This document shows positions 1 through 64,000 of a DNA stretch of 64,000 nucleotides, in pieces. This DNA comes from Sphagnum magellanicum (lineage: Eukaryota; Streptophyta; Sphagnopsida; Sphagnales; Sphagnaceae): NCBI GenBank assembly GCA_021904315.1, contig CM038919.1, positions 22,857,666 to 22,921,665 of the forward strand, written 5' to 3'. Every line of letters begins with the position of its first letter. The first letter of the stretch is position 1. The notes beneath the pieces are model-generated. The model saw only the letters and a list, made by a program, of their open reading frames with translations, searched no databases and was not told the DNA's origin. Position numbers and translations under genes: made by a program.

Positions 1-640
1 TTAAGTGTAGATTTAAAAGGATATTTAGGGTTGAGGAAACCATTGTGATAGAATTTCAATAGTGTTAGTTATAAGTTCACACACCCCTACAAAATAAATA
101 TTATTTCATTGCAAATTTAATGAGTAAATGCAGTGCATCATGGCTCACTTTTGGTGTCATGGTGTTTATTTTGGCAAGGTGCCCTTTCCTTGAACATTTA
201 TAACAAGTAATACAATTTGTCAATTTGTCAATTAAGAATTGAATCTAAATTAATAAGGTGATTAGGAAATCACCTTTGTAATTACTTTAAAATAAAAGTA
301 TACCCATTTTAAATGGTGAATTTTAGTCCGTGCTCAATACCAATGGCCCTTATCTAAACCATTTGAAAACACCTTTCGAAATCTAAGGTTACATGAAAAT
401 TTCCCATTGAACCCCTTGTTGGTCTCCAACATCTAGTCTATCTTGAAAAGCCCCCCCAATAGCATGCTAATATGAACTATAATGGACAATGACCCAAATA
501 TTTGTAGGGTAACACCCAAGGGCGAAGGTATTATTAAAAGGCAAGTCATCTCACAAGGCGATAACTGAGTGTTGGTCTTATTGTGGTAATGTGCTTGGAC
601 CCCATCCAAGGGCATTACCCCCAAATAAAGATTTTGACAA
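1..640. other. AT-rich intergenic sequence, nothing recognised
   Basis: No protein family, RNA gene or terminal repeat is recognisable. The short open frames here have no family resemblance. The stretch lies left of the minisatellite and has no obvious counterpart elsewhere in the window, so the right-hand duplicate lost it or never had it. Confidence 0.5.
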
Positions 641-645
641 TTTCA

Positions 646-961
646 AGTTGCACACTTTGGGAATTTGAAACATTGTACATTTGCCAAAAATGTCAAAACT
701 TCAAAATGTACCTTTAATATATAAAAAGTTGCACTTTGGGAATTTGAAACATTGCACATTTGCAAAAATGTGAAAATTTCAAAATGTAACTTTGAAATTT
801 AAAAAGTTGCACTTTGGGAATTTGAAACATTGTACATTTGCAAAAAAATGTCAAAATTTCAAAATGTAACTTTGAAATTTAAAAAGTTGCACTTTGAGAA
901 TTTGAAACACTGTGCATTTTCTAAAAATGTCAAATTTTTAAAATGTAACTTTGAAATTTAA
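646..961. repeat. Minisatellite, four copies of a ~79-bp unit
   Basis: Four head-to-tail units each begin with a variant of AAGTTGCACTTTGGGAATTT and end with a variant of AACTTTGAAATTTAAA. Units start near 646, 725, 803 and 882. The first unit is the most divergent. In the duplicate block at 35,686 only the last few bases of one unit remain, so the array expanded here or collapsed there after the duplication. Confidence 0.85.
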
Positions 962-3199
962 AAATATAAGTACCTTTTGAGTGTGGGTTTTTTTTTGTTT
1001 CAAGTAGGCATATTATGTAGGTTCTAACAAAAAAAAAAGAAAATAAAAAAATCTTTTTCTTAATGACTTGTTCAAATATATGATGATCTTCATATGCTAA
1101 CTTAGTACATATCTATAAATCATTACAAATTTTAATGAAAAAATGCACTTGAACAAATATTAATTAATCATTCTAAATATATGTATATTTAATTTTTAAA
1201 GTTCAGTTTCTTTTTTTTAAAACTGGATTTTTATAAATTTAATAAAGCAAACTGGATGATACTTGACATATATTTTCATCTAATTTAATTTGATGTTATT
1301 TTAATATGATTATATAAATTCAACATAAGGTTTAAGTGAATTTTTTTTTCTTTTTAATCTTAAAATTATTTTTAAATTCCCACAAATTGTATACTAGAAA
1401 AACTAGTTTCACCAAAATCAAAGAATCAAATGACAAAAGTGAGAAAATTTGCACACAATGAAAAAATGGGGAGTGAAACTACTAAATCTGCTCCAAAAGT
1501 GATAAAAAAGGAGTCTGGCTCCTAATTTAAAGTATTGTCCACAAAAAAAAAACCTAACGGCCAGCATTTATGCCTTGCCTCTATTATCTTTGACAACAAC
1601 ATGTACCTTGTCATTATTATGTCACAAGAAGCGAAACTCCTTTCCACAATTTTTAGAATTAGATGTTAATTGTAGTTGTTTGGTGCTCAATTTGGTTACC
1701 TTAATAGACAATTTATAATTGATTCACATAGATGGTAAATCAAGGACGAAATTGGCACCCAAACTTGTATACTTAATAAGGTATACTTTATGGAAAATTT
1801 TATTAATATGCAATGCCAGTCTAGATGACTATTCTTGAACTCAAGCTCAAATATTTTCATATAGCTCATTTGAGAGGGAGGAAAACCTAAGGGCATCTAT
1901 TTATTGTGGAAGGTAGTTTATTAAATATAAATATATAATTTAAAAATTAAAATTTATTTGTTTTCTTTGGGTTTTCATCTCCTAAACCACATCGTCACCC
2001 ACCACACTTTTGGTAAACCTTGGAAGCCTTCAATGAGTAGGGGCACATTCACATGGTTTCATAATATTTAGACTTATGATGCAAGAGTTATCGAATATTG
2101 AACAATATCACTGAATTAAAAATTCCATAAAATCATACCTAAAATGTTTTTAGAAAATTGGGGTGGGCTGTTAATATTGTTGGAAAGCCTTTGATGAATG
2201 GGATTTTATGGGGATGATTTCATAACTTTTAGACAATAGGTAGAGGGAGATACTGAATTTAGAATATTTTTCATCATTCGCATTTATTAATTTTATATCT
2301 ATAATAATATTTTTCACAATTGGGCTATAGTTAGAATCTGTTCACACTTGGAGCAATTACATTATCATGTTGACACTTACGCTAGTGACACAATCCACAC
2401 CAGTTTTTGTCATTAGAAGTTCAATCGAAAATAACAAATTTAGAGTTCACATCAAGGCCAATGGCATTGGCCACTCTAGCCTAGTACCTACTATGGCATT
2501 TAGACACTAATAAATTATTTTTGGAATTGCCAAAGAAATTGAAAAAAACATGTCTACCATGTCAAAAATGTGAATCAAGCTCTCCAGCACAATAGCGTCA
2601 TTATTTAATATAATGTTGAATTGTAAATTATTATGATTTCTAACATAAATAAATATTCAGCAAAGAAGTGCCAATTATCAGCCTATATAGATACAGTATA
2701 CAATATTTAATGTTCATTCTATCACCTTACTATCATCCCATCAGTACCATATTTTCTTTTTGTAAAGAACTGGCAATTTTTCTTAGTGTATTTGGAGGGC
2801 TTATTCAATAGAAGTTTTCCTCTATGGAAGGGTGAGGTGTTTTGAAAAGTGAAATGTTTGTTTATGTGGGTGTTTTACTTTTTTTCTTTGTAAAGACTTG
2901 TCATTTTTTTTCCCTTTGTATTTTGAGGTCGCTCCTCAGCATGAATCTTACCTATTTGAGTTTTCCTGACTAATATTATCTAGCTTACCTCACTTAGAAA
3001 CCAGCAGAGGCTTCCGTATTTAGGAAGTTCCAGTTTTTTTATTTGTCATTTCAAAAAAAATAAAAATAAAATACTGAATCTTTACCTACCAAGTAAGGCC
3101 TTTCGGGCAGAAGCAATTGGCTCAGAGGACAGTGTATTGATGAAATTCTCAGACTCTTGTAGATGGCCAACACACCCAAGGAGATCAAGCATGCAGGTG
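962..3199. other. AT-rich noncoding part of block Q
   Basis: This stretch is conserved with 35,700-37,925 but shows no protein or RNA family. It contains homopolymer A and T runs and short open frames that are not preserved between the copies. The similarity reflects duplication, not selection that can be seen. Confidence 0.5.
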
Positions 3200-3202
3200 T
3201 AA

Positions 3203-3576
3203 GAGCATCTCCAAAGGTGCTCAATATGTGACTCCAGACAATAAAATTTATTGCAAACGAGTCAAAATCTGCCGGTTTAGCTCAGGAAATTGGTTTTTCT
3301 GCACCAAATTCGTACAGCTTGCCGTGGCTGGGAAATGGCACAACACAGTTGTGCACCCCCCAGAAAGAGTGTAATAAATTGCACACGACTGCAGCTCAGT
3401 ATTTCTGATTGGTCCATCACAATGATTGGTCCAGGTGGCTTGCTATTAGTAGTCCTCCATGTATATGCAATTCCAGTTTCAGTTTATTGGTGGGGTTGCC
3501 AAAAAAAAAAACAGCTCAACTTAGACATTTAATTTTACTATCCAGAGTTACATACTGAGCACCATTGGAGATGCTC
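3203..3576. mobile_element. Tourist-like MITE, family 1, left copy
   Basis: The element is 374 bp. The left end reads GAGCATCTCCAAAGGTGCTC and the right end is its near-perfect inverse complement, with one mismatch in about 20. It is flanked on both sides by TAA (3,200-3,202 and 3,577-3,579), the 3-bp target duplication typical of PIF/Harbinger-type MITEs. It has no coding capacity. It lies just past the 3' side of the minus-strand PPR pseudogene and was in place before block Q duplicated, because the right copy carries it at the same spot. Confidence 0.88.
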
Positions 3577-3589
3577 TAATGCTCCCCGG

Positions 3590-4760
3590 TTGCAGAAACA
3601 ACATAAACTCTTTACCCTCGGTATCAAACTAGCCTAGGACTTCATCCATTAGGCCTGCATGAGGTACAAGCAGACAGACCAAAAAACCAAAAGTGACTTG
3701 ATAAATCTCTCCACCTTCATGACACATCCGTTCAAAATGGGCACTTGTGCTTCCTTAACATGCCCCTGCATGGAAAATGCTCTAAGCATGGCATTCAACA
3801 GACTACAAGGCGTATGGAAATGTTGTGGAACACTCTCCAAGCAGATGAATCCTCTATACTCCCATAATTAGCATACAAGCCAATGAGGTCACTACATGTT
3901 GACAAAAGATGTCAGAGTCCAATCCACTTTGTGTGAACTTTCATGAATACACTTGCCGTCCTCAAGTGTTGCCACAGTAGCATATTCAATCACGACTCTG
4001 GCAAAAGTTACAGGGTCTGGCTCCACCCCTTCCTGTTGTTGCATCTGTCACATCAATTCCAATACCTTATGCAGCATCCTGCATGCTCCATGGAATACAT
4101 GCTGAGAAGGCTTCTGCCCACAAAGAAATTGGAGTCATAACTACTTTGAATGATCTGTTCATGAACAAGCTTACCCTCAGTAAGTGCAAAACCACAACAA
4201 AAGTGACATGGTCTGTCCAGGCCTCCCCTTCCCATTGCATTTGATGAAACAGTCCCAGAGCATTCTGTCCTTACACACATTTTGGATGCCCCAAAATCAT
4301 GGCCCTCCAAGAGACAACATCTGGCTCCGTGACTCCTTCCTGTTGCATTTGCTCAAATAGTTCCAATGCCATTGCAGATGTCCCATGATCATGGCAGTCT
4401 AAGTCAGTACATCACATTTGGGCATCGGTGTTGAACATTCTACAAGTATCTTCCATGCTCGCACACTTGGCATGCATGTCAATGATGCTGTTATTACCCA
4501 CATAGACACCATTCTGCATGATCTGAATATCAGTATGCCTGCCCCCTTCCAGTATTCACACATGCATTGAGCACTTGACCATATAAGTGAACTTGTTATG
4601 AATCATGCCACCTTCTTGTATCTGTTGAGAAAGCTCTTTTGTCCACTCAGGCTTGCCAGTCCTCATATAACTTGCAAGCCTTGTATTCCATGACAAAACT
4701 TTCAGACGTTGCACTGTACCTCATGCTATAGCAGCCACCTCTGCCTTCCAATTATGGGGG
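3590..4760 (-). pseudogene. PPR-repeat protein pseudogene, left copy
   Basis: Reverse-strand translation shows degenerate pentatricopeptide units over several frames. Recognisable phrases in coding order include VLSWNTRLASYMRTGKPEWT (near 4,690), a TAMIMGH unit, GKLVHEQIIQSSYDSNFFVG with SLLSMYS (4,100-4,190), LNAMLRAFSMQGHVKEA (near 3,780) and a CLLVPHAGL phrase like the CLLSACSHAGL of PLS-type PPR proteins. PPR proteins bind organellar RNA. Frames change repeatedly and stops interrupt them, so this copy is dead. The right copy shares most of the decay and lacks about 345 bp that is present here, so the gene was probably already broken when the block duplicated. Confidence 0.8.
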
Positions 4761-5743
4761 TTTGCTTTGGTCATGAAGCCAAAGTGTCTCCTTCATCTTC
4801 CTATGCTTGAAATCAGGATATTATCTTGCATTAGCCTACAAGCACAGAATCCAGATTAACGCATTCAGATATACATTCCTCTCACCAAGAAAGCTGACAA
4901 GATTGACAGCAATCATGTTTCTTACCTTCTCTGATCTAAGATCCCCACCACTGTGAAGGATCTGAAAATAACTTCCACCAAAGTTTCTCTTTCTGGCATG
5001 CAGAAACCAACAAAGTTGCTGCAAAAACATAGGCATCTCATCATGGGGGACTTTCTCTCATCAAGCAAAGACAACAAACATTTTCATGGATCAAACTAGC
5101 AAATTCATCTGACTGAGAATGGGGTTGAAACAAATCTGACAACCGTAGCCATGGCCTTCTCCTCTTCACAAAATTCTCCAAACGAAAACTCAGTTTGCAG
5201 TATGCACATCTAGAATTGTAGGCAAATATGTCCTTCAACAATTGAATTTCAGTTTAGCACTACGAAACCATGCTTACACTGAACACAATGCAAAACAATG
5301 CAACACTACTTCTGAAATCCACATCTTTTTGCTGCTTGTCTCAAAAAGTTATGCTCAATCCCAGACATCACCATGTGCAGTCTCAGGTATACTCTCAGTG
5401 GATCAACTGCCATCTTGAAGATTTGCATTGAAAGAAATAGTGTGCAATCCAAGGCTCAAGCTGAGAAAGAATCCCGGGCATAAATTAGCATCAAAACAAT
5501 GTATAATTGAACACTTCCTGCAAGCATGGCTAATGACACGACTTGTTCTCTCTCATCTTTCGCTTGTCATCACCAATTTTTTTTTCCAACACTCTTTGCA
5601 TCAAGTTAAGCTTTGATCTTACTCCTAGAAAACGAAAACTAAATTTAAGCTCACAAGAAACATAAAGACCTGCCAAACATTTTCTAGGTGAGGATAGGTT
5701 TTAAAACAAAACTAATCTAAACGTTGTGATAAGATCTTGCATT
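4761..5743. other. Conserved flank upstream of the PPR pseudogene
   Basis: This is shared with about 39,176-40,150. On the minus strand it would be the 5' side of the PPR gene and may hold remnants of its leader or first repeats, but no PPR unit can be read with confidence. A 66-codon minus-strand frame (5,241-5,041) is kept open in both copies without family similarity. Confidence 0.4.
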
Positions 5744-5849
5744 GGGTAAGGCCTTAGGACCAGGGCACTATGAGAAGCATGACCACATTCAGCTGCCATC
5801 TCACATGGTCCCCTTCTTTTGGTAATGCCCTCATCCTAAGGCCTTACCC
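5744..5849. mobile_element. Short inverted-repeat MITE, family 2, left copy
   Basis: The 106-bp element begins GGGTAAGGCCTTAGGACCAG and ends with a near-perfect inverse complement. The internal spacer is about 55 bp and noncoding. The partner at 40,152-40,254 keeps longer matching arms. No target duplication is evident, so its superfamily is not assigned. Confidence 0.7.
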
Positions 5850-6224
5850 TGACTAAACCAATTAGTTTTCTCATAGCTTTCATCAATAGTTTTCAAATGT
5901 TGTGTCAAACGTGGATGCAGTTAACTAGTCCCCATTCACTAGATCATAAAATCACTACTTTCCCACTAGCTCCTGTTCACTATAATCACTGAATTTCAGT
6001 TATAATCTAGTGAAATCACTTGATATATAGGGACACCTTTTGTTGTAGTTAACTCTCCACTTCAGGACACTTTTTATTTTCAAATCATGTTTTACATAAT
6101 CAGTATTCTATTTGACTATTTATATTTGAGATTGGTTCCATAAACGTTCGTAATTATTACCATACAACTTATTTTGACATGAAAGTGAAAAAAAAGTTGT
6201 AAATTTCATTTGAAATCTCTTTAA

Positions 6225-6429
6225 AGGTGCATTCACACTTGATGTCTAGTGTTGAGTCCCCTAACACCATGCTAGTCATTGAGGACATAAACCTACTTAC
6301 CATGAAAAATTTATTTTAAGCTAACATGCACTTAACATTAAGTTATTGCCCATTTAATAATGAGTGCCACCTATGATACCACCCAAATTTTCATTTAACA
6401 CTCACTTAACATCAAGTGTGAATGCACCA
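6225..6429. mobile_element. Tourist-like MITE, family 3, left copy
   Basis: The perfect 20-bp terminal inverted repeats are GGTGCATTCACACTTGATGT and its inverse complement. TAA lies outside each end (6,222-6,224 and 6,430-6,432) if one extra A/A pair is counted in the element. The 3-bp TAA duplication again fits PIF/Harbinger-type mobilisation. The element is noncoding, about 205 bp, and shared with the right copy of block Q. Confidence 0.82.
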
Positions 6430-6556
6430 TAAGAATAATAAAATGATTGTCAATATAATAATTTTTTCATAACTCAAGTGATGCAAATGTTTTTGAATTA
6501 ACAAAAATAGAATATTAGAAGTTAGATAATCAAACTACAAATAACCAAAAAATGTT

Positions 6557-6632
6557 CATAAGTCAAATCTACAAGTTGAGCCTTTCAAAATGTCCATAAG
6601 TCAAATCTACAAGTTGAGCCTTTCAAAATGTC
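6557..6632. repeat. Tandem duplication of a 38-bp unit
   Basis: Two identical 38-bp units begin at 6,557 and 6,595 with CATAAGTCAAATCTACAAG. The right copy of block Q has only one unit (near 41,410), so this doubling is younger than the block duplication. Confidence 0.85.
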
Positions 6633-7062
6633 CATTTTGAGTTTTTAAATTTATATTTCAACTTTCCATTTATTAAAACAATTATTTTGAATACAATAAC
6701 ATAAATCTAATCATCACCAACGCTAATAAAAAAATATGGAAAGATAGCATGCATAAAATGGACTGATACCGAGTTGAGAGAATTGGCCCCAATCAAATCA
6801 AAATATTAGTCAAGTCAAAAAATTCAAAAGCACTATGATTTGGGGTCCCAAAATTTTGACCATCTCAATGTAGTTTGTACATTGGTGAGCTAGATAGAAT
6901 ATAATATAAGCTTGAAAATAGTGTATTGTTTAGAGGTCTAAAGCAAGATGAAATTTATGTGAATCCATGATGAAATCCATGTGAATTCATGATGAATCTT
7001 GAATTTGGTTTGAGTTTAAATTACACTAAATGTCATCTTCTTAAGTTTTATGCAATTGAAAT

Positions 7063-8826
7063 GTTGAAAATTTATTAATGAAATGCATCAACTCATTTTA
7101 GTGCTCCCAAAACTTTTCCCACCTTGATTCAATTGTGAAAAACTAAGAGCATGGCCCAAGCTTCAATTTTTTTTTATAACGTAATTGATAGTTATTAGAC
7201 CAATATTTTGATGAGCTTCAAGGTGCATCATGCAATGTTAGATTACACATGTTCTTCAATTTTTTTATTTACATAATTGATAGTTACTAAACCAATATTG
7301 TTTGATGACCATCAAGGTGCATCATGCAATCTTAAATTACATGTGTTCAAATGACATGTTTTTTTCTTATTTAGGAATGTCTTTGAAATAATATCGACTT
7401 ATATATGTACCTTATGTTTATTCACCCAAATTGACATGTTTCAATAATCATTAAAATTTGTGTTTCACATTTACTTACATTCAATATTTCATCATGTGAT
7501 TTAGAATTAATAAAATTGATTTCAATATCTCATTAGTTTTCTCAAGATATCTTGTGCACGGGTAGGTGCAAGCTACGATGGTTCACTTTTGTGACGAAAT
7601 GATGTTTTTTCCATGTGTACCCTTTATTCAAATGTTTGTGATGATTAATATATCTTTAGATTTATTAATTGGGACTTGGATCTCAACCAATAATTTCATT
7701 ATGAAAAGAATTGTGTGGTTATTCATTGATAGAAAATCATTTATTACCAGTAATGGACTTTTGAAGTCAAAAAATATGAATCGGTCATCTGACCGGAACA
7801 TCACAAAATGGAAAAATTCATATTGATTCACATTTTAAATTTGCTATTGGGATTCAATATATAATGTAATATTAGATGATATATTTATATGAAAAATCTT
7901 TTCTTTGGAAACCTTAATCATTCAATAGTTAAGGACTTTTGAGTGGTTAAAATTTGACCATATTTTCATAAGTCCATATGAATTGCTTTTTTTCTTTGTT
8001 TTTCAAAAAAATTATCCCAAGAGGATATTTCTTGAAAGTTTTAAATGGGGCATTATTCTTTTGAACTTTATGGGTTTTTCTTTTAAGACTTCCAAATCAA
8101 AAAATGACATCAACTATATTAAATATTAGTTTTCACATAGATTTGAGAAGGTTTGTAAGTGATTGAACATGTATTATTCAAATATTAGAATACTAATATT
8201 TTTTAAAGTAACAACCATGTCCATTTGAATCATTTTAAAAAATTTTGTATGGATTTATAGGGAATGTATTTTCTATCGCTTTTGAACCATTGTACTATGC
8301 ATTCACCCACATGTGCATGGATTATTATTTTCAAGACTCACATAATTTTGAATTATTTTGTTAAAAACTATAGAATAGAATTTTTAAAACAAAAAGTTGT
8401 GATAACATTGTGTTATCAAGTTTTATTATCAAAAATTCATTACTGGATTTCAATATCAAAAAATTGTAACCAAAATATAAGTACTAAGAAAAAAAATAGT
8501 TTATTTTTAATATTGAAATTATAAAATTTGGTCCGAATTTTCAAATTAGTTTTTTAAAAGGTAAATAAACTATTATTTTAATTTAAAGATGATTTTAAGA
8601 GTTTTTACGTATTTTCAATGAAATCATTATTTTTGATTTACTTAAAGAAGAATTTGAATGAAACTAAGAGGATTTGATCATTATATTTGGTGTGAAATAA
8701 TTTGAAGTTCTTTATAACTTTGAAATCATCTTTCCCATTACAAATTTTTGTTTTATGCTTTTGAAGTTGTATTTTCTTCAAAAATAATGTGTTGTTTGTT
8801 CAAATGTTCATTTTTTCTTTCAACTT
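7063..8826. other. Segment specific to the left copy of block Q
   Basis: This AT-rich stretch has no match in the right copy, where an unrelated ~0.9-kb segment takes its place. It contains a diverged tandem repeat with a period of about 93 bp (7,161-7,253 and 7,254-7,350), including a shared AAGGTGCATCATGCAAT phrase. No gene is recognised. The short open frames near 7,566 and 8,264 have very low-complexity AT-rich codon use and no family resemblance. Confidence 0.5.
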
Positions 8827-9290
8827 TGTTATTAAATGACAAAATAAACCTTAACATCCATGTTCACATCATAATTTGTTATAAAGTATGATATCTAGTC
8901 ATAAAACTTATTTCGGATCCATACTTGTGGTGCATACACCCAATTCAAATAAATTGTATTTTTACACAAATTGCAACCATAAATTCAACTTGTATGCACT
9001 CCAAAACTTGATCATGCCCATTTTTCATCACGCGTTCATGTTGCATAATCATATCCCTTTCACATCCCTTTACCATACTTTTGTCTAACAAATAATATGG
9101 TCATTTTCAATTTTGATTGAACTTATAATCCTTTCCTAATACTATGCATATGGAATCACTGTTTTCAACAATTCAAAGATTAAAAGATCTCATCTCACTC
9201 TATTTTTTTAAATATTTGGATTTCCTTATGATATTTTTGTACAACTTATCCCCATCAATTAAAATCAACTAATGTAATGTTATTGCTTAT

Positions 9291-9849
9291 TTCAAGAATG
9301 TTATGATCTTGATATGTTAGTTAATCACATTTTCAGTTTTGATTTGTTGTTCATTGTTCATGTTCTTACCTAATTTATTACAAATGAAAAAGGCTTTAGC
9401 TTCTAACCAAAATTAAATTTAGGGGTGTAGTCATACTAATAGGACCCACGAACAAGTGTAACCAATATTTTAAAGTAGAAATGACATTTTTGGCAAAATT
9501 TTAAATTTTAATATAAATCTTAACATAATATTATAAAAATTAAAAATATATATTTAATCAAAATAATCTAAATTTTTCCAAGAATAAGTAGTCACCAAGC
9601 AAATAAATGTGGTTTTTTTAATCATGCTTGCACCTTTAGTGGTTGTCACCAAACAACCTTGTATATCTCATTTGATAGGGCCATATTTGAAGAGAATGCC
9701 TAGTCCAAACATGTGCACCATCCATTGCATGCCAAGTAGTCACAATACCCATTCAATGTCAGCCCCAATTTGTTGCCTATGATCAATCATTGGGCAAAAT
9801 ATTGTTAATGTTCAAACAAAGGAACTACAAGTTGGTTCATCATAATGAC
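9291..9849. other. AT-rich spacer right of block Q
   Basis: Similarity to the right copy ends near 9,290. Nothing recognisable lies between here and the transposase remnant that follows. Confidence 0.4.
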
Positions 9850-10525
9850 ATTTAACTGTGATGAGGGTTAAACAACAGACGCAACAAATTTCTAATAAAA
9901 TAAAATTTGATATGCAAGATGAAGATGTAAATGAAGAAATGGAAATGGAAGAGTCGTTCATGATTACATTGGTAGATCACTTAGAGGAGGTTGTTAATGT
10001 GATACCTAAAATGTTTCATAGTGGTAGTCAATTTGTGAGAGGTGTCAACCTGCAATGAGATAAAACTGCCTTCATGAAGTATCTATCTTACACAATTTGT
10101 CATTGAAAAGCAACATAAAACCATGACACAAAGGAAATAATGATGAATATCTTTGAAAGGTATCCTATTATTAAATGAAAAACCAACAACATATTTATCA
10201 TCCTCAACAACAATTTTCAGTTTTAGTCAAGGTATTATTTTCTAGTAGATGGTATTTAGCCAAGACAGAAATGTTTTATGCAAACAATAAATATGGGTTG
10301 CTAACCAATAATTGATCTCATTTTGTTGTGATCCAACAAGGTTTGGGGAAGGATGCCAAATGATGTTTTGGGTTTTTATAATAAGATGGTAGATTATTCA
10401 AAACCTGCATATGCAAAAGACATTAAAAAAATCACAAACATAATGGTAGTTGTCATCATTTTACACTATATGATTTTACAAGATGAACACAATTCAAATA
10501 TAGACACTATAATTGATTAAATGCT
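9850..10525 (+). pseudogene. PIF/Harbinger (HARBI1-like) transposase remnant
   Basis: The 5' part is a short frame (9,858-10,058) with an acidic segment followed by HSGSQFVRGVNLQ, like the leader of plant Harbinger-derived nucleases. Downstream, in changing frames, come a VDGI phrase near 10,245 (family pattern: LADGIYP), a segment ending in FYNKMVDYSKPAYAKDI, then KKITNIMVVVIILHYMILQDE (10,420-10,487; family pattern: I-x-ILHNMI-x-DE at the end of the DDE domain). Stops and frame changes show it is dead. Its presence beside TAA-flanked Tourist-like MITEs fits that transposase family having mobilised them, although no terminal repeats could be tied to this copy. Confidence 0.7.
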
Positions 10526-11897
10526 TACCATATTTTGGAGTTCAACTCATAATACAATTGGTCGATTTATGAAATATTTTAAAATGTCCTTTTTAACACA
10601 CCAAGCATGAAATCAACTAATTGCAATTGTAATATGTGTTGACCATCTAACCCTAATTCCCAAATGTAATTACAACTCCTATTCATATTGTCCTTCACAT
10701 GATTGTCAAATCTACCTTGGAGCCAATACATACCACAAATATCATAGGTTCTCCAACATCAAGCTTGTAAAGTCAATATCGGCAACACCAAGAGACAATT
10801 ATCATGGCATTCTTAAATTGATCATTCTAATTCAGCAGGTTTACATCAATCAAAAAAGCATATATTATCACGAGTTTGTATATTGGAAGCCCTCCTCTAA
10901 TTTGAGGGCTGTAGGCTCAAGGGTAATAGCTGTAGGGTTTATGGTTTAGGGCCCTAAAATTAAGGAAGGCCTATGCGAGCAGGCCTTCCCCAGTGTAAAC
11001 CCAAAAAAAAGACTTCGTTTTCTAAATGGGCAAACCTTAGTAGAAGGGTCCTTCAACTGATGAAAGAATCTTCTTCTATTGGGGGGGGGGGGGGAGATGT
11101 GCTTTCAAATACGAAGGAAAAAACCTTGGAGTGCTTTACTATGTACGATAAAGCCCCAAGGTGGGGCATTCCCAAACTAAGGGGCTTAACTACATCATCC
11201 AAGGCCCATCATCTTCGGAATGCCCCCAACAACTTGAGAACGTCCTTAATTGCCACATCGGGACAATGGACCTTGACTTAGTGATAATAATAATAGTAAT
11301 ATCATGGTCGCATATAGTTTTTTCTCCATTTTTTAATATAAATTATTTGGTGAAATTTTCCAAATAGTTTGCAAAAGTAGGTAGTCTAATTTACATGAGA
11401 GAAACAAAAGAAAATTCCCAAAAAAAATCCCAATTGTTTTGGGTGGTGGGTTAATGGCATTTGAGATGAGTTTGACTAAACATAAACATGTTTTGGATTT
11501 TTTGTCCCAAGAACAAAAGCCCTTACGCTAGTGGACAGGGCATGGCCATGTGGAGTAGTGGTTTCTTCCCATGGACCAAAAATCAACAAATGTTATCAAA
11601 TGCAACAATATGGCCAATTTTTTTTAGAGATTGAAACAAATGCCATACAAGAGCTATAGGAACAAAAGGCAAGGGGTAACAATATTAAATAATAATGAAA
11701 AATCTAGAAAACAATTGAAATGGACATGTCAAAAGCAAAGGGATGCATATTTAGAACTTACATGAAAAAATTGCCGGCAGAGGGATGCATATTTAGAACT
11801 TATTATGAAAGAATGGCCGGCCTGTTCCGGCTGGTTCATATGTTAATCAAATAAATCTGCATAAAGTATGAACAACGATGCTGCTGGTGCTGGGTCT
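10526..11897. other. Noncoding stretch with a 14-G run
   Basis: No gene is recognised. A run of 14 G lies at 11,081-11,094. A direct repeat of about 20 bp containing GGATGCATATTTAGAACTTA occurs at about 11,743 and 11,783. A frame over the G run (10,973-11,281) encodes poly-Gly and is judged not real. Confidence 0.4.
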
Positions 11898-11913
11898 GAG
11901 CAAAATCATCCGA

Positions 11914-11986
11914 GCAAAATCACTTTGATTTTTCAAAGACCAAATCCAATGTCAAAGTGATTTTGCTTGGATTTGGTCTTTGAAAA
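11914..11986. repeat. Two interleaved perfect inverted repeats
   Basis: Arm A is GCAAAATCACTTTGA (11,914-11,928) and its exact inverse complement A' is at 11,952-11,966. Arm B is TTTTCAAAGACCAAATCCA (11,930-11,948) and its exact inverse complement B' is at 11,968-11,986. The order A-B-A'-B' means the two stems cannot form as simple nested hairpins. A short partial copy of arm A precedes it near 11,898. Confidence 0.9.
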
Positions 11987-13311
11987 TGATCTTAAAACTT
12001 TCAAAATGTGAATTTACTTATGTTATATATATATATATAATCATTTTCAATCCTAAAAGGGATTTAGGATAGAAGGGTACATGGACTCTACCCATCTATT
12101 AGAGAATTTAAGATTTGTATACTTGGACCTTAACATGATGGAAAGTATTGAGTGTTGATATACCTTTATTTATGAGCAATTAATTTTTTAAAAATCATAT
12201 ATCTTTACTTGAGGATATATTGAAAACAACACACCCACACCACACTAGTTTGAACCATAGTACAATAGAAGATTGAACTTGAAGATGACAACATTTTTTT
12301 TTGCAATTTTCAACATCATCAACTCATTTCTTCATTGCAAAAATCTTGCACATTAAATCAATTATTGTCAAACATAACCAATACGGAAAAATGAATGATG
12401 AAATAAAAAATTGTACAATTCAAGTGAAATAAAAAAACAAGCAAAGAATTATTATCTCACACATAAAAAAATTAAAATCAATCGAAGGTTAAGTTATGTC
12501 TATCCCCATGTAATCTTCCATTCATTCATAGGAAAACAATTAATCAATCGATATCTATTGCATTGATCTCATGCAATGACACATGCAAAGATGCAACCAA
12601 AATATTTCATGGACATGCCAAGGCTGAAGGGAGCTTGATGAGACAGGCCTGATACATAACATAGGGGTTCCATAATTTCACACCAAGGCCATAATTTGTA
12701 CCCATGAACTACCCTTTTCACTCAAATGCTAATTCCAAGTATTTGGAAAAAATAAAAAAGTGATGAAGCTCCACTATTTGTATTATCTTCTCCTTTGTAT
12801 TAAGCTCATGGTAGAATAGGTAGGTAGGGTGTTGTTTGCAAAGGCTATTAGCCCAGGCCAAAAATGGTGACCAACTCTTTTGGGGAAGAGAAATTTCATG
12901 CAGCCAATGAAGACATTCAAGGTGGCTTGCTTTTTTTCCTTTTAAGTTGGGGGGGGGGGGGGGGGGAAGGATTTTTTTTTCATTTATCTTTGGTTCCCAA
13001 TATGTTCCCATAATGTTCCTTTCAAGTTCTCAATGGGTTCCCATCAGGTTCTCAATATGTTTTCCAAGTTCCCAATGTGTTCCCCAACATGTTCTCCTCC
13101 ATAGCACTCCTCACTTTTATCCCATATAATTTGGAAAATGTTGTCCACCTTTTGACCTATATAGGTGGGCCAAAAGGAAGGAACCTTATGCTTCAAAATA
13201 GAGCCTTCTATTTTGGGGAGCCACCATAGTTTCATTTTTGTTGAGTGATGGGTCAATCACATTGATTCCTTGCAAAGTAAAAATAATAATAATAATTGAA
13301 CTTGGGAGACA
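11987..13311. other. Noncoding stretch with an 18-G run and degenerate repeats
   Basis: A TA-dinucleotide run lies near 12,026-12,040 and an 18-G run at 12,949-12,966. A degenerate array of GTTCCCAATATGTTC-like phrases follows (about 12,992-13,105). Frames across the G run give proline- or glycine-rich peptides and are not believed. No gene is recognised. Confidence 0.45.
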
Positions 13312-13900
13312 CCTCATCTAATTAATAGAGAGGTGAACCAGCTAGTTGTTAGGAATTCAGCTTGTTCTTGCCTAAATTCAGGAATTTGAGCTTTTTCAAC
13401 TCTTAACTGTCATTGTTGGTCTTCCTACCTTCCACACAACAAATGGTGTTGCCCTAATATTAAGGCCTGCTTTACACTAGGAGTCATGGCTGAACTTCAA
13501 CCCAAATCAAGCATTCCTATTGGGGCAAAAGTTGAAATCAGCCCCAATGGCTTTACATTACGAGTCAAGGCTGGAGTAGAAAAAATCTTTTCAATCTGCC
13601 CCAAGTTACTAATAACTGCTGAACTTTATGGCCTTGTATTGGCCCCAAGGCTGGAGAAAGGATACCATTGAATTTGGGAGGCCAAATTGACCTTTGAGAT
13701 GCACCCACAATTAATTAATTAATTAATATGTATTGCAAGTAGATATAATCACTAAGAATATATGATATATACACTTACATGCCTCCAAAACATTTACATG
13801 GCGTTGTGGAATTGTAAATGAAAACTTTGTACACTTCCCCCTACATGCAGGTGTAAAAAAACATATTTACACAACTATTAAGTTTTTACACTTACCCACA

Positions 13901-13930
13901 CAACACTGGCTCACACCAGAACCAGTGTTG
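13901..13930. repeat. Short hairpin in block P
   Basis: The 9-bp perfect arms CAACACTGG and CCAGTGTTG surround a 12-base loop. The same hairpin is intact in the right copy at 29,991-30,020. It lies just before the point where the two copies diverge (13,943 and 30,029). No downstream T run marks it as a terminator. Confidence 0.6.
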
Positions 13931-13942
13931 GGCGACTCTTTA

Positions 13943-14549
13943 AATTTTAACAACCTATGGTTTGTTAAATATCTGGTTATATGAACTTATATACCATAAT
14001 ACCATAGGTACATGAGCAATGAATGTCTTAAAATTTTACAACAATTGTCATCATTTTCAAATTCTAATTAATTTCAACCTCTAATTGTTTTAATGTTTTT
14101 GCTGAACATGGGTGTCAATTATGATATGTGTTGATTGTGATGGGCAATCCTCAACCATATGTCTACGTCCAAGTGTAATTTGTGAGGTGCATAAAAGAAC
14201 TTCGGTAATGGAAAGCTCAAGTGTTCCAAAAGGGCGTGAATTGAATTATGTACTAGATTGTTGTAGGAAATCCCCCAACCCATTTGTCTATATGTCCAAA
14301 CATATATTGCAACTCACACAAAAGATCTTTAGTAATTGAAACTTCAAGTGTTCCAAAAGCTTACAATACATAGAAAGATGACAAGGTTATATCTTACCTC
14401 TCAATTAGGGCACCTGCAATGGTGGAAGGTGATGGGGGCAATTTTTTTACAATTTGTACTATCAAACTTTTATAATGAATTACTTTGAAGAGTAAAAAAT
14501 GTGACAAGAAGTTCAGTAACATGCAGAAGGTGGTAGGGCACAAGCTTTA
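13943..14549. other. Segment specific to left block P, before the LINE
   Basis: In the right copy the sequence passes directly from GACTCTTTA to a TCAGAATAAGGG junction. About 0.6 kb here was therefore either inserted before the LINE arrived or deleted from the other copy. No family is recognised. Confidence 0.5.
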
Positions 14550-14556
14550 TTGGAAT

Positions 14557-16830
14557 TCTTTCTTTCTTTCTTTTAATTTAACGTCAATACCCAAACCAAA
14601 GAGATCCATTTGACGACAATTACCTAGTTCATTTGAGCAAAACATTCCTGTTGTCTAGGTAAGAAACTAAGTACAAAGCTACTGCTTTCTGATTAACCGA
14701 ATGCATCAATTCAGGCAGTAACTTGCATAGTGTCAACTATTTCCTTAACTGTTGACCAAACTTGCACCGAATGTCATGGTGAGTTGGGCACACTAACAAC
14801 AGGTGGTCTTCATCCTCAACAGCTCCTAGGGGACATAGGTGACAAACCCTATCTCCCCTTGGTACACTCTCAGGCTTTGCATGCCTACCACACTCTACCT
14901 CCAAACGATGGTTTGAACATCTGAACCTTGATAAAGATTGCCTGAGCTGAGCATTTGTGATCGCTTGCAAATAACTCTGATGTGCATATGAGTACCCAAA
15001 TTCTGTTGTACAGCTCGTGTTCATCAGCTGGTATGTACGTAATCTGTTACTTCTGGCTCTGGCCTGTTCACCATAAGTGGATTCTAGATAAGAAGCATGT
15101 GCACTTGCTATAGCACACATGACATTAGTATAGAGAACCCCAACCTCTTGGTCGTCAAGCCACAACTGCACGTTTCGGAGCTAACACTGTTGGTTATCAT
15201 TGAGCACATTGAGCATCTAGAGCTAGATCTGGTAGGCACAGTACAATAGACGATCTGGTGTGGACTCCCGTAATCTATCATAATACTTGAGAGTTTGTTG
15301 CCACCAGAAATACTCCAATGGATACCTTCCAAACTCCCCCAACACAGTAAAAGTGCTTGTTGTTTTATTGACCCCTAATATTCCTCTCAAGAACATTCTA
15401 TGTACTTGTTCTGCTTGTTGCAACCCTTTCGCCCCTGTACAACCTATCCACACCTCGCATGCATAGCTCAGTATTGGGCGTACCAGTGAGTTGAACAACT
15501 GGCACATTACTTCCGGATCTGTTATGCTTAGATCATTGCATCTGCGGCGTAATGTAAACAATGCCTTCTTCCCAGTAGCAGTCAGTTTGTCTATGGCTAC
15601 TACCATGCCTCTTGTAATATGTAACTTTAAGCCCAAGTATCTGAATGATTGAACCCGCTCAATGGTTGTCCCTCTGCATGTGAACTCTGGCGCTACACTA
15701 CGGCATTTCTCAAACACTAGCACCTTGGTCTTGTTCACATTGATGACCAATTGTTGTTCAACATAGAACCCAGATAAAACATCTATTTGTTTCTGCAACC
15801 CTTGTGGGGTCTCTGACATCAATGCCAAATCATCTGCATACATCAGTAATTTGACTCTATCTCTGCTAGCTGTGGCGGGCTATTGCCATCAAGTGCATCT
15901 AGATGCTTCTCAAGTCCATCAAGGTAGAGTCCAAAAAGTAGTGGGCTCAGTGGACAACCTTGTTTGACCCCAATGCCACATGAGAACCGGGCTAATAGCC
16001 CTTTTGTTGGATGCATAACTTTAACGTTCTCTTGGCTGTACATGCTCTGTAGACACTGCATGAAACGACCCATAATTCCCATCTTAGCCAGCACTTGCCA
16101 TAGTAGATCACGAGGCATTGTATCAAAAGTTTTACGAAAATCCACAAAACAACAATACACCTTTTTGCATGTGTGAGTGCTCTATTCAATAAGCGTTCGC
16201 AAAATGTAGAGGTTATCCGTGGTGCGGAAGTCTTTCCTAAAACCAGCCTTTCCCCTGGCACGTAGGCCCCTCTCTTTTGCCCAGCTGCTCAACCGTGCCT
16301 CTAGAATCATGGCAAACACCTTAGTTAGTACATGACCCACTGTGATTCCCTTGTAGTTCTCAAATTGCAAGGCATTAGCACCTTTGTGCAATGCATGAAT
16401 GACTCTAGTAGACAAGCTTGTTGAATAACCTTGTTGCAACAACTTGTTGAACACAATCTGCAATGGTACATGTAACATATCACCAGCATCTAGCAAAAAC
16501 TCTGCTTTGATGCCATCTAAGCTAGCAGACTTGTTACGTTTGAGTCTCCTCATCACTTGCGAAATCTCATCTAAGGTTATGTCATAGTTTAATGTGCTGC
16601 AATCATCACTTACAAAAGGGTGTGACAAGCTCGAGACCACCTGATCTGTAGAGCTGCCCTGTTCCCCAGCTGTATTACTGGGGCATTGTCCTTCCAGCAG
16701 CTTCTGGAAGCTAGCAACCAAGTCTGCTTTGCTGATAGCCACAGATTACTCCTTGTTCTTGGAGTATTGCTTCCAAAAGCTGGCTGGATCTGTCTTTGCT
16801 ACTGCACACAACTGTCGGCCTTACAGCTTC
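14557..16830 (-). mobile_element. 5'-truncated LINE (non-LTR retrotransposon)
   Basis: The minus strand encodes a non-LTR reverse transcriptase in several frames. In coding order: finger region with FENYKGITVGHVLTKVFA (about 16,370), motif A FVDFRKTFDTM (about 16,130), motif B GVKQGCPLSPLLFGLYLDGL (about 15,950), catalytic YADDLAL (15,840), then FRYLGLKL (about 15,640). A C-terminal zinc-knuckle-like CHLC...EDEDHLLLVC segment lies near 14,800. No endonuclease domain is present, so it is 5'-truncated at 16,830. A TTTC run on the plus strand at 14,557-14,575 is an AAAG-type 3' tail on the element strand. The 7-bp TTGGAAT at 14,550-14,556 and 16,831-16,837 is the target duplication. Several frameshifts and an early stop make it inactive. 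Confidence 0.9.
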
Positions 16831-16837
16831 TTGGAAT

Positions 16838-18064
16838 AAGGGCCCAAGCGAGGCAAGCCCAATTATGATAAATCACATGGCCTCAAGCTTAAGCAAACAT
16901 AAAGACTTGGACGATTCTTTGTTTTTGAAATTTTTTTTGGGTGATAGCCATTGCTATGTACTATAAGAAAAAATTAAAGTAGGAGGGCAATTGTTTCAAA
17001 AAAACAAAACTTCCGTAAAAGCAGACATTTTGTTTTTCACAATGCATTTGGTGATTAGATACTTCACAAACACTTGTATCACATAATTTCTAGTGCAATC
17101 AAATGTTTAAAACAACCACACATTATGATTATATATATGATTATAGTAGTATATTAATTAGTTATGAGGACCCCCAAAGTTCAAAATTTTTAATTAAAAA
17201 AAAAACCAAACTCACCATATTTTGAGATAGAAAATCCTCGAGTAGCCATGTTTAGACATGCAGTTCTATGTTGTCTTCAGAACCACGTAGTGGGACTCCT
17301 AAAGAGTATGACTGGTATACAAGGCCCTCTTGCACATGATCGCCGGCCCACCTACCTCACGAAAATTGGGGGGGGGGGGGGGGGGGGGAACACTTTGGCA
17401 ATGATGTTCAAAATAGTTTTTAAATTTATTGGGGCCTGCCCCCACAGGGACAGGGACTATCTCATTGGATCTAACTCTTGGAAGTTTTACCTTATTAGAA
17501 CCGGTTTCTTTGGTGAAAGTTTTTAGACTGTTTAAATTGGAACAGATTTTTGTGTGGTGTTCAGAGTGTGGGCACAGTAGGTAGATGTACAATATCTTAT
17601 CTATTGGCATGGCCAGCGTGTTTGTGACGCCTCGTTTTCCTTCAGAACAGACCACGTACGTTAGGCACACGTCACGGGCTATGTTCCTGGAATAGATAAG
17701 CTCAAAGCGATCAAACATGTGATCTATGTGGGGATTTCCTATCGGATGCATCTGGACCGTCCAGTTGGAACCGTATACGGTAATTCGCGGGCGGGCTTCT
17801 CAGCGGAAAGCTCTGGACCGTCCAGTAGGAACTAATTCTCCTCTACAATATAACATTATAGTTCAGATTCCAGTGTCTCCAAGTATTGCAGACTGTACCA
17901 GATCTAGCTAGTAACCTTGTGACTGTGAAGTGAATTTGAGTCTAGATTTTGATCAAGTCGAAAAAGATCACTTGGTGTCTAAAAAGTTGATCACGAGATT
18001 AGAGGCGGGAGAGATCTGCTGCATCCATATTCGCGGGGAACCTTATCTACGTGCTAGCAGCGAT
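16838..18064. other. 5' flank of the left methylesterase copy
   Basis: This is shared with 30,030-31,763 except for the indels listed for block P. It includes a conserved segment (about 17,400-17,760) ending in GGATGCATCTGGACCGTCCA, then an AT-rich leader (CTCCTCTACAATATAACATT) present upstream of both copies. The copies differ most in this promoter-side region. No other gene is recognised. Antisense frames here are low-complexity. Confidence 0.5.
17100..17397. mobile_element. Unclassified 298-bp insertion with 5-bp target duplication
   Basis: The right copy of block P reads TTGCAATGATGTTC without interruption near 30,586. Here GCAAT occurs on both sides (17,095-17,099 and 17,398-17,402) of a 298-bp insert. 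The ends CAAATGTTT and AACACTTTG are weakly inverted. A 21-G run (17,368-17,388) sits 9 bp from the right end. It is noncoding. It is probably a non-autonomous DNA element, but the family is unknown. Confidence 0.65.
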
Positions 18065-20180
18065 ATGGGACAAGTCGATGGGTCACACCTTCATTGGGTG
18101 CTGGTGCACGGGGCGATGCATGGAGCATGGTCGTTTTATAAGACGATGGCATTGCTGCAGGCAGAGGGGTACAAGGTAACGGCGGTGGATTTGGCAGGCT
18201 GTGGTGCCAGCGCTGTCGACCCCAACACGGTCTCCGATTTCGAAGTCTTTAACCAGCCTTTGGTGGACGTTTTGAATGCCATCCCTGCAACGGAACGGGT
18301 GATAAACCTATGCACTCCTGCATCCAGCTTGAAAGAAATCTAGATATCTAGGGGTAAAGATCCGTCGTGAAGAAAGTTATGGTCTGTTACATGAGTAGTT
18401 TATTTTCAAACCAATGCCCATCATAAAAAATTGCCGCAAATTACGTATCACTGATTTTGCTAAAGTTCTTGGAACTCGCATTGAAGTACTCAGCATCAGA
18501 GCTGGAAGTGCGTCATTTTGAAATTGATCAGACGCTGTGTTTTGGACTCGGTTTTGGTTTAGCTTGAACTTCAATGAGACGCTGCAAGGTCCCGGAATTG
18601 GTACAGTACTGCCATGCGTTATTGAATTGGTGGTTTATATATATTATCTTGGGGACCGGGGTGTGTTCTTCTTCCTGCAGGTGGTGTTAGTGGGGCACAG
18701 TCTTGGATCGTTAAGTCTGTTACATGCGATGGAGAATTTCACGCATAAGATCTCCTTGGCTATTCATGTGGCTGGTGTTCTGCTGCCAAGTGGAGTCTCC
18801 TTCGAAACTGCAGGAGACTACTTTAAAGGCGTGCGTATAAGTCCAAATTCTGATTCTCTCACCACCTATGATCCTTGTCAAATCTTGTAAAATTTCCAGT
18901 TTGAAATCATGCAAGCTGTGTGCAGACCTCAGATCATGTCGCATTCATAATAGTTGTAAACAAATGGGGAAAGGGAAAAACACTGATTTGCGGCTTCACT
19001 TATGTCGAGACTCCGACGCTGTTCATGGACATCTTTCCATTAGGCTGTTGTGATCACAGTAGCTTTCCATTATGTTTTTTCAAGTAGTTGTGCTCACAGC
19101 CATCTCATAGCTCTACCGGTCAAGTATTGACCAATTGTAGGAGGTCTGAGTCAAATTGTGACTTACCATACAATGGTCAACATCTGTCCAATTCTTCATG
19201 AAAACATGTGTTTCCAGAGTTCTTAACACGATTAATTACATATTTTTCACCACAGTTCTTGCAGCTCTACAATGGAAAGTGACCGTCCCTGCAGCAAGAA
19301 ACAAGGCCCTATGTCAATGGCTTTCGCTTAGGCTAGTGTGATCACAGCACACTAATGGAAAGAGACTCTCAGCTTGACAATAGAATAGTGTGATCGAGTT
19401 CTTCGCAGCTGCATGAGTGAATCTTCAGAAACTATACTAGAGTTTACTGAACATCTAACAGTGCAATTGCAGCTTATTAATATTATGGGATGCCTATCGT
19501 GGTTTGTCTCTTCAGTGTTTCCCGGAAAATTTCCAGAAACATGCAAGGGAGATTTTCGGCAACGGGCCTGAAAATCCTCCCACCACAGTCACCATCGACA
19601 AGGCAAACCTGCGGGAAGTTTTTTACAGTTCACCCACAACACCATCTGCGGTACTGAGCCTTCCTAATTTTCATATCCAGCTGCAGGTCATGAGTTCATG
19701 TATTCTGTTGATCAATATAATTCGGTACCACAACTTTATGTAATCAATCAGGTCTAGGTCTGCAGTAATTTCGTGATCAATCCTGCACTGATCTGAATGC
19801 TTTTGAAGAATTGCAAACACTTTTTGAAATTCTGGTCAATTTTTCTCTGGACGTTTGGACCTGCATATGGATGGTTGATCTGGTCATATGATTCACAGGA
19901 TTTGGTACTAGCACAAATCATGTGCAGACCAGCATCTTTCAAGATACAATTTTCCACAGTGGTGCACTATACAAAGGAGAAGCATGGAACAATTCCATCC
20001 GTGTATATCAAGACTTCCATTGACCAATGCATACCTCCTCTATCTCAAGATTACATCATAAAGGCATGTCCCCAAACTGAAGTGGTGGAGATAAAAGCTG
20101 ATCACACGCCTATGTTTTCTGCAACAGACGAGCTTCACGAGGTTCTTGTAAGACTTGCTGCAAAGTACACTAGTGCATAA
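18065..20180 (+). CDS. MES-type methylesterase / alpha-beta hydrolase, copy 1
   Basis: Predicted exons are 18,065-18,298, 18,681-18,830, 19,516-19,650 and 19,899-20,180, giving 266 codons, the usual length of plant methylesterase (MES) and hydroxynitrile-lyase relatives. The ATG is chosen because it precedes HLHWVLVHGAMHGAWSFYK, the family's N-terminal strand and HG oxyanion motif. Longer frames upstream lack an ATG. The nucleophile is in VVLVGHSLGS (Ser85), the acid is in KTSIDQC (Asp215) and the base is in ADHTPMFS (His242). Introns are GT-AG, and the intron 2 donor GTGCGT is weak. MES enzymes hydrolyse methyl esters of salicylate, jasmonate or indole-acetate. The substrate cannot be told here. 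No signal peptide is visible, so it is probably cytosolic. It has a near-identical partner at 31,764. Confidence 0.85.
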
Positions 20181-22112
20181 ACTAAAGCCATTTAATTATA
20201 TTTTTGACCTGACGCAGTCAAGCTGGGTGGTATTTTATTGCGCAAGATTTTTATTTTTTTCCCATATGGACAAAAGTAAAGTATATAGAAATTTCTAAAA
20301 ATTGGTATTACAACAAAATTTGTCCTTGTATATTAAGTGATTTCACTAGATTTGAAGTGAATTCACTAATATTAGGAAACAAGGGCTAAGCTGGAAAGTA
20401 CTGAATTCATAGACTAATGAATAAGGACATGCTAAGTGATTTGAGTGGATTTTGAATCAATTCATTGATCTTAATACAGAAGGACTAGTTGAGAAGTAAT
20501 GAATTCATTGGTCTAAGGAACAAGGACTAGTGAATTGTATCCACATTCCATAATAATGTGGATAATCTAAATTAATTCATATATTAATGATCTTGAAGAA
20601 TTAAATTCAACCTCTGAATCTAGGGTGTTTGAAATGGCAATATTTCATTTGTATTGTTTGAAGTGCATATAATATCCTAGTACTTATGCACTGGAAGCCT
20701 CCAAGATTTATAACATTTGAAACAATATATGTTCAAGTAGTTATTTTCTTTCCATGGAATGGATTTGAACTATGTGACCTATAAAATTGGAGGGTTGAAG
20801 CATAGTAAATTAGATTGCTTATGTTTGTAAAACATAAATGAAAAATAGTTGTAAATAACTTTTGATGTATTGAATTTTAAAACATTATTTAACACAATAT
20901 TTAATATGAACATGTTTTTAGATTTTTTTATAATTATATTTAATAATCACATGTTTGAAATAGGTATAAAGAAAGTTTATTGAAATACAAGCAAAGATCA
21001 TAGTTTATTTTTAAATTTATTTATTTTTAAATTTCAAGTTAATGGTGCATTAAAATGCACTTGTAAATTTTCATTTTTTTATTATTAATACCAAAATTCA
21101 TCAAAATGAATTAATATAAAAATATATATTTTTAAAATCACCAATCAATTTCAAGTTTACTTATTACTGATTTTTATTATATTAGAAATTTTCAATTTTC
21201 ATATTTATCTAATAATAAACTCAATGGAGACATAGATGTTTTCATAATGACATTTAAAAATGAGTTGAATTATTTTTTGAATGTTTATGTTGAAATTTTT
21301 CATATTTAAAATTTGTATTTTAGGTGGGATAGTTTTTTGAACTAATTTACCGTGCTTTCACCCTTGAAGTGTGCAAAAATATAAAACTTATCGCACATTT
21401 TTTGCATGACATATTTAAGTTGAATTAGTTTTTAGATATGAATGAATTAAATCAAGCTTATTTAGGATGTAGTGTGATGCTTAATTGGAAGTTATCATGG
21501 GAGTTACTAGTTGATACTAGTTGGACTAAATTACAAATCAAGGACTTCAATCCCATTTGCAAGTAATCTGTTGATGAGAAAAAGATGAGAAGAAGTACTA
21601 CCAAGCCTTTTGTAATTTTGGTGATCATGGCTAGGTTAGGAATTGTTATATTCGTGGTGTGTAATTGTGCTTGTGATAATGGGAGTTGTTATGCAAGTAA
21701 CCAATTTCGTATAAAGAACTTCAAGAAAACTACGAACTTTTTTTGGAAAACCCTAAAATCTAGTGTGACCAAAGATGGACTTGGAAATGCCATGAATATT
21801 TTTTTGGCTTTGTTATTATTGAAGGTTTTTATTTCTCTGACTTCAAGAAGGGACAAATTTGATTAAAAACTAAAGAAGTTTTCCTTGGCTTGAATAACAA
21901 TATCGCAACTAGAATAATTAATTTGTTTATCCAATTTGACATCCAAATTATATTGAAAAGCTTCTAGATTTCTATTTAAATAGATTATTAACATAATTTG
22001 ATATCTTCCAAAATCGAAATAATTTTAACTTCCAAAATCACACAAGAATGATGATTAAAATTAAAAGCACTTGAGATTGTAAACTTACCAACAAGGTTTG
22101 TTTTCTCGGCAG
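20181..22112. other. 3' flank of methylesterase copy 1, AT-rich
   Basis: This is shared with 33,884-35,685 up to about 21,990. It contains degenerate AATTCACTAGT-like phrases (20,340-20,540). A 93-codon frame at 21,585-21,866 is also open in the right copy, but most differences there change the amino acid, so it is not called a gene. About 120 bp after 21,990 are unique and lead into the truncated gypsy-type element. Confidence 0.5.
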
Positions 22113-24419
22113 AAGGATGAAACCCTTGAGATGCTCTACAGGAGGTTTTTCAAGCTCAAAGAGGATACCTAGAGCATCATAGACCTGGAAGCTAACCACC
22201 AGTATCTTCGTTCGTTACAAGGTAATCCAACACTCCATGCGTAGGATTTGTAACGGGTTTTTACAGAATTTGGAGACTTGTACACTTTGTTGGATGTGTA
22301 CAACATTTTCGAAAAGCTGGAACTAGCTCATGCACACTATGAGGCCAATACTATGAGGCCTCCACGTTCAAGGCCTTAACCTACACCAGTTGTGCCAACC
22401 AAATCATCACATTCTTTTCTAAGGGCTAAAGCGATGCACTCGGCTACACCCATCCTACCTTCTTGCAACTACTATGGCAATCCTGCCCACAAAGCTAGTG
22501 AGTGCAATATTCCTTCTGAAGATTTCGTTTGTGATTATTGTGGGAAAGAGGAACATCAGGAAGTTGTTTGTTTTGCCAAGTTCCCGGAACGGAAGCAACT
22601 TCAATTATAACTGCAAAATCTGCCAGTATCTTCTGTTATCTTTCAACCAAAAACCAAGGCACCTTAGCGTTCCATTCAAGCTTTGCCCAACAAGGGTAAT
22701 TCCAACAAGTTTGCTAAGAAGAAGGAGCACAATGCTGACAAGAGGGAGGTGCTTCAAGCCTATGCAATTCAAATTCAAATTCTACAAAATGAACTTGAAT
22801 CATTGACCGCCCAACTTGCTAATCTAAAAAACAAGTCCTCCCACCAACTAATCATGCCCAACCTGTACAAGGTTTAGGATCACGAGAGGGACCTCCTAGG
22901 TCGTTCTATGGCCTCCCACACGATGCCATGGTTTAAGAGTATGTTCTTTCTACTCCACATAATTTTAGTCTCACACTAGAATTTGCTACTTCTTTTTGCC
23001 CTTCGTATGTCGCAACACAAGAGGGTAATGTGGCACCCAAAGTTTTTACCACTAGGCAGGTAATTCAGACTGATGGATTCACATCTAGTTCAAGTCCTAT
23101 TAGCAAGGCTAGAGGAGCTCGAGCAGTCATGCCACAATCTTTTCGTCTTCTCAACATGGAAGAAGAACTCACCTTGTTGGCGAGGGGGGAGGAGACTACT
23201 ACACCATAAGGTGTTAAGGCATCAAATTTTCGTGTCCCAAGAGTACATGTACATCAGGAAAACACACAATTTTCCACTGATCAACTTATGGAATGCCAAC
23301 TTCAAATGCATGAAGTGGCGCAAAAGCTTGTGAGTACACCATTGTTTGGTTTTCAAGATTTGAAGCTAAGCACCAAGGACATAATTGCAATACTAAAAGA
23401 TACCCTGAACGTTACATCAGGTCCTCTACCAATCCCTGATCCACATGCTACAGTGGTCCCATCCAACACCTTGGAGAGATATTCGATTGGCTCACGTGTT
23501 GCAGATGGCGTTTGTAATTTGGTCATTAGTTCTAGCATGACTAAACTAATGGGCTTTCCTACTTCTGATTCTACATTCACATATCAGAAGGGAGTTAAGA
23601 ACACCTCACTTATGGATTTCTTACTCAACAAAGGTGTTGTGGATAACCATTCTCTCCACAAAGTCTTTCACTCATTTTCGAAAGTGGTGCATAATGAAAG
23701 AACTTCCATCGCCACCGGAGTTGCCATTGTCGACAATACTGGGTTTGTAATCCAAGTGGGAGGACATACACCCAGAGTGGTACTTCTTGATACAGGTGCC
23801 CAACCAATGATTCTTGGAGTTCAATTCACTAAGAAAATGGGCATGTTTGACTCCAAACTATGGAAATCTATGTGGCAGATTCACACCGCTAGTGGGAGCA
23901 TAGAAAAGGTACTTGGGGAAAGCTCGGATTTGATTACACCTAACTTCAATGAAGGTACAGATCAAGAGCTTTGCTTACAGGTCAGATGTTTAGTCATCAA
24001 TGCCACTAGCTATGATGTGCTCATTGGGCAAGAGGCCTTGTTTCCACTAGGTTTCACAATTGACAATTGGTTCGAACATGTGTACTACCGAATGGATTAG
24101 GAGACTGATGGTCACCACCTGGGATACATACCCCTTGATTTACATGAGAACCATAGTCCTATGGCTCACCATTGTATGCTCAAGGAAGCACACACCATTT
24201 CCTACATCCAACAAGTTAGCCACAAGTGGATAGAAGGAGATGAGGAGGAGATAACTTACGCTCAAGCTACTGAAAGCTTGAAGGTGGTTCCTACTAACAT
24301 TCAACATGGACTAGAGATTTTATAGAGGTTCAAAGTAGCCCATAAGCCCTTGGTCAAAACTTTGTCTAGTTTTGAGAGCATGGAGGTATGGTGAACTGAT
24401 TAAACCATTACCTCGTCAG

Positions 24420-25410
24420 CTAATCACCTGGACACCACCTAAGGAAGGGATTACATTACTAGAGCTCTTTGGTGGTATTGGTACAGGTTTCAAAGCCCTA
24501 CTACAGTTAGGGATGGTGGTTCAGAGGTATTTCTACATAGACATTGATCCTACTGTAAGGCAAGTGGCAGCATCAAGAATGAGGGAGTTCGTAACAAGAT
24601 TTCCACAACAGTTTATAACCACAGCATGGAAGGCTAGTTTCATATTTTTGCCCTCTGACATACAATTAATTCAGAAGAATCATATGGAATTACTTGGCCC
24701 CATCGACCTCATCATTTTAGGTTGGGAGTGTCAAGGATTTTCAGCAGCTAGATTTGGAGAAGCCTTGAGTGACACAAGATTTGGTCTTTTCACAGACATG
24801 ATATGATTGATCACCTAGGCTCAATCCATTTCTCCTACACTTGGTTATGTAATTAAAAACACCCCTTTTCAGCTTGATCAAAGGGAGAAAGTCCAGGAGC
24901 ATTACACATGGGTCAAGCATTACCTTAGAGAGCCATTCCTACTTGATGTGGCACAATGCGGTTCTTATGTGCATTGACTACACAACTGGTGGACTAACTT
25001 GGCACCACTATTAGTTCTGCAGCTAACTTTGAAATACACTATCAGAAACCCCAACCTGCAGGTTTGTCACATATTAGATGATCAAAGTTCTTGCTAACTA
25101 GTTATAAGGCAAGAAAAACCTCTTTGGTTTCCTGGGAACATAATAGGAAAACCAAGAGGTGCTTGGCCCACCTTTGTCTCCTTCCTAGGAGCAAATGCCT
25201 TTCAAGGAGATGGACCAAGCTTGGTGCATCGTCATGCTTCAACCACTTGGGATGAACCAAGCCCAGAAGAAAAAGAAAGGGCTATGGGGTTCCAAGTTGG
25301 CACTACATGTCACACTAAGGTGACTAGATTGGAGTGTAACACTCTATTAGGGAGAGGCATGGACCTGAACTCCTTTACATGGTTGTTGGTAACTTGTGTA
25401 CTCTTTTAAA
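24420..25410 (+). other. C5 cytosine methyltransferase domain within the gypsy-type element
   Basis: Motif I ITLLELFGGIGTGF (FGGIGTG from 24,468) is the S-adenosylmethionine loop. LGPIDLIILGWECQGFS holds the motif IV region (Cys codon near 24,729). A NWWTNLAP phrase near 24,990 resembles the motif VIII region of DNMT3/DRM-type enzymes. EPSPEEKERAMGFQVGTT (near 25,255) matches the late C5-methyltransferase E-R-x-MGF region. The domain sits between protease and reverse transcriptase and on the same strand, so it is part of the element and not a host gene. Known C5 enzymes methylate cytosine in DNA. Closest class by eye is DNMT3/DRM-like, which is an inference. Confidence 0.8.
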
Positions 25411-28400
25411 TGTACACAACACCAACACTGATTCAATTAGCTTGCAATTTTGGCGATGTAACCACATAGCACCCCGACCAAGTACACTTGCCTATCTTCA
25501 ACACTCTACATTTCACTCTTAGTGTTGGGGGGGAGGATGTACCATGTAATTTGATTCAAGTTGTGTTTAATACACCTAGAGGTACATTAGCTTCTAGAGA
25601 AACAATTATAACCTTCTACGAATCTGTGCAGTTCGATAGTGGAGAACCCAATACACCAGGTTTTTCAAACATGTTTTCCAGCTCCATTCCATCTGTTTCC
25701 AACTACCCTTTCGTTATGGAGAACCAGCTCACCAAGAAGGAGAGAGACTAGGTCATAGACTTGTTAATCAAATATGAAAATGTGTTCACATTCTCAATGA
25801 AAGACTTAGGTAGGTGTAAGACCATGTAGTTTTCTATAGACCTTATGGATGAGACACCCGTCTATCGAAAGAGGCATAGGTTGAGTAAGCATGAGTGGGA
25901 ACTGGTAGATGAAAGATGCAAAGAGCTCCATAAGGCTCGTCTCATTCAACCATCAAATTCTAATTACCGCTATAGTAATGATAGCAAAGAAAGATTCAGC
26001 TGGATTATGGACTGAAAAAAGGATGTGTGGGGATTATAGGCCTTTGAACCTAGTTACACCTCAAGATAGGTACCCCATGCCCATCCCTGAAGAATTATTT
26101 GATAGCATTGGAGATTCAAACATCTTCATAATTGTGGATCTGAGGCAAGATTTCAACCAGATTGTGTTCGGTGCAAAGGATCACAAGAAAACGACATTCC
26201 ATGGAAGCACCAAGTTATGGGAATGGCTTGTGATACCTTTTGGATAAAAAAATGCACCTATCTTCTTTCAGCGAGTCATGGACCAGGTTATCGAAGGGGC
26301 AGATTTCCTGAAGTCCTACATAGATGACGTCTTAATGCATAATAAGGGACTCCTGCAACATTTGGTTCATCTTGAGGAGTTATTCAAGAGGTTCCACGAA
26401 ATCAATATGAAGATCCATCCTAAAAAGTGTGAGTTTGTTGTCACCTCAATAATCTACCTTGGACATAGAATTTTGCCAAATGGTATTACGGCTCATTGGG
26501 CCAAAGTAATAGCCATTTTGGAGATGCCCAATCCTACTGATGTTCACACATTGAGGAGCTTCATCAGATTATGTAATTACTATAGAATTTATGTCCAAAA
26601 CTTTAGTACTATTGCTCATCCTCTTTATGCATTGCTAAAGAAGGATGTTGCTTGGACATGGACTGATGAGGCTCAAGAAGCTTTCAACACATTCAAGGAA
26701 AAGCTTTCAGAGTTCCCCATTCTGAGAAGACCTGATTTCAGCAAGGTTTTCATTCTACACACTAACTGGAGTGTTCTTGGTATTGGAGCTATTCTTGGCC
26801 AACTTGATAAGGAAGGCAAGGAATATGTTATCGCCTATGCATCCCGAAGTAACAACAAGGCTGAGAGCAACTACTCTTCATACGAGGGGGAGTGCCTTGA
26901 TGTTGTATGGGCTGTCATACATTTTAGGCCTTATCTTTATGGCACCAATGTAAATTTGTGTACCGACCACTAGCCTATCAAGTGGTTGATGACCAACGAT
27001 AAGCTTACTGGTAAATTAGCTCATTGGGCGTTTATACTTTAAGAGTATGAGTTCAAGGTTATTCACTAACCTGGTATTACACATCAAAATGCGGATACCA
27101 TGTCACGAAGACCCCTCACTACCTCTGAACATTTTTCAGAAGTTAAGCATGATTTTGACCAAATTCCAGCAGTACATGTATCTAACGCATCTAGTTATTT
27201 TGCACTACTGCAATGTAACCTGGTTGAGCATCCCATTATGGATATATGGGAGGACTTGGATACTCTGAGGTTTCTTCAACATGGGGAATACCCTCCCCAA
27301 GTTACATCAAATCAGCTAGATCGTATACAACAGTAGTCCAAACACTATTCATGGAGGGATAATCACCTTGTCCAATGCTTACCACAAGGCGCTAGAATGG
27401 TTCCACCACCACATGAATGGCCTAGTCTTATTCAAAAGGTACACTCAGAACTTGGACACTTTAGAGTTAAGCGCACTTATAGCCTTCTCACTCCTCATGA
27501 CCATTGGAGAGGTATGTATGTTAAAGTCTGAGACATCATTGCTAGGTGTGAACAATGTGGTAGAGTGAGAAATTCTTTCTCCTCTCGATAGCTCACACTT
27601 TCTCCATTCCCTATTTAGGGCATGTTCTATCGTTGGTCATGTGATTTAGCTCAAGAGTTACCACAAACCTCCAAGGGTAATGTTTACATCATGATTATGA
27701 TTGAGCATTTTTCAAAATGGGTTGAGTTTGCTGCGCTATCGGACAAGTCATCGCATAGCACCAGCCAGACTTTCTTACAACAGGTTCTAAGTAGGTTTGG
27801 GGCTTGTGCCGAATGCCTTACTGATCAAGAATCAAAATTCAGGGGAGAATTCCAAGACCTACTTGACCATGCTCTCATTGACCATCGTCGGACTTCAAAA
27901 GATCATCCCCAAGCTGATGGCCTTGTAGAAAGGATGGTTCAAACGTGCAAGAAGGGACTTTGGAAGATTTGCCTCACTAAGAACAAAGAGGGTTGGGACC
28001 TGGCCCTCCCTTACATCGCCATGGGTTACAGGATGTTCAAACACGCCTCTTTATCTCATTTTTTTCCTTACTTTTTACTTTTTGGGAAACATCCCATTCC
28101 ACCCTCTTCCATTATTGCTCAAATGGACCAGGTTGTGGACTTGGATTCCCTAGCCACTTGGGCTAGGGTCATTGTAGAAAGGGCTGTTCTATTCAGGAGG
28201 GTTATGCCCATGGCCATGGAGAACCTATTCATTGCACAACATCGAGACACCTTACAATATGCACACACACAAAGTGGTAGTTATAAACCTAAGGTGAGAC
28301 AATTTGATGTTGGTGATTTTGTGTATCTCTAACGGCAACCCAATGATATTTTAGACATTTCTTCCAATCGCACTATCTTGAGGATTAAGGCGATAAGGCT

Positions 28401-28536
28401 TTCAGGTGTGTTGGAATTGCAAGGAGCTGACAGACGCACAATTCAGGATCATTCCAAAAATTATGCGCCCTGCCACTTGCTAAACTTGGATCCTACCATC
28501 ATCACGTCAACTTGGATTCCTCCACTTGATTATCCA

Positions 28537-28671
28537 TGTCAGGTATGTCAAAGGATAGACGATGCTGATCAGATGTTGCTTTGCGATAACTGTAATGGTG
28601 GATACCATCTCTTCTGCCTCAAGCCGAAGCTCATTCAAGTTCCCACCGGCAATTGGTATTGTTCATCATGT
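28537..28671 (+). other. PHD finger at the end of the element's Pol region
   Basis: A complete C4HC3 pattern is readable: C-x2-C-x11-C-x2-C-x4-H-x2-C-x14-C-x2-C, with MLLCDNC, GGYHLFCLKP and GNWYCSSC. PHD fingers read the histone H3 tail, often its K4 state. It follows the integrase C-terminal region directly and precedes the purine tract, the place where chromoviruses carry a chromodomain. A role in choosing integration sites is inference by analogy. Confidence 0.85.
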
Positions 28672-28744
28672 TCTCCTACAACACCTTGACTCCTACTCAA
28701 ACCATGCCATGCTTTTCCCGGCTCAGGTCTAGGGGGGGGATACA

Positions 28745-29213
28745 TGAAAATTTCATCTCAACCTCCTCTTATGCATTGTATATATATGTGTGTGTGCATC
28801 TATTTTTCGTTGATTAGTTTATACCTTTGATTAGCTTTAGTCTTTTTGTTAGTAAAGTTTACTACGCATTAACACCCTCACGACACTGTACATCACGACA
28901 CTACATGTCACAACAACTGTCATGCCCATACATGCCCTCATACATGATGGCCAGTTACAAGCATGCCCATGTGCGCTTTTAGGGTTAATGTACGGTCTTA
29001 GGCAATTGTACGTTATTAGGTACTTAAGGTTTCAGTTTGTTGACGACAATATAAAAGGCCAAACCCTTCCTTTCTTTTTTTAGTTTTTCTAAATTCCTTT
29101 GTCAGGATAGTTTCCTCCATAATAAACTAGGATTTTTAGATGCTCACAGCGGCCATTGCACAGCCACCGTCTACATACATTTGATTTTCTTCTTTCTTTG
29201 CAATTTAAATACA
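28745..29213 (+). repeat. 3' LTR of the gypsy-type element
   Basis: The LTR starts TGAAAATTTCATC right after a G-rich purine tract and ends at about AAATACA, with about 469 bp between. It contains a TATAAAAGG box near 29,051, consistent with an LTR promoter. Its first ~165 bp recur immediately downstream. Confidence 0.75.
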
Positions 29214-29241
29214 AATTTCATCTTAACCTCCTCTTGTGCAT

Positions 29242-29282
<41 letters not shown>

Positions 29283-29396
29283 ATTTATTTTTGATTGATT
29301 AGTTTATACCTTTGACTGGCTTTAGTCTTTTTGTTAGTAAAATTTACTACGGATTAACACCTTTACGACACTGTACGTCACGACACTACACGTCAC
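29214..29396 (+). repeat. Second, partial LTR copy in tandem
   Basis: AATTTCATCTTAACCTCC to ACACGTCACGACACT repeats the start of the preceding LTR, with about a dozen substitutions over some 165 aligned bases. It also has a TG-dinucleotide expansion (29,252-29,281, 15 units). It stops where block P begins. Two abutting LTR starts suggest recombination between elements or a second insertion later cut by the duplication junction. Confidence 0.7.
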
Positions 29397-29400
29397 GACA

Positions 29401-31763
29401 CTCATCTAATTAATAGAGAGGTGAATAGGAGAGGTGTTAGGAATTCAACTTGCTCTTGCCTAAATTCAGGAATTTGAGCTTTTTCAACTCTTAACTCTCA
29501 TTGTTGGTCTTCCTACCTTCCACACAACAAATGGTGTTGCCCTAATATTAAGGCCTGCTTTACACTAGGAGTCACGGCCAAACTTCAACCCAAATCAAGC
29601 GTCCCTATTGGGGCAAAAGTTGAAATCAGCCCCAATGGCTTTACATTACGAGTCAAGGCTAGAGTACAAAAAATCTTTTCAATCTGCCCCAAGTTACTAA
29701 TAACTGCTGAACTTTATGGCCTTGTATTGGCCCCAAGGCTGGAAAAAGGATACCATTGAATTTGGGAGGCCAAATTGACCTTTGAGATGCACCCACAATT
29801 AATTAATTAATTAATATGCATTGCAAGTAGATATAATCACTAAGAATATATGATATATACACTTACATGCCTCCAAAACATTCACATGGGGTTGTGGAAT
29901 TGTAAATGAAAACTTTGTACACTTCCCCCTACATGCAGGTGTAAAAAAACATATTTACACAACTATTAAGTTTTTACACTTACCCACACAACACTGGCTC
30001 ACACCAGAACCAGTGTTGGGCGACTCTTTATCAGAATAAGGGCCCAAGCGAGGCAAGCCCAATTTTGATAAATCACATTGCCTAAAGCTTTAGCAAACAT
30101 AAAGACTTGGACGATTCTTTGTTTTTAAAATTTCTTTTGGGTGATACCCATTGCTACGTACTATAAGAAAAAATTAAAATAGGAGGGCAACTGTTTCAAA
30201 AAAACAAAACTTCCATAGAAGCAGACATTACTTTTTTCACAATGCATGCCTTTCAGAGATGAAAAGTAAATGGTGAAAAACATGCCTTCCAACAATACTA
30301 TTTTCTTTTTCAAGGTCTTTATGTGCATACTGTAACACACAAAAATGAATTAGGAGGTATTGCTTTTAAATTGCAATAATAGTTAGTGCAAGCATACATG
30401 GAACCTTAAACTTTTATTAGTGCACAAAGTTTTCATTGAATTATCTTTCCCGACTCCTTACTTTCACATTGTCTTCTTGACTAAAATGATTTGAAAAAAA
30501 ATCTAAAGTGTCCAGGCCCAAAGCAACCTGTCTCAACATTTGGTGATTGGATACTTCCCAAAAACTTGTATCACATAATTTCAATTGCAATGATGTTCAA
30601 AATAGCTTTTGAATTTATTGGGGCTTGCCCCCACAGGGACAGGGACTGTCGCATTCGATCCAACTTTTGGAAGTTTTCCGTTATTATTTGGAAGTTTTCC
30701 GTTATTATTTGGAAGTTTTCCGTTATTATTTGGAAGTTTTCCGTTATTAGAACCGGTTTCTTTGGTGAAAGTGTTTAGACTGTTTAAATTGGAACAGATT
30801 TTTGTGCGGTGTTCAGAGTGTGGACACAGTAGGTAGATGTACAATATCTTATCTATTAGCATGGCCAGCGTATTTGTGACGCCTCGTTTTCCATCAGGAC
30901 AGACCACGTACGTTAGGCGCACGTCACGGGCTACGTACCCACAATAGATAAGCTAAAAGCGATCAAACATGTGACCTAAGTGGGGAGTTCCTATCGGATG
31001 CATCTGGACCGTCCAGTTGGAACCGTATACGGTAATTCGCGTGCGGGCTTCTCAGCGGAAAACTCCGGCGATGGCTCGGCTGCGGTACCTATCGGATGCA
31101 TCTGGACCGTCCACTGGGAACCGTACGACAAGTCGCGGTCTTGTCCACGGGAAGCGCTGGCAAAGGCTGGACTCGGCTCGACTCGGGACCCCGTTCCCTC
31201 CTCCTCTTCCGCCGCCACGGCTCCTTCCCTCCCTCGTTCAGCTTCCCAAGGATAGCCAGGGAGAGATTGTCGTCAAGCTAGGCGGCGTTTCAGTCGACGT
31301 ACACGAGCTGCCGTACACGATCATGGTGAAGAAGGCTCCGTAGAGCCGCCTTGACCCTGTCGAAGCAGCATCCCCGAAGAATTCGTGTAGCTGCTGCTGC
31401 TGCAGTAAACTATTGTTTCCATAGTTACTAATATGCAAGCAGCTGTGTCATAAGTTAACAAAATCATATTGCAAGTCCCAGTGTCTGATAATCACCAGCT
31501 GGGTGCAGCTCTGGAGCGGCCTCTGAGGACCTAATTCTCCTCTACAATATAACATTATAGTTCAGATTCCAGTGTCTCCAAGTATTGCAGGCTGTACCAG
31601 CTCTAGCTAGTAACCTTGCGATTGTGAAGTGAATTTGAGTCTAGATTTTGATCAAGTCGAAAAAGATCACTTCGTGTCTAAAAATTTGATCACGAGATTA
31701 GAGGCGGGAGAGATCTGCTGCATCCATATTCGCGGGGAACCTTATCTACGTGCTAGCAGCGAT
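29401..31763. other. 5' flank of the right methylesterase copy
   Basis: The first part (29,401-30,028) equals 13,312-13,942. A segment at 30,247-30,540 is absent from the left copy. A GC-rich stretch (about 31,060-31,530) just upstream of the gene is also absent there. It holds a second GGATGCATCTGGACCGTCCA (31,096) about 98 bp after the first (30,998) and a CTG run near 31,390. An open frame here (31,017-31,343) has no family resemblance. This GC-rich stretch could be promoter, leader or an upstream exon. Confidence 0.5.
30669..30749. repeat. Tandem 21-bp repeat, nearly four units
   Basis: The unit GGAAGTTTTCCGTTATTATTT occurs three times in full and once in part. The left copy has a single diverged unit near 17,482. 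The expansion lies about 1 kb upstream of the right methylesterase gene. Frames through it give repetitive peptides and are not real genes. Confidence 0.9.
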
Positions 31764-33883
31764 ATGGGACAAGTCGATGGGTCACACCTTCATTGGGTAC
31801 TGGTGCACGGGTCGATGCATGGAGCATGGTCGTTTTATAAGACGATGGCATTGCTGCAGGCAGAGGGGTACAAGGTAACGGCGGTGGATTTGGCAGGCTG
31901 TGGTGCCAGCGCTGTCGACCCCAACACGGTCTCCGATTTCGAAGTCTTTAACCAGCCTTTGGTGGACGTTTTGAATGCCATCCCTGCAACGGAACGGGTA
32001 ATAAATCTATGCACTCCTGCATCCAGCTTGAATGAAATCTAGATATCTAGGGGTAAAGATCCGTCGTGAAGAAAGTTATGGTCTGTTACATGAATAGTTT
32101 ATTTTCAAACCAATGCCCATCATAAAAAATTGCCACAAATTACGTATCACTGATTTTGCTAAAGTTCTTGGAACTCGCATTGAAGTACTCAGCATCAGAG
32201 CTGGAAGTGCGTCATTTTGAAATTGATCAGACGCTGTGTTTTGGACTCGGTTTTGGTTTAGCTTGAACTTCAATGAGACGCTGCAAGGTCCCGGAATTGG
32301 TACAGTACTGCCATGGGTTATTGAATTGGTGGTTTATATATATTATCTTGGGGACCGGGGTGTGTTCTTCTTCCTGCAGGTGGTGTTAGTGGGGCACAGT
32401 CTTGGATCGATAAGTCTGTTACATGCGATGGAGAATTTCACGCATAAGATCTCCTTGGCTATTCATGTGGCTGGTGCTCTGCTGCCAAGTGGAGTCTCCT
32501 TCGAAACTACAGGAGACTACTTTAAAGGCGTACGTAGGTCCAAACTCTGATTCTCTCACCACCTATGATCCTTGTCAAGTCTTGTAAAATTTCCAGTTTG
32601 AAATCATGCAAGCTGTGTGCAGACCTCAGATCATGTCGCATTCATAATAGTTGTAAACAAATGGGGAAAGGGAAAAACACTGATTTGCGGCTTCACTTAT
32701 GTCGAGACTCCGACGCTGTTCATGGACATCTTTCCATTAGGCTGTTGTGATCACAGTAGCTTTCCATTATCTTTTTTCAAGTAGTTGTGCTCACAGCCAT
32801 CTCACAGCTCTACCGGTCAAGTATTGACCAACTGTAGGAGGTCTGAGTCAAACTGCGACTTACCATACAATGGTCAACATCTGTCCTTTTCTTTATGAAA
32901 ACATGTGTTTCCAGAGTTCCTAACACGATTAATTACATATTTTTCACCACAGTTGTTGCAGCTCTCCAATGGAAAGTGACCGTCCCTGCAGCAAGAAACA
33001 AGGCCCTATTTCAATGGCTTTCCGCTAGGCTAGTGTGATCACAGCACACTAATGGAAAGAGACTCTCAGCTTGACAATAGAATAGTGTGATCTAGTTCTT
33101 CCCAGCTGCATGAGTGAATCTTCAGAAACTATACTCGAGTTTACTTAACATCTAACAGTGCAATTGCAGCTTATTAATATTATGGGATGCCTGTCGTGGT
33201 TTGTCTCTTCAGTTATTCCCGGTAATTGGTCCATTCCTGAAATTTGCAAGGCCGATTTTCGGCAACGGGCCTGAAAATCCTCCCACCACAGTCACCATCG
33301 ACAAGGCAAACCTGCAGGAAGTTTTTTACAGTTCACCCACAACACCATCTGCGGTACTGAGCCTTCCTAATTTTCATATCCAGCTGCAGGTCATGAGTTC
33401 ACTTGTTCTGTTGATCAATATAATTCGGAACCACAACTTTATGTAATCGGTCAGGTCTAGGTCTGCAGTAATTTCATGATCAATCCTGCACTGATCTGAA
33501 TGCTTTTGAAGAATTGCAAACATTTTTTGAAATTCTGGTCAATTTTTCTCTGGACGTTTGGACCTGCATATGGATGGTTGATCTGGTCATATGATTCACA
33601 GGATTTGGTACTAGCACAAATCATGTGCAGACCAGTATCTTTCAAGATACAATTTTCCACAGTGGTGCACTATACAAAGGAGAAGCATGGAACAATTCCA
33701 TCCGTGTATATCAAGACTTCCATTGACCAATGCTTACCTCCTTTATCTCAAGAGTACATCATAAACGCATGTCCCCAAACTGAAGTGGTGGAGGTACAAG
33801 CTGATCACACCCCTATGTTTTCTGCAACAGACGAGCTTCACGAGATTCTTCTAGGACTTGCTGCAAAGTACACTAGTGCATAA
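31764..33883 (+). CDS. MES-type methylesterase / alpha-beta hydrolase, copy 2
   Basis: Predicted exons are 31,764-31,997, 32,380-32,529, 33,213-33,353 and 33,602-33,883, giving 268 codons. The exon structure and reading phase are the same as in copy 1. The triad is Ser85 (GHSLGS), Asp217 (SIDQC) and His244 (ADHTPMF). The intron 2 donor here is GTACGT, stronger than copy 1's GTGCGT. The first 13-15 codons of exon 3 differ in sequence and length from copy 1 and then identity resumes at IFGNGPENPP. Elsewhere I count about 14 amino-acid-changing and 3 silent differences, clustered in the last exon. Both copies look translatable, so they may be diverging in function or be relaxed. The substrate is unknown. 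Confidence 0.85.
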
Positions 33884-35685
33884 ACTAAAGCCATTTAATT
33901 ATATTTTTGATCTGACCCAGTCAAGCTGGGTAGTATTTTATTGTGCAAGATCTTTTTTTTCATATGGGCAAAAGTAAAGTATATAGAAAGTTTTTAAATT
34001 GGTATTACAATAAAATTTTGTCCCTGTATGTGTATGTTAAGTGATTTCACTAGATTTGAAGTGAATTCACTAAAGTTAGTAAACTAGTGAATTCACTAAT
34101 GTTAGTAAACTAGTGAATTCACTAATGTTAGTAAACTAGGGCTACTTGGAAAGTATGGAATTCATTAGTCTTAACAAAGAAAGACTAGTTGAAAAATAAT
34201 GAATTCATTGGTCTAGTGAACAAGGACCGGTGAATTGTATCCACATTCTATAATAATGTGGATAATCTAAATCAATTCATATATTAGTGATCATGAAGAA
34301 TTAAATTCAACCTCTGAATCTAGGGTGTTTGAAATGACAATTATTCATTTGTATTATCTGAAATGCATATAATATCCTAGTACTTATGCACTGGAAGCCT
34401 CCAAGATTTATAACATTTGAAACAATATATGTTAAAGTAGTTATTTTCTTTCCATGGAATGGATTTGAACTATGCAACCTATACAATTTGAGGGTTGAAG
34501 CATAGTAAATTAGATTGCTTATCTTAGTTATAGCATAAATGAAAAATAGTCATAAAATAGTTGTAAATAAGCTTTGATATATTGAATTTAAAAACATTAT
34601 TTAACACAATATTTAATATGAACATCTTTTTAGATTTTTTTAATAATTATATTTAATAATCACATGTTTCAAATCGGTATAAAGAAAATTTATTGAAATA
34701 CAAGCAAAGATCATAATTTATTTTTAATTAGTTTTTTAAAAATTTCAAGTTAATGGTGCATTAAAATGCACATGTAAATTTTCATTTTTTATTATTAATA
34801 TCAAAATTCATCAAACTGGATTAATATTAAAATATTTTTTTAAAAATCACCAATCAATTTAAAGTGTACTTACTACTTATTTTTATTATATTAGAAATTT
34901 TCAAATTTTATATTTATCTAATAATGGAGACATAGATATTTTCATAATGACATTTAAAAATGAGTTGAATTATTTTTTGAATGTTTATGTTGAAAGTTTT
35001 CATATTTAAAAATTATATTTTAGGTGGGATAGTTTTTTGAACTAATTTACCATGCTTTCACCCTTGAAGTGTGCAAAAATATAAAATTTATTACACATTT
35101 TTTACATGACGTATTTAAGTTGAAATATGAATGAACTAAATCAAGCTTATTTAGGATGTAGTGTGATGCTTAAGTAGAATTTATCATGGGAGTTACTAGT
35201 TAATACTAATTGGACTAAATTACAAATCAAGGACTTCAATCCCATTTGCAAGTAATCTGTTGATGAGAAAAAGATGAGAAGAAGTACTACCAAGCCTTTT
35301 GTAATTTTGGTGATCATGGCTAGGTTAGGAAATGTTATATTCCTGGTGTTTAATTGTGCTTGTGATAAGGGGAATTGTTATGCAAGAAATCAATTACATA
35401 TAAAGAACTTCAAGAAAACTACAAACTTTTTTTTGAAAACCTTAAAATATAGTGTGACCAAAGATGGACTTGGAAATGCCATGAATATTTTTTTGGCTTT
35501 GTTATTATTGAAGGTTTTTATTTCTCTGACTTCAACAAGGGACAAATTTGATTCAAAACTAAAGTTTTCCTTGACTTGAATAACAATATCGCAGCTAGAA
35601 CAATTAATGTGTTTATCCAATTTGACATCCAAATTATGTTGAAAAGTTTGTAGATTTCTATTCAAATAGATCATTAAACATAACT
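33884..35685. other. 3' flank of methylesterase copy 2, AT-rich
   Basis: This is shared with 20,181-21,990. A tandem 26-bp repeat (GTGAATTCACTAATGTTAGT...) with three units lies at 34,061-34,138. The left copy has one. No gene is called. Confidence 0.5.
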
Positions 35686-37926
35686 TTGAAATTTAAAAAT
35701 ACAAATAACTTTTGAGTGTGGGTTTTTTTTTGTTTCAAGTACGTATATTAAGTAGGTTCTAGCAAAAGAAATTAAGTTTTTTTTTTCTTTAATGACTTGT
35801 TCAAATATATGATGATCTTCATATGTTAACTTAGTACATATCTATAAATCATTAAAAATTTTAATGAAAAAATACATTTGAACAAATATTAATTAATCAT
35901 TTTAAATATATATTTAATTTTTTAAAATTTTAGTTTCTTTTTTTATAATTGGATTTTTATAAATTTAATAAAGCAACTGGATGATAATTGACATATGTTT
36001 TCATCTAATTTGATATTATTTTAAATATGATTATATAAATTCAACATAAGGTTTAAGTGAAAAAAAATTCTTTTTAATCTTAAAATTATTTGTGAATTCC
36101 CACAAATTGTATACTAGAAAAACTAGTTTCACCAAAATCAAAGAATCAAACGACAAAAGTGAGAAAATTTTCCACACAATGAAAAAATGGGGAGTGAAAC
36201 TACTAAATTTGCTCCAAAAGTGGTCAAAAAGGAATCTGACTCCCAATTTTAATTATAGTCCACAAAAAAAAAACCTAACAGCCGGCATTTATGCCTCGCC
36301 TCTGTTATCTTTGACAACAACATGTACCTTGTCATTATTATTTCACAAGAAGCGAAACTCCTTTCCACAATTTTTAGAATTAGATTTTAATTGTAGTTGT
36401 TTGGTGCTTAATTTGGATACCTTAATAGACAATTTATAATTGATTCACATAGAATGGGAAATTAAGGACAAAATTGGCACCCAAACTTGTCTACCTAATA
36501 AGGTATACTTTATGGAGAAATTTATTAATATGCAATTCTAGTCTAGATGACTATTCTTGAACTCAAGCTCAAATATTTTCATACAGCTCATTGGAGAGGG
36601 AGGAAAACCTAAGGGCATCTATTTATTGCGGAAGGTAGTTTATTAAAAATACATGAAAAATAATAATAATAAAGTTTATTTGTTTTCTTTGGGTTTTCGT
36701 ATTTAAATCTCCTAAACCACATTGTCGACCACCACACTTGGTAAACCTTGGAAGCCTTCATTGAGTAGGGGCACACTGACGTGGTTTCATAATATTTAGA
36801 CCTATGATGCAAGAGTTATTGAAAATTGAACAATATCATTGAATTAAAAATTCCATAAGATCATACCTAAAATGTTTTTAGAAAATTGGGAAGGACTGTT
36901 AATATTGTTGGAAAGCCTTTGATGAATGGGATTTTATGGGGATGATTTTTTAACTTTTAGACAATAGGTAGAGGGAGATATTGAATTTAGAATATTTTTC
37001 ATCATTTGCAATTATTAATTTTATATTTATAATAATCTTTTTCACAATTGGGCTATAGTTAGAATTGTTCACACTTGGAGCAATTACATTATCATGTTCA
37101 CACTTGGGCTAGTGACACAATCCACACCAGTTTTTGTCTTTGGAAGTTCAGTGGAAAATAACAAATTTAGAGTTCACATGGAGGCCAATGGCATAGGCCA
37201 CTCTAGCCTAGTACCTACTATGGTATTTAGGCACTAATCAATTATTTTTGTAATTGCCAAAGAAATTGAAAAAAACGTGTCTGCCATGTAAAAACTGTGA
37301 ATCAAGCTCTCCAGCACAATAGCGTCATTATTTAGTATAATGTTGAATTGTAAATTAATATGATTTCTAAAATAAATAAATATTCAGCAAAGAAGTGCCA
37401 ATTATCAGCCCTATATAGATATAGTATACAATATTTAATGTTCATTCTATTACCTTACTATCTTCCCATCAGTACCATATTTTCTTTTTGTAAAGAACTG
37501 GCAAATTTTCTTAGTGTATATGCAGGGCTTAATCAATAGAAATTTTCCTCTATAGAAGGGTAAGGTGTTTTGAAAAGTGAAATGTTTGTTTATGTGGGTG
37601 TTTTACTTTTTTTTTGGTAAAGACTTGTCATTTTTTTTCCCTTTGTATTTTCAGGTCGCTCCTCAGCATGTCTCTTACCTATTTGACTTTTTACTCACTA
37701 ATATTATCTAACTTACCTCACTTAGGAACTAGCACAGCCTTCCATATTTCGGAAGTTCCAGTTTTTTTATTTGTCATTTCAAAAACAAAAAAAAATACTG
37801 AATCTTTACCTACCAAGTAAGGCCTTTCGGGCAGAAGCAATTGGCTCAGAGGACAGTGTATTGATGAAATTCTCTGCCTCTTGCAGATGGCCGACACACC
37901 CAAGGAGATCAAGCATGCAGGTGTAA
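35686..37926. other. AT-rich noncoding part of block Q, right copy
   Basis: This is the counterpart of 942-3,199. No gene or RNA is recognised. A 115-codon frame at 36,092-36,439 is broken in the left copy. Confidence 0.45.
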
Positions 37927-38300
37927 GAGCATCTCCAAAGGTGCTCAGTATGTGACTCCAGACAGTAAAATTTATTGCGAAAAAGTCATAATGTGCCGGT
38001 TTACCTCAGGAAACTGGTTTTTCTGCACCAAATTCGTGCAACTTGCCATGGCCGGTAAAAGGCACAACACACTTGTGTACCTCCCAAAAAGAGTGTAATA
38101 AATTGCACATGACTGCAACTCAGTATTTCTGATTGGTCGATCACAATGATTGGTCTAGGTGGTTTGCTATTAGTATTCCCCCATGTATATGTAGTTCCAG
38201 TTTTCAGTTTTATTGGTGGGGTTGCCAAAAAAACACAGCTAAACTTAGACATTTAATTTTACTATCTAGAGTTACGTACAGAGCACCATTGGAGATGCTC
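37927..38300. mobile_element. Tourist-like MITE, family 1, right copy
   Basis: This has the same terminal inverted repeats as 3,203-3,576. The left TAA flank is intact and the right flank reads TGA. Same position relative to the PPR pseudogene. Confidence 0.85.
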
Positions 38301-38309
38301 TGATGCTCC

Positions 38310-39175
38310 CCTCTTGCAGAAACAACATAAAATGTTTACCCTCGGTATCAAAGTAGCCTAGGACTTCATCTATTAGGCCTGCATGAGGTACAAGCAGACA
38401 GACCAAAAAACCAAAAGTGACTTGATAAATCTCTCCCCCTTCATGACACATCCGTTCAAAATACCTTATGTAGCATCCTCCATGCTCCCTCACTTAGAAT
38501 ACATGCTGAGAAGGCTTCTGCCCACAAAGAAATTGGAGTCATAACTACTTTGAATGATCTGTTCATGAGCAAGCTTACCCTCAGTAAGTGCAAAACCACA
38601 ACAAAAGTGACATGGTCTGTCCAGGCCACCCCTTCCCATTGCATTTGATGAAACAGTCCCAGAGCATTCCGTCCTTACACACATTTTGGATGCCCCAAAA
38701 TCATGGCCCTCCAAGAGACAACATCTGGCTCTGTGACTCCTTCCTGTTTTATTTGCTCAAATAGTTCCAATGCCATTGCAGATGTCCCATGATCATGGCA
38801 GTCCAAGTCAGTACATCACATTTGGGCATCGTGTTGAACATTCTACAAGTATCTTCCATGCTCGCACACTTGGCATGCATGTCAATGATGCTGTTATTAC
38901 CCACATAGACACCATTCTGCATGATCTGAATATCAATATGCCTGCCCCCTTCCAGTACTCACACATGCATTGAGCACTTGACCATATAAGTGAACTTGTT
39001 ATGAATCATGCTGCCTTCTTGCATCTGTTGAGAAAGCTCTTTTGTCCTTTCAGGCTTGCCAGTCCTCATATAACTTGCAAGCCTTGTATTCCATGACAAA
39101 ACATTCAGACGTTGCACTGTACCTCATGCTATAGCAGCCACCTCTGCTTTCCAATTATGGGGGTTTGCTTTGGTC
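38310..39175 (-). pseudogene. PPR-repeat protein pseudogene, right copy
   Basis: This is the counterpart of 3,590-4,760 with the same readable PPR phrases: GKLAHEQIIQSSYDSNFFVG with SLLSMYSK (38,500-38,580), FERMCHEGGEIYQVTFGFLV and the HAGL phrase (about 38,370-38,450). It lacks about 345 bp between these units relative to the left copy. It is out of frame and dead. Confidence 0.8.
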
Positions 39176-40151
39176 ATCAAGCCAAAGTGTCTCCTTCATC
39201 TTCCTATGCTTGAAATCAGGATATTATCTTGCATTAGCCTACAAGCCCAGAATTCAGATTAACCCTTCATATATACATTCCTCTCACCAAGAAAGCTGAC
39301 AAGATTGACAGCAATCATGTTTCTTACCTTCTCTGATCTATGATCCCCACCACTGTGAAGGATCTGAAAATAACTTCCACCAAAGTTTCTCTTTCTGGCA
39401 TACAGAAACCAACAGAGTTGCTGCAAAAACATAGGCATCTCATCATGGGGGATTTTCTCTCATCAAGCAAAGACAACAAACATTTTCATGGATCAAACTA
39501 GCAAAATCATCTGACTGGGAATGGGGTTGAAACAAATCTGACAACTGTAGCCATGGCCTTCTCCTCTTCACAAAATTCTCCAAATGAAAACTCAGTTTGC
39601 AGTACGCACATCTAGAATTGTAGGCAAACATGTCCTTCAACAATTGAATTTCAGTTTAGCACTACAAAACCATGCTCACACTGAACACAATGCAAAACAA
39701 TGCAACACTACTTCTGAAATCCACATCTTTTTGCAGCTTGTCTCAAAAAGTTATGCTCAATCCCAGACATCACCATGTGCAGTCTCAGGTATACTCTCAG
39801 TGGATCAACTGCCATCTTGAAGATTTGCATAGAAAGAAACAGTGTGCAATCCAAGGCTCAAGCTGAGAAAGAATATTTCCTGGGCATAAATTAGCATCAA
39901 AATAATGTACAATTGAACACTTCCTGCAAGCATGGCTAATGACACGAGTCACGACTTGTTCTCTCTCATGTTTCGCTTGTCATCACCAATTGTTTTTTTT
40001 CAACACTCTTTGCATCAAGTTAAGGTTTGATCTTACTCCTAGAAAACTAAAACTAAGCTCACAAGAAACATAAAGACCTGCCAAACATTTTCTAGGTGAG
40101 GGTAGGTTTTAAAACAAAACTGATCTAAATGTTGTGATAAGATCTTGCATT
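39176..40151. other. Conserved flank upstream of the PPR pseudogene, right copy
   Basis: This is the counterpart of 4,761-5,743. No gene is recognised. Short frames are not shared in a way that suggests constraint. Confidence 0.4.
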
Positions 40152-40254
40152 GGGTAAGGCCTTAGGACCAGGGCATTATTAGAAGCATGACCACATTCAG
40201 CTGCCATCTCACATGGCCTTCTTTTGGTAATGCCCTTGTCCTAAGGCCTTACCC
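40152..40254. mobile_element. Short inverted-repeat MITE, family 2, right copy
   Basis: The terminal arms are about 27 bp and differ at one position, starting GGGTAAGGCCTTAGGACCAG. The internal spacer is about 50 bp. It is the counterpart of 5,744-5,849 and better preserved. Confidence 0.75.
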
Positions 40255-40596
40255 TAAACTAAACCAATTAGTTTTCTTAAAGTTGTCACCAAGAGTTTTC
40301 AAATGTTGTGTCAAACAGTCCTTGTTCACTAGATCAGTGAATTCATTGCTTTCCTACTAGGTCTTGTTCACTTATAATCCAATGAAATCATTTGACATTA
40401 TGAGACATCTTTTGTTGTAGTTAACTATCCATTTGAAGACAATTTTTATTTTCAAGTCACGTTTTACATAATCGATATTCTGTTTGGCTATTCATATTTG
40501 AAATTGGTTCAATAAGCATTTGTAATTATTACAATACAATTTATTTTGACATGAAAGTGAAAAAAAAGTTGTAAATTTTATTTGAAATCTTTTTAA

Positions 40597-40809
40597 AGGT
40601 GCATTCACACTTGATGTTAGGAAATCTAGTGTTGAATCCCCTAACATCATGCTAGTTGTTGAGGACTTAAACCTACTTACCATGAAAAATTTATGTTAAG
40701 CTAACATGCACTTAACATTAAGTCATTGCCCATTTAACAATGAGTGCCACCTAGGATACCACCCAAATTTTCATTTTACACTGACTTAACATCAAGTGTG
40801 AATGCACCA
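40597..40809. mobile_element. Tourist-like MITE, family 3, right copy
   Basis: The terminal inverted repeats are GGTGCATTCACACTTGATGT and its inverse complement. TAA lies on both sides (40,594-40,596 and 40,810-40,812). It is the counterpart of 6,225-6,429, slightly longer internally. Confidence 0.82.
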
Positions 40810-40823
40810 TAAGAATAATAAAA

Positions 40824-41290
40824 TTATTCAATTGAAAATTCCTTTGGACTCCCAATTTTTTAAGTAAGAGTCCATATGGGGGGGTGCTTTTCAGAATGCC
40901 TCCCATTAATTCTCACATGTTCTTTAGTTTGTAATGCTTCATTTCCCCTTGGCCCTTGCCATGTTTTGGTTTATTTATTTGAACACGAACTTATTATTTG
41001 TTCCATGCAAGCATTCAACTTGCTCTTGGTTCTAAAAATAATAATCATTTATCATTCCTAAGAGTGAGTTTTGAGTCCAAGGTTAGGGCTAGCTTGACAA
41101 CTCCTCACCAATTACTTCCTCCTTAAATTTAATTATTATGCATTACTATCTAAAAGCAACACAAGTAAAAATATAGTTGACTACAAATGGCACTTAGGAA
41201 ATTAGTTCATTCCTCTAATAAAAAATTTTGTTCATTGTTTACATTATTTTCCCTATTATGTTTTGTTGAAATAAAATTTGACAAGTTTAC
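40824..41290. other. Segment specific to the right copy of block Q
   Basis: About 470 bp interrupts the match to 6,440. It contains no recognised gene. Whether it is an insertion here or a deletion on the left is undecided. No clear target duplication was seen. Confidence 0.5.
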
Positions 41291-41879
41291 ATCATTGTCA
41301 ATATACATAATTTTTTCATAACTCAAACGGTGCAAATGTTTTTTGAATTTAAAAAAAAAGAATATTAGAAGTCAGTTAGAAATCAAATTACAAATAACCA
41401 AAAAGTGTTCATAAGTCAAATCTACAAGTTAAGACTTTCAAAATGTCCAATTTGGGTTTTTAAATTTATATTTCAAATTTCCATTTATTAAAACAATTAC
41501 TCTAAATACAATAACATAAATCTAATCATCACCAGCGCTAATAAAAAATATGGAAAGATACCATGCATAAAATGGATTGATATTGAGTTGAGAGAATTGG
41601 CCCCTATCAAATCAAAATATTAATCAAATCAAAAAACTCAAAAGCACTATGATTTGGGGTCCCAAAATTTTGATCATCTCAATGTAATTTGTACATTGGT
41701 GAACTAGATAGAATATTATATAAACTTGAAAATAATGTATTGTTTAAAGGTTTAAAGTAAGATGAAATTTATGTGAGTCCATGATGAAATCCATGTGAAT
41801 TCATGATGAATCCTGAATTTGGTTTGAGTTTAAATTACATTAAATGTCATCATCTTAAGTTTTATGCAATTGAAATGTG

Positions 41880-42794
41880 ATGCCTATATGGTGTGATGCA
41901 TTTTATGATCATTTCAAAATGGAGGTCTTGGTGATATCAAAAGCATGATTTTATTTTTATATGAAGTTGGAAATAAAAGAAACATTTCATATTTGAATTT
42001 TTGGGTTTTTCCTTTGGAATTGTACAGTGTGTATTATAATTGACAAGATTTGCAATTTGTATGACACAAGTTGGTGATTGGTAACATGATGATTTTACAC
42101 GCTACATTATCTTTCATAATTCAATTTGGTTTTTAATATAACAAAACATTTTCTAAAATTTGTTAACATATTTAGAATTTCTCTAGATATATTTTTATTC
42201 ATCAAATGAATGAATGTGTGCAATTAAAGCTTCCTTTCAAATGAATATTCAACAATGATGGAATGCATGGAAACAAATAATCAAAATCTTATGAATGTAA
42301 ATAATAATTTGTTATTGTATAATATGTTGAAGCTACCTAGTAATATTTCAAGTTTTGGAAGTGAAAATGATAGGAGGAAAAGGTGAAAATGCCTTTCTAC
42401 AACTTTGATGTGACAAATAGTCACTTATAAACAATCATTCTTGGAAGATTTTCAAAGAAATCTCAATTCTTTTATTATTTCTTGTTTCATCAAAGAATTT
42501 TGAAACAAATTGATCCAATCAAGAAAGATAAATAGTTGTTTCATGATCACAAAATGTTCAAGCTTAATTCTTTGTTGACCTTAATACAAACAACATTATG
42601 ATACACCATATGACTTCAAAAGGTGGAATTCATTTTAGGCTATGCCCAATGCAAATTATAAAACATCATGGACTTCAACTTCAATTTGTGTGTCAACTTT
42701 TTTGAGATCATCTTTTGTGAAGTTAATTTTTTGGGTGTATTCTTGAACTCCTTCATAAAGATCAAATCTATAAAAAGGGATGTCCTCAATTGCT
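41880..42794. other. Right-copy replacement segment in block Q
   Basis: Unrelated to the left copy's 7,063-8,826 at the same place. AT-rich, no gene recognised. Similarity resumes at GACAAAATAAACCTTAACAT. Confidence 0.45.
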
Positions 42795-43250
42795 ATTAAA
42801 TGACAAAATAAACCTTAACATCCATGTTCACATTATAATTTGTTATAAATTACAATATCTAGTCATAAAACTTATTTTCGATCCATACTTGTGGTGCATA
42901 CACCCAATTCAAATAAATTGTATTTTTACACAAATTGCAACCATAAACTCAACTTGCATGCACTCCAAAACTTGATCATTCCCATTATTCATCACACATT
43001 CATGTTGCATAATCATATCCCTTTCACATCCCTTTACCATCCTTTTGTCTAACAAATAATATGGTCATTTTCAATTTTGATTGAATTTATAATCCTTTCT
43101 AAATACTATGCATATGGAATCATTGTTTTTAACAATTCAAAGATTAAAAGATCTCATCTCATTTTTTTAAATATTTGGATTTCCTTATGATATTTTTGTA
43201 CAACTTATCCCCATCAATTAAAATCAACTAATGTAATGTTATTGCTCATA

Positions 43251-45139
43251 ACATGTACAAAAATATGTACATTTTATCCTCATCATAAATAATTATTTGA
43301 ACTTTTGACACATGCATGTTAGTGATTTCAAACTTTGTGCAGTTCACCCTAATCACAAATTAAACCTTAAAGACTCAACTTATTCCTAAAGTTTGTATCT
43401 ATGTTACTAACTAGGAGATAAATTGCCTATAATATGTCATAGAACTCCATGGGTTTCTAATGCACTTTGGCGGATGATCAAACTACTTGTTGACAATCTT
43501 GCAAAGGGGCATGGTGCAACCATCTATGAAACAATGTGTAAGATTAATAAAGTATACTAGCAATCCTCATTTTTCCACATAAAATCTTGTTTTGCTCAAA
43601 TGCCATAGTTTTCAATTGAATTAGTTTCATCCTCACAATAATGCACATGCATACTATGAATCAAGTGATTTGCCATGTTCAACACAAAATTTATAAAACC
43701 CTCCATGTGTACTTAGATGGATGTTGCCCAAACCAAAGTTGAAAACTTTCAACCTCTCATTTAATCTTTGATTTAAATGTTTAAAACAAATGATCACTTG
43801 TTGAAGATGAGTGAATTGAGGTCTAGTGATAGTTTTGGTGCATAACCCCTGCACGTTCAAACTTTTAAATTGGTAAAATACAAAACATTTCATTTGAGAT
43901 TTTTTTATTATTCTAACTTTTTTTCATTTTGTTTCTAAAAGATGATTTTATGTATTTTCAGAATCAAATATGTTGTACATTACAACATGTTTTTCAACAC
44001 GTTAATATTCTTAGTGATGATTTTTGATCACCTTACATGTGCAATTTGTTTTGATGAAACATTAATATTAACTTGTGACATCATGACTCACCTTGTAACT
44101 TAAATGCTTTCAATTGAACATTTTAAGTGGAGCAAAGTATAATGTGTTTTATAAAGTGGCATGTGATAAGAAACATTGATGTGCTTTTGTCGTAACCTTC
44201 ACATTGTTCAATGTCATATGAACCAAAGGTTTCCAACATATAAAATTAACATGAAAACATTTTTAAAGTTAGTGAAAGTCATTTTAATTTTGGAGAGAAA
44301 TAAATTTAATATTTGATGACTTCAAAATATTCTTTACTAGAAAACCTGAAGGATTCAATTTCAAGTTCAAACCCCTTTTATTTTATTTTTTAAAAATTAC
44401 AATATTATTTACAATATTAGCAATACCTTTTAGGTTATTAGTGAAAGCAATTGATGTTTATATTGGTTACTCTTCTCATTGCTAAATGTAAAAGTGCCAT
44501 GAACAAAACAACCTTGCAATTGATTAATGTGCTTGTTTGAAGCAACCCAAAATGTCAACCAAATTCAAAACTTTGTTTATTCATATCATCCAATGATGTA
44601 AATTTTTTGTGTGTAGGTGCAATTTGTTATGCTTTTGGTACATGCAAAGAGGCTACATTCTTGGGATTGTTTAATCTAGTGGAACAAACAAGTCCATTTC
44701 TTATACCCATCAAACTTTTGGGTCTCCCTACTTGCATTACATGACATTCCAATGTGTGAACAAAGTTCATCAAACCATCAACAATAAAGTTCCCTAAACA
44801 ACATTAGAAAATAAAATCATGCATAGTCATGATTTTTAGTCAAGACTGAATATTTCAAAGTTAGACGACCACTACGCAAATCATTATTTTAATATTTTGT
44901 CAATTTTTTAAAAATCTTAGGTTGGGTCATGGGTACCCATTTTTTTAAAATAAACTAATATATCTAAAACATTACACCCATACAAGAAGGTACCCACATG
45001 GACTCAAGAAAAATAAATCCTATGGAAGTTTGCATGGAAGATTGTTATAGTAGTAATTTAAGTTGGCATAATTGGGAACTTGTGAGAGAACCTCATAAAT
45101 AAATAAATAACCCCATAAGGGTTACAAAGGAATCTTATC
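43251..45139. other. AT-rich single-copy spacer
   Basis: No gene, RNA or repeat is recognised between the end of block Q and the GC-rich region upstream of the aldehyde dehydrogenase gene. Confidence 0.45.
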
Positions 45140-45330
45140 GCTGGGCGGTTTTGCGAGGACGGGCGCCCCACACCGGCCACGGCACAGTCGGGACCCACAG
45201 CGTGGATGAAAAACGTTAGTGATCGAGGTGACGAAAAAACAAGCGGCCGGAGCGATCGACGTGAGAACCAAAGCGCCTAAGCGATAACAAAGTGGGTCTC
45301 AGCGATCGACGTGACATCTCGATGTGGACG
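45140..45330 (+). promoter_or_regulatory. GC-rich region with repeated ACGTG cores
   Basis: Base composition shifts abruptly to GC-rich. GATCGACGTGA occurs twice (about 45,256 and 45,306) and a GATCGAGGTGACG variant lies at about 45,222. ACGTG is the core of ABRE/G-box elements bound by bZIP factors in stress and abscisic-acid responses. It is about 1.1 kb upstream of the aldehyde dehydrogenase ATG, so it could be its distal promoter, but no start site can be seen. Confidence 0.35.
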
Positions 45331-46402
45331 CAAGTGTTATAAAGTGGGCCTTGACACTTGGCATGATTATCCTTAGGCACCCGCCGCCGCTGCCTCTTTC
45401 CAGCTAAGTAATTTTTTACTTGTTGCTTTTTTTTAACCTTTTAGCCATTGGTAGGAAAAGCAAGCCAAAATTAACGACACGTAACAACAGCCGCATGGAT
45501 GGAAAAAATTGGCAAGAAACTCAATAGCATTTTGTTCTTTTAACTCACAAAGTCTCGCCAAAAAGAGAAATTAGAAAACTAAAAAAAATAAATCGAAATT
45601 GAAGTGGATTGATGTGGAGGGTTTTAAATCGCCAGATTTTTATATTTATTTCTCATTTTTTAGCCGTAAATAGAGAAGGTTGATTAAAGATTTTTATTTC
45701 ATATCTGGTTTGAAGCCAGATTTGGCTAAAACTTCCTACGGATGATCGCCATTTTCTCTACATCTTCATATGGATGATTGTCACTTGAGCTACATAATAA
45801 AAATCCTGAAGAAAAAGCATTCCTCAGCAGACAGAGAAAATGGGAAGATAGTAACGGAAGAAATGAAAGGAAAAGTTACTGGGGATGAAAAGAACGAAAA
45901 AGATATATACCTAGAAGGATACGTTTCTCTATTAGATGACAAATGATGTCAACGGCAACAGAATCATGGATGTTAGATGATGGAAATTGGATGAGAACAT
46001 GTGGATGCTTCTCAAGAAGGCACCTTGACGTTCAGTCTTATCCGCCGGATTTTACGTGTGATTACAAATGGGCGACCTGCGGTCGCCGGCCACGCTTGGG
46101 CAGCTTGCTCACAGCATGCATGCAAGGAACCAGCGGGCAGCGGGCAGCAAACAGGGCTGTCGTCTTCTTCCTCCTCCTCTTCCTCGCGTTCTTATTCTTC
46201 TTGTTCGTGTTGCTTGCACACTTTTGTCAGCTTGAAGGTTTTTTTCTTTCACGAATTCGTTCTCGTGCGCTCGTGTTTGTTTTTGCGACCAGGTTTCTAG
46301 CAAACTGGTGGCAGCTGATCATCAGAAGAGTTATTGACAACAGCAGCTGCGTGAAATTTTGATACTGAGCTGTGAACAAAGTCTAATTACTTAGCGGAAC
46401 AG
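45331..46402 (+). other. Likely promoter and leader of the aldehyde dehydrogenase gene
   Basis: A pyrimidine-rich tract (46,160-46,215) and moderately GC-rich sequence precede the ATG. A 139-codon frame at 45,943-46,362 is rich in Leu/Phe from the CT-rich tract, matches no family and is not called. Confidence 0.4.
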
Positions 46403-49400
46403 ATGGGGATTCAGAATGTGGAGAACAAGGCGAAGGAAGCGTCGCGCGATGTGACGCCCAGGGAGTATCGAATGTATATCGCCAACAAGGCTGTGGAATC
46501 TCCCCGCAAGTTTCTGGATGTTACAAACAAATACACGGGAGTAGTTGGTAAACATTCCGGTGTTGAGCTCTGTTTCTTCGTTTTTGGTACAAAGGCTGGG
46601 GTATTGCTTGCTTGCTTCTTCCGATCTGTTGATCTCCAAGTCAGAGTTTTCTGCGGTCTCGTTTGTTGAAGTTCTTGATCTAGTTTACTTGCTAGTTCTG
46701 GTTTGTCGAGTGTTTTTTTTTTCCCCAGTAGGCAGGAAAATGATCGCATTTGACTGGCAAACAAACAAACATCAGACTATTGTTCGCGTCAATTTTGCCG
46801 TTATGAGGTTCAGAGCAGTCTTGGTTTTCTTTAGCGCCGGATTAGAACTGCTGCTGCTCGGGGCTTTTGTTTCACGATGCTCATTGATGTGATATATCTT
46901 GATTGAATCGGCTAAAATAGGCCGTGTATGGAACAGAGGCAAAAGTGCAGTTGGCTACACATCAAGACATAGATCAGGCAATTGATGCAGCAGTGAAGGC
47001 TCAGCCAGCTATGGGTGCCTTGGGATCATATGAGCGCAAGACCATTCTGTTGCAGGTTCCTTTCCTTCTCCCTGCCTCCTAACTACCACTTGAACCTTCC
47101 TCTGAGGGCAATTCTCATAACTGTGCCAGGTTTTGGGGTTTGTATGCTATCTCACATGAATCATGGATGGTTTTTTATGAGTTAGTTGTACTTGTTCTCT
47201 TGAGGAGAGGCTCAAAACATTTGCAATTGCTGCCACAAGTTTAACCAAATCTTTCTGTCTTCCTCTTATGGAAGACTTGCAATTGCTCATTCTGAAGTAT
47301 CAAGTAGTCAAATGCTGATCAGTAGTCTTAGCTACCAATTGTATCTTTAGCCTGTTTCAGCATTTTTCAGATTGGCATGCGTTCAGTAACCCATGGCAGA
47401 AACTTGAGTGGATTTCTTTCTTGAATTGCTCCTGAACTGGAGCATGCTAGATTTGGTCGGGCCTCATCCCTATCAGCTATCTGTTTGAGCAGTAGTCAGG
47501 TGATGCAGCTCTGGTGGACATTGTTTAAAGGATCTGACATGAGAGTGAATGGAGTAGGTGGTGACAGAGCTGAAAAGGCGCTCAGAGGAAATCGCACAGT
47601 TGTTGACAATGGAGTGTGGGAAACCCATCAAAGATGCACGTGGGGAGGTTACTCGCTCTATTGACACATTCCAAGTGGCTGCAGAGGAGAGCACACGCAT
47701 TTATGGCGAGCATCTCCCTCTTGATATCTCCCCCCGCAACAAGGGCCTGCAGGTATACTGTATACATGACTGTGCCATGGATTCTCTTGATGAGCATTGA
47801 ATTACTATATTCTTGGGCCTTTCAATGAGAATTCTGGTTGTTAGATTGAGGCCTCAAATTTTTGCCAGTGTCCTTGGATACCCTGTGGGCATATGCAACA
47901 TTTCTTTTCTCAACCTGAATTGTTTTTCTGTTCTATGCTAGTTCTAAACCTCCTTTTGTCCTGTGATGTTTTTACATTTGAAGCTCATCAGTCATCCATT
48001 TCTCCTACATATTAACTACAGCTACACATGTTATAATTTGCATTTCTCTCTGTCTTTGAACAGACTCCAAGTACTGAAACTGTATTGAAAGTTGATGAAC
48101 AGGGTATTGTGAGAAAGTTCCCAATAGGGCCAGTCTCTATGGTGAGCCCCTGGAATTTTCCTCTTAATTTGGTGGCACACAAAGTGGCACCAGCCTTGGC
48201 AGTGGGGTGTACGTTTGTTTTGAAGCCTAGTAGCCGCACACCCCTCTCTGCCCTTGTATTGGGAGAAATATTGGAGGCTTGTGAATTGCTGCCAAAGGGA
48301 GCCTTTTCTATTCTGCCAGTCTCACGGCAGGATGCTGATATGTTCACTGTTGACGAGCGATTCAAGCTGCTAACCTTCACTGGCTCCGGGATGGCTGGCT
48401 GGGGAATGAAAGCCCGTGCTGGAAAGAAGAAGGTTTGTCAGCATTCATCCTTTGTCCTTTCTGAAATTCAGCTGAAAACTAGGTTTGCACTTATAGAACT
48501 GCTTTCTATGATCTTGTGGTCATAGACCATGTGTGATGTTTGGATAAGCCTACTTCAGTTTTAATGCTTGTTCAGATAGGTAATTTGGTTTGCATTTGAT
48601 TGTATGCATTGTCATTTGACATGAGTTAAATGGAAATTTTGGGTAGGTTGTGATGGAGCTTGGGGGAAATGCACCATGCATAGTAGAGGATTTGGTTCCA
48701 GATTTAGACTATACAATCCAAAGGCTGGTGAGTGGAGGCTTCTATCAGGGTGGGCAATCTTGTATTCATATGCAGCGCCTTTACATTCATGAGCGCCTTT
48801 ATGATCAGGTGCCAGTTTCTTACTCTCCCTCAGAATCAATCTTTGGTTCATGTACACATTCCTAGGATATATCAAGTAAGGACATGGTAATGCTTTCAAA
48901 GTGGTTGTTAGACTCTGACAAATAGTAGTCTGCCTTCTGGCTGTTCTTTCTTGAATAATCTCTAGAAAGTCTTTCTGAATGACTATATAAAGTTTTGTAT
49001 CATAAATTGGAACCTTTGGGCTTCAGCTATGCAGGCACTGTGTTAACTTTGTATGCCATCCCATAGTAAAAACCATGAATTTTTATGTGTGTCAACTTTT
49101 CATTTACAAGCATGATAAGCATTTAGGGGTTTGCCAACCAGAGTGTCTGTTCAAGGCCATTGGGTTCATGGCTGCATTCAATAATCTGCAGTCTGGGACT
49201 AAAAATCTAGACACTGCCAACTTAGAAATGGAATTGGACTTTATTGCAGGTGAAACATGCATTTCTGGAAGCTGTCAAGAAATTGAAGGTTGGTAATCCT
49301 TTTGATGAGGATACATTTTTAGGCCCTATGATATCAGAGTCAGCTGCAAAAGGTATCGAGGAGTGGATTCATGAAGCTGTAGAAAAGGGAGGGAAGCTAC

Positions 49401-50415
49401 TGGCTGGGGGCCACAGAAGCGGATCATTTGTGGAGCCTACAGTGTTGGAGAATGTACCCATGGAAGCAAATGCGAGGAAGGAGGAAATTTTTGGACCAGT
49501 GGTTCTTTTGTACTCATACAAGTGGGTCTCTAGACTTCCATCCCTTTTTCCTATGTCTCCCATCCAACTTTATGTTCTTGACCATTTCATGTTTTGAATA
49601 AAAGTGAAATGCTTCTCTTACTGGCACCTCAAGAATCTATTGCACATTTTGAGCTTGTGAATAGCAAGAATGGTTATTTTCTTCACTTGCCAGAGGTGTG
49701 ATTCCTTATAGTGGTGAGGGCTGTGCTGCGAGGGGAGCAGGAACTTTAAGGAGGCAGTGGAGGAAGCAAACAACACACATTATGGGTTACAGTCAGGCGT
49801 GTTCACATCAGATCTCAACAAAGCATTCTATGCTTTTGAGCACCTGGAGGTACATTTTCACTTGCTATAAGGATGTTAACAGTTGTATGCAGGCATAAAT
49901 GTGGTATGACTTTTGAGTGGTCAAACACGTAAATCTATAAACTGCAAATGTATAGGGTATATCCTGAGTCAAGTACAGCTGAAGATTCTTTCAGTTGGAT
50001 TTTAGATGCACATCTATGAGGCATACTTTAGGTCTACATACAATTGTGAGTTGTAAATTCTATAGCACCTGATGCAGTCTCAGTGAGGCTGTTCATGCAG
50101 GGTGTCTGCATTGTTGCCCAGTGCTTTGGGATCAGACTTAGATTGGAGACATGTTCTTAATTGATAGGCATTGGTGCAATACATATGCACTCTCCTGTTG
50201 TAGGTTGTATTGCACTTAAAAGGTGTGTGTGTCCATCCCATGGGAATGTACAGGCAGGAGGAGTGGTGTTGAATGATTCACCAAGTGTGAGAGTGGATAG
50301 TCAACCATATGGAGGACTGAAGGACTCTGGAATTCAGCGTGAAGGTGTCAAATATGCTATGGAGGATATGCTCGAGCATAAAGTGCTGGTGATGCGCAAT
50401 GTGGGAGTGTTGTAG
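46403..50415 (+). CDS. Aldehyde dehydrogenase, ALDH21-like, eight exons
   Basis: Predicted exons are 46,403-46,547, 46,937-47,055, 47,558-47,752, 48,064-48,432, 48,647-48,808, 49,250-49,521, 49,741-49,849 and 50,254-50,415. All introns are GT-AG and in phase, giving 510 codons, typical for NAD(P)-dependent ALDH. Rossmann and catalytic parts: SPWNFPLN (Asn184), VLKPSS (Lys207), FTGSG, MELGGN (Glu280) and GGQSCIHMQR (Cys315); then EEIFGPV, GLQSGVFT and the C-terminal PYGGLKDSGIQREG. The enzyme oxidises an aldehyde to an acid. The GQSCI and RAGKKK-V features resemble ALDH21, a stress-linked family of mosses and lycophytes, and bacterial relatives. The exact family is an inference. No clear targeting peptide is seen. 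The gene is convergent with the formiminotransferase-like gene. Confidence 0.88.
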
Positions 50416-51502
50416 ATTATATTGGGTTAAGTGGCTTGTAAAGCAGATGGGTTAAATTGGCAAGACAGGAAAGAATGGGTAGTGGTATCTAAAACATATG
50501 GAGTGCACAGTATGTGCTTTGTGTAATTGGCATGAAACAATGCTGCTACATGTAATGACTTGCGGCAACCATCTCAATTGCAGTATAGATTACTTGTGAG
50601 TAGGAGGGTCCAACTCTAACCTGATATGATGCTCCCCAGCAGTTCTGCATGAATCCAACCAAATGTGCAAGAGCTGTAACAAAGATGTTGACATCATTGG
50701 GATACCAACATGACTTATTTGAGAGTTTTTCCATCTCTCAAATCCTCACTGGCTCATAAACATGAAAAGCATCTTTCTCCTTTAATGAAGCATACTCTTA
50801 TTTTCAACTTTGCTGATGTTGGTCAATAAACATGGTGTTGGTCAATCTCCTGTACAAGCAGCACAAGAAGTCAACAACTGAGCAAAGAGCTTCGGAGGAT
50901 GGAAAAGTTGAATGCTATGCTGCTTGATATAGCTACTGTGCATATATTGTAATGTGTGATCTAGAGCACTGTCTGCTGTAGTCTGTTTGAATGCAATGTC
51001 GAATAAACATGCTGGTTTCTTGAGAACGGTCTTAAAAAGTCTGGCCAAGCTCCCCAGGGCTGAGTTTCTTAACACCGTGAGACATGGAATAAGCATTTGT
51101 TCAATTCCATGGTGATGAACAATACCCTTGCACTTCTTCAGAGTTGAGTTCTGGATTCAACTCATTCCATCAAGTTTCTGGAATTCTCACAGACCTGCAC
51201 AAAGATACTGATACTGAAGAGTTCTAAAGAAAGAGCAAATCTGATTTTGAAGTCTGCATTATCCTCAGAGGTGAAGAGCAGGTTGAATTAAAAAGAGTAT
51301 ATGTGCTGCTTTGGAGTTTTCTGCTCTGCAGATTTTGTTGACTTCTTGATGTAGTTTTGCTGTTCCAGTTCCTCTGTTTTCCTGACATAGTTTAGTTATA
51401 GTTGAAGGTGTACAGAACCTACAATTCCAGATTTGGTGAAGAAGACTCACAGAACACGAGATGGGTGTTGGTTGCAATTGTTTGGGATCGGTAGAAAGTG
51501 GA
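50416..51502. other. Convergent intergenic region with both 3' ends
   Basis: This lies between the stop of the aldehyde dehydrogenase (+) and the stop of the formiminotransferase-like gene (-) and should hold both 3' untranslated regions and polyadenylation sites (for example AATAAA at about 51,001). No further gene is recognised. Confidence 0.5.
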
Positions 51503-52643
51503 CTACGGATTTGGAAAGCTTTGAATGCGTGAGGACGTTTTGTCACAAGCTGCCTTGAGCACTTCATCCTCTGTGAATCCAGTGGTATATCCCTGCTTTG
51601 CTTCAATATTTTCTGTTGCAGCAAGCCTGACGACTTCCCTCTGGACAAGCTCCGGGTCCGACACCTGACAATTCAACAGATTGCAGGCGATCTCAATCTC
51701 CGTCTCGCCATGTCGTAACGCCATCGCTTGGACTTGCGGAAGACCTCCTCCTCTGAAGCTCAGTTTCCGAGCGATGCGACGCGCAGCCGCTAAATCCTGC
51801 GTCAGTAGCGGTACATTGAAGTTCATGATCCAAGGACATGCTCCCACTATGACTACTCCCGTTTTGGCCGTTTGCATTTCGGGTCCGAAATCCGGTTGCA
51901 TGTCGCTTGGAAAAGATAAGGAGCTTGATCCTGTCCATAACCCTTGCTCATCGGTAGTCTGGAAGTACCCCAGAGCGCGGCGGAGTTCGTCCAGCGGCCT
52001 CCCTGTGGCGTGCGCTGCGCCATACAAAAACACTGGAACTGCACACAAGAAAACAAACCATCGGATTACGGTCTGTTTCTTGCTTCCCATCGTGACAGAG
52101 TTTTCGAGCCTCTAGCTAGTCCCCGTGAAGCTTTCTTCTCTGCAAAACTGCAAATGAAACAAGAAACACAAGAAGGTTGCAGAAGCTCTGGAGATAAAGC
52201 TCGCCTTTGAAGTTGGAGCCAATTGCTTGTGCAATTGCTCGCGCTATAGGAGCAACTTCCTGCAATGCGACACCGCCGAGGGGATGGAGGGAAATATGAT
52301 CCACGGCTCCGAGCCTGGGATGGCTACCACAATGCTGTCGCAAATCCAAACTCTCCAGCGCCGCTTCCACTGCTTCCGTCACTGCGATTTGCAAAGGTGG
52401 CAGCTGTAGTCCCGACTCTCTTCGAGATCCCTGAAGGAGAGAGCCTGCGAGAGTATAACCAACTCTGCTGTACTCGTGGTCTTCGAAAACATGGAGGAGA
52501 GGAGCTCTCGGCTGCGATCGTGCTGCTGCTTCAATCTTTTCCAGAGCTTCTGCATTGCTTGATGGATTGACAGAGACATAGATTTTGCAACATGCGAGCG
52601 GCAAAGATCTTTTCCACGCCGCCCTGGTCACTAAACTCGCCAT
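51503..52643 (-). CDS. Glutamate formiminotransferase-like (FTCD N-domain-like) protein
   Basis: Two exons in transcription order: 52,643-52,205 and 52,038-51,503, giving 324 codons. The product resembles plant formiminotransferase-cyclodeaminase-like proteins: LACCKIYVSVNPSSNAEALE, FEDHEYSRVGYTLAGSL, QHCGSHPRLGAVDHISLHPL, then VFLYGAAH, LRRALGYFQT, GVVIVGACPWIMNFNVPL, RRIARKLSFRGGGLPQVQAM and ACNLLN. The family transfers a formimino group between glutamate and tetrahydrofolate; its plant role is poorly known. Exon phases (1 then 2) join only if the intron is GC-AG: AAAG|GCGAGC donor at 52,204-52,203 and CAG acceptor. The nearest downstream GT would shift the frame. The first Met lies before a short Arg/Lys-containing leader, possibly organellar. 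Confidence 0.85.
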
Positions 52644-53426
52644 CGCGCTTCATTCTTCTCCTTCTTCTCCTTCTCCTTATTTCCTCCTCTCTTTTCGTCT
52701 TGATGTCCTGCACCTTACGTTCATCATCGTCTCCGCTCACCGGTTGGAATGTGCATCTTTGCATCCAACGGCGGGTAAGGGAAAAGCAACCTGATATCAC
52801 GCCAAAGACGTCCTCCGCGTAAGCAGGCCGCCTTCGCTCCCCGAACTCTGCCGTCTGAGTGCTCGACTGAGAAGCTTGCACGCCGACAAGAGTGCAGCCG
52901 GTTTTTGAACTTTGCGTCGCGCTATTTCAGAAAAGACAAATCAATTGCCATATATGCTCCTTGCACGAGAAATGCACCTGAATGTGAACGACATAAGGAA
53001 CGGATAGACCAGGAAGGAGAAGCACAAGAGGATGAGCAAGAAGACTAAGAGAAGAGCGGCGATGGCGATGACGAAAGAGCGAGGATGAGGTGACGATGCC
53101 TGCTGGGATCCCTACACAGCCGCATGCAATGCTGCCATGGACGCTGGTTCACAGCATGGCGAAAGCTCCGTCAAGCTCGGCAGTCTCTCCACTCGGGATT
53201 CACACACACCTTGCTCTTCTATTCTGTATTCCCATTCCTCGTCTTAGATGGAGAAAACGTCAGACAAATCACACTCCGGATCAGATCCATGAAAGTGGCA
53301 CCACCTAGACCCACCAGGGAAGAGTTTCACAGAGTTGGAGTTTGTGAGCCCTTCACTATTGGAGGAAATTGCATTTGTCATAAGGACTAAAAAGGAAGTT
53401 ATGTTGGGATGGATGGGGTGTTGCAG
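52644..53426. other. Divergent upstream region
   Basis: This lies between the formiminotransferase-like gene (-) and the reductase pseudogene (+). It contains a CTT-rich tract at 52,650-52,690, which is GAA-rich in the leader of the minus-strand gene. A first exon for the reductase should lie here, but no Rossmann VTGASGFIG segment could be read. A minus-strand frame with an Arg run (52,881-52,531) is attributed to the CTT tract. Confidence 0.4.
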
Positions 53427-55061
53427 AGAAAGTGAAGCATCTGGTTCTGCAGTTACCAGGTGCCCATGACCGCCTGAAGCTTTTAACTGCTGAACTTTTT
53501 GGAGCCTGGATGCTTCGATGAGGCTGTGCTTGGCTGTGATGGAGTATTCCACACTGCATCTCCACTCTACTCATTGGGCATCACAGATCCCCAGGTTTCA
53601 TCTTGCCCATTCAACCTATTTGTTGCTGCTTTTCCAAGATGCAAAGGTTTCAGAAGTCTTGTCTTTGAGTCTTTAAAAACCCTTTGCTATCTGTTTTGTG
53701 GGGGAAAAAAAGCAATAAGCTTCCAGATCCAACTGGCACACATGGAATTAAGAAGGAAAAGGCAAATGTCTCTTGATTTGTTTCTTTAACAGTGCAGATG
53801 GTTGTCTACATCGCAGGCACACTTCATTGATCCAGTGGTATGTAAATGGAACTCTCAATGTGCTAGCTTCCTGTGCAAAAGTGCACACATAGAGGGTGGT
53901 CTTGACATCATCTTTAGGATCTGGATCAGCCGCACTCCTAAATGCACTCCTGAGGTTGTTGTTGATGAGAGTTTCTGGAGTGATGAAGGATTTTGTCAGG
54001 GAAATAAGGTCTGCTGGATCTGCTGACCTTTATGCTCTAGTACTGGATTTTTCCTATGCACCTTAGCCTTGCTTTTGAATTCTTCTTGCAAAGCTGGCAA
54101 GTTAAAGGATTTTGGAAGATTTATGAGATAGCATGTGATTGGTTCAGGATTGATGTGTTGTCCAAGACATTTGCAAAAGGAAATCTGGGATTTTGTGAAA
54201 GAGAAAGGTTTAGACATGGTGGTCTTCAAACCCAGTGGGACATTTGGTCCTGCTTAACATGCTTCACGAACTGGGCACTCATAGATACATCTTGGGAACT
54301 CTAAATGGTGAGTAACTCCAGATCTTCAAAGCCTAAAGTATTTGGCTCGTCTTATGATGTTCATGAGTTGGAATAAGCCTTAAGACTCATTGGCGAATTT
54401 GACAAAATGTTTGATGGTGCCTTGGTGTTTGCAGGGACACTCAAGACATATCCAAACCTGGCTTTTGATGTTGTGGGCATCAAAGATGTGGCAATGGCTC
54501 ATACATTGGCATATGAATCAGGGCATGCAATGGGCCAGTACATTTGTTCTGGGCTTGTACTTCACTTTGCTGATTTGATCTTGCATCTGATATATGATAT
54601 TTCTGTTAGGTAAGTTATAATCCTCTCTCCCCTCACTTCCTCTTCAGTTTGCATCATCAACTCAGAAAAATGGGTGTCATCCACACTGTGTAGGATATGT
54701 TCCCTGCCATGGCTTTCCCTGGGAGCAACTTTCTTGATGTATAGTTTTTTCTGCTTGCCAAGTTGATACAAAGCGGTGGGTGAACTGGTGGGTCTCCAGG
54801 GATCCTCACAAGACTGTCTCCAGGGTTCCACCATACAATTTGTCATCCCAAAAATTGAGGGATTTTGGACTCCACTTCCAACCTGTTGAAGATGTCATTC
54901 ATGAATCTGTAATCGAGATTGAAGAAAGTTGGGACTGTTGGATTAACAACATTGCCAACATACAGGATGCACGTGGGACTTTCCTGCTGTTGTGGAGCAG
55001 ACTGGCCTATCTTAAATTGATCCTTCAGCAGGTTAATTGCCATAAGTACCATGTGATATGA
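53427..55061 (+). pseudogene. Cinnamoyl-CoA-reductase-like (SDR108E) pseudogene
   Basis: Exon-like pieces, in family order: 53,427-53,594 ([17 protein letters not shown], then [19 protein letters not shown] in another frame); 53,817-about 54,040 (AHFIDPVV, VVVDESFWSDEGFC); about 54,150-54,307 (DFVKEKGLDMVVF, then a TFGPA phrase) before a GTGAGT donor; 54,435-54,609 (GTLKTYPNLAFDVVGIKDVA, GHAMGQYICSG) before GTAAGT; and about 54,800-55,061 (PPYNLSSQKLRDFGLHFQPV). Intact relatives reduce cinnamoyl-CoA or similar carbonyls with NADPH. Here the NADP-binding first exon is missing, one extra base shifts the first piece, an in-frame TAG follows KVHT in the second, and another stop follows TFGPA. Splice sites remain good, so decay is moderate. 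Confidence 0.8.
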
Positions 55062-57820
55062 TTTTGCTTGAGCCCTGTCAAAAGGGAGGATGGTAAATGC
55101 AGTGAAGAGGACTATGTTTTGATGCTGCCTGCAAGCTTGCCTGTATCTAGACATCAGAGTTACGGAATGGAGGCATCATCTAGTGGTGAATTTCTGTGAC
55201 CAACTCATGCTAGCTTCATGAAGACTGTGGATGACAGTTAATCAGGCAGGTGACATGGATCCAAATATGGATAGAAAATCCAAACAATGTGTACCATGGT
55301 GGGTACTGTCCTTTTGCAGACAATTTAGGTTCTCTTATTGTATGGAGCTATTATTATAGATGATAGTCAATAGGAATTCTGAGTTTCTGTTTAATACTAA
55401 AAGGAAAGTAGCAACTCTACTATCTTGAAATTGGTAACGTGAGCACATTTTTTGGGGATGTTAAAACCATTTCATTTTATTACACTACCGAAGTCAAACT
55501 TTTGGGTTTTCATTGGCTTGCATAACTTCTTTATTGTTTGTGTTTTCATCAAATCTGGTGGCATTTCTGCTATGAATATTGTTGTGTGATTAATGTCATG
55601 TTTGATTAATTGTTGTATAAACAAATTGGATTACATATTTCATGATTTTGGTGAATAGAAGTACTAAATCTTATATGGATCTTTGTCGATTATAATATTG
55701 AATCAAAGGGCCCAGACAGTGATCTTGTAAACAATTTACTATAGCTTGTTTCTCTATAGCAGATTGCCATCACCTGTGAAAATTTGATCAAGCTTAAGGG
55801 GGGCCCTATACTGGCTATGGCTGGCACATTATACTTCACCACCCCTGTAGTACTGCTAAAGATTCTGCATGCTTATTTTATGATGGATTTTGTTGTTGCT
55901 TTTTCTGAGGGAGATTACCAAGTCCGCATTATTGTTTAGGATCTTTGTTACTCCTAAAATATGCCCTGATCATAATGAAGATTTAGAGCTGTAAATGCAT
56001 GAAAGTTGTTCACTTGCTGCCTGTGTTTTAAATAGTCTTGTAGCTATTGTTTGGGGGTAAGAGATGCAGCTTTTGTCAGATTGTTTCTAAGATTGTTTCA
56101 CTTGTTAGTTCTGTAGAGGATTATGGCATTAGAGAATGTGTGTTGAAGAATCACAATGCAACTCATATTGTAGCTTCTGTATGATCCTACACCTGATGTA
56201 CTGCTTCTCATGGGTCTAATTTGGGTGCAGCTGGAGTTCATTTCTACCCATGTATCTGGAGTTCAATATGTTTGTTTGATGTAAGTTGATCAAATTTTAT
56301 TTCCTTTATTCTTCTTCTGCTCTAATTTTTTCTTTTTAGAGCAGTAAATGTGGTGGTGACAGGAAATGCGCATAGCATTTTAGTTGAGTTTTGCTGAAAA
56401 TCAGATCTCAGGTATCCAATCTCATATGAATCTTTTGCTTACTGTTCAATTCTGTCAATTCACATTCTTTGTCACCAGAGTCTATACTGGTCACCGGCTG
56501 GCATTGACAGTAGACAATCTTGATAGGGGTGGCAATAACTGGTCAATTGTGTCTAGCACACTATCATTATTATGGAGTGGCCACACATGTCCAGGTTTGG
56601 AGTCTGAAATAGGCATATGAGGTGCACTGATGGGAACAGAAGATACCTTAAGGTATCAACATAGTGAAGAGTTAGCATTGAAAGACATAGACAATGCCTA
56701 ATAACGCCTGATGATCAAAAAATGTGAGTGTGAGCAGGTCAGTTGAACCACCCTGGTTGTGCTGTCTCTGATCAGGCACAATCAGAATTCTGAACATAAT
56801 TGGGTCTCTTGAGCTCAGAACATCATCCATGTTGTGTTTGTTGTTGACTACTTCTGGCAGATCTGTCTAGGTAGTTCTTTGTGTGCTCGATTGATCTTGG
56901 GCTTACTGGAAATGTAGCATTAGCAATTTTTCGTTTCAATATTCAATACCAACAGACTTAGGATATTTCTTTATGGCAAGATGTTGCTATATGTACAATG
57001 TACAAGAAGCTCTTGAGTAGGAAGTTGAATTTGTTCCACTTTCTACTATTCAGGACGCACAGGGAACATGCTCCAGACAGAAGAAGCTTGTTCCTACCTG
57101 CCAGATGTAGTGATGATAAATGCACAGAAAGAATGGACCACAAAGGAAACTGATGAATTTCAGATCAGGGCCCAAAGAGGCAAGTCACACTGGTTGTAAA
57201 TAGAGATTGAGACTTATATTTGGTGGGTGTTTTGTGCATTGAACCTGTGCAGCTACTGTATATATTTTCATTTTAAGGCTTCCTCGACTTGGTTACTGCT
57301 ATATCTGTTGTCCTTGGAAGAGATGAAGTTACAAATCTCTGTGAAGTATCTGCTTGTACACTGAAATTGGATTGCATGTTTGGTAAGGGAGAATCCTGCA
57401 GCTCATTAAGTGAAAGCAAGAGTTCCATTGCATGAAGTTGAAGAAGCATGCTACTGATTCCAGTGGAATTGTCCCTTTGTCTCTTTGATCTGAGTCTGAA
57501 ACTTATCTTTGATGTAGAATTGCAGGAAAATTTGTGTCTTCCTAAACAGGCTGCAACAACAAGCCACCTGTCAACCCCTTAACATTGAGGTGAGTGCTCA
57601 CCATCTCTGTTCACCTTCAAGTGCAAAACCATCCCACTTTCAGCATTATGACTTACCCATCCTGCACGTGTTCCACCTCTTAAATCCCCTTTGGACATAA
57701 TACATCTATATCTACAGCCATTCACAGTTTAGGATGAATTGGCAGTTTGCAGTTGCAAGTATCTCCTTGTACTGAGATGGACATGTGTTCTGATTGTTGG
57801 ATGCTTATTCCCATTTACAG
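55062..57820. other. Noncoding stretch
   Basis: No gene is recognised. A possible small exon at about 57,538-57,590 ends in a GTGAGT donor and could precede the reductase exon that follows, but its peptide matches nothing recognised. The rest has single-copy, moderately AT-rich composition with no repeats noted. Confidence 0.4.
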
Positions 57821-58172
57821 GCAGATTGTTCCCAGTCAAGCATTCTCTGACAAGAAACATCAATTTTTTGCTGAACAATCTTTGCAGTCCTTGCGTGGAC
57901 CACCTACAAAAGGAGATTTCAAAATGCAACCATTGTGGATGTTGAGGGTTACCAAGCCATACACAAAATGTAGCTACATTCCAGGACAACTTGAGATAGC
58001 AACAGAACCACTGTTGAACACTTACAAGAACAAAGATCCATATATTGGCACCATCACATCTGTGAAGAGGATTGTGGGGTCCAATGCCCTTGGTGAGACT
58101 TGCCACATTGTTGTTCATCACGATGGAAATGTTCCCTACTGGGAAGGCCAAAGTTATGGCATCATTCCTCCT
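57821..58172 (+). CDS. Ferredoxin-NADP reductase, isolated 5' exon (partial)
   Basis: The frame ends [36 protein letters not shown] and then a perfect GTAAGT donor at 58,173. This is the N-terminal part of the FAD-binding barrel of plant FNR (family pattern: [37 protein letters not shown]). It is preceded by [15 protein letters not shown], also typical. FNR passes electrons between ferredoxin and NADP(H) in plastids; the longer N-terminal segment would be transit or linker sequence. The exon starts after a CAG acceptor at 57,820. None of the later FNR parts (RLYSIAS, GICSNFL, NADP-binding GTGVAP) was found in the next 5.8 kb, so this is a stranded fragment or a gene with a long intron. Confidence 0.7.
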
Positions 58173-61100
58173 GTAAGTATCTCTGCACTCTATTGTAAGG
58201 GCAGGTTGAGGGTGCTGTCAACATCATGACTGAGTCTTCTTTTCCCATCCTCTCCTTCAACTTTCGATTGTTGGTAATTTTGTCTGAAACCATAGTGCAA
58301 ATTGCAGAAGCAAAGACCGCTGGGAATGTTGCTGGTGTTGAATGTTACTGGTCTACTGCAGCAGACCCAGCAAACCATTGCTAGCGGTGCTAATGCTGTG
58401 CATGTTGTTAACTTTGCTGTTGCTAGTGTTGCTGCTGTTGATTGTCTTCCAACATTTTGAGGATTCATCTTGCTTTGTTGCTACTAATGTGATTATAATA
58501 TGCACTTGGGTTTTGTTCTGATAATCATCTATGAACTCAAGGAATGCATCTATTGAAAACATTAACATAATGTATGTTGTTTCTGTGTAAGATAGGATGG
58601 GGGTTTTGGCATATAATTAAATAACCAGAGATTGGAAGCAAGTTGGTCATTGTGAAAAAATATTCAATTAATTGCAACTGGAGGAGGTATGCCTTTTCGG
58701 TAAATAAGTAAGTTGATCCTTCTTTTTTCTGACCACAAATCAAGAACAATGTCCCAATGGCAGATAATTAAGATTCCTGATGTCAAAATGTCTCAATACT
58801 TTTTGTAGAGGGTTGCATCAATGTGTACAAAGGACATGATGACCAATTTTAGCATGGAATGGAACCAATTTCTTTTGGTGTTTTCAAATGGTAATTTACT
58901 ATTGTCTCAGCTGGGGTAACCTTAGTTGGAACTTATGGTAGCTGTTTTGCAACTCCAATGACAATTGATACATGATGTTTTTCAAAACTCATCCCTTTGG
59001 AAACTATTAAAGATTTATATATAACTTTTCTACATCTGGTACCAAAAGATGTCTTGTTTTGCATGGAGAATCACAAGCATAAAATGGGCTCTAAACATGT
59101 TTTGTAATGGGCATTAGTGAGTATACTTCTATAGTGTCATGTTTATTTGATTTCATTAATTCTGGCATCCCTTGTTTTGGTGGAAATCTGTCACACATAA
59201 TCCAGCATGTCTTGACCCTTGCAAATTAGGTGACAACAAAGGTACTGCACACTATTATGAAATGAAAGTTTAGCAAATAATAGAAACATTGCAAGTCAAA
59301 TTCTTAGATGATAGCCAAACATTAAGGGCCAAGTCATTGAGTTGATTATTTTTAAAATATGATTTGTTAATTGAATTTGCAGATGTGGTTATCGATTCAT
59401 AAGCTAATAAGATCATTTTTCAGAAAAAGAGAGAGAAAAGGAACAAAAGTTAAGAGAAAAAAAACAGATAACAAAACTGAAAAATTTAGAAAATAGAAAA
59501 ACATAAAGAAAAAACCAACAGAAATTGAAAAAAATACAGGAAAAAAGAAAAAAACAAGAGAAAAATCATTCATGGTGGAGTCCTATTTATGATTTGTCCA
59601 ATGGAAGGAGGTTTGAAGCATATCGTAATGTAACATAAAGTAATCTTATCCCAAGTGCAAGTTCTGGATTGTCATGATGCCCCAAACCTTCTACATTGTT
59701 ATACAATGCAATTTGTACTTGCAATACATCAATTATAGGATAATTTCCCAAATCCAAGTATTTCAAAGACTTGTTCTTTCAAATTTCTATGCGCTTTCAC
59801 ATTTATTTGAATATTACAAGAAGGGTCATTGGGTAAACAAGTCACAAAAAACATAAAGTAAAAAACCTTGGGGGAAGATCAAGCAATCTGTTGCCAGCCA
59901 GGGTGAACCAGCACCCACACTGGTACCTTTTTGAGTGAGGTCTCTTAGTAGCCATATTAACCCTAAAATTGTTAGATTTGGACTCAGAGACCTTCATTTA
60001 GTGTAAGCATGGGATATTCCTAATATTTGGAGGTAATTTAAATGGATTTTGGAGTTTTTACCATTGCACTAGCATGGATTCACCCCAGGCATCTGTTGCC
60101 CCGAACTTGGCTAGAAAATGATCATATGTGAAATGGAGGCAATAACCACTTGCTGCACTTAATTTGGCTACATGTCTCCTTTCAATCAAGAATTTTTTTA
60201 CAATTTTGTGATGTGACCAAAATGGCAACCATCCACAAGATGAAGCCAAATCTTACTATAAATGAGGTATTCAAGTAAAACATTTAAGCATCTATCTGTA
60301 GTGTTGACTGCCTCCAAGAACCTATTATAGAAATCTGCCAATTTGTATTTTTCCTTTCAAAATATGGCAAATTTGGGCACTTTTTTCATACAAATTCCTT
60401 CTAATAGGTCAAGATCTAATTTTTCAGGTCAAAATTTGCTAAAAAAAGTCGCCAAGAATTAAATCACAGCTTTGCAATCCTGATAAAAAAAAGCAGGAAT
60501 AAAAGACAAGAAATGAACTGTTACACAAGTTGCACCACCTACTATTGTGAAGGTGGAACTTTACAGTCTTGTTTACACTGGCACCTATTCAAATCTAAAC
60601 TCGTACAATCTTGAAACAAACATTGAGTGAACATTTACCACATTGATAATGCACCTGGTTGTTGGTTTACATGCTAGACACCTTCTAGTGATGACACAAC
60701 ACAACAATGCAATATGCAACCATGAGGGCCGAAAAAACAAACAGAGTTCCCATCATGACCCAATAGTATATTCTCATTTCAGTCCTCCCTTAGCTTGGGG
60801 AAACTCTTCTTTTAAAACTCCAAAACCACTCTTGCCTCCAGCTTGTATATTAACAAATCCTGTCATAAATCACATTGTCTAGAGTTAGTTGCTCCATTGC
60901 TAGCATGGTAAGCCTGAAGGTCACTTGCTGACCAAATCTCAAGTTCAAATCCCACTTGGTGCTTATGCCTTCAAAACTTCTACAATCTTGCTGGGAATAT
61001 GGATCCTAAGAGAACAAACCAGACACAGTTGGCTCAAATTAGCATTGCAAATTATAGCTTGATAATTTTAGTTCAACATTTGCTAGATTGGAAATAATGT

Positions 61101-63262
61101 CCAAAATCCATATGCACAAATTGATGTACTTGCTATTATCTGACATGACATCAGGTCAATAAATTAGTGGTAGCTAGGGTAGGAGGAACCACTTTGTGAC
61201 AAAATAGTCCCATTAACATGCACCAAATAGGTGCTTGACCCCAAATCTTAGAGTAATATGGCATGCCATCAATATTCCGCCCTTTACCATGGAAACAAAG
61301 AACTCAGCAGGGAATGTAAGTGCCAAAACCCACACTTGGAAGTCTAGTGTACCAGGGCTTTTTAAACTTTTGTTGATGGTTGTTTATTCCCTATCCTTTG
61401 CCAAAAGGGTAAGCCTCCAGTTGAAATTGGAAAATAACCTCACACTCAAGAGAGTGCATGTGAATTCTCCTGAGGCTGCTGCATAGAACTCTCTCCATTG
61501 TCCAAAGTCTGATTAAATTGGAGAGGGTGCAGGGCCACAAGGTGAAGCTTCAGAGACTGCCTCTTCTTGGCCATTACTGCTGTGCTGCAATATGATGAGA
61601 AAGAGATTCATTGTGAATAGATAGAATCTTTCTTCCTGAACACAAGTCTTGCTTCCCTAGTGCCTGTAGCCAGGTATGGAATGACTTTTGCAAAGTGTCC
61701 ATGTCCACTTTGTTTGCAATGTCATTGTGGGACTTCTCAGACAATTAACCAAAGTGTTCCTATTTGTCTATGCTTTGGAGAATAGTGTATGCTGTATAGC
61801 TTGTGGTGGAAATCTGCAAACACCTTTGACATCTGTCACATATTTGTAGAAACATTGAGAGCATCTATAACTGAGCAAGCCTTGCTTCTCTTAGGGTAGG
61901 AATGTCTCATTGATGGTCTGCCTGTAGTTGATCTCTTGATTAGGTGGTACTTTTGCTTAGATGTTGATGAGAGCTTCTGACTTTGCTGGTTGTTAATGAG
62001 AATGTACTGAATGTGATAGATTTTCTTGCTTTCTTTTGCTGTTCCCCTATGTGAAGATTTTTAACTTTTCTGTTGTATTGATTCAGTGATGCTGACAAAC
62101 TTCTTGTGTTCTCAACATCGAACCATTAACATACCTTCTAGCACCTGGCTGCAAATTCATCCATTGCTTTCAACTTGAGTTTCTTATTGTGCAAGATGCT
62201 TCAAGCCCAATTAGTCTCTCTGCAGTTGCATCCTGTCCGCTCCAAAGCAAGATCACACAATGCAAAAGACTAGTAATAGGGCTCAATGTTTCTATACTGT
62301 TCATTGTGGCTCTGCATTCCATTTCTTTTTCATTATATGTCTTGACTGGGAGAATGATTTGATCAATTGGAGAATTTTCCATCAGGTTTCATTGCTGGAG
62401 GATCTAACCCTGGATCAGACCAGTGTGTTGTGAGTCCAGATGACCCATTTGATGACAAAATTGTCTCTAGAATGATACCTGGTAAATTCACAAGTATTTG
62501 ATTCACACTAACTCTGTCTTGCTATTCTATCTCTCTTCCTGCCATATTTCCATGCTACTGCAAACTACTAGATGGTACTTGCAACTTAAGGGCAGAAAGT
62601 GGAGGATTCTTCCTTACAAGATGACATTACAAGGTAATTAATCATGGTAATTGGAGTCAAGTGCCAAGGAGTGTAGGCTCATGGTGGAATGGGTCTCCAA
62701 ATGTCAATACTTGGAAGTAGAGAAGGAGAATAAGAAAGCATGACATAGCAGTAGTAGCAGGAGGAATCTGCAATTGTTAGCAAGGATACCTTGATAGTGA
62801 CTAATGAGGTTATGAACATGGGGGACAAATCAAAGAGAAGACAGGATATGAAGGACAATATGGGTTTCAAATAGGCAAAGATTGTGCTGACAATTTTGCT
62901 CTGAGTTAGAGGTCCTCTGTTTATCTTCAGCCTCCTCCTGAGACTGGAGGCAGCATCTCAGTTGGCATGTTATCATTACAGGAGAGTAGCATCAACCAGA
63001 GGGCCACAGAGAAAAAGATGAGAAATAAACTTAGGCATGAGCTGATGTTCAGAGGATCCTTGGTGGGATGCAACATACATAATAATAGGTTGAAACTTGC
63101 TTGCTGGGGTCAAAGAATGAGAAGCTGAAGCTTTCTCTATCAATTCATCACCCTGTTCTCTTGTCAATTTTGGAAAAGCCTCTATTTGTTATGGGTCCTA
63201 TGGCCTGACTGAAGGTATGGAACTGATGTGGGAGGAAACAGGAGTGGGGTTTTGTCTGCAGG
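58173..63262. other. Long gene-poor stretch with a purine-rich tract
   Basis: No protein family could be read. An A/G-rich strand runs from about 59,418 to 59,576. A tRNA-like B-box phrase AGTTCAAATCCC lies at 60,941-60,952 but without a foldable cloverleaf. Open segments at about 62,386-62,481 lead to a possible GTAAAT donor with an unrecognised peptide. If the FNR gene is real, this would be its intron. Confidence 0.4.
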
Positions 63263-63436
63263 ACCTGGTTATTCAAAGATCACCCAGATCTGAACGACAT
63301 ATTAGCAGTTGCAGATGGGATAGAATCTCAGGATGAGATGGCATTTGAGATTAAGGAAACTGCTGACAAGCTCTCGAACTTGATTGAGACTGCCCACACT
63401 CATGTCACTTCCAGAGTCTCCAATTTCAGAATTTAG
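63263..63436 (+). CDS. Possible terminal exon of an unrecognised gene
   Basis: After a CTGCAG acceptor, a 57-codon frame ends in TAG. The peptide contains FKDHPDLNDILAVADG and KETADKLSNLIETAHTHV, is charged and helical-looking, and has balanced codon use unlike the surrounding sequence. No family is recognised and no convincing upstream exon was tied to it. It could be chance. Confidence 0.2.
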   Translation, partial: TWLFKDHPDLNDILAVADGIESQDEMAFEIKETADKLSNLIETAHTHVTSRVSNFRI

Positions 63437-64000
63437 TTGTAAGCTGCCCTACCAACAAGGTCTAAAAGATGCTATGAGGTATCTTTTTGATAATAAGTAA
63501 TGTTCCAGGCAGTTCACAAATGCAAGTTCTGGGCTGCAGTGTTCTGGCATCCATGAGTCAAGTCAGGTCTAGTTGTGAGGGTTATGGTGCTGACCTTTCT
63601 GCTTGACAAATTTTCAATGCTTCACAATTTCATGCATGTGGCATATAAGTGCTTAAGAACATGGTTTGCATGCTGGCTTGTATGATCTGTGAGCAGGAAA
63701 GCAAAGATTCGAAACTTCATACTTGCTGATTGGTGAAGGGTGGGCAATGAGCTTCAAAAGCCTGGACCTGTGTAAGTTCAACCATGCATTGTAATCTTGG
63801 TTGTTTTCATCACAAGCTACAGTCTGGCATATCTAAAGTCTATTTTCATGTCAGTCTCTAGATGAATGTTTACTTCTTGGCTGACTTCATCTCTTCTCAA
63901 GCTGAAAAGATGTCATGACTTTGTTTGCGGGAAGTATGGATAGGAAGAAAGTCATTGATTTTACAACTTGTGGAATGTTCCCCAAAGAATGAGGCTTAAA
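63437..64000. other. Noncoding to window end
   Basis: No gene, RNA or repeat recognised. Confidence 0.4.

What the first reader, a model, noticed from the sequence alone, without database searches (positions are those of the whole stretch)
24420..25410. Cytosine DNA methyltransferase carried inside a Ty3/gypsy-type element
A C5-methyltransferase domain (FGGIGTG motif I, ECQGF region, E-R-x-MGF region) lies between protease and reverse transcriptase, on the same strand as the element. Captured methyltransferases in retroelements have been reported in dinoflagellates and a charophyte alga. I do not know of this arrangement being standard in land-plant gypsy elements. Such an element might methylate DNA itself, which could help it hide or be tolerated.
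Basis: partly seen in the sequence, partly recalled or inferred. Interest (0 to 1): 0.88.

Follow-up and report, generated by a model that had tools for sequence, protein, structure and literature searches.

The report
Plant retrotransposon carrying a DNA methyltransferase
The window holds a broken copy of a large family of plant jumping genes that carry their own DNA-methylating enzyme and a histone-reading finger and seem to insert in an unusual, circle-like way, so they may mark their own DNA as they spread.

Summary
Confirmed, and not a chance fragment. The methyltransferase (24381-25409) is a DNMT3-type domain in one reading frame with the pre-RT linker of a Ty3/gypsy pol. In the window's own genome (439 Mb) PF00145 gives 124 matches. 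I fetched the 20 best-ranked places: 2 are host DRM genes; the other 18 carry this methyltransferase, and 16 of these 18 have RT, integrase and a C-terminal PHD finger behind it in the same order and strand. At least three subfamilies share the layout; methyltransferase and pol distances correlate at r=0.99 (17 loci); dN/dS of the domain has median 0.37.

The family is built A-coding-B-A-B (DIRS-type split repeats), as reported for the charophyte KnitGypsy-Dnmt3. In 9 of 9 copies with both ends in hand the element ends TGTC...GACA inside 4-bp target duplications, whether A-coding-B-A-B (5) or A-coding-B (4). I infer that a gypsy-type integrase cuts circular DNA at the palindromic B|A junction. 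This, the PHD finger and the probable land-plant host go beyond what I found in print. The window copy is 5'-truncated and dead. Self-methylation is untested; no tool names the host.

The parts
22030..29402 (+). Whole element remnant, 5'-truncated, lying at a break in a tandem duplication of the host
   Evidence: Self-comparison: 17809-22026 ~ 31507-35712 (93%) and 13308-13942 ~ 29397-30030 (97%); borders aligned
22107..22664 (+). Remnant of gag with Cys/His-rich stretch (read by eye)
   Evidence: Reading frame; no Pfam match, so this label is mine
23210..24100 (+). Aspartic protease region
   Evidence: PF13975 E 1.3e-4, below its cut-off
24381..25409 (+). DNMT3-type cytosine-5 methyltransferase domain, broken by four stops inside
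25410..25949 (+). Coding linker between methyltransferase and RT, same frame as the methyltransferase
   Evidence: 3 stops in 180 codons, 14 of 1000 shuffles as low or lower; together with the methyltransferase 0 of 1000; no Pfam match
25909..26973 (+). Reverse transcriptase and RNase H
   Evidence: PF00078 E 1e-23, PF17919 E 7.9e-32; Ty3 RT best in PDB, E 1.3e-31
27100..28332 (+). Integrase: zinc domain and rve core
   Evidence: PF17921 E 1.1e-11, PF00665 E 1.9e-11; Ty3 best in PDB, E 9.9e-8
28537..28671 (+). PHD finger at the C-terminus of the polyprotein
   Evidence: PF00628 E 4.6e-13; WSTF, CHD4, KMT2D, KDM5D, ATXR5 PHDs best in PDB
28731..28739 (+). G-run directly before repeat B1 (polypurine tract)
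28740..28915 (+). Repeat B1
   Evidence: 81% to B2 with gaps; 81% to B of L107
28916..29208 (+). Repeat A2, with TATAAAAG at 29050
   Evidence: 72-77% to A of L107, L106, L109, L110, L115
29209..29400 (+). Repeat B2, ending GACA at the border to host DNA

Best explanation
A family of Ty3/gypsy-type retroelements whose polyprotein reads gag - protease - DNMT3-type methyltransferase - RT - RNase H - DDE integrase - PHD finger, flanked by DIRS-type split repeats (A-coding-B-A-B). The window holds one old, 5'-truncated, inactive copy. SHOWN: the domain order, the co-inheritance and constraint of the methyltransferase, the split repeats, element ends TGTC...GACA with 4-bp duplications, and two insertion forms (A-coding-B-A-B and A-coding-B). 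INFERRED: plus-strand synthesis starts at the G-run before B, giving DNA with B-A units that is closed to circles; the integrase cuts the palindrome at B|A (GACA-GC-TGTC) and inserts; circles with one unit give A-coding-B, circles with two give A-coding-B-A-B. INFERRED, weaker: the PHD finger steers insertion by reading histone H3, perhaps unmethylated at K4, and the methyltransferase marks the new DNA around insertion, so that the copy starts out as silent, tolerated chromatin.
For: 124 PF00145 matches in the own genome; 16 of 18 fetched methyltransferase loci with RT-IN-PHD in order; Mantel r 0.990 over 17 loci, 0 of 2000 permutations; dN/dS median 0.37 in 83 pairs, against 0.34 for RNase H-IN-PHD in 61 pairs; A-coding-B-A-B in L097, L105, L107 and B-A-B in L100, L106, L109, L115 and the window; 4-bp duplications in 9 of 9 copies of both forms; palindrome GACAGCTGTC at B|A exact in L097, L100, L105, L106, L109; identical A2|B2 joint in L106, L107, L109; PHD last in the open frames of L109 and L097; DNMT3 fold first.
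Against: No circle, transcript, primer site or methylation was seen. Only the 20 best-ranked of 124 places were fetched, not a random sample. L102 lacks RT-IN-PHD and L111 has RT inverted. The window's methyltransferase group has ECQ where the other groups and phage enzymes have PCQ in the catalytic loop, which may lower activity. dN/dS includes decaying copies; only 3 stop-free methyltransferase pairs (0.21, 0.27, 0.46). In the one earlier test the charophyte enzyme showed no activity in yeast, called inconclusive by its authors (PMC5890265). The element's CpG ratio (0.34) equals the window mean (0.35), though it is below the two flanks (0.58, 0.66), so it gives no clear footprint.
Confidence: 0.75

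Rival explanations
1. Independent capture of a DNMT3 domain in this lineage, unrelated to the charophyte KnitGypsy-Dnmt3.
For: Captures have happened more than once in eukaryotes (PMC5890265). No sequence comparison with the charophyte element was possible here.
Against: Both put an unrearranged DNMT3 in the Pol of a gypsy element and both have DIRS-type repeats (figure legend; here), an unlikely pair of coincidences.
Confidence: 0.2
2. Ordinary LTR element: the B-A-B run is a normal 3' LTR (B+A) with a truncated second LTR behind it.
For: From the window alone this fits as well.
Against: In L097, L105 and L107 the 5' end has A alone, and four copies of the form A-coding-B are framed by 4-bp duplications.
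Confidence: 0.03
3. Chance nested fragment: a host methyltransferase gene or retrocopy that fell into one gypsy copy.
For: In one window alone it could not be excluded.
Against: 18 of 20 fetched places have it, 16 with the rest of pol behind it; same frame as the pre-RT linker; distances match those of pol.
Confidence: 0.01
4. The methyltransferase is kept for a role other than marking new DNA: binding nucleic acid, methylating RNA, or helping cDNA synthesis, with the ECQ group having lost or changed catalysis.
For: ECQ in 13 of 13 readable copies of the window's group with the domain still constrained.
Against: Catalytic Cys in 19 of 19 and motif VI Glu in 17 of 19 copies; PCQ in 6 of 6 copies of other groups.
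Confidence: 0.25

Closest known systems
KnitGypsy-Dnmt3 of the charophyte Klebsormidium nitens (de Mendoza et al. 2018, PMC5890265; parts 1-4 of 7 of the text read, rest by passages)
   Same: Gypsy-type Pol holding an unrearranged DNMT3 domain; DIRS-type repeat layout; purifying selection on the domain.
   Different: Here a probable land plant; a PHD finger after integrase (the word PHD does not occur in that main text); 4-bp target duplications and a second, A-coding-B form; ECQ loop in one group. Sequences could not be compared.
SymbioDIRS-Dnmt3 and SymbioLINE-Dnmt of dinoflagellates (same paper)
   Same: Retroelements with a cytosine methyltransferase; the DIRS ones share A-coding-B-A-B.
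   Different: DIRS and LINE types with tyrosine recombinase or endonuclease, not Ty3-type integrase.
Chromoviruses of plants (recalled)
   Same: Gypsy pol with a chromatin-reading domain at the integrase end.
   Different: PHD finger instead of a chromodomain; methyltransferase; split repeats.
DIRS/PAT-like elements with split direct repeats (recalled; PMC4157794 seen in a search listing only)
   Same: A-coding-B-A-B layout and an inferred circular intermediate.
   Different: Tyrosine recombinase and no target duplication (recalled), here rve integrase and 4-bp duplications.

Membership tests
Ty3/gypsy | Order PR - RT - RNase H - integrase, RT and integrase of Ty3 type | tested here: met
KnitGypsy-Dnmt3 | Unrearranged DNMT3 domain inside gypsy Pol | tested here: met
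   Motif order I, IV, VI, VIII, X; same frame as the pre-RT linker; 16 of 18 loci
KnitGypsy-Dnmt3 | DIRS-type repeat layout A-coding-B-A-B | tested here: met
   L097, L105, L107 whole; B-A-B in L100, L106, L109, L115, window; but six of the copies have only one B
KnitGypsy-Dnmt3 | Ka/Ks below 0.2 in the methyltransferase | tested here: inconclusive
   Median 0.37, range 0.21-0.72 in 83 pairs including decayed copies; stop-free pairs 0.21, 0.27, 0.46
KnitGypsy-Dnmt3 | Sequence clade with the K. nitens copies | not testable with these tools
   No K. nitens sequence could be fetched; protein search switched off
DNMT3 | Canonical motif order and DNMT3 fold | tested here: met
   model of middling confidence
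DRM | Rearranged motif order (VI-X before I-V) | tested here: not met
   Motif I comes first; the two host DRM loci do not match the window's domain at E 1e-3
CMT or MET1 | BAH domain, or chromodomain inside the methyltransferase | tested here: inconclusive
   No such Pfam match in the window's pieces or in two element frames; absence in broken or partial frames is weak evidence
Chromovirus | Chromodomain after integrase | tested here: not met
   PHD and no chromodomain in the C-terminal frames of the window, L109 and L097
DIRS | Tyrosine recombinase and no target duplication | tested here: not met
   rve integrase and 4-bp duplications in 9 of 9

The most novel reading that the evidence does not exclude
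A Ty3-type DDE integrase has left the ends of linear cDNA and uses an internal palindrome (GACA-GC-TGTC at B|A) of circular DNA, so that these elements insert circles of one or two repeat units, as DIRS elements do with a different enzyme, while carrying their own DNMT3 methylase and a histone-reading PHD finger: a self-marking, chromatin-reading, circle-integrating retroelement kept through several subfamilies in a land plant.
Probability: 0.55. Interest if true: 0.93.

Novelty: new variant of a known kind. Interest (0 to 1): 0.82.

Why it matters
DNA methylation usually silences retroelements; this family carries a de novo type methylase, has kept it under constraint through several subfamilies, and pairs it with a histone reader on the integrase. 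A 2019 paper states that methylase-coding transposons are not present in land plants (PMC6338049, passage); if the host is a land plant, as its genes suggest, that no longer holds. The two insertion forms with 4-bp duplications make the integration route directly testable and would break the pairing of split repeats with tyrosine recombinases.

Tried and rejected
Phage origin of the methylase: over motifs I-IV phage enzymes score like DNMT3A (63-92 in 7 of them, DNMT3A 88; tblastn up to E 2e-7). The C-terminal stretch fits DNMT3A (50) better than the 7 phage enzymes (23-29), but the DNMT3A pieces were the ones that one search had already picked as matching. The fold ranks DNMT3 first. No tree was made; host or viral origin is open. 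Other viral scans gave no relatives. A single-sequence fold was useless (pLDDT 34.5). The tandem-LTR reading of B-A-B was dropped. CpG footprint: element 0.34, window 0.35, flanks 0.58 and 0.66, not decisive. The gag stretch, PPR-like and several other window frames gave no Pfam match. No Rfam match at gathering score and no tRNA in the window. Literature searches; I saw no land-plant, PHD-bearing or target-duplication report of such an element in their listings or the passages read. The absence of other folds says nothing.

Full report
WHAT IS IN THE WINDOW. Between about 22030 and 29402 lies a gypsy-type element on the plus strand. Pfam finds an aspartic protease (23210-24100, E 1.3e-4, under its cut-off), DNA_methylase (E 6.4e-5 for the first open piece, 2.5e-5 with X at stops, both over the cut-off), RT and RNase H, integrase zinc and core domains, and a PHD finger (E 4.6e-13). 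RT/RNase H and integrase are nearest to Ty3 among solved structures. The methyltransferase frame continues into the pre-RT linker: 8 stops in 523 codons, against 24.8 on average and never 8 or fewer in 1000 shuffles. Four stops lie inside the domain and the motif VI acidic residue reads Lys, so the copy is dead. It sits at a break in a tandem duplication of 92-97% identity, which explains the lost 5' end.

IT IS A FAMILY. After 27 unanswered calls the own genome (438,994,042 bases, 31 contigs) gave 124 PF00145 matches, a lower bound, as 123 of 387 candidates were scored. Two of the 20 are host DRM genes (PDB DRM2, E 6.5e-54 and 1.8e-55). All other 18 match the window's methyltransferase. In 16 of 18, RT, integrase and PHD follow on the same strand; L102 lacks them and L111 has RT inverted and no integrase or PHD match. 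In 14 of these 16 the protease stands in its place; in L100 the best protease match lies elsewhere and L103 has none. Open frames of L109 and L097 show DNA_methylase in one and RNase H, integrase and PHD in another, PHD last.

SUBFAMILIES, CO-INHERITANCE, CONSTRAINT. Against copy L110 the methyltransferases are 78-95% identical in the window's group (window 85%), 41-42% in L097/L099/L100/L105, 37% in L113 and 34% in L116; RNase H-IN-PHD follows. Distances of the two parts correlate at r 0.990 (17 loci, 0 of 2000 permutations), and 0.966 within the close group of 11 (0 of 2000). dN/dS of the methyltransferase: median 0.37, range 0.21-0.72 in 83 of 171 pairs; 88 were left out for dS saturated, over 1.5 or under 0.03. 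RNase H-IN-PHD: median 0.34 in 61 of 136 pairs. Many of these copies are decaying; the three stop-free methyltransferase pairs give 0.21, 0.27 and 0.46. The catalytic Cys is kept in 19 of 19 readable copies (window included), motif VI Glu in 17 of 19. The catalytic loop reads ECQ in 13 of 13 of the window's group and PCQ in 6 of 6 others.

REPEATS AND ENDS. Three copies show A-coding-B-A-B whole: L097 (A 99%, B 100% between copies), L105 (A 99%, B 98%), L107 (A 97%, B 99%); B-A-B stands also in L100, L106, L109, L115 and the window, and with a shortened A in L104. L099, L103, L108, L110, L112 and L114 have a single B followed by other DNA. A G-rich run stands directly before B in 11 of the 13 copies printed; in L097 and L105 it is one or two bases off. 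At B|A stands GACAGCTGTC exactly in L097, L100, L105, L106 and L109, and with one change in L104 and L107; not in L115 or the window. The A2|B2 joint is identical in L106, L107 and L109. Ends are TGTC...GACA with 4-bp duplications in 9 of 9 copies where I had both ends: TTTC L097, CGCC L105, CAAG L106, ATAT L107, CAAT L109 (long form); ATTT L108, GGTT L110, AACA L114, CTTG L099 (short form). L115's 5' end was sought in 781 bases and not found. One 4-bp match by chance has a probability of about 0.005.

MECHANISM. Two forms with the same ends are what one expects if the integrase cuts a circle at B|A: a circle with one B-A unit leaves A-coding-B, one with two leaves A-coding-B-A-B with the ligation joint A|B inside. 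The G-run before B would start the plus strand there, so that linear cDNA would begin at B and end at A, not at TGTC and GACA; the ends used for insertion would then not be the ends of linear cDNA. This is inference; circles, transcripts and primer sites were not seen. The PHD resembles those of WSTF, CHD4, KMT2D, KDM5, ATXR5 and BAZ2, several of which read H3 unmethylated at K4 (recalled); in the place of a chromodomain it may steer integration. The methylase may mark new DNA, as de Mendoza et al. propose for theirs (PMC5890265; parts 1-4 of 7 read, further passages).

HOST. No tool names it. Two DRM genes point to a streptophyte; genes of the plant MES/hydroxynitrile-lyase kind (PDB E 1.5e-18) fit a land plant. 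About 439 Mb with 20 large contigs reminds me of Sphagnum (recalled, untested). DNMT3 is said to be widespread in plants but lost in angiosperms (PMC11540031, passage).

NOVELTY. DNMT3 in a gypsy Pol with DIRS-type repeats is known from one charophyte. New here, as far as ten literature searches and the parts read show: a probable land-plant host, the PHD finger, the target duplications and two insertion forms, and the group-wide ECQ change. Only passages were seen of PMC6338049, PMC12344493, PMC11540031, PMC10952607, PMC9477723 and PMC9122828.

Noticed in passing
946-22026 and 29397-43249: Tandem segmental duplication at about 92% identity holding two copies of a methylesterase/hydroxynitrile-lyase-like gene (17915-20180, 31614-33883).
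   Followed up: partly
14737-16745 (-): Broken LINE-like reverse transcriptase (RVT_1 E 6.2e-8 in one piece).
   Followed up: no
G000:C3:13555280-13557082 (-): Open frame of 637 aa with two DNA_methylase pieces in canonical order, probably a host methylase gene.
   Followed up: no
L113, L116: Two further, very diverged subfamilies (30-33% to the window's methyltransferase) with the same domain order.
   Followed up: partly
window subfamily, 24726: Catalytic-loop Pro replaced by Glu (ECQ) in 13 of 13 copies of one group while other groups keep PCQ.
   Followed up: partly
29242-29281: GT microsatellite grown inside repeat B2 of the window copy, shorter in B1.
   Followed up: no
48037-48525, 49226-49597; 51503-52649 (-): Aldehyde dehydrogenase exons and a formiminotransferase-like gene.
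   Followed up: no
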